Assembly (NCBI GenBank): GCA_023666265.1
Contig: JAMPCH010000022.1
Coordinates: 1-41,462 of the forward strand
Direction of reading: 5' to 3'
Length of the DNA: 41,462 nt
Source of the DNA: Roseburia sp.
GTDB lineage: Bacteria > Bacillota > Clostridia > Oscillospirales > Ruminococcaceae
The notes beneath the pieces were generated by a model. That model saw nothing but the letters and a program-made list of their open reading frames with translations. It was not told the DNA's origin and made no database searches. The position numbers and the translations under genes were made by a program. Of the stretch, positions 1 to 41,462 are shown piece after piece. Numbering within the stretch: the first letter of the stretch is position 1; every line of letters begins with the position of its first letter.

Positions 1-49
1 TTTCTGTTTTGTTGATTTAGCACAATTGGATTTATTTTTCAAACAAGAC

Positions 50-184
50 CTAATAACCGTTTGAACTGCGGATATAATCCGCAGTTCAAACACTTCGGCG
101 TAGCCGAAGAGACGCCGCCCAGCGTCGGGTTATGTTGTACAATACGAATAACCGCAGGAGCGCGCTCCTGCGCCTTGCCGCCGA
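50..184 (+). repeat. Multi-hairpin interspersed repeat, truncated copy A
   Basis: This stretch matches, in reverse complement, the longer copy at 39832-40024, with near identity from TAATAACCG to CCTTGCCGCC, and then stops at about 184. It contains successive hairpins: a TTTGAACTGCGGAT stem, CTTCGGCGTAGCCGAAG, GACGC/GCGTC, GGTTAT/ATAACC and GCAGGAGCGCGCTCCTGC. In the first stem two base pairs differ between the copies and both sides change together. There is no open reading frame. It is either an intergenic palindromic mobile repeat or a structured RNA; the sequence alone cannot separate these. Confidence 0.8.
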
Positions 185-265
185 GTAAATAAGCAAGTGG
201 TTTTCTTTTATTTTTGGGAAGGCGTGCGAGCGGGGCGGGTCGGTGTCCTTTTATGGCGAAATTTA

Positions 266-438
266 AGGCTACACCTCACAATTATTGTCGTTCGAGTGGC
301 AGTCAGATTTTTTGTCAGATTGTGCAGAATTTTTGCAGGAAGGCTGACGCCTTTCAAAAAAATTCTGTGCAATATGACGGAAAATATGGCTGTCAATCGG
401 GCGGCAAAGGCGTAGCCGGTAATTGTGCGGTGTTGCCT
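266..438 (+). mobile_element. Palindromic MITE-like element, copy 1 (173 bp)
   Basis: The terminal inverted repeats are AGGCTACACCTCACAATTA on the left and the complement of AGGCAACACCGCACAATTA on the right, each flanked by the dinucleotide TA. The inner arms (CAGAATTTTTGCAGGAAGG against CCTTTCAAAAAAATTCTG) also pair, so the whole unit can fold as one long imperfect hairpin. Related copies lie at 25938-26165 and 40814-41040. It encodes no transposase, so it would need one in trans. The TA flanks suit IS630/Tc1-mariner-type mobilisation, which is inference. Confidence 0.8.
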
Positions 439-502
439 TAAATCAACGGATTCCGGGGAAGGGATCCGTCGACCTGTCGTTCATTGTTTTTTGGGAAGAG
501 TT

Positions 503-1699
503 TTATCGCCGACGGGAGGACTGAACCATTTCGGACATCGCCGACGAACCCTCGTTTATGAGGAGAAAGGTTATAACGTCATAAGCGACCATACCGAGAT
601 AGGTCAGCGCGGAAAGTCCCGGGAGCGCACCGATAAAAGCAAGTCCGTTTACGACAAAGCCGAGGATCATCAAGACCTGAAGCACCCGGAACGCCCATTG
701 CCGTTTCAGGATCACCATGATCCCGATAAAAACGATAACCGCCGCGCCGAGAAGAACGCCGACCCCGATCGGCGAGAGAAGCCACGACCACGGCGCGATC
801 CCTTGCGCCTCAAACGCCGCGTTCACCGAGAAAACGGAGGAAAGTCCCGAGAGCATAAATAAGATCGCCGCCGCGAGAATAGAATAAAGCTCTCTTTTTT
901 CGAGAACCGGCGCACCTGTTACGGAGCGGTAAAAAGAACCGCTTTCCGCCGCGATCGAACGGTATTCTTCCGCAAGCGCTCTTTGGTTTTCCTCGCGCGA
1001 CTGAAAAACGGTTTTGCCGCATTCGCTGCATATTTCCGTTTCGATGGGGTTGTGCTTGCCGCAGGAGCATTGCCAAGTGGTTTTATAGGTGTTTTTCTGA
1101 TTGCGGAACGAATACGCGGAGCTAAGTCCATATAGCGAATGGCTAGGTTTTAACTTTTGATAAACGGCGGTAAAATCATACGGATTTCCAATTCCATCTA
1201 CAAGAATCTTACCGAGCGGCGAATCGATTTCAACGACTCCGTATCGGTACAGCCGCGTAAATCCGTTTTCTTGAACGCCGATCCTTGTAACTTGAGAAAG
1301 CGGGATATTAAAATCCTTTTTCCCGATGAGGAGATTTCCCGTGTGACCGAAGATCCGGCGGTCGGTAAGGTACAGTTCGCGGCGGGAATGACGAACCAAA
1401 GCAAAAATAATGTTGATCGCCGCTTGCAGGATCATTATACCGTTCATAATAATAAGAGCAACACCGACAAGATGATCGGCGGCTTTTGCCGTCATAGCAA
1501 TTGCGATCCAGTCGCGCCAGCTCTCGACGGAATATTGAAAAACCGCATCTTGGACGGCAATTTGGAGAACAAATGGGCTGATCACCATAAATAAAATCAC
1601 GGTGATGATTTCGTTGACGATCGTCATAATGACCCTTCCTCCCGATTTTTCCGCTTTCGCGAGAACTTTTTCGTCCTTTTCAAAGCCAATGATCTCCAT
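503..1699 (-). CDS. Membrane protein with bacterial PH-like domain and zinc ribbon
   Basis: This 398-residue protein starts with a soluble stretch and then has two hydrophobic helices (about residues 25-50 and 75-105). A YdbS/bPH2-like PH region follows (RRELYLTDRRIFGHTG, FNIPLSQVTRIGV, then a short beta-rich segment). Next is a zinc ribbon with CSCGK and CSECGK knuckles (about residues 213-233), and three C-terminal membrane helices. Its biochemical role is unknown; PH-like proteins of this kind are envelope-associated. I chose the ATG at 1699 because the upstream TTG (1711) directly abuts the AAAGGA box. A consensus promoter (1787-1815) containing an operator-like palindrome drives it, and an XRE gene is divergent, so it is probably the regulator's target. 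Confidence 0.72.
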   Translation of the reverse strand: MEIIGFEKDEKVLAKAEKSGGRVIMTIVNEIITVILFMVISPFVLQIAVQDAVFQYSVESWRDWIAIAMTAKAADHLVGVALIIMNGIMILQAAINIIFALVRHSRRELYLTDRRIFGHTGNLLIGKKDFNIPLSQVTRIGVQENGFTRLYRYGVVEIDSPLGKILVDGIGNPYDFTAVYQKLKPSHSLYGLSSAYSFRNQKNTYKTTWQCSCGKHNPIETEICSECGKTVFQSREENQRALAEEYRSIAAESGSFYRSVTGAPVLEKRELYSILAAAILFMLSGLSSVFSVNAAFEAQGIAPWSWLLSPIGVGVLLGAAVIVFIGIMVILKRQWAFRVLQVLMILGFVVNGLAFIGALPGLSALTYLGMVAYDVITFLLINEGSSAMSEMVQSSRRR

Positions 1700-1786
1700 A
1701 TGCTTACCCAATCCTTTCGTTTTTTCGGCGCGGGAAGCCGTGTTACCGTGTGGGTCGGTAAAATCCTCATTTCGCGCTTTTTCTTC

Positions 1787-1815
1787 ATTATAATACTCAA
1801 AACGAGTTTTGTCAA
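1787..1815 (-). promoter_or_regulatory. Consensus promoter for the PH-domain membrane gene
   Basis: Reading the minus strand gives TTGACA (complement of 1810-1815), a 17-bp spacer, and TATAAT (complement of 1787-1792). Both hexamers are exact sigma-A consensus. The spacer is almost entirely occupied by an 8-3-8 palindrome-like site (1792-1810), so a bound regulator would exclude RNA polymerase. Confidence 0.88.
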
Positions 1816-1840
1816 GATAAAAATACTCATTTTGAGTATT
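1792..1840. promoter_or_regulatory. Two operator-like palindromes between divergent genes
   Basis: Site 2 (1822-1840) is a perfect inverted repeat, AATACTCA-TTT-TGAGTATT. Site 1 (1792-1810) is AATACTCA-AAA-CGAGTTTT, with the same 8-3-8 geometry and two mismatches. Their centres are 30 bp apart, about three helical turns, so two dimers would sit on the same face. Site 1 lies inside the minus-strand promoter and site 2 upstream of the xre gene. The likely ligand is the adjacent XRE protein; this is inferred from position and symmetry. Confidence 0.75.
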
Positions 1841-1866
1841 TGAACAAAAACCCGCACATTCTATTG

Positions 1867-1872
1867 TATAAT
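1867..1872 (+). promoter_or_regulatory. Probable -10 box of the XRE gene
   Basis: An exact TATAAT lies 24 bp before the ATG. The best -35 candidate, TTGAAC at 1840-1845, gives an over-long 21-bp spacing, so recognition is uncertain. The perfect operator 1822-1840 touches the -35 region, which would suit autorepression. Confidence 0.5.
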
Positions 1873-1895
1873 GTGACCCAAAGGGAAGTGGTTTT

Positions 1896-2225
1896 ATGAC
1901 ATTCGGAGAAAGGTTACGGGGATTACTTGAGGATCGCGATATTACTCAGAAGGAGTTCGCCGCGATGCTCAAGATCGCGCCGACGACCCTCAACGGCTAT
2001 ATCAATGATAAGCGCGAGCCGGACTTTACGCTCTTAAAAGAGATCGCGCTCGTTCTCGGTGTCTCGACCGACTTCCTCCTCGACTGTGACCGAGGCGAAG
2101 CCGCCCCGAGCGGGAAGGAGCTTTCGCTCCTTATGGGGTTGCGTCGTCTCCCGAAGCAACAGCGGGAGATCGTCCATACCCTCGTCCGCGTGAGCGTTAA
2201 GGCGCTCGTCGACGAGCGCGAATAA
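1896..2225 (+). CDS. XRE-family helix-turn-helix regulator
   Basis: This is a 109-residue DNA-binding protein with an HTH_3/Cro-C1 domain over residues 3-65. The recognition helix region reads TQKEFAAMLKIAPTTLNGYI, and the closing helix is LLKEIALVLGVSTDFLLD, the usual end of this domain. The remaining 45 residues form a helical tail, probably for dimerisation. The start ATG follows an AGGGAAG box. It sits divergently from the PH-domain membrane gene, with two spaced palindromes in between, so it most likely represses that gene and itself. No inducer-binding domain is visible. A hairpin terminator candidate follows at 2280-2323. Confidence 0.88.
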   Translation: MTFGERLRGLLEDRDITQKEFAAMLKIAPTTLNGYINDKREPDFTLLKEIALVLGVSTDFLLDCDRGEAAPSGKELSLLMGLRRLPKQQREIVHTLVRVSVKALVDERE

Positions 2226-2279
2226 TTCGCGTTTTGAGGATTTTTTATTTTCGCTGTAAAGCGCATAAAAAAGCAAAAC

Positions 2280-2351
2280 AACACCCCCGCCGCTCGCCGC
2301 TTAAAGCCGAGCCTCGGGGTGTTATCTCCTGTCATAAAAATAAAGCGAAAA
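2280..2351 (+). repeat. Hairpin direct repeat, left copy (terminator-like)
   Basis: A stem of AACACCCC (2280-2287) and GGGGTGTT (2316-2323) encloses an arm-rich loop. The stem and the following ATAAAGCGAAAA are repeated in the same orientation at 4020-4092, on the other side of the WG-repeat gene. It follows the XRE stop by 54 bp and probably terminates transcription, although the U-run is weak. Confidence 0.65.
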
Positions 2352-2520
2352 AGCGATCGCTTTTAGAAGCTTGTACAAAACCGACAAAATCCCTCGCTCG
2401 ATTTGTCTCATTTTACCGAAATTTCTCTTTTTTCGCCGAATTTTTGGAAAGCGGCGCAATATTTCGGCGCTTTATTTTGTATTTAAAGTAGAGAGAACGA
2501 TCACGAAAGGAGCGACCGCT

Positions 2521-3999
2521 ATGAACATCAAAAAGATCATAAGGCTTACCGCCGCGCTTTGCGCTATGAGCCTGTTCGCCGCCTGCGCGGAACAGGCGAC
2601 GGAGGAGACCCTTGTCCCGCCCCAAACGACCGTCCCCACCGGGACGACCCCCACGGGGACGACCACGACCGCGCCGCCGAGCGAAACGGCGCTTCCCGAA
2701 GCGGAAGCGCTCGCGGCGGGGAAACGCCTTCTCGGGGCGATGGAGGGCGAAAAATGGGGCTATATCGACGAAAGCGGCGAATACGTCATCGAGCCGAGGT
2801 TTGACGATGTACACGACTTTGACGAATACGGCATAGCCATGGTGCGCGTAGACCGGAAGTTCGGTTTGATCGACCAAAGCGGCGAATATATCGCCGAGCC
2901 GATCTACGAATTTATCACCGACTTCGACGATAAAGGTCGGGCGAGCGTTCGGCTCGACGAGAAATGGGGTATGATCGACCGAAGCGGGGATTACGTCTTT
3001 GAGCCGCGCTATCACTCGTCGCTCTATTTCGCGGATAACGGACTGGTGTTAATAAGGGTCGACGATAAAAGGGTCGCCTATATCGACGAGAGCGGCGAAT
3101 ACATCATCGAGCCGCGCCGTTACTCAAACGCTTGGGACTTTGAGGAAAACGGTTTCGCGAAGGTCGTGCTCGACGATAAAGTGGGTTATATCGACGAAAC
3201 GGGCGAATACGTCATCGAGCCGAAATTTGACGTGATCGGCGACTATCGCGAGACCGGACCGATCGCGGCGTTTAACGACGGGAAGTTTGGCTATGTCGAC
3301 CAAAAAGGCGAATATGTCATCGAGCCGATCTATGACGACGCGTATTGGTTCGTGAACGGACGCGCGGCGGTCGAGGTAGACGGGAAATGGGGCTTTATCG
3401 ACGAGAGCGGCGAATATATCTCCGACGAGCGCTATGATTCGGCAAACTATTTTATCGCCGACTACGCGATCGTAGTGGTCGGCGAAAAATGGGGCATGAT
3501 CGGGCTGGACGGCGAATACGTCGTCCAGCCGAAATTTGACTACATCAACCGATTTATCGACGGTCTCGCGTGGGTGTACCTTGACGAGAAATACGGCTTG
3601 ATCGGGACGGACGGCGCGTATATCGTCGAGCCGAAGATCGACGTCCCCGCCGCCTTCGGCGAGAGCGGGCTGGCTTGGGTCGCTTGGGACGGGAAATTCG
3701 GCGCGATCGACCGCGAAGGGAATGTTTGGATCGAGCCGCGCTTTGACGATGTGTTTTCCTTTACAAAGGAAGGTCTCGCGGCGGCGAGAGACGGCGAAAA
3801 ATGGGGTTATATCGACGAGAGCGGCGAATACGTCATCGAGCCGAGGTTTGACGAGGCGCTCTCCTTCAGCGACGGGTACGCGAATGTCCGCGTCGGGGAA
3901 AAATGGGGCGTGATCGGGACGGACGGCGAATATATCGCCGAGCCGCGCTTTGAGGCGCTCTTACCCCCCTCCGACGCGATCGGCGAATATCGCGGCTGA
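2521..3999 (+). CDS. WG-repeat lipoprotein
   Basis: This is a 492-residue exported lipoprotein. Residues 1-22 form a signal peptide with the lipobox LFAAC, giving a lipidated Cys22. A Thr/Pro-rich linker (about 25-65) then leads into twelve tandem WG repeats (about residues 75-490) of the form WGYIDESGEYVIEPRFDD, roughly 34 residues each. Repeats 1 and 11 are nearly identical, suggesting recent internal duplication. WG repeats (KWG/Leptospira repeat family) are predicted beta structures whose ligand is generally unknown; a surface binding or scaffold role is inference. The start is fixed by GAAAGGAG eight bases before ATG. The gene stands alone between two direct hairpin repeats. Confidence 0.9.
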   Translation: MNIKKIIRLTAALCAMSLFAACAEQATEETLVPPQTTVPTGTTPTGTTTTAPPSETALPEAEALAAGKRLLGAMEGEKWGYIDESGEYVIEPRFDDVHDFDEYGIAMVRVDRKFGLIDQSGEYIAEPIYEFITDFDDKGRASVRLDEKWGMIDRSGDYVFEPRYHSSLYFADNGLVLIRVDDKRVAYIDESGEYIIEPRRYSNAWDFEENGFAKVVLDDKVGYIDETGEYVIEPKFDVIGDYRETGPIAAFNDGKFGYVDQKGEYVIEPIYDDAYWFVNGRAAVEVDGKWGFIDESGEYISDERYDSANYFIADYAIVVVGEKWGMIGLDGEYVVQPKFDYINRFIDGLAWVYLDEKYGLIGTDGAYIVEPKIDVPAAFGESGLAWVAWDGKFGAIDREGNVWIEPRFDDVFSFTKEGLAAARDGEKWGYIDESGEYVIEPRFDEALSFSDGYANVRVGEKWGVIGTDGEYIAEPRFEALLPPSDAIGEYRG

Positions 4000-4019
4000 T
4001 ACGCCCCATATAATAACGT

Positions 4020-4092
4020 AACACCCCCGCCGCTCGCTGCTTAAAGCCGAGCCTCGGGGGTGTTATCTCCTTCCCAAAAAATAAAGCGAAAA
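4020..4092 (+). repeat. Hairpin direct repeat, right copy; bidirectional terminator
   Basis: The stem AACACCCCCG/CGGGGGTGTT (4020-4064) is nearly identical to the copy at 2280-2351, including the trailing ATAAAGCGAAAA. It lies between the convergent WG-repeat and GH13 genes, so it can terminate both. It also carries the CCTTCCCAAAAAATAAA junction motif at 4069-4085. Confidence 0.7.
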
Positions 4093-4114
4093 TCGGGGTC
4101 TATACGCCGCTCTT

Positions 4115-5674
4115 TTAAACCTCGTAAAACCCCGCGAAGCGCGGTGGGACGGCGATCCGTCCGCCGCTCACCGCGACCTCTCCGCCGAAGGAATACAGTC
4201 CCTTCCTCGGGGCGTACCCGCACGGGAACGCGGTCTCGCGATCGGCGGGATTTATGATAACGAGAATTTTTTCGTTCCCCGCACTCCTGACATAGGCGAG
4301 GGGATAGGCGTTCCGCTCGGCGTACACGAACTCGATCTCGCCCCGGCTCTGTAAGGCGGGGTGAGCCTGTCGGATCGCGATGAGCCGCTTTATCTCGTTA
4401 TAAAGGGAGTTTTCGTCCGCGATCTGCGCCTTTACGGTGGGGCGGTCGGGGTCGGGGTCGATCGGGATATAGAGCTTTTCGGCGGGGGCGGCGCTGAAGC
4501 CCGCGTTGACGCCGTCGTCCCATTGCATGGGCGAGCGCGAGCCCGTCCGCCCGTAGCCGCCCTCGACCGAGGTCAAGCCCTCGACATAGCGAAGCCCGAT
4601 CTCGTCGCCGTAATAGATAAACGGCGCGCCCGGCATCGAGAGCAGGAACGCGAAGGCGATCTTTAGGTTCTCCCCGCGAACGGAGCGCGAAAGGCGATCC
4701 ATATCGTGATTTCCCGAGGGGATACAGATCAGCCCCCTCCGCTCGGACTTCTCGTAATTCTCCTTGTATTTTTTGACAAATTCGGAAATATCGCCCCTCC
4801 CCCGATCGGAGAAAAACGGCTCGGCACAGCGGAAAAGATCGTTGTAATGCGACGGACCGAAATGGAGGAGAAAGTCCATATGAAAGCCGCCCTTTAGCGA
4901 CTTATCCGGCTCGCCCCACTCGGACACCATCGCCGCCTCGGGAAATTCCCTGTCGAGAAATTCGCGGACGTTCTGCCAAAGCTTTATCGTCCCCTTCCCG
5001 TCTTCGTCGTGCTTGACGAGCGACCCCGCCATATCGACGCGAAAGCCGTCGCACCCCATTTTGAGCCAAAAGCGCATAATGTCCTTCAGCGCCTCGAGCG
5101 TGGCTCTCGCGCCCTCGCTGTCCGTCGACTGTTGCCATTTTTTCTCGGGGTCGGGCTTATAAAAGCCGTAATTGAGCGCGGGCTGGTGGGAGAAAAAATT
5201 CACCGCGCAGGAGCCGTCCCTGTCGGAAATTCCGCGTATGCAGCCCATTCCCTCGGGCTCCTCCCAAATGCTGTCCGTCCAGACATAGCGGTCGGTGAAG
5301 GCGTTCCTCTCGGCTTTCATCGACTGTCTGAACCATTCGTGCTCCACCGAGGTATGCCCGGGGACGAGATCGAGGAGAATGTGCATCTCCCGCTTGTGGA
5401 CCTCCTCAAAAAGGCGCTTCAGTTCCTCGTTCGTCCCGTATCGCGGCGCGACGGCGTAATAATCCGAAACGTCGTACCCCGCGTCGCCGAACGGAGACTG
5501 AAAGCAGGGATTGAGCCAGATCGCGTTACAGCCGAGCTCCTTTATATAGTCGAGCTTTGAGATGATCCCGTTGAAATCACCGATCCCGTCGCCGTTGCTG
5601 TCGCAAAACGACTGGGGGTAGATCTCGTAAAAGATCGCGTTATCGAGCCACGCGGGGCTTTCGTTGGTGTTCAT
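4115..5674 (-). CDS. GH13 alpha-glucosidase/alpha-amylase family enzyme
   Basis: This 519-residue (beta/alpha)8 glycoside hydrolase of family 13 has the early strand IFYEIYPQSFCDSNGDGIGD. The conserved regions are LLDLVPGHTS, GFRVDMAG (nucleophile Asp about 214), VSEWGEP (acid/base Glu about 252) and SGNHDMDR (transition-state Asp about 324). The C-terminal beta domain is complete. The architecture suits oligo-1,6-glucosidase or trehalose-hydrolase-like enzymes acting on intracellular alpha-glucosides; exact substrate is not decidable. There is no signal peptide. Two in-frame ATGs follow AAAGGAG; I chose 5674 (9-nt spacing) over 5680 (3-nt). It is the last gene of a minus operon after folC, 19 bp downstream. 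Confidence 0.88.
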   Translation of the reverse strand: MNTNESPAWLDNAIFYEIYPQSFCDSNGDGIGDFNGIISKLDYIKELGCNAIWLNPCFQSPFGDAGYDVSDYYAVAPRYGTNEELKRLFEEVHKREMHILLDLVPGHTSVEHEWFRQSMKAERNAFTDRYVWTDSIWEEPEGMGCIRGISDRDGSCAVNFFSHQPALNYGFYKPDPEKKWQQSTDSEGARATLEALKDIMRFWLKMGCDGFRVDMAGSLVKHDEDGKGTIKLWQNVREFLDREFPEAAMVSEWGEPDKSLKGGFHMDFLLHFGPSHYNDLFRCAEPFFSDRGRGDISEFVKKYKENYEKSERRGLICIPSGNHDMDRLSRSVRGENLKIAFAFLLSMPGAPFIYYGDEIGLRYVEGLTSVEGGYGRTGSRSPMQWDDGVNAGFSAAPAEKLYIPIDPDPDRPTVKAQIADENSLYNEIKRLIAIRQAHPALQSRGEIEFVYAERNAYPLAYVRSAGNEKILVIINPADRETAFPCGYAPRKGLYSFGGEVAVSGGRIAVPPRFAGFYEV

Positions 5675-5693
5675 TGACATTTGCTCCTTTCCG

Positions 5694-6962
5694 TTATCCG
5701 ATCGATCGGCTTGCGAACTTCCCGAGCGCGTAGCCCGCGAGGTAGAGCGAGCCGCCGATAAAAACGCCGTCCTCTTTTTTGGGGGAAGGCGCTTCGCGGC
5801 GTACCGCCGCGAGAGCGGTATACAGCGCCCGGTCGGTGTCGGGGATCGCCCGCGCCGAAACGCCCAACCCCTTCGCGAAGGAGGAGAGCGTCTCGGCGGG
5901 GACGGCGACGGGGGAGAAGGAATCGGTAAAGATCACATCGTCCGCCGCCGCGAGGAGCGGCGGGAGCGCTTTTTCCCAATCCTTAGACCCGAGCGTCCCG
6001 ATCACCATACGCGGGCGCAGCCCCGCCGCGTCTAAGAGCGCGGCGGCGGCGGCTGTCCCCGACGGGTTATGTCCGCCGTCGACGACGATCAGCGGGTTTT
6101 GGGAATAGACCTGCATCCGCGCGGGGAGGACGGCGGCTAGCCCCGCCTCGATCGCCCTTTCGGGGATTTTCATCAGGCGGAGCGCCTCGATCGCGGCGGC
6201 GGCGTTCTCGGGCTGGTGCGCCCCGCCCATTTTGGTCGTAAAGCGCTTTTCGCGGTAGAGAAATTCCGTCCCGTAAAGCGTATTTTTCGTGATCTTAAGC
6301 GCCGCGCCGTCCGCCTCGACGAAGGGGGCGGCGATCTCCGCCGCCCGCTTTTTTAGGACGGCGAGCGCCTCGGGCGCTTGATCGGGGGAAGAGACGGCGG
6401 GGACGCCGGGCTTGATGATCCCCGCCTTATGGGCGGCGATCTCGGGGAGCGTCCGCCCGAGGATCGCGCAATGGTCATAGTCGATCCGCGTGATCACGCT
6501 GATCTCGGGCTTCACGAGCGCGGTACAATCATAAAGCCCGCCTATCCCCGTCTCGAGTACGACCGCGTCGGCGCGAACCCTGTCATAAAACAAAAACGCG
6601 GCGGCGGTCAACAGCTCGAATTGAGACAGCTCGGGCGAGTCCGCCGCCTCTTTTACCCGCGACATCGCCTCGGCGAAATCCGCCTCGCCGATCATCTCGC
6701 CGTCGAGGCGGATCCGCTCTCTCAGCTCGACGAGATAGGGCGAGGTAAAACAGCCCGTTTTTAGCCCCGCCGCGCGGAGCGCCCCGTCGAGATAGGCGCA
6801 AGCGCTCCCCTTCCCGTTCGTCCCCGCGACGTGGAGGAAGGACAGGCGCTCCTGAGGGTCGCCGAGCCGCCCGCAAAGGCGGCGAAAGCGGGAGAGATCG
6901 CCGACCGGCGCGCCCGCTTTTGTGAAGGAGTTTAAAAACCCGACCGCTTCGCCGTAGTCCAC
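5694..6962 (-). CDS. folC: Folylpolyglutamate synthase/dihydrofolate synthase
   Basis: This 422-residue Mur-ligase-family enzyme adds glutamate to folates (and may make dihydrofolate) in the cytoplasm. The ATP P-loop HVAGTNGKGS lies near residue 45. The conserved TSPYLVELRERI, the LETGIGGLYDCT metal/substrate region and VVDGGHNPSG in the C-terminal domain are all present. The GTG at 6962 gives the usual N-terminus VDYGEAVGFLN and has AGGTGAG about five bases upstream, so I prefer it to the GTG at 6971, which overlaps its own GAGG. The nudix gene ends 11 bp upstream and GH13 begins 19 bp downstream, indicating one operon. Near the C-terminus the codons spanning 5780-5793 match the genome's CCTTCCCCCAAAAAA motif. 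Confidence 0.93.
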   Translation of the reverse strand: MDYGEAVGFLNSFTKAGAPVGDLSRFRRLCGRLGDPQERLSFLHVAGTNGKGSACAYLDGALRAAGLKTGCFTSPYLVELRERIRLDGEMIGEADFAEAMSRVKEAADSPELSQFELLTAAAFLFYDRVRADAVVLETGIGGLYDCTALVKPEISVITRIDYDHCAILGRTLPEIAAHKAGIIKPGVPAVSSPDQAPEALAVLKKRAAEIAAPFVEADGAALKITKNTLYGTEFLYREKRFTTKMGGAHQPENAAAAIEALRLMKIPERAIEAGLAAVLPARMQVYSQNPLIVVDGGHNPSGTAAAAALLDAAGLRPRMVIGTLGSKDWEKALPPLLAAADDVIFTDSFSPVAVPAETLSSFAKGLGVSARAIPDTDRALYTALAAVRREAPSPKKEDGVFIGGSLYLAGYALGKFASRSIG

Positions 6963-6972
6963 CGCTCTCACC

Positions 6973-7386
6973 TCATTTCATCAGCGCGATAAACGCCTTC
7001 GCCTTCCCGACGACGAGCCGATCGTTCTCATAGGTGAGGAGGACGGGGGCGCGCCCGATCTCCGTCCAGCGCACCTCCGAGATCTCGTCGAGCTGGGGGC
7101 GGATCTCGCGGCTCGTCGCGCGGGCGACGAAATAGACGACGGTCTTATTCGTGTCACGGCGCGGCGAAAAAGAGACCGTCTCGCGAAAGCCCTCGTCGAT
7201 GAGAACGTCGAGGTTCGTCTCCTCCTTGATCTCCCGCGCGGCGGTCTCGACCTCGGTCTCGCCGCCCTCGACGTGACCCTTTGGAAAGGACCAGTACCCC
7301 GACTTGACGTGGCGAATAAGGAGGATCTCGGTATTCCCGTGGAACTTACGATACACGATCGCGCCGCAGGATTTTTCGTAATTCAT
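6973..7386 (-). CDS. Nudix hydrolase (MutT/Ap4A-type)
   Basis: This 137-residue Nudix enzyme has a complete Nudix box from Gly37: GHVEGGE, seven residues, then REIKEETNL, matching GX5EX7REUXEEXGU apart from Asn in place of the last Gly. WSFPKGHVEGGET resembles diadenosine tetraphosphate hydrolases, which cleave nucleoside diphosphate-linked compounds with Mg2+. Substrate is inference. I chose the ATG at 7386 (MNYEKSCGAIVY) because it follows GGTGAG and matches family length; an open frame extends upstream to 7728 but runs through the promoter. It is the first gene of the nudix-folC-GH13 operon. Confidence 0.9.
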   Translation of the reverse strand: MNYEKSCGAIVYRKFHGNTEILLIRHVKSGYWSFPKGHVEGGETEVETAAREIKEETNLDVLIDEGFRETVSFSPRRDTNKTVVYFVARATSREIRPQLDEISEVRWTEIGRAPVLLTYENDRLVVGKAKAFIALMK

Positions 7387-7420
7387 TCGCTCACCGCCCT
7401 TCGGGATTTTATCTGAAACT

Positions 7421-7449
7421 ATTATACCACATTTTCGCCCGTTTGTCAC
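7421..7449 (-). promoter_or_regulatory. Promoter of the nudix-folC-GH13 operon
   Basis: On the minus strand, GTGACA (complement of 7444-7449) is separated by 17 bp from TATAAT (complement of 7421-7426), which is preceded by TGG to give an extended -10. It lies 35 bp before the nudix start. It is back to back with the abi promoter at 7489-7517. Confidence 0.85.
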
Positions 7450-7488
7450 GTCTTTTTTCACGCGGTCGTTTTGGGGAAGGAGCGCGGC

Positions 7489-7517
7489 TTGACATTCGAG
7501 AGGAAATCCGATATAAT
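7489..7517 (+). promoter_or_regulatory. Exact consensus promoter of the Abi_2 gene
   Basis: TTGACA (7489-7494), a 17-bp spacer, and TATAAT (7512-7517) are a perfect sigma-A promoter. Transcription would begin near 7524, leaving a leader of about 31 bases with an AAAAGAGG ribosome binding site before the ATG at 7555. Confidence 0.9.
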
Positions 7518-7554
7518 AGATGAAGATACATTCCCAAGAAAAGAGGCGCTCAAA

Positions 7555-8439
7555 ATGGCGGTAAGATACAGCTCCGTAAAAAACCCCGCGACGATCCGCG
7601 ATCAGATCGAGAAGCTCAAAAGTCGGGGGCTGGTGGTCGAGGACGAGGAGCGGGCGGCTTTTGTCCTCGCGAACGTCAACTATTATCGGCTCGTCCATTA
7701 TTTCTCCGCCTTTTTGGAGAATAAACACCGCTATCGCCCCGGGACGAGCTTTGGGAAGGTCATGCGGATTTACGACTTTGACCGCCTTTTTCGCTCGCTC
7801 CTCCTCGCCGTCCTCGAGGAGATCGAGATCTCATTACGGGCGCACGTCTCAAACTATCACGCGATGAAATACGGCGCGCTCGGCTATTTAAACGAGGCGA
7901 GCTATGACCTTCGCCATAATCATAAGACCTTTTTAAAAAAGCTCGACCGCGTGATCGAACAAAATACGGGCGAGGCGATGGTCACCCACCATATCGAGAA
8001 ATACGGCGGAGCTTTCCCGCTTTGGGTCATTATGGAGCTTTTCAGCTTCGGGTCGCTCAACGCCTTCTTTTTTGATCTCAAGCAGGAGGATCGGCGCGAG
8101 ATCGCGTCCCGCGCCTTTGGGCTACCCTTTCGCTACGCCGAGGACTGGCTCGACTGTCTCTCCCTTTTGCGAAATCATTGCGCCCATTATAATCGGCTCT
8201 ACGCTAACCGCTTCGGGCGCGTCCCGAAACAGCCCGCCGACCGCCCGAGGCGGATCGGCGATACGCCCTATGACTATATCCTCGTCGCGAAGCGCCTCTA
8301 TCCCCGCCCGAATATCTGGGGAGAAATTTTCCTCGATCGGCTGAAAAATCTTTTCGCCGAATACGCCGACGCGGTCGAGCCGGCGCGGCTCGGATTTCCC
8401 GACGACTGGGAGGAGGAGCTCGCCGCGCCGCTAAAGTAA
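7555..8439 (+). CDS. Abi_2 family (AbiD/AbiF-like) HEPN protein
   Basis: This 294-residue protein resembles the Abi_2 phage-resistance family (PF07751). It has the N-terminal block PATIRDQIEKLKSRGLVVED, the conserved ANVNYYRLVHYF, and YDFDRLFRSLLLAVLEEIEISLRAH. Near residue 210 is RNHCAHYNRLY, an R-X4-H motif typical of HEPN ribonucleases. Family members cause abortive infection or act as RNases, some in HEPN-based toxin systems; the target here is unknown. The ATG at 7555 is chosen because upstream in-frame starts lie within the promoter. It is transcribed alone from an exact consensus promoter and is followed 50 bp later by a glycosyltransferase, with no visible antitoxin. Confidence 0.85.
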   Translation: MAVRYSSVKNPATIRDQIEKLKSRGLVVEDEERAAFVLANVNYYRLVHYFSAFLENKHRYRPGTSFGKVMRIYDFDRLFRSLLLAVLEEIEISLRAHVSNYHAMKYGALGYLNEASYDLRHNHKTFLKKLDRVIEQNTGEAMVTHHIEKYGGAFPLWVIMELFSFGSLNAFFFDLKQEDRREIASRAFGLPFRYAEDWLDCLSLLRNHCAHYNRLYANRFGRVPKQPADRPRRIGDTPYDYILVAKRLYPRPNIWGEIFLDRLKNLFAEYADAVEPARLGFPDDWEEELAAPLK

Positions 8440-8489
8440 GAACGGGTCTCAACAGGATCGGAACAAGCTCCGAGAAAGGTTTTTATCAT

Positions 8490-9494
8490 ATGGAAAAGAA
8501 AATCAAAGTCTGTCTCTACTCCGAGATGCAAAAGCAGATCGAAAAAAGCGGGGTCGGTCGCGCGATCTATCATCAAAAAAACGCCGCCGCCCTAAACGGG
8601 ATCGAGATCGTCGAGCGGGTCGAGGACGCGGACGTCGTCCATATCAATACTGTCTTTTTTAAGTCGTGGCTCGTCGCCAAGCGGGCGAAAAAGGCGGGGA
8701 AGGCCGTCGTCTATCACGCTCATTCGACCCGCGAGGACTTTCGTAACTCCTATCTCGGCTCAAACCTTTTCTCGGGCTTCTTTCAAAAATGGATCACCTT
8801 TTGTTACTCGCTCGGGGATGTGATCGTGACCCCGAGCGAATATTCAAAAAGCCTTTTACGCGGCTATGGGATCACGAAGGAGATCCGCGTCGTCTCAAAC
8901 GGGATCGACCTCGGCGATTACGTCCGCGACGAGGCGGCGGGGCGGCGCTTTCGCGAAAAATACGGGATACGCCCCGAGGAAAAGGTCGTGATCGGCGCGG
9001 GGCTTATCATCGGGCGAAAGGGGATCGTCGACTTCGTCGAGCTAGCGCGGCGGCTCCCGCAGTATCGCTTTTTTTGGTTCGGGGACTCGAACCTCAATTT
9101 CGTGAGCCGCGCGGTGAGGAGGGCGGCGAAAACGACCCTCCCGAACCTGACCTTCGCGGGCTATGTCGATAAGGCGGCGCTTAAAGAGGCGCACTGTGGG
9201 AGCGATCTTTTCCTCTTCCCCTCCTTTGAGGAGACCGAGGGGATCGTCGTCCTCGAGGCGCTCGCGCTCAAAACGCCCGCGCTCCTGCGGCGGATCGCGG
9301 TCTATGACGGCTGGCTCGCGGAGGATCGCGACGTTTATATGGCGGGCGACCTCGACGAGTTTCAGCGTAAGATCACCGATATTCTCGAGAAAAAGAGCCC
9401 CGACTTGACCGAGAGCGGCTATCGCGTCGCCGAGTCAAAGCGGATCGAGGACGTCGGGCGGGCGCTCGCCGAGATCTATCGCTCGCTCGGATAG
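8490..9494 (+). CDS. GT4-family glycosyltransferase, probably glycolipid-forming
   Basis: This 334-residue GT-B enzyme has an N-terminal acceptor domain with YHAHSTREDFRNSY, then TPSEYSKSLLRGYG and RVVSNGIDL at the linker. The C-terminal nucleotide-sugar domain has GAGLIIGRKGIVDFVE and the EX7E element EETEGIVVLEALALKTPAL. It most resembles 1,2-diacylglycerol 3-glucosyltransferases, which put glucose on membrane diacylglycerol to make lipoteichoic-acid anchors; the acceptor is inferred. The start follows GAGAAAGG. It is downstream of the abi gene with a 50-bp gap and may be read from the same promoter. Immediately after the stop lies the TTTTTATTTTGGGAAGG junction motif. Confidence 0.82.
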   Translation: MEKKIKVCLYSEMQKQIEKSGVGRAIYHQKNAAALNGIEIVERVEDADVVHINTVFFKSWLVAKRAKKAGKAVVYHAHSTREDFRNSYLGSNLFSGFFQKWITFCYSLGDVIVTPSEYSKSLLRGYGITKEIRVVSNGIDLGDYVRDEAAGRRFREKYGIRPEEKVVIGAGLIIGRKGIVDFVELARRLPQYRFFWFGDSNLNFVSRAVRRAAKTTLPNLTFAGYVDKAALKEAHCGSDLFLFPSFEETEGIVVLEALALKTPALLRRIAVYDGWLAEDRDVYMAGDLDEFQRKITDILEKKSPDLTESGYRVAESKRIEDVGRALAEIYRSLG

Positions 9495-9558
9495 ACCTGT
9501 TCTGTTTTTATTTTGGGAAGGCGTGCGGTGCGGCACATCACGAAAAGGGGGGAGTCAG

Positions 9559-9717
9559 ATGACCGACGAGGAATTTAACGAGATGATGGCGGAAAGTCTC
9601 GCGCAGGCGAAAGCGGGACAGGGCGAGAATATGGAGATCGTATTTGATCGGCTGGAAAAAATGTTGGAGCATCAAGCGGGATCGACCGAACAGCCGAAAA
9701 AAGAACTTGGGTTTTAA
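9559..9717 (+). CDS. Small RelB-like protein (antitoxin C-terminal half-like)
   Basis: This is a 52-residue protein behind a very strong GGGGGGAG ribosome binding site. The sequence TDEEFNEMMAESLAQAKAG, followed by VFDRLEKML, resembles the C-terminal toxin-wrapping half of RelB/DinJ antitoxins (EEF...KAG...VF..L). The ribbon-helix-helix DNA-binding half is missing and no toxin gene is adjacent. It could be a truncated antitoxin, a stand-alone regulator or a decayed remnant. The strong ribosome binding site argues that it is expressed. The family assignment is my reading of a short pattern, so confidence is limited. Confidence 0.5.
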   Translation: MTDEEFNEMMAESLAQAKAGQGENMEIVFDRLEKMLEHQAGSTEQPKKELGF

Positions 9718-9861
9718 TTAGCGAAGAAGCGCGACCCGGCGGGATCGCGGCACGAGAACTTCCGCTTTCGCCCGCGTTCGCCGCTTTACCGCGTACCTTC
9801 GGGATCGGTCGCGCCCGCCCGGCTCGCGTTCCTCCGCCGAAAAGACCCCTTCCCAAAAAAG

Positions 9862-9931
9862 AAAAAACGACCCGCCGAGGCGAGCCGTTTTTTTGGTGTC
9901 AGACCTCCTCGGGAACTTCCGAGGTGGTCTG
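9862..9931 (-). terminator. Double hairpin terminator after the beta-helix lipoprotein
   Basis: Directly after the lipoprotein stop (minus strand) is a perfect stem of CAGACC/GGTCTG and CCTCGG/CCGAGG (9900-9931). It is followed by AAAAAACG...CGTTTTTT (9862-9893), whose T-run runs into TTTTTTGGGAAGG. It would also stop plus-strand transcripts from the small RelB-like gene. Confidence 0.8.
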
Positions 9932-11542
9932 CTATTTTAAGACCGTCCCGTCCGCGAGCGTGATCGTATAGCCGTTAAAGTCGATCTCGCCGCGATTGTC
10001 GACCGAGGTCACGGTACAGTCGCCCGTCAGCGTCCACACGCTCCCGCTCTCGATCGTGACCGTGAGGTTATCGGCGACCGCCGCCCCGCCCTGTTCGTTT
10101 TTGACGATGTTGAGCGTCCCGGTGAAGGCGCTGTTCCCCGCGAGGGTCAGGTCGAGCGTCGAGACGTCGTCGACGACGATGTCGCCCGCGAGCGTCTGTC
10201 CGTCGGCGACGACGGTCGCCTGACCGCCGTTCGCCCCCGCCGTCCCCCAGCCGCGCTTGGCGCTGTTCCCCACGACGCGTAGGAGGTATCCGCCGCCTTC
10301 GTTGACGAGTTCGACCCCCGAGAGACGGATCGTACAGCGCGTATTCGTCACATAGATCATATCGCCGTTTCGCGAGACGATCCGCCCGCCCGTCGCGGAG
10401 AAGGAGGACGTCCCGACGTCGGCGTCGCCCGACATCGACTGATAGATCATAATGTTATGGACGTTCTCGTCCGAGCTCGTCCCGTGAGTATCGCTCATAT
10501 TCCCCGAAACGTCGCAGTCCTCGAGCGCGATCGCGTTCTTTCCCTCGATGACGAGCGCCTCGGAGTTATTCGCGGTCAGCGCCGCGCCCTTTACGGTGAT
10601 GTCCGCCGTCGAGTATACGGCGGGCGAGTTATAGCCGTTCGTCGTATAGCTCCCGCCCGTGACCGTGACCGTCCCGCCGCCTCGGTCGGAGCGGATCGCC
10701 GCCGCCGAGCTTCCCGAGGTCTCGATCTCGAGATCGGTCGCGACGGTCGTCCCGCCGCCCGTCGTCTGGATCCCGCCCGAGTTATCCGCCTCGGTCACGA
10801 TCCTTGTGTCGGAGACCGTGACCGTCGTCCCGCTCCCATAGCTAAAGATCCCGTTCCCGTTTTGGGCGGAGGAATGAATTTCGGAATTTTTGATCGTGAC
10901 CGTCGCGCCGTTCGTGGCGAGGACGGCGGCGTTCATCCCGTAAAAATCGCCGTCCTCGGTGTTCGACGAGCTGCCGGCGGATTTATCGACCGTGATCCGC
11001 TCAAGCGCGACCGTCGCGCCGTCGATCCTCAGGGCGTTCTCGTCGTCGCCTTTTGAGAAGTAGTCGCTGTCGGCGATCTCGCTGTCCGTATCGACGGTAT
11101 TCGCGGACGTTCCCTGTTCGATATTCCCCGAGCCGCCGAAGCCGCCCATACCGCCCTCGCCGGGTTTATCGGGCGGCGTCCCGCCCGAAGGAGCGTTCCC
11201 GTCGGGAGGAGTGCCCCCGCCGAAGCCCGTATCCCCGTCGGGCTTGTCGGGCGGCGCCTCCCCGTCGGGAGGTGTACCTCCCTCGAAGTCCGTATCCCCT
11301 TCGGGTCGATCGGGCGGCGTTTCGCCGTCCGAGGGCGCTCCCCCGTCGGGGAGGTCGGGCGGAAGGTCGTCGTCGGGCGTTTTTTCGTCCTCGTCCGCCT
11401 CGCCGCCGTCCGCGACGGCGGCTTGGGTCGTCGTGAGAGCGCTGTCGTCGGTCGAAGCCGCTTCGCCCGAACAGGCGGCGGTCGTCAGCATGATCCCCGC
11501 CATACAAAGCGCGAGGATCGTATATTTACTTGTTTGTTTCAT
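9932..11542 (-). CDS. Exported lipoprotein with Pro/Asp/Gly-rich linker and right-handed beta-helix
   Basis: This is a 536-residue surface protein. The signal peptide ends in the lipobox LTTAAC with Cys24. Residues about 50-145 are low-complexity repeats based on GGTPPDGEAPPDKP. The rest (about 165-536) is beta-rich, Gly/Thr/Asn-rich and repetitive (for example NGATVTIKNSEI, GGTTVATDLEI, GGTVTVTGGSYTTNG), which fits a parallel beta-helix such as polysaccharide-binding or pectate-lyase-like folds. No catalytic residues can be assigned. The ATG at 11542 follows GGAGGT by seven bases; the longer open frame to 11611 lacks such a site. It is a single gene ending at a double terminator. The linker resembles those of wall-spanning proteins. 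Confidence 0.8.
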   Translation of the reverse strand: MKQTSKYTILALCMAGIMLTTAACSGEAASTDDSALTTTQAAVADGGEADEDEKTPDDDLPPDLPDGGAPSDGETPPDRPEGDTDFEGGTPPDGEAPPDKPDGDTGFGGGTPPDGNAPSGGTPPDKPGEGGMGGFGGSGNIEQGTSANTVDTDSEIADSDYFSKGDDENALRIDGATVALERITVDKSAGSSSNTEDGDFYGMNAAVLATNGATVTIKNSEIHSSAQNGNGIFSYGSGTTVTVSDTRIVTEADNSGGIQTTGGGTTVATDLEIETSGSSAAAIRSDRGGGTVTVTGGSYTTNGYNSPAVYSTADITVKGAALTANNSEALVIEGKNAIALEDCDVSGNMSDTHGTSSDENVHNIMIYQSMSGDADVGTSSFSATGGRIVSRNGDMIYVTNTRCTIRLSGVELVNEGGGYLLRVVGNSAKRGWGTAGANGGQATVVADGQTLAGDIVVDDVSTLDLTLAGNSAFTGTLNIVKNEQGGAAVADNLTVTIESGSVWTLTGDCTVTSVDNRGEIDFNGYTITLADGTVLK

Positions 11543-11740
11543 TGGGATTACCTCCGTTTTAGTGTCCTCATTGTACCGCGAAAGTATGGAAATCGCGTGA
11601 AAGACGCGCATTTGATTGCCGAAAGGTGCTTGAAAATCGGGTCGCGGGGAGGTGTATGCCGTTGAACAAACGGTGAAAAAGAAAAAAAGCGATCCCGTAT
11701 GATCGGCGACCGACGGGGAGAACCCTTCCCCAAAAAAGAA

Positions 11741-11770
11741 AAAAGACGGCTCTCGCGAAGCCGCCTTTTT
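11741..11770 (-). terminator. Terminator of the GH26 gene
   Basis: AAAAGACGGCT and AAGCCGCCTTTT pair around CTCGCG ten bases after the GH26 stop. On the minus strand the stem is followed by TCTTTTTTCTTTTTTGGGGAAGG, combining a T-run with the recurring GGGAAGG motif. Confidence 0.85.
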
Positions 11771-11779
11771 GATCTCATT

Positions 11780-12907
11780 TTATTTTTTTAGGATCGCGAG
11801 CGCACGCTCGGCGGCGGGCGCGCCGCTCTTTTTACCCGCCATTAGGATCAGCGCCGCTTTTTTGAGGATCGCGGCGGCGGGGGCGGTATCAGCCGCCTCT
11901 TTTTTTGAGGAGGCGGTACGGATCGGGTAGCTCTTGGGAAGCTCGTCGAGGGTGATGACCCGCTCGTCGTTATAGACGCTCGTGAGGAGCTTCGCGTCAT
12001 TCGCCTTGATATAGTCGGTATGCCAGATCATAAACCACGACCAGAGCGCGTTATCCTTCTCAAAGCGATCGATCGGCGGGACCTGTCCGCATTCGTGGAA
12101 CGCGAGGGGCTTCCCCGTCCCGAGCTTTTCGAGCTTTTGATAGCCGTTCGCGTGGGTCGAGTTGTCGTAGGTGTCCGACCCGATGATGTCACAATATTCG
12201 TCCCCGGGATACCAGCCGCTCTTGACCTCGCCCGAATAGCCGAGTACCCAGATCAGGTTCGTCAGCCCGAAATCGTCGGTGAACCGATCGTACATCATTC
12301 GCCAAAGGCGGATAAAGTTATCTCCTCCGCCCTTCCCCCACCAAAACCAGCCGCCGTCAAATTCGTGAAAGGGTCGCCACAGGACGGGGATACCCGCGTC
12401 GCGAAGCTCGGCGAGCGCCGCCGCCGCTTTGTCCCAGTTCTCGAGCATTTTCTCCTGTTCGACCGTCCCCTCGGTGAAAAGCTTCTCAAAATCGGGCTTA
12501 TCGCCAAGCGATTCTTGATATCCCTTCCCGTTGATCCCGGTATGCCAACAGATCGTGACGAGACCGCCCTTTTTATGCCAAGCCTTGGCGCGCTCGACGA
12601 CGCCGTTAAAGTCGTCGTTCATAAAGTCGAGCCCGCGTATGGCGGGGAGCTTCCCCGTCGTTTTTTCGATGTAGTCCATCTCATAATCGGGGCTTCCCAT
12701 CCATGTGCTTTCCTGTTGACAGGAGAGCATGACCGACCCAAAGCTCTCACAGAGATAGTCATAGACCCCCTGCGTCGCCTCGTCGGCGTTCGGGTTCGAG
12801 AGCGGCGTCGCGCTTTTCGCGGCGGCGGAGGCGGGAACGTCAAAGCCCGTCATAGCGGTAAAAAGGATCAGTCCCGCCATCGCGAGCGCGGTCAATTTTT
12901 TAAACAT
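11780..12907 (-). CDS. Secreted GH26 beta-mannanase
   Basis: This 375-residue enzyme has a signal peptide ending near VPASAAA (residue 30). The GH26 fold is clear from WRPFHEFDGGWFWWG, with the acid/base Glu182, and AFHECGQ, with the nucleophile Glu272. The upstream ICWHTG and LIWVLGYSG blocks are also family-typical. It should hydrolyse beta-1,4-mannans outside the cell. The final 40 residues are an Ala/Lys-rich tail with two similar AAxxILKK segments, not a recognisable dockerin or carbohydrate-binding module. The start follows GAAAGGACG. A 56-residue gene lies 20 bp upstream on the same strand, sharing a consensus promoter. Confidence 0.93.
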   Translation of the reverse strand: MFKKLTALAMAGLILFTAMTGFDVPASAAAKSATPLSNPNADEATQGVYDYLCESFGSVMLSCQQESTWMGSPDYEMDYIEKTTGKLPAIRGLDFMNDDFNGVVERAKAWHKKGGLVTICWHTGINGKGYQESLGDKPDFEKLFTEGTVEQEKMLENWDKAAAALAELRDAGIPVLWRPFHEFDGGWFWWGKGGGDNFIRLWRMMYDRFTDDFGLTNLIWVLGYSGEVKSGWYPGDEYCDIIGSDTYDNSTHANGYQKLEKLGTGKPLAFHECGQVPPIDRFEKDNALWSWFMIWHTDYIKANDAKLLTSVYNDERVITLDELPKSYPIRTASSKKEAADTAPAAAILKKAALILMAGKKSGAPAAERALAILKK

Positions 12908-12927
12908 AAGGTCGTCCTTTCGCGGTT

Positions 12928-13098
12928 TTAAATTTCGGGAAGCTCCAACGGTTGTAACTTTAACTTGATAAAGCGTATCTCCTCGTCGATCTCCTTAACG
13001 GTCTCGGTCGCGCCCTCTTTTTCGGCGATCTTCCGTAAGCGGAGAAAGCGCTTATAGTCGTCGATCAGGCGGCTGATCATTTTGATCTCGTCCGTCAT
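12928..13098 (-). CDS. Small helical protein of unknown function upstream of the mannanase
   Basis: A 56-residue frame begins MTDEIKMISRLIDDYKRFLR and ends LKLQPLELPEI. It is highly charged and predicted as two amphipathic helices (coiled-coil-like). It starts behind AAGGAAGTG and lies 40 bp downstream of an exact consensus promoter, so it is very likely translated. It precedes the GH26 gene by 20 bp and should be co-transcribed with it. I do not recognise the family; a cytoplasmic adaptor is possible, but nothing shows it. Confidence 0.7.
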   Translation of the reverse strand: MTDEIKMISRLIDDYKRFLRLRKIAEKEGATETVKEIDEEIRFIKLKLQPLELPEI

Positions 13099-13138
13099 AT
13101 GGTCACTTCCTTAAAATCCTTTGATCTTCTATGATCTT

Positions 13139-13167
13139 ATTATAACGCCTTTTGAGGGGATTGTCAA
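13139..13167 (-). promoter_or_regulatory. Exact consensus promoter of the small gene-GH26 unit
   Basis: On the minus strand, TTGACA (complement of 13162-13167), a 17-bp spacer and TATAAT (complement of 13139-13144) lie 41 bp ahead of the 56-residue gene. No palindromic operator is evident in the spacer. Confidence 0.88.
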
Positions 13168-13421
13168 CGCTTTTGTTTATTCTTTTTGGGGAAGGGATCG
13201 GTCGACGGGTCTTTCCTTTTTTTATCGCTCGGTTCATATTTAAACGGATAAGACCTTGACCGCATAAATATGATCTTTTACTTTTTGAGGCAAAAATCAA
13301 GCATAAAAACCCCGAAATTGTAACCGAAAAATTTCCGACTTCCGTCAAAAAGGCGACTTATTTTTTAACATTTTATCGGTAAATTATGGAAAAGGGAGAA
13401 AATTTTCAAAAATCGTTCATA

Positions 13422-13446
13422 TTCCGCCGCCGGCGGAACTTTTTTG
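13422..13446 (+). terminator. Hairpin with T-run ahead of the Fn3 gene
   Basis: TTCCGCC-GCC-GGCGGAA (13422-13438) is followed by CTTTTTTGG. On the plus strand this is a compact intrinsic terminator about 137 bp before the Fn3 gene start, in the otherwise gene-free, AT-rich stretch 13168-13582. It could insulate the gene or be part of a leader attenuator. I see no further gene in this stretch. Confidence 0.65.
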
Positions 13447-13582
13447 GTCAAAAGTGTGTTATGATGGATATAGGACAAAATTCGACGGGGAGAAGATCGG
13501 CGCGCAGATCGAAGGTCTCGATCGAAAAATGTCCCGTAAATTTAAATTTAACAAAATATATGCGGAAAGGAATTTTTATTCT

Positions 13583-15040
13583 ATGAAGAAAAAAATAAAA
13601 AGAGCGCTGTCCGTTTTTCTCGCGGCGGTCATGGCGTTTACGATGCTCTTCGCGGGGAGCGTGACGGCGGGGGCGGATAGTCTCGGGATCGACGAGCCAT
13701 ACATGGACGGACAATGGAACACGGAGGGGCTTTATTACCTCCGGGTCGGGAAATTTGGGATCGGATATTATAATATTACTTTAAACGCGATCGAGAATGG
13801 GAACGGCGAGTGGACGATCGAGTCTGCCGGTCAGACGCTCACCTATGACAACACATATTTTTGTCTTTGGCTCTATGACGAAAAAGGCGATTCGATCTGT
13901 TGCGTAGGAACGTATGATCCCGAAAATGGGTATCTGTTTGTTCCCAATGTAGAAAAAGACGGAAAATACGTCTACTTAGAAGACGAGGTCAACAGCGCAC
14001 GGTATTATTATAACGGCGACGGCGATCAAGGGGTGGTGCTGTTTTTCCCGGAGGGAAGCTCCCTGTTAAAGCGGTTTACCGACAGTAAAACCATTACCAT
14101 GGACTATGCCGTAAGACACAACGCCGATGATGGGTCGACCGTAGATATATTCTTAGATCATGCCAGCATAACGCCGACCTTCCAAGCGGTGGAGTCAAGT
14201 TCTTCCTCCTCCAAAAAAGAATCCGAGACCACGGGTAAGCTCCCCGCGACCGCCAAAAAGGGAACGTCAATGCCCAAATATACACTAGAGGGATATTATA
14301 CCTCAAAAAATGTGTGTGAAATCGTTCTCGGCGGTATCCCCGAGGAGGAGTATGAATATCTAAAGGCGTGTAGCGTTCATTTTAAGGGTCAGGGATACAT
14401 CAATTATACGGTAGGCAGTAAGGAAAGTTGGTACTTTCATTTTTATGCGGGTTTTTCTGATGATTTTAGCTCAGCCGCCCTGTTCTATGGCGAAAGCTAT
14501 GATGAACACGTAATGGGTGAAGGCAAAGTAGAGAAAAACGGCGACACCTATTCCTGTATCTTTACATTTAAGCTGGATTCTGCGGCAAAAAAAGCTTTCG
14601 AAAAGCAAATCAAGAAGAATAACAAAATGGATGTTCAAAATTATTATATGGTGTCGGATTCCGACCTCACAACCTATAATTACTACAACGGTAAGGATAG
14701 CTTTGTTTCTCAAACCGTTACATTTAACTTCTCCGACGAGATTAAGAGTAAGACCGCCTCAACGACCCTAAAAACGACCACCCTCACCGCCAAGCGCTCG
14801 GGCGAAAAGATCAAATTTACATGGAAAAAGGTCGACGGCGCGGAGAAGTATCAAATTTACTACCGCGAAAAGGGCGAGAGCAAGTATAAAAAGCTCGCGA
14901 CCGTTTCGGGGAGTAAGACGAGCTATACGACCTCAAAGCTCGATAAAAGTAAGACCTATCAGTTCAAGATACGCTCTTATAAGACGGTGGACGGTAAAAA
15001 GTCGTACAGTAAGCTCTCTAAGGTCGTGACGGTGAAGTAA
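13583..15040 (+). CDS. Secreted protein with C-terminal fibronectin type III domain
   Basis: This 485-residue exported protein has a signal peptide (residues 1-32, ending TAGADS). Two beta-rich regions of unrecognised family follow (about 33-215 and 235-385), joined by a Ser/Lys-rich linker. A Fn3 domain closes the protein (about 395-485; KFTWKKVDGAEKYQIYYR, ending KLSKVVTVK). The pattern suggests an extracellular binding protein. The start ATG follows GGAAAGGAA. The stretch 13860-14740 is noticeably more AT-rich than the Fn3 end and the neighbouring genes, so the body may have a different origin from the Fn3 tail. It is convergent with the TPR gene and shares a terminator with it. Confidence 0.75.
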   Translation: MKKKIKRALSVFLAAVMAFTMLFAGSVTAGADSLGIDEPYMDGQWNTEGLYYLRVGKFGIGYYNITLNAIENGNGEWTIESAGQTLTYDNTYFCLWLYDEKGDSICCVGTYDPENGYLFVPNVEKDGKYVYLEDEVNSARYYYNGDGDQGVVLFFPEGSSLLKRFTDSKTITMDYAVRHNADDGSTVDIFLDHASITPTFQAVESSSSSSKKESETTGKLPATAKKGTSMPKYTLEGYYTSKNVCEIVLGGIPEEEYEYLKACSVHFKGQGYINYTVGSKESWYFHFYAGFSDDFSSAALFYGESYDEHVMGEGKVEKNGDTYSCIFTFKLDSAAKKAFEKQIKKNNKMDVQNYYMVSDSDLTTYNYYNGKDSFVSQTVTFNFSDEIKSKTASTTLKTTTLTAKRSGEKIKFTWKKVDGAEKYQIYYREKGESKYKKLATVSGSKTSYTTSKLDKSKTYQFKIRSYKTVDGKKSYSKLSKVVTVK

Positions 15041-15095
15041 CACCGCGCCGTACCGCGAGACGACCCGATCGATCGCCTTCCCAAAATAAAAAGAC

Positions 15096-15128
15096 CGACC
15101 CCGCCGAGAAGCACTCCCGGTGGGGTCG
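15096..15128. terminator. Shared terminator between convergent Fn3 and TPR genes
   Basis: CGACCCC (15096-15102) pairs with GGGGTCG (15122-15128). On the minus strand it runs into TCTTTTTATTTTGGGAAGGCG, a T-run plus the recurring junction motif. Confidence 0.75.
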
Positions 15129-15132
15129 CGCG

Positions 15133-16050
15133 CTACTTTCTTTTGGCTTTGAGCTTACGAAGCGCCCAACTGAAATACGACGGCGTTTGGACGAATAAGA
15201 ATGTATTTTCCTCGGTTTGTGTCAAAAATTCCTCTATGGAGGAGGGGTGGTATCCGCGCGGGTCTGTGTTTTCATAATATTTATCCAGATCGTCGTTGAT
15301 CGCGTCGTTGAGGAACTTAACGGTGTCCTTGTTTACCTCGCTGAGCCTCCTTAAATACCCGGTCGCCTCGCGTAGGTCGTCAAGCTTATAATACAGCATA
15401 GACAGCGGCAATAAAAAGCTTGAGCTTTCCTCCTCGGGGTATTTCGCCAAAAGATCGAGCGCGGCTTTTTCATCCTCAAAAAAGGCGAAAAGGTGCATAA
15501 GGCGATACCGCGCGCCCAAATTGTCGCTTTTACACAGCTTCAGCATTTTTTCGTATCCGGCGATCGCCTTACGCATTCTCCCGCATTGGATCAAGGCGTC
15601 GGAATAACTATCCAACAGCCGCATATAAGGGCGCGTCTCGAGGATCATCCAAAACTCCCCGATATTTTCGTCGGAGAAGTAGCCGTTGGCTTCCAGCTTT
15701 TTTTCCGCAGACTTGATCAAGCTTTCATATTTTTCAATGAGCTTTTCCGGCGTTGTCGAGGATGCTTCGGCGACCATGACCGAGGCGCTGAGATTATCCG
15801 GGTCAAGCTCAAGGGCTTTTTTGGCGTATTTTAAAGCCTGTTTTTGGCTGAACGCCGATTCGGCGAGTTCCAAAAAATCATCGGAGGTTTCGGCGTTTGC
15901 CTCCGTCACCCTTCGGTCTGAGGGTTTATACTGCGTCATAAACTCGTTGATCAATTCTTTCAGCTCGTCCACGGTTTTATTGACCGAGCCGCCGTTTGCG
16001 TCAAGAAAATCGTTGAGATCCTTAAATACTTTTTCCGTTTGTTTGCTCAT
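15133..16050 (-). CDS. TPR/ST7-like protein
   Basis: This 305-residue cytoplasmic protein is built of helical repeats. ALKYAKKALELDPDNLSASVMVAEAS (about 70-96) is a TPR-type repeat. The segment RPYMRLLDSYSDALIQCGRMRKAI to RLMHLFAFFED (about 140-190) resembles ST7/tetratricopeptide proteins found in many Firmicutes. It has no signal peptide or catalytic motif, so a protein-binding role is inferred. The start follows AAAGGGG. Its base composition is more AT-rich than the flanking housekeeping genes. Confidence 0.72.
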   Translation of the reverse strand: MSKQTEKVFKDLNDFLDANGGSVNKTVDELKELINEFMTQYKPSDRRVTEANAETSDDFLELAESAFSQKQALKYAKKALELDPDNLSASVMVAEASSTTPEKLIEKYESLIKSAEKKLEANGYFSDENIGEFWMILETRPYMRLLDSYSDALIQCGRMRKAIAGYEKMLKLCKSDNLGARYRLMHLFAFFEDEKAALDLLAKYPEEESSSFLLPLSMLYYKLDDLREATGYLRRLSEVNKDTVKFLNDAINDDLDKYYENTDPRGYHPSSIEEFLTQTEENTFLFVQTPSYFSWALRKLKAKRK

Positions 16051-16345
16051 AAAAGCCCCTTTCCGTGATATGATAATATTGTTTATAAAATTATATTTTT
16101 ATATATCGAGTTGACCTCGACGCGTCGATTTTCTTTATTGAACCCGATCTCACTATCGCGTTTCAGTATTTCCCATGTCAAACCGAATTTCCATATCATA
16201 CACCCACTTACAGTATACTACCGATTTGTGAAAAAATCAAGCCCCAAAAATAAAAACCGTCGAATTTATCCTTCGACACAATTTGACAGCTTGCTTGCGA
16301 GCTTGACCCATTTTGGCTTCAACTCCCGACCCCAAGCACAAAAAT

Positions 16346-16386
16346 CAAGCCTCCGCACCCGAGGGGCGCGAAGGCTTGGTTTTTTG
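16346..16386 (+). terminator. Terminator hairpin of unit 1
   Basis: CAAGCCT (16346-16352) pairs with AGGCTTG (16372-16378), followed by GTTTTTTGG. It occupies the same place in unit 1 as the tRNA-Gln terminator does in unit 2, but its stem sequence is unrelated. Confidence 0.7.
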
Positions 16387-16453
16387 GTTGGGATAGCGGG
16401 ATTTGACGGCGCTTTGCGCCTAACCCATTTGGGTTCAACTCCCGACCCCAAAT

Positions 16454-16504
16454 CAGCAAAAACGCACTCCTCACCCGGAGCGGGTGAGGAGTGCGTTTTT
16501 GCTG
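16454..16504 (-). terminator. Perfect bidirectional terminator of tRNA-Gln
   Basis: The 23-bp stem runs from CAGCAAAAACGCACTCC to its exact complement, with a four-base GGAG loop. It begins within the CCA end of tRNA-Gln and has T-runs on both strands. Confidence 0.9.
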
Positions 16505-16577
16505 GTTGGGATAGCGGGATTTGAACCCACGAGTGACGGAGTCAAAGTCCGTTGCCTTACCGCTTGGCTATATCCCA
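16503..16577 (-). tRNA. trnQ: tRNA-Gln (anticodon UUG)
   Basis: The minus strand reads TGGGATA (acceptor), a D-arm with AGCCAAGCGGTAAGGC, an anticodon arm ACGGA-CTTTGAC-TCCGT giving TTG at positions 34-36, a T-arm GGGTTCAAATCCC, and TATCCCA plus A and an encoded CCA. All stems pair. It lies 68 bp after khpB on the same strand and may be co-transcribed with it. Its 3' end is duplicated 118 bp away. Confidence 0.95.
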
Positions 16578-16645
16578 GTATCGGCGGCGCACAAAGCGGG
16601 GGGCTTCGCACGCCTGCCATAAATAATCATAATCAAACGATCAAC

Positions 16646-17638
16646 TCAAAGCTCGATCTTACCGTAGAGCGAGGCGTTTTTTTCGGTATCGACCGTCTCT
16701 TGGGAATAGGTGATCGGCTCGGAGGGGGTACGCTTATATTCACGCTCAAACGAGGTCGAATACCCCGTCGACTGGCGGTAGCTCCGCCCCGCCGAGGAGC
16801 TTCGACGATCGCGGTCTCTGTCGCGCCCGCGTCCGCGACCCTCGGGGTTATACGGGGGGCGCGTCGCCGAGATCACGACCTTACGAAACGGCTCTTCGCC
16901 GACGGAGTTACTGTATACGCCGTCGATCTCCATGACCTTACTGTGAATGATCCGCCGCTCATAGGGGTTCATCGGCTCGAGCGTGATCCGCCGCCCCTGT
17001 TTTAATACGCGGTACGAGATCTTTTCCGCGAGCTGTTCGAGCGTCTCCTTCCGCTTCGCGCGATAGCCGTTACAGTCCACCGAAATACGGCAGTAGGACT
17101 CCTCCGCCTTGTTGCTCGCGAGGATCGTCAGATACTGGAGCGCGTCGAGCGTCTCGCCGCGCCGCCCGATCACGACCCCGAGCTTTTCGCCGACGATGTC
17201 GAGGAAGACCGTCCCGTCCTTAAGCGCCGTCTCGATATGAAAGTTCTCCGCGCCGAGCGCCGTTAAGACCTTCGTCATATAGCGAACCGCGCTCTTGACC
17301 TTTTCCGAGCCGAGGATCTCCGCCTCGTCGGGGGTATGATCGGTCTTGGTGAGCTTTTGTTCCGGCTCGTCGAAGGAAAAACTCGCCGCCTCCTTTTGAT
17401 CCGCCCTGTCGGCGGGCGCTTTCGCTGCGAGAGCTTCGCCCTTCGGCTCGGTCGCCTTTTCGGGTTCCTCCGCCGTGGCTTTTACGCGATACTCGCCCTT
17501 TGTGCCGAAAAGCTTTTTCACCGGGCGCTCGATCACCTCAAAAAGGATGTCGCTCTCCTCGATCCCGAGGGCTTTAAATTCGCCGATCGCCTGTTCCCGA
17601 GCGGCTTCCTCCGTTTTTGCCGTATAGATCTTTTCCAT
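16646..17638 (-). CDS. khpB: RNA-binding protein KhpB (Jag/EloR)
   Basis: This 330-residue protein has a Jag_N domain (residues 1-55, IYTAKTEEAAREQAI to FGTKGEYRV) and a charged linker (56-110). A type II KH domain follows (about 120-195, with GVVIGRRGETLDALQYL), then an R3H domain with NPYERRIIHSKV, and an Arg/Asp/Ser-rich C-terminal tail of about 70 residues. The family binds RNA with KhpA and affects cell elongation and division in Firmicutes. It lies downstream of yidC, as is usual. The start follows GAAAGGATT. The extra basic RGRGRDRDRDRR tail is longer than in many homologues and may add RNA affinity. Confidence 0.94.
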   Translation of the reverse strand: MEKIYTAKTEEAAREQAIGEFKALGIEESDILFEVIERPVKKLFGTKGEYRVKATAEEPEKATEPKGEALAAKAPADRADQKEAASFSFDEPEQKLTKTDHTPDEAEILGSEKVKSAVRYMTKVLTALGAENFHIETALKDGTVFLDIVGEKLGVVIGRRGETLDALQYLTILASNKAEESYCRISVDCNGYRAKRKETLEQLAEKISYRVLKQGRRITLEPMNPYERRIIHSKVMEIDGVYSNSVGEEPFRKVVISATRPPYNPEGRGRGRDRDRDRRSSSAGRSYRQSTGYSTSFEREYKRTPSEPITYSQETVDTEKNASLYGKIEL

Positions 17639-17731
17639 ATTTTTTCAATCCTTTCTCGGAACGGGGAAATTCCCTCTATCCCTTATTTCGATCACCCGCC
17701 CTCTTTATTTTTGGGAAGGTGGTAAAGCTCT

Positions 17732-19120
17732 CTAAAAATCATCGTCCGGCGACTCGACATATTCCTCGCCGTATTTCTCCGCGTCCGCCTTTCGTGCCGC
17801 CTCGAGCTTCCGCCGATTGAGCTCCTTTAGCTCCTTTTGGGTCAGCTCCGAGAGACGCGCGGTCTTCTCGGTCTTGTTCCCCTCCGCGTCTACCTCGACG
17901 ATGGTCGCGCGCTGTTCCGTTTTCGCGAGCTTGGCGTCCATCTTTGCCTTCGCCTCGGCGCGGATCTTATCGGACGGCCAGAATTTATAGGTAATGAGCG
18001 ATTGCGCGATCCCGAAAAGGTAGGAGATCGCCCAGTAAAATCCGACGCCCGCCGGGACGCTGAAGGAGATCCAAAGCGAGATAAACGGCATCACGTAGAG
18101 CATCATTTTTGCGCTCGTCGGCTGTTCGGGCTGGTCGGGGTTCTGCTTTTTCATCAAAAGCTGAGAAATATACATCTGAGCGAGCGAGAAGAGGAAGGCG
18201 ATGATCGGGACGATCACGAGGGGCGATAAGCTCCAGGTCGGCTGGTCGATGAGGTTGATCGGGCCGAAGTACATACGGTCGCTGAGCTGATCGAGCCGCG
18301 CCGAGATCTCGTCGGGGATCGCCTCGTTCGCCGCGAAGACCGGGCGGTTATCGGCGTTCTCATACGCCTTTAGGGCGCGAAGCTCGCGATAGAGCGACGA
18401 ATCGCTGTAATAATTGTTAAAGAGTAGGTTGAGGTTGCTTCGGATCGGGTCGGATAAGCGCGATCCGCTCGCGATAAGCTTAGAGACCTGATCGCTCGTG
18501 ATCGAGCCGAGGGTCTCGACGTCCTCGTCGGTGAGCGTGACGGCGGCGCGCGCCTCGTCGAGATCAAAGTCGTCGGCGAGGACGATCCGATTATTCGTCT
18601 TTTTACCGTCGTCGTCCGTTGCTTCGACGAGGGTGATCGTCGTCTCGTCCGCTAAAAATTCACGTACCGCCTGCGCGTTCGCGGGGTCGGCGAGGAGGAG
18701 ACGAGTCACGTCGACCTCCTTAGCGGTCTCGACGATCGCGTTTATCTGTTCGCCCGAGAAATGCTCCATATGGGTCATCGGCTTATAAACGACGTCGATA
18801 ACGCCGAAGAGGATGATAAAGGTAAGGATCATCGTCCCACAGCCGCCGGTCGGGTTATAGCCCTCCTTTTGGAGCTTGGTCAGCTCCTCCTGCTGTTTCT
18901 CGGGGTTGTTTTTATATTTGGTCTGGATCTCTTTTACGCGGGGGAGATAGAGCTGAGAGATCGCCATATTTTTCTGCTGTTTTAAATTGAGCGGAAACAT
19001 CGCCGCCTTAACGATCAAGGTAAAGAGTATGATCGCCCAGCCAAAGTTTTGGACGAGCGCGTAACACACCCACATAATATAACCGAGCGGCGTACCGATC
19101 AAGGAGTATAGCCAAGTCAA
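17732..19120 (-). CDS. yidC: YidC/Oxa1 membrane protein insertase
   Basis: This 462-residue integral membrane protein inserts membrane proteins with or without SecYEG. The first conserved helix is NFGWAIILFTLIVKAAMFPL, containing the positively charged groove residue. The amphipathic loop has KNMAISQLYLPRVKEIQTKY. After the second helix (about 107-125) comes an unusually large soluble insert (about 130-285), then the helices around LVIVPIIAFLFSLAQMYIS and SAKMMLYVMPFISLW. The C-terminus is a charged tail. The start is TTG at 19120 behind GGGTGA; no ATG fits. No lipobox signal is present. It sits between yidD and khpB. Confidence 0.93.
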   Translation of the reverse strand: MTWLYSLIGTPLGYIMWVCYALVQNFGWAIILFTLIVKAAMFPLNLKQQKNMAISQLYLPRVKEIQTKYKNNPEKQQEELTKLQKEGYNPTGGCGTMILTFIILFGVIDVVYKPMTHMEHFSGEQINAIVETAKEVDVTRLLLADPANAQAVREFLADETTITLVEATDDDGKKTNNRIVLADDFDLDEARAAVTLTDEDVETLGSITSDQVSKLIASGSRLSDPIRSNLNLLFNNYYSDSSLYRELRALKAYENADNRPVFAANEAIPDEISARLDQLSDRMYFGPINLIDQPTWSLSPLVIVPIIAFLFSLAQMYISQLLMKKQNPDQPEQPTSAKMMLYVMPFISLWISFSVPAGVGFYWAISYLFGIAQSLITYKFWPSDKIRAEAKAKMDAKLAKTEQRATIVEVDAEGNKTEKTARLSELTQKELKELNRRKLEAARKADAEKYGEEYVESPDDDF

Positions 19121-19211
19121 TTTAATATCACCCTAACTTTTGTTCACACGTTTATTTATCTTCTATATCTTCTTTGTTTTTTAAGGAAGGATCGATCCCA
19201 CGCGGGCTTTG

Positions 19212-19472
19212 TTAAGACTCGTTCGTTTCGCGCCCGGCTCTCCCGGGGCGGAGGGTAAACCGCTCGGGGACGGGGTCGCTCCCGCCCGCGCTGAAGGGAT
19301 TACAGCGGGCGATCCTCCGAATAGTCAAATAGCCGCCTTTGACCGCGCCGAAGCGCTCCAGCGCCGTCACGGCGTAGCGGGAACAGCTCGGATAAAATCG
19401 GCAACAAGGCGGCAACAGCTTGGATACGGTACATTGGTACAGCTTTACGATCGCGATAAGAAGGAGCCTCAT
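19212..19472 (-). CDS. yidD: Membrane protein insertion efficiency factor YidD
   Basis: This 86-residue protein has the conserved core CRFYPSCSRYAVTALERFGAVKGGYLTIRRIARCNPF, with the PSCS and RCNPF motifs of the family. It assists YidC at the inner face of the membrane through an amphipathic N-terminal helix. The start is an ATG 11 bases after GGAGG. It lies 39 bp after rnpA and 91 bp before yidC in the usual order. Confidence 0.95.
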   Translation of the reverse strand: MRLLLIAIVKLYQCTVSKLLPPCCRFYPSCSRYAVTALERFGAVKGGYLTIRRIARCNPFSAGGSDPVPERFTLRPGRAGRETNES

Positions 19473-19511
19473 ATTCTCGTTTCCTCCGATCCGCAGTTAT
19501 AGGAACGCCGT

Positions 19512-19907
19512 TTACCGCGCGGGTCTTCCTTGATCCTTCGGCGCGGTCGGGGTCGAGCCGAGCGCCGGGATCAGCTTCGTCTCCATGAGCTTTAAGAGCT
19601 TTTGCGACTTTTGCGCGGCGGTCGCCCCCCGCGCGACAAAAATAAAATCATACCGTTTCTCGGTCGATTGTCTGAGGTCGTGGTCAAAAACGCGGAACGC
19701 CTCTCTGAGGACGCGCCGCGCGCGGTTTCTTACGACCGCGTTCCCGATCTTTTTCCCCGAGACGAGCCCGAGGCGGTTGCGCCGCCGACGGCTCTCTTTA
19801 AAATAACAGACGAAGGCGTAGGTCACGACGGTACGCCCTTTGGCGAAAAGATAGCGGAACTCGCGGTCCTTTTTGATCGTAAGATAACCCTTTGATAGTT
19901 CGCCCAT
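19512..19907 (-). CDS. rnpA: Ribonuclease P protein component
   Basis: This 131-residue basic protein joins the catalytic RNase P RNA to remove 5' leaders from pre-tRNAs. The family core is clear: FRYLFAKGRTVVTYAFVCYF, then NRLGLVSGKKIGNAVVRNRARRVLREAFR, which contains the RNR motif. The C-terminus carries a short Pro/Lys extension. It starts three bases after the rpmH stop, indicating tight coupling. Confidence 0.96.
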   Translation of the reverse strand: MGELSKGYLTIKKDREFRYLFAKGRTVVTYAFVCYFKESRRRRNRLGLVSGKKIGNAVVRNRARRVLREAFRVFDHDLRQSTEKRYDFIFVARGATAAQKSQKLLKLMETKLIPALGSTPTAPKDQGRPAR

Positions 19908-19910
19908 GTC

Positions 19911-20045
19911 TTAATAGCTGAGCTTTTTTCTGCCCTTTGCGCGTCTTCTCGCGAGAACCTTTCTGCCGTTCGCGGTCCTCATTCTTTTGCGGAAGCCATG
20001 CTCCTTTTGTCTTTGGATCTTCTTGGGCTGGTATGTTCTTTTCAT
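19911..20045 (-). CDS. rpmH: 50S ribosomal protein L34
   Basis: The 44-residue frame [20 protein letters not shown]...KGRKKLSY is a full-length L34, a basic protein of the large ribosomal subunit. The ATG follows GGAGGT by nine bases. It is first in the rpmH-rnpA-yidD-yidC-khpB operon. Unusually for Firmicutes, dnaA is not the divergent neighbour. Confidence 0.97.
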
Positions 20046-20113
20046 TGTGTTTTACCTCCGTTTCGTTCCCGCTCCTAGCTACGCGGGATCACTCGATTGA
20101 AATGTGCCATATT

Positions 20114-20142
20114 ATTATAAACAATTCTTTGGGAATTGTCAA
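20114..20142 (-). promoter_or_regulatory. Exact consensus promoter of the rpmH operon
   Basis: On the minus strand TTGACA (complement of 20137-20142), a 17-bp spacer and TATAAT (complement of 20114-20119) lie 68 bp before rpmH. The region 20046-20425 also holds the plus-strand promoter at 20363 and a short palindromic repeat at 20258; I see no DnaA-box cluster in it. Confidence 0.9.
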
Positions 20143-20257
20143 GGGGTTCGGCGCTTATTCCCGTTCGATTTTTCCGTTTTTGTGCAATTTTAGCAGTTTT
20201 TTCGGCATTTTATAAAAAAGTTTGATTTTTTCCCGAATTTTGAGAAGGCGCGGATCG

Positions 20258-20303
20258 ACCCCTCTGCCGCTTCGCGGCTTCTCCCCTTTTAGGGGAGAGC
20301 GAT
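20258..20303 (+). repeat. Short double-hairpin repeat (CCCCTCTG type)
   Basis: ACCCCTCTG is followed by the hairpin GCCGCTTCGCGGC and then CTCCCC-TTTT-GGGGAG. The same arrangement, with different stem sequences, is nested inside the two longer MITE copies at 26037-26088 and 40905-40962 (complement). It is probably an independent small interspersed repeat. Confidence 0.55.
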
Positions 20304-20362
20304 TAAAGTAAAAACATCAAAAAATTTTTTTACTTCCCCGACGATATTCGTCATTCGGGATA

Positions 20363-20391
20363 TTGCAAAGCGTTAAAGAATGTGTTATACT
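20363..20391 (+). promoter_or_regulatory. Promoter of the PNPOx-like gene
   Basis: TTGCAA (20363-20368), a 17-bp spacer and TATACT (20386-20391) lie 35 bp before the ATG at 20426. Each hexamer is one or two bases from consensus. Confidence 0.75.
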
Positions 20392-20425
20392 AAATAGGTA
20401 CGCTTATCGGAAGGGGGTCGTCTTT

Positions 20426-20893
20426 ATGAGAAGGAGCGATCGCGAGGTGACCGATCTCGGCGAAATACTCGGAATCGTCCGCCGCGCGGAATTTTGTACG
20501 CTCGCGCTCGGCGGGGACTATCCCTACGCCGTCCCGCTGAGCTTTGGCGAATGTTATGAGAACGGCGTTCTCACGCTGTATTTCCACGGCGCGTCCGAGG
20601 GCGAGAAGCTTACGCGGATCGCCCGCGACCCCCGCGCGGGCTTTTCGCTCGTGACGGGCGCGGCCGTTCGGCAAAGCGTACAGCCCTGCGGCTGTACGAC
20701 GAGCTTTGAGAGCGTGATCGGCTACGGCGCGGCGGCGCTCGTCGCCGACCGCGCGGAGCGGGAGCGGGGGCTTAGCCTCCTCCTCCACCATTACGGCTAT
20801 ACGGGCGAGCCCGCCTTTGACGAAAAAGTCATGGAGCATACGGTGGTCTTTAAGCTCACCGCCGAGCGCTTCACCGCCAAGCGACACGAATAA
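20426..20893 (+). CDS. Pyridoxamine 5'-phosphate oxidase-family flavoprotein (NimA-like)
   Basis: This 155-residue protein has the split beta-barrel pattern of the PNPOx/NimA group: EILGIVRRAEFCTLALGGDYPYAVPLSF, then GVLTLYFHGASEGEKLTRIARDP, and a CGCTTSFESVIGYGAA segment. Such proteins bind FMN or heme as dimers; some reduce 5-nitroimidazoles, most have unknown substrates. HGASEGEK is the conserved phosphate-contacting loop. The start ATG follows GGAAGGGGG. It leads a run of plus-strand envelope genes 34 bp upstream of a membrane protein. Confidence 0.85.
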   Translation: MRRSDREVTDLGEILGIVRRAEFCTLALGGDYPYAVPLSFGECYENGVLTLYFHGASEGEKLTRIARDPRAGFSLVTGAAVRQSVQPCGCTTSFESVIGYGAAALVADRAERERGLSLLLHHYGYTGEPAFDEKVMEHTVVFKLTAERFTAKRHE

Positions 20894-20927
20894 CACATAT
20901 TTTTCGCAGGAGGGAGGGGACGTTTTT

Positions 20928-21260
20928 TTGAAGAGGCTTCGATACACCGTTCGGCTCTGTCTCGGCGCGGTCGGGCTTACGCTCCTGTTTCTCCTGAATT
21001 TCCTCTATCTCGCGGCGGCGCTCGGGCTGTTTACGCTCGGGGTCGTGATCGTCCCCTCGACCCTCCTCGGGGCGGCGGGGGTGATCCACGTCTCGTCCGA
21101 CCTCTCGCTCCCCGCGCTCTTATTCGTCGGGGGCGGGATCTTTTTCCTCGGCTTTGGGATGTGTCTCGGGATCGCGGTCGTCTGTCCCGCCTCGGCGGCG
21201 GTCTTACGCCGCTTTTGTGTCGGGATGTCCCGCCGAAAGGAGCGGATCGGCGATGAATAA
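20928..21260 (+). CDS. Small membrane protein paired with a DUF4097 protein
   Basis: A TTG start at 20928, seven bases after the very strong GGAGGGAGGGGA, gives a 110-residue protein. It begins KRLRYTVRLCLGAVGL and has hydrophobic segments at about 8-30, 32-52 and 62-92. It overlaps the next gene by eight bases (ATGAATAA), so the two are translationally coupled. The pairing resembles DUF1700-DUF4097 gene pairs, though I cannot confirm the HAAS domain. It probably anchors or assembles with the following protein. Confidence 0.65.
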   Translation: MKRLRYTVRLCLGAVGLTLLFLLNFLYLAAALGLFTLGVVIVPSTLLGAAGVIHVSSDLSLPALLFVGGGIFFLGFGMCLGIAVVCPASAAVLRRFCVGMSRRKERIGDE

Positions 21261-22023
21261 GGTCAAAAAAGCCGCTTTTTCGTTCATCGCGGTCGGATTG
21301 CTTTTGATCGCGGCGGGGGTCGGCTTATCCCTCCTCCTCCCGCTCACGCCGCTGAACGATACCGTCAGCTCAAAGACGCTGTATTTCAGCGACGTTCGCG
21401 AGCTGATCGTCATTACTGGGACGCTCTCCGTCCGGGTCGAGCCGACGGACGGCGACATATGCGAGGTGAGCTATTTAAGCGACCTCCCCGTCGTCGCGAA
21501 TACCGACGAGCTGGGGACGCTCCGCTTAACGCAGGACGACGACTTTTCGCTGACCTTTTTCTCGGCGCGTCGGCGCGACTTTCACCTGACCGTTAAGCTC
21601 CCCGCGCGAAGCTATGAGCGGATCAGTCTCTCGTCGAGCAGCGGCTCGATCGCCTGCGGCGCGATCCCTTGCGGCTCGCTCGAGCTCTCGACCCGTAGCG
21701 GCTCGATCGCGGTCGACGGCGCCGATCAGCGCCTAAAGCTCCGTACCGAGAGCGGCGCGGTCGACCTCAGGCTCACGGATTTAAGCGACGATATGACGGT
21801 CGCGGCGGGGACGGGGGATATAAGGCTCGCGGCGGCGGAGGGGTTGTCCTACTGCCTCGTCTTTTTGACCGAGGACGGGGGACGGCTTTTTGAGGAGGGG
21901 GAATCGCCGTCGCTCGGGGATAAGGCGATCTTTCGCGCCGGGGCTAAAAACCGCCTCACCGTCACGACGACGGGCGGCGATCTCTACTTCTCGGAGTTTA
22001 CGGCGGAGGAGCGGGAAGGATAA
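21253..22023 (+). CDS. DUF4097-family beta-strand repeat envelope protein
   Basis: This 256-residue protein has one N-terminal membrane helix (residues 8-30). An extracellular beta-rich region follows with repeats of the kind LSSSSGSIACGAIP, LSTRSGSIAVDGA, LRTESGAVDLRL and VAAGTGDIRL. These short S/T-G-S/D-I repeats are the signature of the DUF4097 putative adhesin/beta-solenoid family. Its function is unknown, with links to envelope stress genes in other Firmicutes (family knowledge). It overlaps the preceding gene by eight bases. The CCTTCCCAAAATAAA junction motif follows the stop at 22053. Confidence 0.8.
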   Translation: MNKVKKAAFSFIAVGLLLIAAGVGLSLLLPLTPLNDTVSSKTLYFSDVRELIVITGTLSVRVEPTDGDICEVSYLSDLPVVANTDELGTLRLTQDDDFSLTFFSARRRDFHLTVKLPARSYERISLSSSSGSIACGAIPCGSLELSTRSGSIAVDGADQRLKLRTESGAVDLRLTDLSDDMTVAAGTGDIRLAAAEGLSYCLVFLTEDGGRLFEEGESPSLGDKAIFRAGAKNRLTVTTTGGDLYFSEFTAEEREG

Positions 22024-22097
22024 AAAGGAACGAAGGATCGGGCGAACGCACGCCTTCCCAAAATAAAAAAACAAAAGAACAAAAGGAAGAACAAAAA

Positions 22098-23057
22098 ATG
22101 GTATCGGTCATTATCCCCGCTTATAACGAGGAAGAGAATATCGCCCACACCGCCGAGGTCGTCGGGGGGATCTTAAAAAAAGCCGCGATCCCCTATGAGC
22201 TTTTATTCGTCGACGACGGCTCGCGCGACGCGACATGGGAGCGGATCGCGCGGCTCGCGGCGGAGGACGGCGCGATCCGGGGACTTCGCTTTTCGCGGAA
22301 TTTCGGGAAGGAGGGCGCGATTTTCGCGGGACTTTCCGCCTGCGTCGGCGACGCGGCGGTCTGTATCGACTGTGACCTCCAACACCCGCCCGAGCTGATC
22401 CCAAAGATGGTCGCTCTCTGGGAGGAGGGCTATGAGGTCGTCGAGGCGGTCAAGGCGGATCGGGGGAAGGAGGGCTTCCTCTACCGTTTTTTCGCCAAGG
22501 GCTTTTATCGGATCATGAAAAATTCCTCCGACGTTAATCTCGACCGCGCGAGCGACTTTAAGCTCCTCGACCGTAAGGCGATCGACGCGCTCGGCGAGAT
22601 GCCCGAGCGGCTGACCTTTTTTCGCGCCCTCTCGAGCTGGATCGGCTTTCGGACGGCTCAGGTCGAGTTCACCGTCGCGCCGCGTAACGCGGGGGAGACG
22701 AAATGGAGCTTTAAAAAGCTCTTTCGCTTCGCCTTAAACAATATCACGAGCTTTACCAACCTCCCGCTCCAGCTCGTGACGGGGGCGGGCGTGATCTTCC
22801 TCGCGATCGCCGTCGTTTTCGGCGTCCAGACGCTCGTCAATTACTTCAGCGGGACGGCGCGCGAGGGCTTCTCGACCGTGATCCTCTTGATCCTTTTGAC
22901 GGGGTCGTTTTTGATGCTCGGGCTCGGCGTGATCGGCTATTATATGGCTAAAATTTATGAGGAGATCAAGTTTCGCCCGCGCTATATCGTCGCGGAGGAC
23001 ACAAGCTCCGACAAAAATAAAAATAAAAAAGAAAACAAAGGAAAGGAAGAAGCATAA
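22098..23057 (+). CDS. GT2 polyprenyl-phosphate glycosyltransferase (CsbB/GtrB-like)
   Basis: This 319-residue GT-A enzyme moves a sugar from a nucleotide sugar to undecaprenyl phosphate. It has VSVIIPAYNEEENI, FVDDGSRDATW (nucleotide-binding Asp), CIDCDLQHPPELIPKM (DXD-like metal site) and APRNAGETKWSFKKLF. Two C-terminal membrane helices follow (about 235-258 and 270-295), then a Lys-rich tail. The next gene, YfhO, begins three bases later. CsbB-YfhO and GtlA-GtlB pairs glycosylate lipoteichoic acid in Bacillus and Listeria, so this pair probably decorates a wall or membrane polymer. The sugar is unknown. Confidence 0.9.
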   Translation: MVSVIIPAYNEEENIAHTAEVVGGILKKAAIPYELLFVDDGSRDATWERIARLAAEDGAIRGLRFSRNFGKEGAIFAGLSACVGDAAVCIDCDLQHPPELIPKMVALWEEGYEVVEAVKADRGKEGFLYRFFAKGFYRIMKNSSDVNLDRASDFKLLDRKAIDALGEMPERLTFFRALSSWIGFRTAQVEFTVAPRNAGETKWSFKKLFRFALNNITSFTNLPLQLVTGAGVIFLAIAVVFGVQTLVNYFSGTAREGFSTVILLILLTGSFLMLGLGVIGYYMAKIYEEIKFRPRYIVAEDTSSDKNKNKKENKGKEEA

Positions 23058-23060
23058 GCT

Positions 23061-25919
23061 ATGGATAGGAAAACTCCTCTCGGCTGTCTGAAGAGCGGGC
23101 TAAAGCGCTTTTTTATCACGGACTTTCAGTACCCGCTCTCGTTCGCGATCCCGGCGCTGATCCTCCTCCTCGCGTATTTTATCTTCGGCGTTTATCCTTT
23201 TGGGAAGGAATCCGTCCTCTCGCTCGACCTAAACGGTCAATACGTCTATTATTACGACTATATGTACGACGTTTTCGCGGGGAAGGAGAGCGTTTTTTAC
23301 AGCTGGAGCAGGAATCTCTCGGGCGAGTTTATGGGGATCGTCGGCTATTATCTCGGGAGTCCCTTTAACTTCCTCGTTTGGGCTTTTCCCCGCGAGATGA
23401 TCACCGAGGGCTTACTGACCATGCTCGTGACGAAGGTCGGGGCGATCGGGCTTTGTACGAGTATCTACTTCCGCCGTGGGAAGGGCTTTCGCCCCCTCAC
23501 CTGTATCGTCTTTTCGGCGAGCTACGCGCTTTGCGCCTATACGATGGTACAGACGATGAACCCGATGTGGCTCGACGGGGTGATGATCCTCCCGCTGATC
23601 GTCTATGGGATCGAGAAGCTGATCGACGAGGGGAAATTCGTCATGCTCACGATCTCGCTCGTCTACGCCTTTGTGACCTGTTTTTATATCGGCTTTATGA
23701 TCGCGATCTTTTCGGCGATCTACTTCCTCTATTACGCGGTCGTCTCTCATAAAAAGGGGATGGCGCGGCTTTTTATCGAGCGGGGCTTTCTCTTTACCGG
23801 GGTCGCCGCCGTCTCGACGATGATGTCAATGTATATGCTCCTCCCGGTCTATCACTCGCTCTCGTATGGGAAATTCGACTTCTCCGAGCCGGATTACAGC
23901 TCGGTCTATACTAATTTTGACCTGATCGAGCTTCTCGATAAGATGTTCCCGCTGACCTATGATACGGTGAGGATGTCGGGGCTTCCCTTCCTCTATTGCG
24001 GGACGCTCGTGCTTCTGTTTCTCCCCTGTTACTTTTTCCTTAAAAAGATCAGGGGAAGGGATCGGATCGGCGGGGCGGCGATCCTCTCGATCCTCTGTCT
24101 CTCGATGTATATCTGTCAGGTCGATATGCTCTGGCACGGCGGACAGCTCCCGAACTGGCTGCCCTATCGTTACAGCTTTATGGTCTCGTTTTTAATGGTC
24201 GCCTTCTCGGCGCGGGCGTTTGACGCGCTAGACGAAGTACCGAAAAAGCATATCGCCCTCGCGGCGCTCGCGTGGTTCGCCGTCCTCCTTTGGATCGAGA
24301 AACAGGATAACTATCTCGACGACATCAGCCGCGACACGATGGATAGCCTCCAGGTCATTCTCCCGGCGGCGGCGATCCTCTTTATCGTCGCGGCGGTCAC
24401 GGTACAATTTAAGAATAAGCTCCGTCGAAAGGGGATCGCCGTGATCTTTGTGACGGTGATCTCGCTCGAAATTTTCGCGAATACCTTCGTCCAGCTCATT
24501 CGCCAAGACCTCGACATCGTTTATTCGACCCGCCCCTCTTACGTCGACGTGATCGTCCCGACCCGCGAGGTCGTCGATCGGATCAAGGCGGAGGACGACG
24601 GATTTTATCGGATCGAAAAGACTTACTTCCGTACCGTGAACGATCCGCTCGCCTGTGGGATGTATGGGCTGTCGCATAGCTCGAGTACCCTCAACGCCAA
24701 GCCGATCGAGCTTCTCTCGCGGCTCGGCTTCACCTCGCGGAGCCACTATACCCGCTATTCGGGCGCGACCGAGATCACAAAGAGCCTTTTCGGGGTCAAG
24801 TATGAGCTGTCCTGTCCCGATAACAGCACCTCGGAGATCGAGTCGGCGGACGACATCACCGTCACCGAGAACCTCTATTATCTCCCGCCCGCTTATCTCG
24901 TCGATAAGCGCGTCGAGGACTTAGAGCTATCGGCGACCGAGCCGCTCAGAAATCAGAATATGCTGCTCGCGGCGATGCTCGGGCGGGCGACCGACGGCGT
25001 GAGCGACGACGACTATTTTAAGCGGATCATCGACGACGTAGACCTCGAGCTCACGAACGTCACCCAGGGGAAGACGACCGACGGTCACCACAGCTTTAAA
25101 AAGATCGAGCCGAACCTCAATACCGAGCTCGTCTATACGCTCGAGATGCCCGAGACGTCGGCGCTCTATATGTACCTCCCCTCGCGCTATGAGCGGACGG
25201 TGAACGTATGGCTCAACCGCGAGATATTCCTCGGGACGTATTTTGAGGGCGATAATAACAGTATTATGAAGATCGGTGATTTTGAGAAGGGCGAGTCGGT
25301 CACGATCGGGCTGACCCTCACCCGCGACGATCTCTACTTCCGCGAGGCTCAGTTCCTCTATTGTGACCATGAGGCGATCGGGCGCGATCTCGGCGAGCTG
25401 ATCGATAAGAACCGCGACACCACGGTCGAGCGCACCTCGCCGACGTCGCTCAAGATCACGGTGAACGCCGCCGAGGACGGTCTCGTCTTTACGAGCGTCC
25501 CGGTCGAGAGGGGGTGGACGATCCTCGTCGACGGGGCGGAGGTCGAGTATGTCGAGCTTCTCGACGCGCTGATCGGTGTACCGGTCGGGGCGGGCAGCCA
25601 CACGATCGAGATGAAATTTGTAACGGCGGGCTACCCGACCGCGCTCATCATTACGGGCGAGGGGCTTATCCTCTTTATCGCGATGATCCTCGTCGCTCGC
25701 TTCCTCAAGCGTAAAAGCGCCAAAAAAGCGGCGCTCGCCGAGATTGACGATCCTTCGGCGGAGGGCGCGGAGACGGCGGCGGCGGTCGAGAACCAAAGCC
25801 AAAGCCATACGCTCACGGAGGAGGGCTTCGCGAACGCGGCTTTCCCCGACGGCGGCGAAGGCGAGGAGATCTCGGACGATATGGAGGACGCGCCGCCCCC
25901 GGACGAAGGAAATCGATAG
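23061..25919 (+). CDS. YfhO-family membrane glycosyltransferase
   Basis: This 952-residue GT-C-type protein has about 12-13 membrane helices in its first 470 residues. The early extracytoplasmic loop carries LDLNGQYVYYYDYMYDVFAGKESVFYSWS, which holds the acidic pair expected of the catalytic loop. A large soluble domain (about 490-850), a last helix (about 855-875) and an acidic Glu/Asp-rich cytoplasmic tail follow. YfhO proteins transfer sugars from undecaprenyl phosphate to lipoteichoic acid on the outer face. It starts three bases after the GT2 gene that would make its donor. A MITE copy lies immediately downstream. Confidence 0.9.
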   Translation: MDRKTPLGCLKSGLKRFFITDFQYPLSFAIPALILLLAYFIFGVYPFGKESVLSLDLNGQYVYYYDYMYDVFAGKESVFYSWSRNLSGEFMGIVGYYLGSPFNFLVWAFPREMITEGLLTMLVTKVGAIGLCTSIYFRRGKGFRPLTCIVFSASYALCAYTMVQTMNPMWLDGVMILPLIVYGIEKLIDEGKFVMLTISLVYAFVTCFYIGFMIAIFSAIYFLYYAVVSHKKGMARLFIERGFLFTGVAAVSTMMSMYMLLPVYHSLSYGKFDFSEPDYSSVYTNFDLIELLDKMFPLTYDTVRMSGLPFLYCGTLVLLFLPCYFFLKKIRGRDRIGGAAILSILCLSMYICQVDMLWHGGQLPNWLPYRYSFMVSFLMVAFSARAFDALDEVPKKHIALAALAWFAVLLWIEKQDNYLDDISRDTMDSLQVILPAAAILFIVAAVTVQFKNKLRRKGIAVIFVTVISLEIFANTFVQLIRQDLDIVYSTRPSYVDVIVPTREVVDRIKAEDDGFYRIEKTYFRTVNDPLACGMYGLSHSSSTLNAKPIELLSRLGFTSRSHYTRYSGATEITKSLFGVKYELSCPDNSTSEIESADDITVTENLYYLPPAYLVDKRVEDLELSATEPLRNQNMLLAAMLGRATDGVSDDDYFKRIIDDVDLELTNVTQGKTTDGHHSFKKIEPNLNTELVYTLEMPETSALYMYLPSRYERTVNVWLNREIFLGTYFEGDNNSIMKIGDFEKGESVTIGLTLTRDDLYFREAQFLYCDHEAIGRDLGELIDKNRDTTVERTSPTSLKITVNAAEDGLVFTSVPVERGWTILVDGAEVEYVELLDALIGVPVGAGSHTIEMKFVTAGYPTALIITGEGLILFIAMILVARFLKRKSAKKAALAEIDDPSAEGAETAAAVENQSQSHTLTEEGFANAAFPDGGEGEEISDDMEDAPPPDEGNR

Positions 25920-25937
25920 GGAGGCAGTCCTTCCTTA

Positions 25938-26165
25938 TGGCAACACCGCACAATTACCGCTCACGCTTTGCCGTCCGATTGGCAGCCATCTTTTCCGCCA
26001 TATCGCGCAGAATTTTTTTGAAAGGCGTCTCTGTCGGTCAACCCCTCTGTCGGCTACGCCGACACCTCCCCCGCCCGGGGGAGACCACCTTCCTGCAAAA
26101 ATTCTGAACAATCTGACGAAAAATCTGATTGCCACTCGAACGACAATAATTGCGCGGTGTAGCCA
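25938..26165 (+). mobile_element. Palindromic MITE-like element, copy 2 (228 bp)
   Basis: Termini are TGGCAACACCGCACAATTA and the complement of TGGCTACACCGCGCAATTA, each flanked by TA. Compared with copy 1 it holds an extra 55-bp insert (26037-26092) with CCCCTCTGTC and CTCCCCC...GGGGGAG hairpins. It fills the gap between yfhO and coaX and leaves only 30 bp before the coaX start, so it may supply or block coaX transcription. Confidence 0.82.
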
Positions 26166-26195
26166 TAAAAAATAACAACAAAGAAAGGGACAAAA

Positions 26196-26969
26196 ATGTA
26201 TATTCTGACGATAGACGTGGGGAACACCAACACGGTCTTTGGCGCTTATGACCGCGATGACGCGCTCAAATTTGAGGCGCGGGTCGAGACGAGCGCCGCG
26301 CGTATGGCGGACGAATACGTCCTCATTCTCATGAATTTATTAAACCTAAACGGCGTAAAAGCCGACGAGATCGAGGGCGCGGTTCTATCCTCGGTCGTCC
26401 CGCCCGCGACGGGTCAGATCGGGGCGGCGGTCGATAAGCTCCTCGGGCTGACGGCGACGGTGATCGGTCCCGGGCTTAAAACGGGGCTCAATATCCGCCT
26501 CGACGACCCGTCGAGCCTCGGCGCGGATCTATGCTGCGCGGCGGTCGCGGCGAAGGAGCTTTATCCCCTCCCCGCGATCGTCGTCGACCTCGGGACGGCG
26601 ACGAAGCTCCTCGCGATCAGCGGTCGCGGCGAGTTTCTCGGCGGGGCGATCGCGGGCGGGCTAAAGATGACCTTTGAGTCGCTCGCGAGCGGGACGGCGG
26701 CGCTCCCGCTCATCAGCGCCGGGAAGGTCGAAAAAGCGATCGGGACGAATACGATCGACTGTATGCGCTCGGGCGTGATCCTCGGGATGGCGGAGACACT
26801 CGACGGGCTGATCGACCGTTTTGAGAAGGAGATGGGGGCGGCGGCGTCGATCGTCGCGACGGGCGGCTTCTCCGCCGTGGTGATGAGCGAATGTCGCCAT
26901 AAGATGATCCACGACCCCCAGCTGATCTTAAAGGGCATGCTCGCGATCTATCGGAAAAACAGGGGTTAG
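26196..26969 (+). CDS. coaX: Type III pantothenate kinase
   Basis: This 257-residue ASKHA-fold enzyme phosphorylates pantothenate, the first step of CoA synthesis. It has the phosphate loop IDVGNTNTVFG at the N-terminus, the GADLCCAAVAAKELYP segment with the catalytic Asp near 109, and VVDLGTATKL. The usual length is about 255. The start follows GAAAGGGAC. An ECF S component follows 83 bp downstream, which suggests pantothenate uptake and phosphorylation are combined. Confidence 0.95.
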   Translation: MYILTIDVGNTNTVFGAYDRDDALKFEARVETSAARMADEYVLILMNLLNLNGVKADEIEGAVLSSVVPPATGQIGAAVDKLLGLTATVIGPGLKTGLNIRLDDPSSLGADLCCAAVAAKELYPLPAIVVDLGTATKLLAISGRGEFLGGAIAGGLKMTFESLASGTAALPLISAGKVEKAIGTNTIDCMRSGVILGMAETLDGLIDRFEKEMGAAASIVATGGFSAVVMSECRHKMIHDPQLILKGMLAIYRKNRG

Positions 26970-26970
26970 G

Positions 26971-27040
26971 AAACCGGCAAAAGCCGAGTTTCTTAAAATA
27001 TAAGCCCGCGATGCATCGGGGAAGACCCGAGCGTCAGCAA
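26971..27040 (+). promoter_or_regulatory. Two leader hairpins between coaX and the ECF S component
   Basis: GAAACCGGC-AAAA-GCCGAGTTTC is followed by GATGC-A-TCGGG-GAAGA-CCCGA-GCGTC (27010-27034), whose stem ends just before the AAAGGAG ribosome binding site. Either may affect translation or mRNA stability. It does not match a riboswitch class I recognise. Confidence 0.45.
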
Positions 27041-27052
27041 AGGAGTTTCTTT

Positions 27053-27673
27053 ATGGAGAACCAAAACTTAAACCTCGCGCCGGAGGGCGCGAAAAGCCCG
27101 CGTAAGGTCGATACGGCGACCATCGTAGGGCTCGGACTTTTAACGGCGATCGTCGTCGTCTTACAGGCGTTGGCGGTCGGGATACGCTTTGGCGTATTTA
27201 ATATCACGCTCGTACTGATACCGATCGTGGTCGGCGCGGCGCTTTACGGGTGGAAGGCGGGCGCTTGGCTCGGCTTTGTCTTTGGCGTGGTGGTGCTTTT
27301 TACCGACGCGGGGGCTTTCCTCGCGGTGAACGTCCCGGGGACGGTCGTGACCTGTATCCTAAAGGGGGCGCTCGCGGGGCTATCCGCCGGGGTCGTCTAT
27401 CGCGCGATCGAGCGTAAAAATCCCGCCGCCGCTGCGGTCGCGGCGGGGATCGTTTCGCCGATCGTCAATACGGGCGTGTTTCTCCTCGGCTGTTCGATCT
27501 TCTTTTTGGACACGATCCGCGAATGGGCGGCGGGCGCGGGCTTTGAGAGCGCGGGCGCGTATATGATCACCGCCTTTGTCGGGGTCAATTTTATCGTCGA
27601 GATGGCGATCAATCTCGTTTTAAGCTCGGCGATCGTCCTAATCGTTAAGCTCGGGAAAAGGCTAAGACGATAA
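27053..27673 (+). CDS. ECF transporter S component, probably for pantothenate
   Basis: This 206-residue protein has six hydrophobic helices (from about residue 22) and the S-component pattern VGLGLLTAIVVVLQ at the start of helix 1. ECF S components bind a vitamin with high affinity and use the shared EcfA-EcfA'-EcfT module. No EcfAT genes are in the window. Pantothenate (PanT-like) is inferred from the adjacent coaX; folate is less likely. The ATG at 27053 follows AGGAG by seven bases. A long perfect terminator lies 84 bp downstream. Confidence 0.8.
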   Translation: MENQNLNLAPEGAKSPRKVDTATIVGLGLLTAIVVVLQALAVGIRFGVFNITLVLIPIVVGAALYGWKAGAWLGFVFGVVVLFTDAGAFLAVNVPGTVVTCILKGALAGLSAGVVYRAIERKNPAAAAVAAGIVSPIVNTGVFLLGCSIFFLDTIREWAAGAGFESAGAYMITAFVGVNFIVEMAINLVLSSAIVLIVKLGKRLRR

Positions 27674-27757
27674 TTTTTGCGATAGGTTTTTTCTTTGGGG
27701 AAGGAGCGGCTTTCGCCCCCTCCCCGAGAATGACCTGTTTTCATCGGTTCGGGAAAT

Positions 27758-27804
27758 AAAAGAACAGAAAAAATCCGAAGTCGAGGGATTTTTTGTGTTC
27801 TTTT
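27758..27804. terminator. Long bidirectional terminator
   Basis: AAAAGAACAGAAAAAATCC pairs with GGATTTTTTGTGTTCTTTT around GAAGTCGAG, a 19-bp stem with one mismatch. It closes the coaX-ECF unit. A MITE-like element begins immediately after it. Confidence 0.85.
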
Positions 27805-27805
27805 A

Positions 27806-27967
27806 GGGCTTGTTGACGCAATCCGAAATGCTCGGATTGCAAGCGGATTTTTCGTGTTTCGAGGCAAAAAGCCGCAGGAATACTGTATGTATTTCAAGGA
27901 TTTTTAACGAAGAAAGACGGAAAATATGCTTGTAAGACGGGCGCCTTGCGATTGTGTCAACACGCCC
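27806..27967. mobile_element. Second MITE family, 162 bp, flanked by TA
   Basis: The ends are GGGCTTGTTGACGCAATC and the complement of GGGCGTGTTGACACAATC, each beside a TA dinucleotide. An internal GCAATCCGA/TCGGATTGC hairpin is present and there is no coding frame. It ends 47 bp before the mfd start, so mfd transcription probably crosses or starts in it. Confidence 0.75.
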
Positions 27968-28014
27968 TAAGTAAGGACAACGAAGGCATTTTTTCAAGGC
28001 GACAAAGAGGGCTC

Positions 28015-31000
28015 ATGGAATACTTTTTTAATACGGCGCGCCAGCTCCCCGAATATCGGGCGGTCGCGGCGGCGCGGGGCGGTCTCCCAGTCATGGTGAC
28101 CGGGCTGTCCCATATTCATAAGGCGCATTTTTTAGCGGCGCTGTCGCGCGAGGAGGGCTTTAGCGCCCCGCTCCTCGTCCTATGCGATACCGAGGGCGAG
28201 TGCGCCCGCCTTTGCGCGGATATTAACGTGATGAGCGGCGGTGAGACCGCCGTCGTTTATCCCGCGAAGGATCTCATGCTCGGCGAGGTGGATTCCGCCT
28301 CGCGCGAATATGTCTTAAAGCGGCTCGGCGTCCTTTATCGTATGGCGGCGGGGAATATCCCGATCGTTTGCGCGACCCCCGAGGCGGCGGTACAGCTCAC
28401 CGTCCCGAGGGACGCTCTCCTACGGCGGAGCGTCTCGATACGGACGGGGGATACGCTCAGCTTAACGGCGCTCGCCGAGAAGCTGACCGCGCTCGGGTAC
28501 GATCGCTTTGACCAGATCGAGGGGGTCGCCCAGTTCTCGGTACGCGGGTCGATCTTTGACGTTTATCCCGTGAATTTCCCCGCCCCGATCCGTATCGAGA
28601 TGTTTGACGACACGGTCGACAGTATCTCGACCTTTGATCTCGAGACCCAGCGGCGGATCGATACCGTTAAGGCGGTCGCCGCCGCGCCCGCGACCGAGCT
28701 TTTATTTGAGGATAACGCGGCGTTCGCGCGGGCGCTGACCGACTTCTCGGCGAAGGTACGCGGAAAGAACGCCCCGTCGGTCAAGGCGCGGCTCGCCGCC
28801 GATATAGAGAAGCTGGATAGCGGGATCACCCCCGACGGGGACCGCTATCTCCCCCTTTGTTTTGAGAAGGAGGCGACGGTCTTCGACTATGCGGCGGGGG
28901 TGATCGTCTGTGAGAACAGCGCCTGTAACGACAGCCTAAAATCCGCCCTCGCCCAACACCGCGAGGATCTTAAAATGCTGTTTGAGGAGGGGGTACTCGC
29001 TAAGGGGCTTGACCGCTACCTTCTCACCAAGGCGGAGTATGACGAGCGGCTCGAGGGGCGGGTACGCGCTTATTTCGATAACTTTATGCGCGGGCATGAG
29101 CTGAGGCTGTCCGCTCTGATGACCGTTTCGGCGGGTCAGGTCGCGCCGTGGAGCGGCGAATATCGCTATCTTTTAGAGGAGCTTCGCTCTTATATGGCGG
29201 GCGGGTACAGCGTGATCGTCCTCGCCGGGACGGAGAAGGGCGCGCGCGTCCTCGCGGACGACCTTCGCGCGGACGGGATCCCCGCCGATTACGCCGATTC
29301 GCCGAAGAAGCTCTTTATGAAGCGCGTTTATGTGACGAAGGGCTTCCTCACCTCGGGCTACAGCTATCCCGAGGCGCGGCTTGCCGCGATCTCTCATACG
29401 GCGGTCAGCGTCAGCGTCCGCGAAAAGCCGAAGCGTAAAAAAGCGGAGATGATCAATTCGCTCGGCGACGTCGCGGTCGGCGATCTCGTCGTCCATAACA
29501 GCTATGGGATCGGCGTATTCGAGGGCGTCCAAAAGCTTACCCAAGATCGGATCAGTAAGGATTATATCAAGATCCGCTATGCGGGGACGGATGTTCTCTA
29601 CGTCCCCGTGACCCAGCTCGACCTGATCTCGCGCTATATCGGGAGCGGCGACGTTACGACCGTTAAGCTCTCAAAAATGCACACCGATCAATGGCAGAGG
29701 GCGAAGACGCGGGCGAAGGCGGCGGCGAAGGAGATGGCGTCCGAGCTGACCGCGCTTTACGCCAAGCGAATGAAGAGTAAGGGCTACGCCTTTGACCCCG
29801 ACGGCGAGGAACAGACGGATTTTGAGAACCATTTCAGCTATGTCGAGACCGACGACCAGCTTCGCTGTATCGCCGAGATCAAGCGGGATATGGAGACGGA
29901 TCGCCCGATGGAGCGCCTGCTTTGCGGCGACGTGGGCTTCGGTAAGACCGAGGTCGCCCTTCGCGCGGCGTTTAAATGTATTATGAGCGGGAAGCAGTGC
30001 GCGCTCCTTTGTCCGACGACCGTCCTCGCGTGGCAGCATTATCAGACGGTCGTCAAGCGGATGGAGGGCTTCCCCGTTAAGGTCGAGCTTCTCTCCCGCT
30101 TTCGTACCGCGAAAGAGATCAAACAGAGCATCGAGCGTATGAAGCGCGGGTCGGCGGATATGGTGATCGGGACCCACCGCCTCGTCCAGGACGACGTCGG
30201 CTTTAAAGACCTCGGCTTAGTCATCATCGACGAGGAACAGCGTTTCGGCGTCGGGCATAAGGATAAGTTTAAGGAGATGTTTCCCGGGGTCGATATCCTG
30301 ACCCTCTCGGCGACCCCGATCCCGAGGACGCTCAATATGGCGATGTCGGGGATCCGCGATATGAGCGTGATCGAGACCCCGCCACAGGATCGCCAGCCCG
30401 TCACGACCTATGTCATCGAGCATAACGAGGGCGTACTGATCCAAGCGATCCGTAAGGAGCTTCGCCGAAACGGTCAGGTCTATTATATCCATAATCGGAT
30501 CGAGTCGATCACACAGTGCGCGGCACAGCTCCACGCCCTGATCCCCGAGGCGCGGATCGGGATCGCCCACGGGAGAATGGAGGAGGGCGAGCTTCTCGAG
30601 ATCTGGCGTAAGCTTTTAGAGCATGAGATCGACGTACTCGTTTGTACGACCCTGATCGAGACGGGCGTAGACGTACCGAATTGTAACACCCTCATCATCG
30701 AGAACGCGGACTATATGGGACTCGCCCAGCTCCACCAGCTTCGCGGGCGGGTCGGGCGGACGAACCGCCGTGCCTTCGCCTATTTTACCTTCCGCCGGGG
30801 GAAGACGCTCAGCGAGGTCGCGGCGAAGCGTCTCGACGCGATCCGCGAATTTACCAAGTTCGGCTCGGGCTTTCGGATCGCGATGCGCGATCTCGAGATC
30901 CGCGGCGCGGGGTCGATCCTCGGCGCGAGCCAGTCGGGGCATATGTCGGCGGTCGGCTATGATATGTATCTAAAGCTCCTCGACGAGGCGGTCAAAGAGG

Positions 31001-31506
31001 AGCGCGGCGAGGTCGCCGAGCCGGTATCGGAATGTCTCGTCGACGTAAAGGCGGACGCGTTTATCCCCGAGGATTATATCGCGAACCCCGCCCGGCGGAT
31101 CAGCTGTTATAAGCGGATCGCGATGATAAGGAGCGAGGACGACGCCTATGACGTGACCGACGAGCTGATCGACCGCTATGGCGAGCCGCCGAAGCCCGTC
31201 TATGGCTTGATCGAGGTCGCGCGGGTAAGGAGCATGGCGCAGGAGGAGGGGATCACCGAGATCCTCCAGACCAAGGATACTTTAAGCTTCTTCCTCCCAA
31301 AGCCCGACGTGAGAAGGATCGCGGCGCTTAACGCCGAGATGGACGGGCGGGTCAACCTTAACCTCGCGGGTAAGGTCTGCTTTAAGATCGACCTGAGACC
31401 CCACGAGACGCCGATCGAGCTGATGCGCGAAACGCTCGATAAGCTCACCGAGACAAGGGGCGAAGAAGGAGACGGGGCGAAGGCCGCGCCTTCCCAAAAT
31501 AAATAA
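28015..31506 (+). CDS. mfd: Transcription-repair coupling factor
   Basis: This 1163-residue ATPase removes stalled RNA polymerase and recruits UvrA. The N-terminal UvrB-like damage-interaction region holds IEGVAQFSVRGSIFDVYPVNF. The RNA polymerase-binding domain follows near residues 480-550 (GDLVVHNSYGIGVFEGVQ). The RecG-like helicase has Walker A GDVGFGKTE (about 640), the DEEQRFG box (about 738), SATPIPRTLNMA, and IAHGRM and QLRGRVGR in the second lobe. The TRCF C-terminal domain is complete. The ATG at 28015 gives MEYFFNTARQLPEY behind AGAGGG. The last codons and stop overlap a CCTTCCCAAAATAAA motif. Confidence 0.96.
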   Translation: MEYFFNTARQLPEYRAVAAARGGLPVMVTGLSHIHKAHFLAALSREEGFSAPLLVLCDTEGECARLCADINVMSGGETAVVYPAKDLMLGEVDSASREYVLKRLGVLYRMAAGNIPIVCATPEAAVQLTVPRDALLRRSVSIRTGDTLSLTALAEKLTALGYDRFDQIEGVAQFSVRGSIFDVYPVNFPAPIRIEMFDDTVDSISTFDLETQRRIDTVKAVAAAPATELLFEDNAAFARALTDFSAKVRGKNAPSVKARLAADIEKLDSGITPDGDRYLPLCFEKEATVFDYAAGVIVCENSACNDSLKSALAQHREDLKMLFEEGVLAKGLDRYLLTKAEYDERLEGRVRAYFDNFMRGHELRLSALMTVSAGQVAPWSGEYRYLLEELRSYMAGGYSVIVLAGTEKGARVLADDLRADGIPADYADSPKKLFMKRVYVTKGFLTSGYSYPEARLAAISHTAVSVSVREKPKRKKAEMINSLGDVAVGDLVVHNSYGIGVFEGVQKLTQDRISKDYIKIRYAGTDVLYVPVTQLDLISRYIGSGDVTTVKLSKMHTDQWQRAKTRAKAAAKEMASELTALYAKRMKSKGYAFDPDGEEQTDFENHFSYVETDDQLRCIAEIKRDMETDRPMERLLCGDVGFGKTEVALRAAFKCIMSGKQCALLCPTTVLAWQHYQTVVKRMEGFPVKVELLSRFRTAKEIKQSIERMKRGSADMVIGTHRLVQDDVGFKDLGLVIIDEEQRFGVGHKDKFKEMFPGVDILTLSATPIPRTLNMAMSGIRDMSVIETPPQDRQPVTTYVIEHNEGVLIQAIRKELRRNGQVYYIHNRIESITQCAAQLHALIPEARIGIAHGRMEEGELLEIWRKLLEHEIDVLVCTTLIETGVDVPNCNTLIIENADYMGLAQLHQLRGRVGRTNRRAFAYFTFRRGKTLSEVAAKRLDAIREFTKFGSGFRIAMRDLEIRGAGSILGASQSGHMSAVGYDMYLKLLDEAVKEERGEVAEPVSECLVDVKADAFIPEDYIANPARRISCYKRIAMIRSEDDAYDVTDELIDRYGEPPKPVYGLIEVARVRSMAQEEGITEILQTKDTLSFFLPKPDVRRIAALNAEMDGRVNLNLAGKVCFKIDLRPHETPIELMRETLDKLTETRGEEGDGAKAAPSQNK

Positions 31507-31534
31507 ACACATAAACGAAAGGACGGTCGTCTGT

Positions 31535-31861
31535 ATGAGTATTACGGAGAAATTCGGAAACGCGATGAACACCCTAGAAAAAAAGACCGACGAGCTCACG
31601 GGGAAGGCGAAGGAGCAATTCACCCCCGAGAAGCGCGCGGAGTATAAGGAGAAATTCTCGAACGCGGTCACCACCCTCGAGAAAAAGACCGACGAGCTGA
31701 CGGGGAAAGCGAAGGAGAAGCTCGACGAAGCCCTCACCGACGAAAAAAAGGCGGAGTATAAGGCGAAATTTAACACGACCGTCAATAACGCCGACGAGGC
31801 GCTCACCCGTCTCGGGAAGAACGTCGGCGAGGAGCTGAAGGGGCTTTTTGGGAAGAAGTAG
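31535..31861 (+). CDS. Charged helical-repeat protein between mfd and pth
   Basis: This 108-residue protein is predicted to be wholly helical and very rich in Lys and Glu. TLEKKTDELTGKAKE occurs twice (about residues 13-27 and 47-61), and the segments around KFxNA and KxEYKxKF occur three times, so it arose by internal duplication. It has no signal peptide. The pattern resembles CsbD-like or apolipoprotein/LEA-type amphipathic proteins often tied to stress, but I cannot assign a family. It lies 28 bp after mfd and 11 bp before pth, in one likely operon. Confidence 0.75.
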   Translation: MSITEKFGNAMNTLEKKTDELTGKAKEQFTPEKRAEYKEKFSNAVTTLEKKTDELTGKAKEKLDEALTDEKKAEYKAKFNTTVNNADEALTRLGKNVGEELKGLFGKK

Positions 31862-31872
31862 GGGGCGGCGAT

Positions 31873-32499
31873 ATGTCTGTCTTTGATATTTTTCGCGCCC
31901 TCGACGCGGAGAAAAAGCCGCAGGCGCTCGGCGCGGTCAAATACGTGATCTGTGGTCTCGGTAACCCGGGGACACAGTATGAGAATACCCGCCACAATAC
32001 GGGCTATATGGCGCTCGATACCCTCGCCGAGCGCGTCGGCGCGGACGTTAAAAGGCTAAAGTTTAAGTCTCTGACCGCCGACGCGACGGTCGGGGGGGTA
32101 CGTTGTCTTTTGATAAAGCCGACGACCTTTATGAATTTAAGCGGCGAGGCGGCGGCGGCGGCGCTCGGCTTTTATAAGCTCCCGCCCGAGCGGCTCGTCG
32201 TCCTCTATGACGATATTTCGCTCGACGTCGGGCGGATCCGTATCCGCGAGAAGGGGAGCGACGGCGGTCATAACGGGATCAAGAGTATTATCCTCGAGAC
32301 GAACAGCGATCGCTTTCCCCGCGTTAAGATCGGCGTCGGCGCGAAGCCCCGACCCGACTATGACCTCGCGAGCTGGGTGCTTTCCCCTTTTTTAAAGGAA
32401 CAGGGAGCGGCGCTCGAGGAGGCGCTCGGGAACGCGGCTTCGGCGGCGGAGTTGATCGTACAAGGAAAGACCGCCGAGGCGATGAATAAGTTTAATTGA
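31873..32499 (+). CDS. pth: Peptidyl-tRNA hydrolase
   Basis: This 208-residue enzyme frees tRNA from prematurely released peptidyl-tRNA. It has VICGLGNPGTQYENTRHNTGYMALD (catalytic His), KPTTFMNLSGEA, LYDDISLDVGRIRIREKGSDGGHNGI (active-site Asp and Gly-rich loop) and GVGAKP. An N-terminal extension of about 22 residues (SVFDIFRALDAEKKPQALG) precedes the normal start; the alternative GTG lies at the VKYVICG segment, but GGGGGCGG before the ATG at 31873 supports the long form. It follows mfd as in many Firmicutes. Confidence 0.94.
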   Translation: MSVFDIFRALDAEKKPQALGAVKYVICGLGNPGTQYENTRHNTGYMALDTLAERVGADVKRLKFKSLTADATVGGVRCLLIKPTTFMNLSGEAAAAALGFYKLPPERLVVLYDDISLDVGRIRIREKGSDGGHNGIKSIILETNSDRFPRVKIGVGAKPRPDYDLASWVLSPFLKEQGAALEEALGNAASAAELIVQGKTAEAMNKFN

Positions 32500-32529
32500 G
32501 AGACTTTATGAGAGTTTAGAGAAAAGAAG

Positions 32530-33060
32530 GCGGGGCTTTGCCCCGCAAGCAAGGATGCTTGCAGGCGAACGCCCAAAGCGGCGCACGGCAATACCTCTAG
32601 CCGTAGGGACGCGCCGCAAACAGAGCGTTCGCCCGAACCCAACTGCCAAATGGAAATGGCGAAAACCTTTGTTTTGCGCGGCGTCCGTGCCGCGCCTTGG
32701 GGGTTTTCGCTCCCGACATCCTGTCGGAATTTCCTTTGGAATCCTTTGTACCCATTGTTACCCTTCTTCTGACTTCTACTTTACTGCCTGTCAGGTCGTG
32801 AAATTGCGGAGAACGGCGCTAAATTTACGCAAATGTGAAAAAGCAAAGTCTCCCTTTTCCCATTGCTACTCTCTGCGTTTTCGACCTTGCGGCTGTCAGG
32901 TCGTGAGATTTGCTAAAGCGGCGCTAAATTTACACAAGTGCGAAAAAGCAAAGTCTCCTGTACCCATTGCCACTCTCTGCGTTTTCGACCTTGCGGCTGT
33001 CAGGTCGTGAGGTTTGTTAAAGCGGCGCTAAATTTATGAAATTGCGAGTAAAACGAAATA
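32530..33060 (+). repeat. Gene-free stretch with 104-105 bp tandem repeat
   Basis: GTCAGGTCGTGA begins at 32790, 32895 and 32999, so the unit is 104-105 bp in about 2.5 copies. Each copy carries AAAGCGGCGCTAAATTTA, AAAAAGCAAAGTCTCC and CTCTGCGTTTTCGACC. Before it are a GCGGGGCTTTGCCCCGC hairpin (32530-32546) and assorted short palindromes. There is no credible gene; longest frames are broken or lack a ribosome binding site. Confidence 0.75.
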
Positions 33061-33087
33061 TATCCTAAGCACGAAAGAAGAATTTTT

Positions 33088-34548
33088 ATGGAAAAAAAGA
33101 AAAAGCCAAAAAAGGAAACGACCAAGCCCCTTCGCCCGATCTTCGCGATCGGGAATATCGTCTATACCTCGATCTTTTTCGGGCTGACGGCGGTCGCGCT
33201 CCTCGTCCTCCCGCGCTCGGAGCAGTCTCAGATCGAGAAGCGCGACCTCGCGGAGTTTCCCGAATTTACGTGGGAGGACTTTTTAAACGGGAATTATACC
33301 GCCGGGATCGCGGAGTATTACGACGATACCGTCCCCTATCGCGATTCGCTCAAAAACGCCGCCGTCGTGATCAAGAGCGCCTACGGCGTCCCGCTCGACG
33401 ATACCGAGATCCACGGTCAGCTCGTCGCCGTGACCGAGCCGCCCGTCGTGACCGCCCCGCGCCCGAAGGAGACGACCTCGGCGAGTACGACCTCTTCGGC
33501 GAAGGAGTCCGCGCCCGCGCTCTCGGAGGACGCGCCCGTGACGACGACCGCGCCCCCCGTGACGACGACGACCCCCGCGACCACCTCGGCGCGACAGGTC
33601 AACGAGATCGCCGAGGGAGTCATCACCAACGGACAGGTCGTCACAAAGCTCGCCGACGGTCATTATCGGGGGATCTCGCTCTTTGGCGGAGGCGCGGGGA
33701 CGGTCTACGCCGAGACGCTCAACCGCCTCCACGCCGAGCTGGGCGACGAGGTGACGGTCTATTCGATGGTTGTCCCGACGGCGGGGGAATATTACCTCCC
33801 CGATAAATACGACGCGTATAACGCGAGCCACGCGGCGTTTATCGATAAGATCAACGCCCAGCTCGACCCCGCCGTCGTCCCCGTCGACGCGGTGACCGCC
33901 CTCGCCGCCCATACCGACGAGGAAATTTATACCCGTACCGACCACCACTGGCAGCCGCTCGGCGCGTATTACGCGGTCGAGGCGTTCACGGCAGCGGCGG
34001 GCGTACCCTTCGCCCCGCTCGAGCGCTATGAGAGGGTCGTCGTCGACGGCTATATCGGGACGATGTATACCTATACCGAGAGCGCGCTGATCCTAAACGA
34101 CCCGGAGCAGTTCGTCTATTATAAGCCCTCGAACGACTACACGACCTATTACTATGATACGGCGTATAACTTTGACTACGAGTTCCCGCTTTTCGTCGCC
34201 CAGCCCGTCGAGTCGTCGTACTCGACCTTTATGGGCGGGGACAGGAAGATCGTAAGGATCGAGACGGACGTTAAAAACGGGCGAAAGCTCCTCATCTTTA
34301 AGGACAGCTACGGGAACGCGGAAATCCCCTTCCTTACCTCCTCGTTTGAGGAAATTTACGTATGCGATATGCGCTGGTTCGACCTGAACCCGGCGGAATT
34401 TATCAAGGAGCAGGGGATCACCGACCTTCTCGCGACGATGTGTTCCTTCTCGGCGACGGGACCGAACGCGGAAAGCTTCGCCGCGAAGCTCGACAACCCG
34501 ACGCGGGCGGGAAATACGACCGTCGCGCCCGAGGGGGAGACTTCATGA
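33088..34548 (+). CDS. DHHW-family exported protein (SGNH/AlgX-like), first of two
   Basis: This 486-residue protein has a Lys-rich N-terminus and one membrane helix (about 18-42). A Thr/Pro-rich linker (120-170) leads to a catalytic-looking domain. RTDHHWQPLGAYYA (DHHW at 285-288) and FKDSYGNA (Ser407) match the His and nucleophile Ser of the DHHW/AlgX SGNH-like family, known from alginate and wall-polymer acetylation. The membrane anchor puts it outside the cytoplasm, where it probably transfers or removes an acyl group on a polysaccharide. The stop overlaps the next start (ATGA). The start follows GAAAGAAG. Identity of the acceptor is unknown. Confidence 0.83.
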   Translation: MEKKKKPKKETTKPLRPIFAIGNIVYTSIFFGLTAVALLVLPRSEQSQIEKRDLAEFPEFTWEDFLNGNYTAGIAEYYDDTVPYRDSLKNAAVVIKSAYGVPLDDTEIHGQLVAVTEPPVVTAPRPKETTSASTTSSAKESAPALSEDAPVTTTAPPVTTTTPATTSARQVNEIAEGVITNGQVVTKLADGHYRGISLFGGGAGTVYAETLNRLHAELGDEVTVYSMVVPTAGEYYLPDKYDAYNASHAAFIDKINAQLDPAVVPVDAVTALAAHTDEEIYTRTDHHWQPLGAYYAVEAFTAAAGVPFAPLERYERVVVDGYIGTMYTYTESALILNDPEQFVYYKPSNDYTTYYYDTAYNFDYEFPLFVAQPVESSYSTFMGGDRKIVRIETDVKNGRKLLIFKDSYGNAEIPFLTSSFEEIYVCDMRWFDLNPAEFIKEQGITDLLATMCSFSATGPNAESFAAKLDNPTRAGNTTVAPEGETS

Positions 34549-35834
34549 GAAAATATCGTTTTTCCCTTTTATTTACGGCACTTTTGTTTGCGGCTTGCGG
34601 CTGCTCCTCCGGGGCTTCGGCGAGCGACGCGCCCGTGACCTTTCGTACCGTCCGTACCGAGGGGATCAGCGCGTATACGACCGTCTTCGCCTCGGAAACG
34701 GCGGAGACACAAGCCCCGCCCGTTTCGCCGGTCTCGGCGGTCTCGGCGGTCTCAAAAATCACGCGCCACTACGAGACGACCATTCCCGAGACGCTCGTCG
34801 GCGGCTTCTCCGAAGCGCCGAAAACGACCGAGGTCGAAGGAGGCTCGCGGGGAAGCGCGCCTTCCCAAAAGGAAACGACGACAAAGGCGGCGACGGACGC
34901 GGTCACGGCGAACACGCCCGATCTCGGGTATACGCCCGAATACGCCGAGATCGGCGGGGACGGGATCCTCGTCATTCGCCGCTCGGACGGGCATTATCTC
35001 GGGCTGATGCCCTGTTGGGGGACATACTCGCTCTGTGAGAGCTGGGCGGCGAGCGTGAACGAGCTAAAGCGGTGCTTACCCGACGTAAACGTCTATCATG
35101 CGGTGATCCCGACCTCGAGCGAGTTTTACGTCCCCGACGGCTTCTCCGGCTTTACCGCGAGCCAAAAAAATAAGATCGACCACGTCGCCGAGCGGCTCGA
35201 GGACGTCGCGAACGTCGATATGTATTCCGCCGTCGCCGCCCATACCGCCGAGGCGATCTACGCCCGGACGGATCACCACTGGCTGCCGCTCGGGGCATAC
35301 TACGCGGCGGAGGCGTTCGCCGCCGTCGCGGACGTACCCTTCCCGCCGCTCTCCGACTACGCGGCGGTCGAGGCGGACGGCTACGTCGGCTCGCTCTACG
35401 GCTATTCAAAGGACGCGCATTTAAGGGACGACCCCGAGGTCTTTACCCTCTACCTTCCGCCGAATAAAGCCGCGCTCGCGACCGAGTATTATGACCGCGC
35501 CTTCGCGAACGGCTACGCGAGCGAGCTTTTCCCCGCCCCCGACGGGAGCGCGTATTATTGCTCCTTCCTCGGCTCGGACGATCGGATCGCGCGGATCGCG
35601 ACCGACGTAAATAACGGGCGAAAGCTCGTGATCTTTAAGGAGAGCTATGGGAACGCGCTCGTACCCTTCCTGACCTCCTCGTTCGAGGAGATCTATGTCT
35701 GCGATATCCGCTATTTCGACCTGAACGCCGCCGAGTTTTGTTCCTCCGTCGGCGCGACCGACGTCCTCGCCGCCGTCTGTACCTATACCGCCGCCGGCAC
35801 AAACGGGAATTATCTTAAACGAATTTTGACGTGA
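34545..35834 (+). CDS. DHHW-family lipoprotein, second of two
   Basis: This 429-residue paralogue of the preceding gene is anchored differently: a lipobox LFAAC gives lipidated Cys18. Residues 40-125 are a Ser/Thr/Val-rich linker. The domain keeps RTDHHWLPLGAYYA (DHHW at 243-246) and FKESYGNA (Ser367), plus the same closing block SSFEEIYVCDIRYF. Both candidate catalytic residues are intact, so neither copy looks degenerate. The ATG overlaps the upstream TGA, giving translational coupling. Near residue 105 the coding sequence includes CCTTCCCAAAAG, similar to the intergenic junction motif. Confidence 0.82.
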   Translation: MRKYRFSLLFTALLFAACGCSSGASASDAPVTFRTVRTEGISAYTTVFASETAETQAPPVSPVSAVSAVSKITRHYETTIPETLVGGFSEAPKTTEVEGGSRGSAPSQKETTTKAATDAVTANTPDLGYTPEYAEIGGDGILVIRRSDGHYLGLMPCWGTYSLCESWAASVNELKRCLPDVNVYHAVIPTSSEFYVPDGFSGFTASQKNKIDHVAERLEDVANVDMYSAVAAHTAEAIYARTDHHWLPLGAYYAAEAFAAVADVPFPPLSDYAAVEADGYVGSLYGYSKDAHLRDDPEVFTLYLPPNKAALATEYYDRAFANGYASELFPAPDGSAYYCSFLGSDDRIARIATDVNNGRKLVIFKESYGNALVPFLTSSFEEIYVCDIRYFDLNAAEFCSSVGATDVLAAVCTYTAAGTNGNYLKRILT

Positions 35835-36187
35835 GAGAGATTTATAAGAGAAAAGCACTATCAGCGGGGGCTTTGCCCCCGAACCCCTACTTCCTTTTGT
35901 GCCAAAAGGAAGCGAAAATCAATATTGCTTTATTATGATCTCATCAAATTCGCTAAATTGTAAGATGATCCGATTTTTTGAGTTTAATTTTTTAAAGCGA
36001 AGGGAAGCAGTCATTTTACAGAAAACTTGCCTAAAGATTATTAAAGTTTAGGTCAAGCCTTTTCAAAGGCTTGCAGGGGGTTCGGGGGACAGAGTCCCCC
36101 GCTGTAAATATATTTTTTCTCAAAAAGTCTCATAAAATCTCTCAAAAAGTCTCATAAAAATCTCAAAAAAACAGAAAGGGAAGGCAA
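35835..36187 (+). repeat. Intergenic palindromic repeats before fkbH
   Basis: The left part has GAGAGATTTATAAGAGA and the CGGGGGCTTTGCCCCCG hairpin (35863-35879). The right part has AAGTTTAGGTCAAGCC, CCTTTTCAAAGG, CGGGGGACAGAGTCCCCCG (36082-36100) and tandem CTCATAAAATCTCTCAAAAAG units. The right-hand block recurs inverted at 38231-38375 and direct at 38540-38590. No gene is present. Confidence 0.7.
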
Positions 36188-37990
36188 GTGAAGGATCTTT
36201 TTTCATATCCGTTTGACGCGGGGCTATTACTGAAAAAGCAGAAGAGCCTCAAAAAGCAGCTAAAGGGCGACGGTCGGGAGCGAACGCCCGTAAGGATCGC
36301 GATCCTAAGCGGCTCGACGGCGGACGCGGTACGCGATCAGCTCGAGCTGTTTCTCTTAAACTACGGGCTTGAGCCGTCGTTTTATCTCTCGGAATACGGG
36401 AAATATTGGGAGGACGCGATGTTTCCGCCGGAGACGCTTATCGAATTTTCGCCCGATCTCGTCTACTTTCACACGACGTATCGGAATATCGAATACTTCC
36501 CGACGCTCGCGGAAACGCCCGAGGCGGTCGAGAAGGGGATCGACGGGGAAATTCTCCGCTATAAGGCGATGTGGGAGAGCGTCCGTGACAAGCTCGGCGC
36601 GGCGGTCATACAGAATAACTTTGAGCTTCCGCCGTTTCGCCTCCTCGGGAATATGGACGCGTCCGACCCGCACGGGCGGGTACGGACGGTCGACGAGCTG
36701 AACCGCCGCTTCGCGGAGTACGCCGCGAGCGAAAAGAGCTTTTACCTAAACGACCTTCGGTACATCTCCGCCTGTTACGGGCTGGATCGATGGGCGGACA
36801 GCGCGGCGTGGCTTCTCTATAAATACGCGCTCGCGCTCCCCGCGATACCCTTTCTCGCGGCGAACCTCGCGGCGATCGTCAAGGCGATCTATGGGAAAAA
36901 CAAAAAAGTCCTCGCGCTCGACCTCGACAACACGCTTTGGGGCGGCGTGGTCGGCGACGACGGGGTCGAGGGGCTAAGGCTCGGAAGGGATCTCCCGGCG
37001 GGTCAGGTCTATTCCGAGTTTCAGGAGTACGTTAAGCTCCATAAGGATCTCGGGGTGCTTTTGACCGTCTGTTCCAAAAACGACGCCGCGAACGCGCTCG
37101 CGGGGCTAGCCCACCCGGACAGCCTCCTAAAGCCCGACGATTTCACCGTGATCAAGGCGAACTGGGAGAACAAGGATCGGAATTTAGCCGAGACGGCGGC
37201 GGAGCTGAACCTTCTCACCGAGAGCTTTGTTTTCGCGGACGATAACCCCGCCGAGCGTGAGATCGTCCGCGAACAGCTCCCCGGGACGGCCGTCCCCGAG
37301 CTGACCGCGCCGGAGGAGTATATCCGCGTCCTCGACCGAAACCGCTACTTCGAGACCGTCTCGCTCTCGGCGGACGATCGCGAGCGCGGCGAAATGTACC
37401 GCGCGAACGCGGCGCGGGCGGCGCTCGAAAAAACCTATGCCGACTATGGCGAATATCTCGACGGGCTATCCATGACGGCGGAAATTATGCCCTTCGCCCC
37501 GCCCTATCTCGGGCGGATCGCCCAGCTCACGAATAAGAGCAACCAGTTCAATTTAACCACCCGCCGCTATACCGAGGCGGAGATCACGGCGATCGCGGAC
37601 GATCCGGAAAGGATCGCGCTTTACGGGCGGCTCTCCGACCGCTTCGGCGATAACGGCGTGGTCGCGGTCGTGATCGGGCGGGTCGAGGGCGAAGCGCTCC
37701 ACCTCGACCTTTGGCTGATGAGCTGTCGCGTATTAAAGCGGGAAATGGAGCTCGCTATGCTCGACGAGGTCGTAAGACGGGCGAAGGAGCGGGGGATCGC
37801 GAAAATTTTCGGCTATTACCGCCCGACCGCGAAAAACGGTATGGTGAAGGAGCTTTATGGGGACTTCGGCTTTAAAAAGGTCGCGGAGAGCGAGGAAGAA
37901 ACGGTCTGGAAGCTGGCGGTCAACGATCACTTCCCCAAGACGAAGCATATCACGGTCACGCACGACTGCACTGAAGGAAAGGACGGATAA
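36188..37990 (+). CDS. FkbH-type HAD-IIIC protein with GNAT-like acyltransferase domain
   Basis: This 600-residue protein begins with an SGNH/BryA-like region (about 35-225). The FkbH HAD domain starts at LALDLDNTLWGGVVGDDG (Asp245, Asp247), with VCSKND and FADDNPAEREIV. The C-terminal acyltransferase-like part has the conserved LMSCRVLKRE (Cys513), which in FkbH proteins carries the acyl group before transfer. Characterised members load a glyceryl unit from 1,3-bisphosphoglycerate onto an acyl carrier protein. An ACP gene follows three bases later. The start is GTG behind AGGGAAGG. The substrate here is inferred; it could be another phosphorylated hydroxyacid. Confidence 0.88.
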   Translation: MKDLFSYPFDAGLLLKKQKSLKKQLKGDGRERTPVRIAILSGSTADAVRDQLELFLLNYGLEPSFYLSEYGKYWEDAMFPPETLIEFSPDLVYFHTTYRNIEYFPTLAETPEAVEKGIDGEILRYKAMWESVRDKLGAAVIQNNFELPPFRLLGNMDASDPHGRVRTVDELNRRFAEYAASEKSFYLNDLRYISACYGLDRWADSAAWLLYKYALALPAIPFLAANLAAIVKAIYGKNKKVLALDLDNTLWGGVVGDDGVEGLRLGRDLPAGQVYSEFQEYVKLHKDLGVLLTVCSKNDAANALAGLAHPDSLLKPDDFTVIKANWENKDRNLAETAAELNLLTESFVFADDNPAEREIVREQLPGTAVPELTAPEEYIRVLDRNRYFETVSLSADDRERGEMYRANAARAALEKTYADYGEYLDGLSMTAEIMPFAPPYLGRIAQLTNKSNQFNLTTRRYTEAEITAIADDPERIALYGRLSDRFGDNGVVAVVIGRVEGEALHLDLWLMSCRVLKREMELAMLDEVVRRAKERGIAKIFGYYRPTAKNGMVKELYGDFGFKKVAESEEETVWKLAVNDHFPKTKHITVTHDCTEGKDG

Positions 37991-37993
37991 ACA

Positions 37994-38230
37994 ATGAAAG
38001 AGATCTATGAACGCCTCACGGACGTATTCCGCGAATTTTTTGACGACGACGAGATCGAGATCGACGCGGAGACGACCGCCGACGACATCGACGACTGGGA
38101 CAGCCTCAACCATATCACCCTTATGGCGGCGGTCGAGGACGAATTCGGAATCCGCCTCTCTATGGGCGAGGTCTCGGGTCTCGATAACGTCGGCGCTCTC
38201 GCCGAGATCATTAAACGGAAGATTTTTTAA
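37994..38230 (+). CDS. Acyl carrier protein
   Basis: This 78-residue acidic protein has the phosphopantetheine site WDSLNHI (Ser35) in place of the fatty-acid DSLD motif. The rest (FREFFDDDEIEIDAET, EDEFGIRLSMGEVSGLDNVGALAEII) is a normal four-helix ACP. It lies three bases after the FkbH gene and is its likely partner. DSLNH is typical of dedicated, non-fatty-acid carriers. The ribosome binding site is GAAAGGA. Confidence 0.93.
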   Translation: MKEIYERLTDVFREFFDDDEIEIDAETTADDIDDWDSLNHITLMAAVEDEFGIRLSMGEVSGLDNVGALAEIIKRKIF

Positions 38231-38672
38231 GAGATTTAGTGAGAGAATTTTAAGAGATTTTATGAGAGAATAAAAGAGAAATAAAGAGATTTAAAGAGAA
38301 CGATAATATGTAGCGGGGGACGCTGTCCCCCGAACCCCCTGCAATCCTTTGAAAAGGGTTGACCTAAACTTTAATATTGCTTTTGATAGGTCGCTCAAAA
38401 AGAAAGTATGCTGATTTTCGGCGATTTTGGGTTCAAATCACACAATCAATTGGCAATCAATGTTCTTCCTTTTAAATCGCAAGAGCGCACAAAATTGCCT
38501 TTTTCACAAAACCTGTTGAAAGTTTATAAAAGTTTAGGTCAAGCCTTTTCAAAGGCTTGTGGGGTACGGGGCGAAGCCCCGCTTAAATATTGTCATTCTT
38601 TAAATCTCTTTAAATCTCTTTAATTCTCTTTTATTCTCTCTTAAAAATCTCTCAAAAAATCTTTCAAAAAAA
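38231..38672. repeat. Large imperfect palindrome after acp
   Basis: Left arm: tandem GAGATTT/GAGAATTTTAAGAGATT units, GCGGGGGACGCTGTCCCCCG, CCTTTGAAAAGGG and GACCTAAACTTT. Right arm (38540-38672): AAAGTTTAGGTC, CCTTTTCAAAGG, CGGGGCGAAGCCCCG and CTCTTTAAATCTCTT repeats, ending AAAAATCTCTC. The arms are reverse complements overall and the middle (38390-38535) is AT-rich. No gene is supported here. Confidence 0.72.
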
Positions 38673-39578
38673 CTACAACCAAGAGATACTGTTATCGCCG
38701 ACGGAGAGGACGTAGACGTAAGCGTCCTGAGCGCCCCAGCGGCAAGCCTCGTCGAAATGCTCATCGGTCGTCCCCATGAAGACATCGGCGATCACGTCGG
38801 TAAGGTGACCGGTATCGGCGGCGACGGCGTAGCCGTAGACGAATCGCCCGTCCTTTGAGCAGATATAGAGCTCGGAGCCGAAGGGGATCTCGTTCGGGTC
38901 GACGGCGACCGTCCCGATCTCGAGGGGGCGACCGCTGTACGTCCCCGCGCCCTCCGGGGCGGTATAGGCGGTGACCTTCCCGCTGAGGCGATAGATATAC
39001 TCGGTGGGGACGCCGTTCTTGAGGCGAAAGTCGCCTTCCCTACGGCTATACGGCTCGCTGAGCGCCGTCCCGACGGCGACGACCTCGCTTATCGGGGCGA
39101 ACTCGGTCGTCTCCGTTGGGCTGACCGAGACGAGAACGCCGTTGACGAGCTTCTCGACGACGGTCGTTTCCCGCCGTCCGTTTTCGCCGTCGACCTCGAC
39201 GCGGCTCTCGCCGATCGGGAGGAGCGAGCTTTCGGCGTAGACGGTTTCAAACCCGATCGGCTCGGCGGTCGTCCGCTCGACATATTCGACCCGATCGACG
39301 ACGATCTCCGTCCCCGCCGTGACGCGCTCGTCGAGGGACGGCGAGACGGTATCATAAGTGCCGAGGACGATCCCCTCGCGCGCGAGGATCACCGAGATCG
39401 GCTCGCCCGTCGCGCGGATCGTGTGACATTCGCCGTCCGCGCGGATCTCGGCGGAGGCGCTACTCATCCCCGTTAAGACCATTTCACAAGCGAACGTCCC
39501 GAGAATCGTCAGCGCCGTGAGCCTTAACCTTAAAAGCTTGGCGATGATCTCTTTTTTCGCTTTTATTTTTTTGTGCAG
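38673..39578 (-). CDS. Exported DUF348-G5-3D cell-wall protein (YabE/YocH-like)
   Basis: With a CTG start this is 301 residues: a basic N-terminus and signal helix LTALTILGTFACEMVLTG, cleaved after SSASA. A DUF348 domain (TGEPISVILAREGIVLG) and a G5 domain follow. The C-terminal 3D domain has VAVDPNEIPFG, AADTGHL and ADVFM, whose three Asp residues form the lytic-transglycosylase-like site. It should act on peptidoglycan outside the cell. The first ATG (39482) has no ribosome binding site and would remove the signal peptide. The CTG at 39578 lies seven bases after GGGAGGG and in frame, so I prefer it. A consensus promoter is upstream. Confidence 0.85.
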   Translation of the reverse strand: MHKKIKAKKEIIAKLLRLRLTALTILGTFACEMVLTGMSSASAEIRADGECHTIRATGEPISVILAREGIVLGTYDTVSPSLDERVTAGTEIVVDRVEYVERTTAEPIGFETVYAESSLLPIGESRVEVDGENGRRETTVVEKLVNGVLVSVSPTETTEFAPISEVVAVGTALSEPYSRREGDFRLKNGVPTEYIYRLSGKVTAYTAPEGAGTYSGRPLEIGTVAVDPNEIPFGSELYICSKDGRFVYGYAVAADTGHLTDVIADVFMGTTDEHFDEACRWGAQDAYVYVLSVGDNSISWL

Positions 39579-39656
39579 GGTCGATCCCTCCCGTCTTTGA
39601 TCGATTTGAGCGTTTCTTCTCCTCGGATCGCTCCGAGGCTCTTTTCAACTCCGATT

Positions 39657-39685
39657 ATTATATTCGCCGAAGACGATCCTGTCAA
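39657..39685 (-). promoter_or_regulatory. Exact consensus promoter of the 3D-domain gene
   Basis: On the minus strand TTGACA (complement of 39680-39685), 17 bp, and TATAAT (complement of 39657-39662) lie about 80 bp before the CTG start. The leader has a CCTCGG-AGCGAT-CCGAGG hairpin (complement of 39621-39638). Confidence 0.88.
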
Positions 39686-39780
39686 GTCGGTCGGACGGTT
39701 GAAATTTAGAAGAATTTACCAAAAAACGAGGCGTTTTTTCGGAGAAAACGACAATAACTTGTCTTTTTCCCCGTAACAGA

Positions 39781-39813
39781 AAAAGCGATTATACCGAGCG
39801 TATAATCGCTTTT
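39781..39813. terminator. Perfect palindrome, terminator-like
   Basis: AAAAGCGATTATA and TATAATCGCTTTT pair around CCGAGCG. A smaller AAAAAACG/CGTTTTTT palindrome sits at 39720-39739. They separate the 3D-domain gene promoter from the repeat at 39832. Confidence 0.75.
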
Positions 39814-39831
39814 GGCGTTTTTAACAAAAAG

Positions 39832-40024
39832 TAATACGAATAACCATTAAAAAAGCGGATGACCCGCTTTTTTAATACCTCGCCGCTGGGCGGCAAGGCG
39901 CAGGAGCGCGCTCCTGCGGTTATTCGTATTGTACAACATAACCCGACGCCGGGCGGCGTCTCTTCGGCTACGCCGAAGGGTTTGATTTGCGGATCATATC
40001 CGCAAATCAAACGGTTATTAGTAT
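39832..40024 (-). repeat. Multi-hairpin interspersed repeat, full copy B
   Basis: Outer ends ATACGAATAACC and GGTTATTAGTAT pair. Inside are, on the plus strand, ATTAAAAAAGCGG/CCGCTTTTTTAAT, GCCGCTGGGCGGC, GCAGGAGCGCGCTCCTGC, GACGCCGGGCGGCGTC, CTTCGGCTACGCCGAAG and TTTGATTTGCGGAT/ATCCGCAAATCAAA. It is the complement of copy A (50-184) plus the part missing there. No coding frame. Confidence 0.82.
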
Positions 40025-40025
40025 A

Positions 40026-40073
40026 AAAAAGACGGGTCTTGACGTGAAAAATCAGTCAAGACCCGTCTTTTTA
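40026..40073 (-). terminator. Strong terminator of the small PLGLG protein gene
   Basis: AAAAAGACGGGTCTTGAC pairs perfectly with GTCAAGACCCGTCTTTTT around an 11-base loop. It overlaps the stop codon at 40071. Confidence 0.9.
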
Positions 40074-40271
40074 AAATCCTCCGTGTTCGTTCCCGAGGCG
40101 TTCGACGAACGCGCGCATCTCCGCCTTGGAGGCGACCGCGCGGGACTGTTCGATGACCTCGCGGCGGCGAAGCTCGGACAGCTCCGCGAAATGCTTCAGC
40201 GCGTCGGAATTTTCCGCGAGGGCGTACCCCAGCCCGAGCGGTACGGTCGGGCGATCCTTTTGTTCCTGCAT
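40071..40271 (-). CDS. Small conserved protein with PLGLGYAL motif (YdeI C-terminal-like)
   Basis: This 66-residue protein has PTVPLGLGYALAENSDALKHFAELS, then RRREVIEQSRAVASKAEMRAFVERL. The pattern of P-L-G-x-G-x-AL-x-x-N, a short helix, and S-K-x-E-M-x-x-x-V-x-x-L is seen in small proteins of many Clostridia and in the C-terminal tail of YdeI/OmpD-associated proteins. Function is unknown. I chose the ATG at 40271 behind AGGAAAAG; GTG 40286 would add five residues. It ends in a perfect terminator and stands alone. Confidence 0.75.
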   Translation of the reverse strand: MQEQKDRPTVPLGLGYALAENSDALKHFAELSELRRREVIEQSRAVASKAEMRAFVERLGNEHGGF

Positions 40272-40370
40272 TTTTCTTTTCCTCACTTTCCGTACTGTAT
40301 GATCCTGAGGATTAGTGTGTACGGAAAGGCGGGGAATATACCTGTTACGCGATCGATTTCGCGACCCGAT

Positions 40371-40436
40371 CTAAGCGACCTCGCGGGCTTTCGCTTCTTC
40401 ACTCGTGTCATAGGTGACTTTTACTTTATGCTCCAT
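40371..40436 (-). pseudogene. Fragment of a second Rpn/PD-(D/E)XK gene
   Basis: The 21-codon frame MEHKVKVTYDTSEEAKAREVA matches VKVIYDMSEDAKMREVAW of the adjacent Rpn gene; TAG then replaces the Trp codon. It lies 15 bp after that gene's stop and has no other recognisable part. It is a remnant of tandem duplication or recombination. Confidence 0.65.
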
Positions 40437-40451
40437 AAATTTTCCTATTGT

Positions 40452-41462
40452 TTATTCGGGAATATATTTTCGGATCACGCTTTCGGGGACACCGTCCGCT
40501 CTCATTCGCTCTGCCATTGCGGCTCTTTCCTCGGCTCTCCCTTCCTCTCTCCCTTTGGCTCTGCCTCTCACCTCGCCTCTTGCTTCGCCTATTTCTATCC
40601 CTTCCTCTCTTGCCCCGTTTAAAAGGGAAGCCTCATCATGGAGTGCCTTTTCTCTGATCCAAGCGACCTCGCGCATTTTTGCGTCCTCGCTCATATCATA
40701 GATCACCTTGACCGCTTTTTTCATGATCGGTACGTTTGTTTGTTCCAGCATCTCAAAATCCTCCTCCTTATCGGCGTTGATGAATTGTAACCAAAGCTCT
40801 CGTTGGTCGCTTAAGGCAACACCGCACAATTACCGGCTACGCCTTTGCCGTCCCATCGACAGCCATCTTTTCCGCCATATTGCACAGAATTTTTTTGAAA
40901 GGTGATCTCCCCCGGGCGGGGGAGGTGTCACGCAGTGACAGAGGGGCTGACCGACAGATCAGCCTTCCTGCAAAAATTCTGTACAATCTGACGAAAAATC
41001 TGACTGCCGCTGGAACGACAATAATTGTGCGGTGTAGCCTTAAATTCGGCGTTTTACCGATCTTTTTCAGCTCAAAAAAGTGGATGGCGAATTTATCGGA
41101 GAATACCTCGCCCGTCCCCTTGATGATCGCCGCGACCTCGGTATGATAATCTTTCCCCTCGAACATATTGAAGTTCACGATATTGATCGTGATCGTCTGT
41201 TTCAGATCGCGGTAGTTTTCCCCGCTTTTCAGCTCCGAAGCATACAGCTTCGCCCAGTAGAATAATGTCCGATCGCGGAAGTCCGGCTGATTCTTCATCT
41301 GAATTTCCACATTGACGAGCTTATCGTCCACCTGAAGGCTCAGGTCTAAGCGACTGAACTTCCCGTCCAAGGTCTCGGGCGGAAGCTCGGGGTTCGTGAC
41401 CGTAATGGAGCGGATACGCTCCTCCGGGATCGACAGCATACAAGATATGTTTGAAAAATCAA
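40452..41462 (-). pseudogene. Rpn/PD-(D/E)XK nuclease-family transposase gene, split by a MITE and cut by the window edge
   Basis: The N-terminal part (41462 to about 41043) has ITVTNPELPPETLDGKFSRLDL, VNVEIQMKN (the E-x-Q of the PD-(D/E)XK site) and RTLFYWAKLYASEL. It ends FFELKKIGKTPN, and then enters the inserted element (40814-41040) and stops at 40837. The C-terminal part (from about 40812) starts LSDQRELWLQFINA and ends IRKYIPE at 40452. The frame stays open to the window end (DFSNISC before MLSIPEE), so the true start is outside. These Rpn proteins promote RecA-independent recombination or act as nucleases. The gene is inactive as one polypeptide. Confidence 0.88.
40814..41040 (-). mobile_element. 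Palindromic MITE-like element, copy 3, inside the Rpn gene (227 bp)
   Basis: The ends AGGCAACACCGCACAATTA and the complement of AGGCTACACCGCACAATTA are flanked by TA on both sides (within TTAA). It carries the same CTCCCCC...GGGGGAG and GTCACGCAGTGAC nested hairpins as copy 2. Deleting it with one TA restores a continuous Rpn frame. Confidence 0.88.

Follow-up and report, generated by a model that had tools for sequence, protein, structure and literature searches.

An MBOAT on a separate contig as the probable missing part of an ACP-fed envelope acylation pathway with two DHHW proteins

Introduction

Two SGNH-type proteins of the DHHW family are encoded next to an FkbH-type protein and an acyl carrier protein (ACP) at positions 33088..38230 of a stretch of 41,462 nucleotides from Roseburia sp. 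(contig JAMPCH010000022.1; hereafter the window). The original prediction read these genes as a system for ACP-dependent acyl decoration of the envelope, probably loaded by FkbH and lacking an MBOAT, which raises the question of how an acyl group bound to this ACP could cross the membrane. The analysis presented here supports such a decoration system. The window probably holds four of the five components needed for an ACP-fed MBOAT-SGNH envelope acylation pathway, with the fifth, an MBOAT, encoded elsewhere in this genome on contig C23. This reading draws on the gene content, the intact key residues, the clade of the MBOAT, its co-occurrence with FkbH in relatives and the distribution of a dock segment among DHHW proteins, all of which were directly observed.

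Results and Discussion

The four-gene cluster

All four predicted genes are present on the plus strand, and profile matches and alignments show their key residues to be intact. The first encodes DHHW1 (33088..34548, 486 aa), a membrane-anchored DHHW (SGNH-type) putative acyltransferase, which matches Pfam PF14286 with 178.9 bits (cut-off 25). The second encodes DHHW2 (34545..35834, 429 aa), a lipoprotein of the same putative function, which scores 132 bits and covers PF14286 profile positions 153-384 only. Membership in the DHHW family is indicated by scores above the gathering cut-off and by the presence of the TDHHW, K[DE]S and DxR blocks, and both proteins have the Ser-His-Asp triad of an SGNH-type partner. 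In DHHW1, the triad comprises Asp285 (33940-33942), His287 (33946-33948) and Ser407 (34306-34308), with Arg429 as the oxyanion-type residue, and these four residues are invariant in all 11 aligned DHHW proteins (alignment A2) including DHHW2, whose triad is located in RTDHHW and KESY. The predicted serine motif FKxSYGNA needs only a small correction to FKDSYGNA in DHHW1 and FKESYGNA in DHHW2. The different anchors predicted for the two proteins were confirmed, with the most hydrophobic stretch before the core of DHHW1 beginning at residue 24 and no lipobox called, and with a lipobox FAAC (Cys18) in DHHW2. The closest solved DHHW protein to DHHW1 (phmmer) is EUBSIR_00411 of [Eubacterium] siraeum (PDB 4nzk, E 7.6e-105), described as biochemically uncharacterised in the available text of PMC9487903; PatB1 (5v8d) matches with an E value of 7.1e-9.

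The third gene (36188..37990, GTG start) encodes an FkbH-type putative ACP loader of 600 aa, which matches TIGR01686 with 287.4 bits (cut-off 146.65) and is the sole FkbH match in the genome at E 0.01. Its HAD motif DLDNT (Asp245 and Asp247 of DxDxT) and Cys513 in LWLMSCRVLKR are invariant in the ten aligned sequences (alignment A1), and phmmer relates it to the solved structure 3slr (E 8.1e-56). Since the FkbH_N domain (PF21211) scores 25.2 bits, just below the cut-off of 27, the protein is filed as FkbH-like. The last gene (37994..38230) encodes a dedicated ACP of 78 aa with the phosphopantetheine site DSL (PF00550, 30.6 bits, cut-off 20.8; phmmer match to structure 2lml, E 4.8e-18). The site pattern used here fits 112 of the 114 ACP-like ORFs collected, and the other two have WDSY and WDSH. 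The DHHW1 and DHHW2 ORFs share 4 nt (34545-34548), FkbH and ACP are spaced by 3 nt, and the gap of 353 nt between DHHW2 and FkbH contains one of the two inverted repeat arms flanking FkbH-ACP.

An MBOAT of the FkbH-linked clade on contig C23

The absence of an MBOAT, as originally predicted, holds for the window and not for the genome, which encodes two, one on C23 and one on C97. The C23 MBOAT (G000:C23:237-1637, 467 aa) matches PF03062 with 79.3 bits (cut-off 27), has the catalytic His in WHG and ends in FLYWQF, which fits the published acyl-shuttle motif FXYXXF. Among the 57 MBOATs of 440 aa or more checked, WHG is present in all and the C-terminal F[LIMF]Y..F in 56, the exception being cut by a contig end. 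Comparison with solved structures (E up to 1) revealed only two DltB sequences as matches (E ~3e-18). The C23 protein shares 66% identity with the copy from genome G015, 51-62% with 12 operonic MBOATs of the family sample and 43% with the C97 paralogue.

In a 61-row MBOAT tree, the C23 protein falls into a 46-row clade (SH-aLRT 99) together with all 28 MBOATs of more than 400 aa from DHHW-FkbH loci; in the first, careful tree, built from MBOATs of at least 400 aa, the support of this clade was only 92/52. From the 80-locus set, the second tree included the 16 MBOATs scoring above 600 bits against a profile built in this analysis, with the other 30 full-length ones checked for their C-termini only, and it left out the L041 and L059 proteins, which had long branches in the first tree.

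The genome has three DHHW matches, two in the window and a third directly downstream of the MBOAT on C97, so by elimination the C23 MBOAT would pair with the DHHW proteins of the window. The C97 MBOAT was rejected as a partner of the cluster because a DHHW of its own follows it directly and because it falls outside the FkbH-linked clade. In the lineage of the window, the MBOAT is located apart from the cluster, and it adjoins an aldose-epimerase gene in five relatives.

Gene order and co-occurrence in relatives

In relatives with an MBOAT of this clade in the DHHW-FkbH locus, the genes usually follow the order MBOAT-DHHW-FkbH-ACP. This order was found in 12 of 38 FkbH loci of the family and, in a wider scan, in 15 of 80, two of which have an MBOAT truncated at the contig end; tandem DHHW genes precede FkbH in 12 of these 80 loci. 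MBOAT and SGNH-type genes are linked in 18 wider loci (two with an MBOAT fragment) and 12 family loci, and unlinked in the genome of the window. L180 has an MBOAT directly upstream of tandem DHHW-FkbH-ACP, and in L141 and L151 only a separate dock protein lies between the MBOAT and the tandem DHHW genes. An MBOAT of the C23 clade, 54-81% identical to the C23 protein, is present in each of the 12 tandem-DHHW genomes (two of these MBOATs are cut by contig ends).

Across 119 family genomes, with MBOATs counted among the matches listed, 18 have both the FkbH clade of the window and the MBOAT clade, one has only the FkbH, three have only the MBOAT and 97 have neither (Fisher p 2.7e-17); in these counts, the MBOAT clade was defined by a tree of high-scoring matches, lower ones were taken as outside, and short fragments were possibly missed. 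Two further genomes, G084 and G026, were dropped as carriers of the MBOAT clade without FkbH since the larger tree places both in a sister clade; counting them in gives 18, 1, 5 and 95 (p 6.6e-16). The MBOAT clade occurs without the FkbH clade in G113 (99% complete), G016 (55% complete) and G108, which has only a divergent FkbH and, adjoining its MBOAT-DHHW, an ACP-like ORF that matches no Pfam profile. In G054, a very different MBOAT lies beside an FkbH of the clade of the window.

The claim that the four genes travel together thus survived this profile, with the MBOAT physically unlinked here. An exporter encoded elsewhere, one of the two options of the original prediction, gains support from the presence of an MBOAT whose clade is operonic in relatives, and the same observation leaves the other option, an MBOAT-free or new export route, without support.

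Cargo and acceptor

In the FkbH tree, which includes sequences of 380 aa or more, the window protein belongs to an 18-row clade with the 12 MBOAT-linked FkbHs (SH-aLRT 83), with inner nodes often at SH-aLRT 81-92 without bootstrap; the class of the G056 FkbH was assigned via its best match rather than the tree. Other FkbH-ACP loci of the family have genes that we take to be MaoC-like and SDR-like, and all 15 rows with this label fall outside the clade of the window. Thirteen of these 15 loci have both genes, L071 only the MaoC-like one before the contig end and L045 neither before the contig end, as judged by profiles built from three of the labelled loci. The same profiles revealed no MaoC-like or SDR-like gene within 6.5 kb, in the stretch read, in any of the 18 loci of the clade of the window.

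The cargo is probably glyceroyl, judging from what is known of the family: the accessible portion of PMC7489565 describes PKS systems in which an FkbH-like protein paired with a stand-alone ACP yields glyceryl-ACP. It is possible, though clearly less likely, that the same pathway carries a different cargo, with FkbH loading another small hydroxyacyl group or with glyceroyl-ACP being altered before transfer by enzymes encoded elsewhere. The substrate does not follow from the family label alone, PKS clusters oxidise and methylate glyceryl-ACP according to the same portion of PMC7489565, and the MaoC-like and SDR-like genes occur in other FkbH-ACP loci of this bacterial family. However, the lack of such genes around the FkbH clade of the window and the PKS precedent itself both argue for glyceroyl.

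The genome has no match to DltD (PF04914; run on 14 controls, this profile matches in B. subtilis and L. lactis), to TagF-type proteins (Glyphos_transf) or to the sulfatase family (LtaS-type), which makes the teichoic-acid acceptor considered in the original prediction unlikely. One LytR-CpsA-Psr protein was found, and a wall-linked polysaccharide is therefore a possible acceptor. We infer that the acyl group may be destined for a wall or exported glycan.

The dock segment and the roles of DHHW1 and DHHW2

The N-terminal part of DHHW1 (approximately residues 22-95, 33151..33372 on the plus strand, limits approximate) forms a dock segment with the membrane helix followed by EKRDLAEFPEF...YYDDTVPYR, and DHHW2 has no such segment. 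The dock pattern is present in 22 of 23 single DHHW proteins and in none of 14 downstream tandem DHHW proteins; dock and lipobox counts are based on patterns widened once after a first pass (first 260 or 40 residues, one dock pattern) missed long N-termini, and L180 and L193 were counted among the dock-bearing upstream copies by eye only. In the DHHW tree, where inner nodes often have SH-aLRT 81-92 without bootstrap, DHHW2 groups with the downstream copies from nine other tandem loci in a clade of 10 rows (SH-aLRT 100). The dock also occurs as separate proteins of 118-124 aa in L141 and L151, which match PF14286 only within profile positions 1-74. The dock may hold DHHW1 at the MBOAT.

The missing dock in DHHW2 and in all 14 downstream copies examined would also agree with an esterase role for DHHW2 in removing or editing the acyl group, which would leave DHHW1 as the sole transferase, and SGNH proteins do include esterases (available text of PMC9487903). 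We consider this role unlikely, since both the triad and the Arg block typical of DHHW transferases are retained in DHHW2. Moreover, the dock-bearing DHHW adjoining the MBOAT in G124 and G127 carries Asp in place of the catalytic Ser, so that a dock-less lipoprotein would have to perform the transfer there.

Proposed pathway and comparison with known systems

We propose a pathway of four steps, the first three of which are modelled on the published chemistry of relatives. FkbH would form an acyl thioester on the ACP, most likely D-glyceroyl from 1,3-bisphosphoglycerate. The C23 MBOAT would then take this group over from the ACP arm and bring it through the membrane onto the tyrosine in its own C-terminal FLYWQF; according to the available part of PMC12148441, PatA was shown, and DltX is reported, to be acylated on tyrosine in such a C-terminal motif. 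DHHW1, kept next to the MBOAT by the dock, would accept the acyl group on Ser407, and DHHW1 itself and/or the dock-less lipoprotein DHHW2 would esterify an exported or wall-linked glycan, a division of labour that we put forward tentatively. It is very improbable that the C23 MBOAT is unused, with another exit route or with an intracellular FkbH-ACP product and DHHW neighbours by chance: the MBOAT and the cluster are on different contigs and FkbH-ACP occurs without a nearby MBOAT in the MaoC/SDR class, but relatives have contiguous operons, the two clades co-occur as described above (MBOATs among the matches listed), and FkbH is also found near other kinds of MBOAT (G054, G079 and further loci of the 80, 45 of which have an MBOAT of more than 400 aa in the stretch read).

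The proposed pathway most likely works like Dlt (DltA, DltB, DltC, DltX and DltD; teichoic-acid D-alanylation), with which it shares a carrier-protein donor, a membrane MBOAT and an outer SGNH-type protein. In contrast to Dlt, FkbH stands here in place of DltA and DHHW in place of DltD, the shuttle tyrosine is fused to the MBOAT instead of being on DltX, and the ACP scores 15.9 bits against the DltC profile NF003464, below its cut-off of 68. PatA1/PatB1 of Bacillus cereus (SCWP O-acetylation) and PatA/PatB (peptidoglycan) also combine an MBOAT with an SGNH partner; PatB1 is homologous to DHHW1, and PatA has a C-terminal hexapeptide motif like that of the C23 MBOAT (PMC12148441, available part). 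However, the donor of PatA is acetyl-CoA, whereas here the MBOAT and DHHW proteins are accompanied by FkbH and a dedicated ACP. Another clostridial MBOAT-DHHW pair, CcsHI, is tied to the cellulose synthase locus, and the accessible sections of PMC7710045 mention neither FkbH nor an ACP. The FkbH-type glyceryl-ACP loaders of polyketide clusters likewise consist of an FkbH domain and a stand-alone ACP (PMC7489565, accessible portion), but they feed polyketide synthases, whereas the partners here are envelope acyltransferases.

Searches of the open-licence PMC literature gave only cyanobacterial peptides for FkbH with MBOAT (by title or start of abstract), FK506 production for FkbH with teichoic acid, amicoumacins for HAD-IIIC with ACP, and polyketide, other natural-product or unrelated topics for FkbH with glyceryl and ACP (by title). 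Among the matches listed, no title connected FkbH, glyceroyl and a polysaccharide acyltransferase.

Implications

In the available part of PMC12148441, non-Dlt MBOAT/SGNH pathways are said to lack a carrier protein. If the proposed pathway is correct, Dlt would not be the only MBOAT-SGNH pathway drawing on a carrier, contradicting this recent general statement. Taken more broadly, there is about an even chance that gut Clostridia share a second widespread carrier-fed envelope acylation pathway besides Dlt, leading from 1,3-bisphosphoglycerate to glyceroyl esters on a wall glycan. Its outer transferase would be modular, with a membrane dock that may be joined to the catalytic domain, exist as a separate protein of ~120 aa, or be carried on a DHHW without the catalytic Ser while lipoprotein DHHWs do the chemistry. 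The natural split and fused versions of the dock would be useful for dissecting the contact between MBOAT and SGNH partners. The pathway predicts an envelope ester that would be releasable by mild base, and bacteria in which no DltD, TagF-type or LtaS-type protein was found could tune the charge or stability of their envelope through a hydroxyacyl group derived from glycolysis.

Genes of the candidate acylation cluster

The four genes of the candidate envelope acylation cluster are present in one direction, as the original prediction had them, and the DHHW and FkbH proteins score far over their family cut-offs, with the ACP domain also above its own. DHHW1 (33088-34548; 178.9 bits against a DHHW family cut-off of 25) overlaps DHHW2 (34545-35834; 132 bits, same cut-off) by 4 nt, and they are followed by FkbH (36188-37990; GTG start, 287.4 bits against 146.65) and ACP (37994-38230; phosphopantetheine domain, 30.6 bits against 20.8). 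Asp285, His287, Ser407 and Arg429 (DHHW1 numbering) do not vary in an alignment of 11 DHHW proteins, the window pair among them, and match the KDS, DXRY and TDHHW blocks of PatB1 given in PMC9487903. The HAD motif and Cys513, which might be the acyl-bearing residue, are invariant in ten aligned FkbH proteins.

Several repeats surround these genes. An inverted repeat pair (36014-36130 and 38285-38401, 76% complementary over 117 nt) flanks FkbH-ACP, with one arm filling part of the DHHW2-FkbH gap, and three tandem repeat copies (32788-33062, spacing 104-105 nt) lie just upstream of DHHW1. A dispersed repeat of ~200 nt is found at 25966-26169 and 40843-41044 (92-93% identity in the two longest blocks). 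The stretch 22098-25919 encodes a GT2-like glycosyltransferase (assigned by eye) and then a YfhO protein (PF09586, 591 bits), a pair possibly responsible for another envelope glycan modification.

A membrane O-acyltransferase encoded outside the cluster

The cluster was initially described as lacking an MBOAT, a view that does not hold for the whole genome. The assembly (2.8 Mb, 98 contigs, 99.8% complete) includes the window as all of contig C14, and a Pfam search of it retrieved two MBOAT proteins, on contigs C23 and C97. The C97 MBOAT has its own DHHW gene directly downstream. The three DHHW matches of the genome are the window pair and the C97 gene, which leaves only the window pair as DHHW partners for the C23 MBOAT within this assembly. 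This 467-aa protein (C23 237-1637, minus strand) reads toward a contig end ~230 nt off, and shares 66% identity with its copy in G015 (the sole other genome of this genus in our 119-genome sample), 51-62% with 12 operonic MBOATs and 43% with the C97 paralogue. Beyond the gene, at the contig end, a dispersed repeat was recognized by eye; this start of C23 is, in translation and by eye, similar to the ~200-nt repeat of the window.

The C23 MBOAT terminates in FLYWQF. PMC12148441 shows that the C-terminal hexapeptide of PatA contains an invariant tyrosine which the enzyme acylates, and describes FXYXXF in DltX. A terminal F[LIMF]Y..F was present in 56 of 57 MBOATs checked (the lone exception is cut by a contig end) and WHG in all 57, and a looser form was terminal in 29 of 30 other FkbH-linked MBOATs. 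The set of 57 also covers the C97 type and the sister clade, so the motif is a feature of MBOAT-SGNH systems at large and is not specific to this one. This predicted shuttle motif supports an acyl-tyrosine route and argues against the new export route suggested earlier.

Conservation of the neighbourhood and co-occurrence

FkbH relatives occur in 44 of the 119 family genomes (118 genera), and the loci of all 44 were fetched (38 besides the window read first, five more later). The order MBOAT, DHHW, FkbH, ACP was found in 12 of these 38, with MBOATs closest to the C23 protein. In a wider survey, a scan of species genomes with the FkbH alignment yielded at least 575 relatives. Among the 80 best of these, this order was present in 15 loci (in two of them the MBOAT is only a fragment, cut by a contig end), some MBOAT match in 50, an MBOAT over 400 aa in 45, and a tandem DHHW before FkbH, as in the window, in 12. 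In one tandem locus (L180) the MBOAT directly precedes the DHHW pair, and in two (L141 and L151) a small dock protein, described below, lies between the MBOAT and the pair. Every genome with one of the 12 tandem loci encodes an MBOAT that is 54-81% identical to the C23 protein and belongs to its tree group; those of G126 and G130 are cut by contig ends. Where the MBOAT is unlinked and its neighbours are readable, it is followed by an aldose 1-epimerase-type gene in G015, G119, G120, G121 and G122, with one intervening gene in G128 (Pfam-confirmed in G015, G119, G120 and G122, by eye in G121 and G128), and by a DHHW gene in G124 and G127. Thus, in these genomes, the MBOAT has been separated from the cluster and retained.

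That tree group takes up 46 of 61 rows of the MBOAT tree (SH-aLRT 99), among them the C23 protein, the 28 MBOATs encoded in DHHW-FkbH loci and those that stand apart from the cluster in tandem-DHHW genomes. An earlier, careful 35-row tree gave the corresponding 21-row group a support of only 92/52. The FkbH tree places the window's protein in an 18-row group (SH-aLRT 83) with 12 MBOAT-linked members. Combining both trees over the 119 genomes, an FkbH and an MBOAT of these two groups occur together in 18, such an FkbH only in one (G054), such an MBOAT only in three (G016, G108 and G113) and neither in 97 (Fisher p 2.7e-17, a guide only, as the genomes, about one per genus, do not have independent descent). 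In G108, an ACP-like ORF without Pfam match adjoins MBOAT-DHHW and a divergent FkbH is encoded elsewhere.

A second FkbH-ACP class (L046, L050, L061, L062 and others) is followed by genes that we take to be MaoC-like, SDR-like and GNAT-like; the stretches read there contained no called MBOAT. The 15 FkbH rows labelled MaoC/SDR all fall outside the window's group (13 have both genes nearby; L071 has one and L045 has none, and both of these loci lie at contig ends), and neither gene was seen near any of the group's 18 FkbH loci. In two further loci, FkbH is next to an MBOAT of a very different kind and a protein that is not a DHHW: in G054 (L041, 6052-10576) one whose GDSL similarity stays under the cut-off, in G079 (L059, 7837-12177) one without usable Pfam match. 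FkbH seems to have become coupled to MBOATs separately in these loci. In G004, a genome of three contigs, two identical MBOAT genes lie ~3 kb apart (L123, 5554-6969 and 8657-10072).

Two types of DHHW protein

Among the 55 rows of the DHHW tree, the downstream copies from ten tandem loci, that of the window included, group together (SH-aLRT 100), and the upstream copies from these loci have a group of their own (94). Two more pairs of loci fall elsewhere, so tandems arose more than once or predate the resolution of the tree. A segment after the membrane helix, the dock (E.R.LA.FP ... Y.DTVP.R), was matched in 22 of 23 single DHHW proteins, 4/4 sister-type proteins without FkbH, 8/14 upstream and 0/14 downstream copies; a lipobox was called in 1/23, 0/4, 5/14 and 13/14, respectively. 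Six upstream copies did not match; in two of these, L180 and L193, a diverged dock is visible by eye. L141 and L151, like L043 (the sole single-DHHW exception), have a separate protein of 118-124 aa with only a membrane helix and dock, encoded between the MBOAT and lipoprotein DHHW genes (L043 6935-7297, L141 5105-5461, L151 5071-5445). It matches only the first 74 (L141) or 56 (L151) positions of the DHHW profile, and has no Pfam match in L043. For L149 and L156, the remaining two upstream copies without a match, the DHHW protein next to the unlinked MBOAT of the same genome carries the dock and has Asp for the catalytic Ser (L239 of G124, 5837-7558; L240 of G127, 3575-5272; dock read in L239 only). 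We infer that the dock keeps the outer enzyme attached to the MBOAT. DHHW1 would then be the enzyme that docks, and DHHW2 would act as a second acceptor or transferase, in a relationship like that between AlgJ and AlgX.

Cargo, acceptor and relation to known pathways

With no modifying enzyme between the cluster genes, unmodified glyceroyl would be the simplest cargo. A single FkbH match was obtained in the genome. Teichoic acid had been considered as acceptor. The genome search returned no DltD, Glyphos_transf or sulfatase-family protein and one LytR-CpsA-Psr protein (absences that could in principle be gaps of a 98-piece assembly), which makes canonical teichoic acids unlikely as acceptors. 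The candidates left are peptidoglycan, a wall-linked polysaccharide and other exported glycans.

The single parts and the MBOAT-SGNH principle are already known. The combination of an FkbH loader, a dedicated ACP, an MBOAT with fused shuttle and a DHHW protein was not found in the searchable literature. According to PMC12148441, MBOAT-SGNH pathways other than Dlt have no carrier protein, a rule from which the FkbH- and ACP-bearing system departs.
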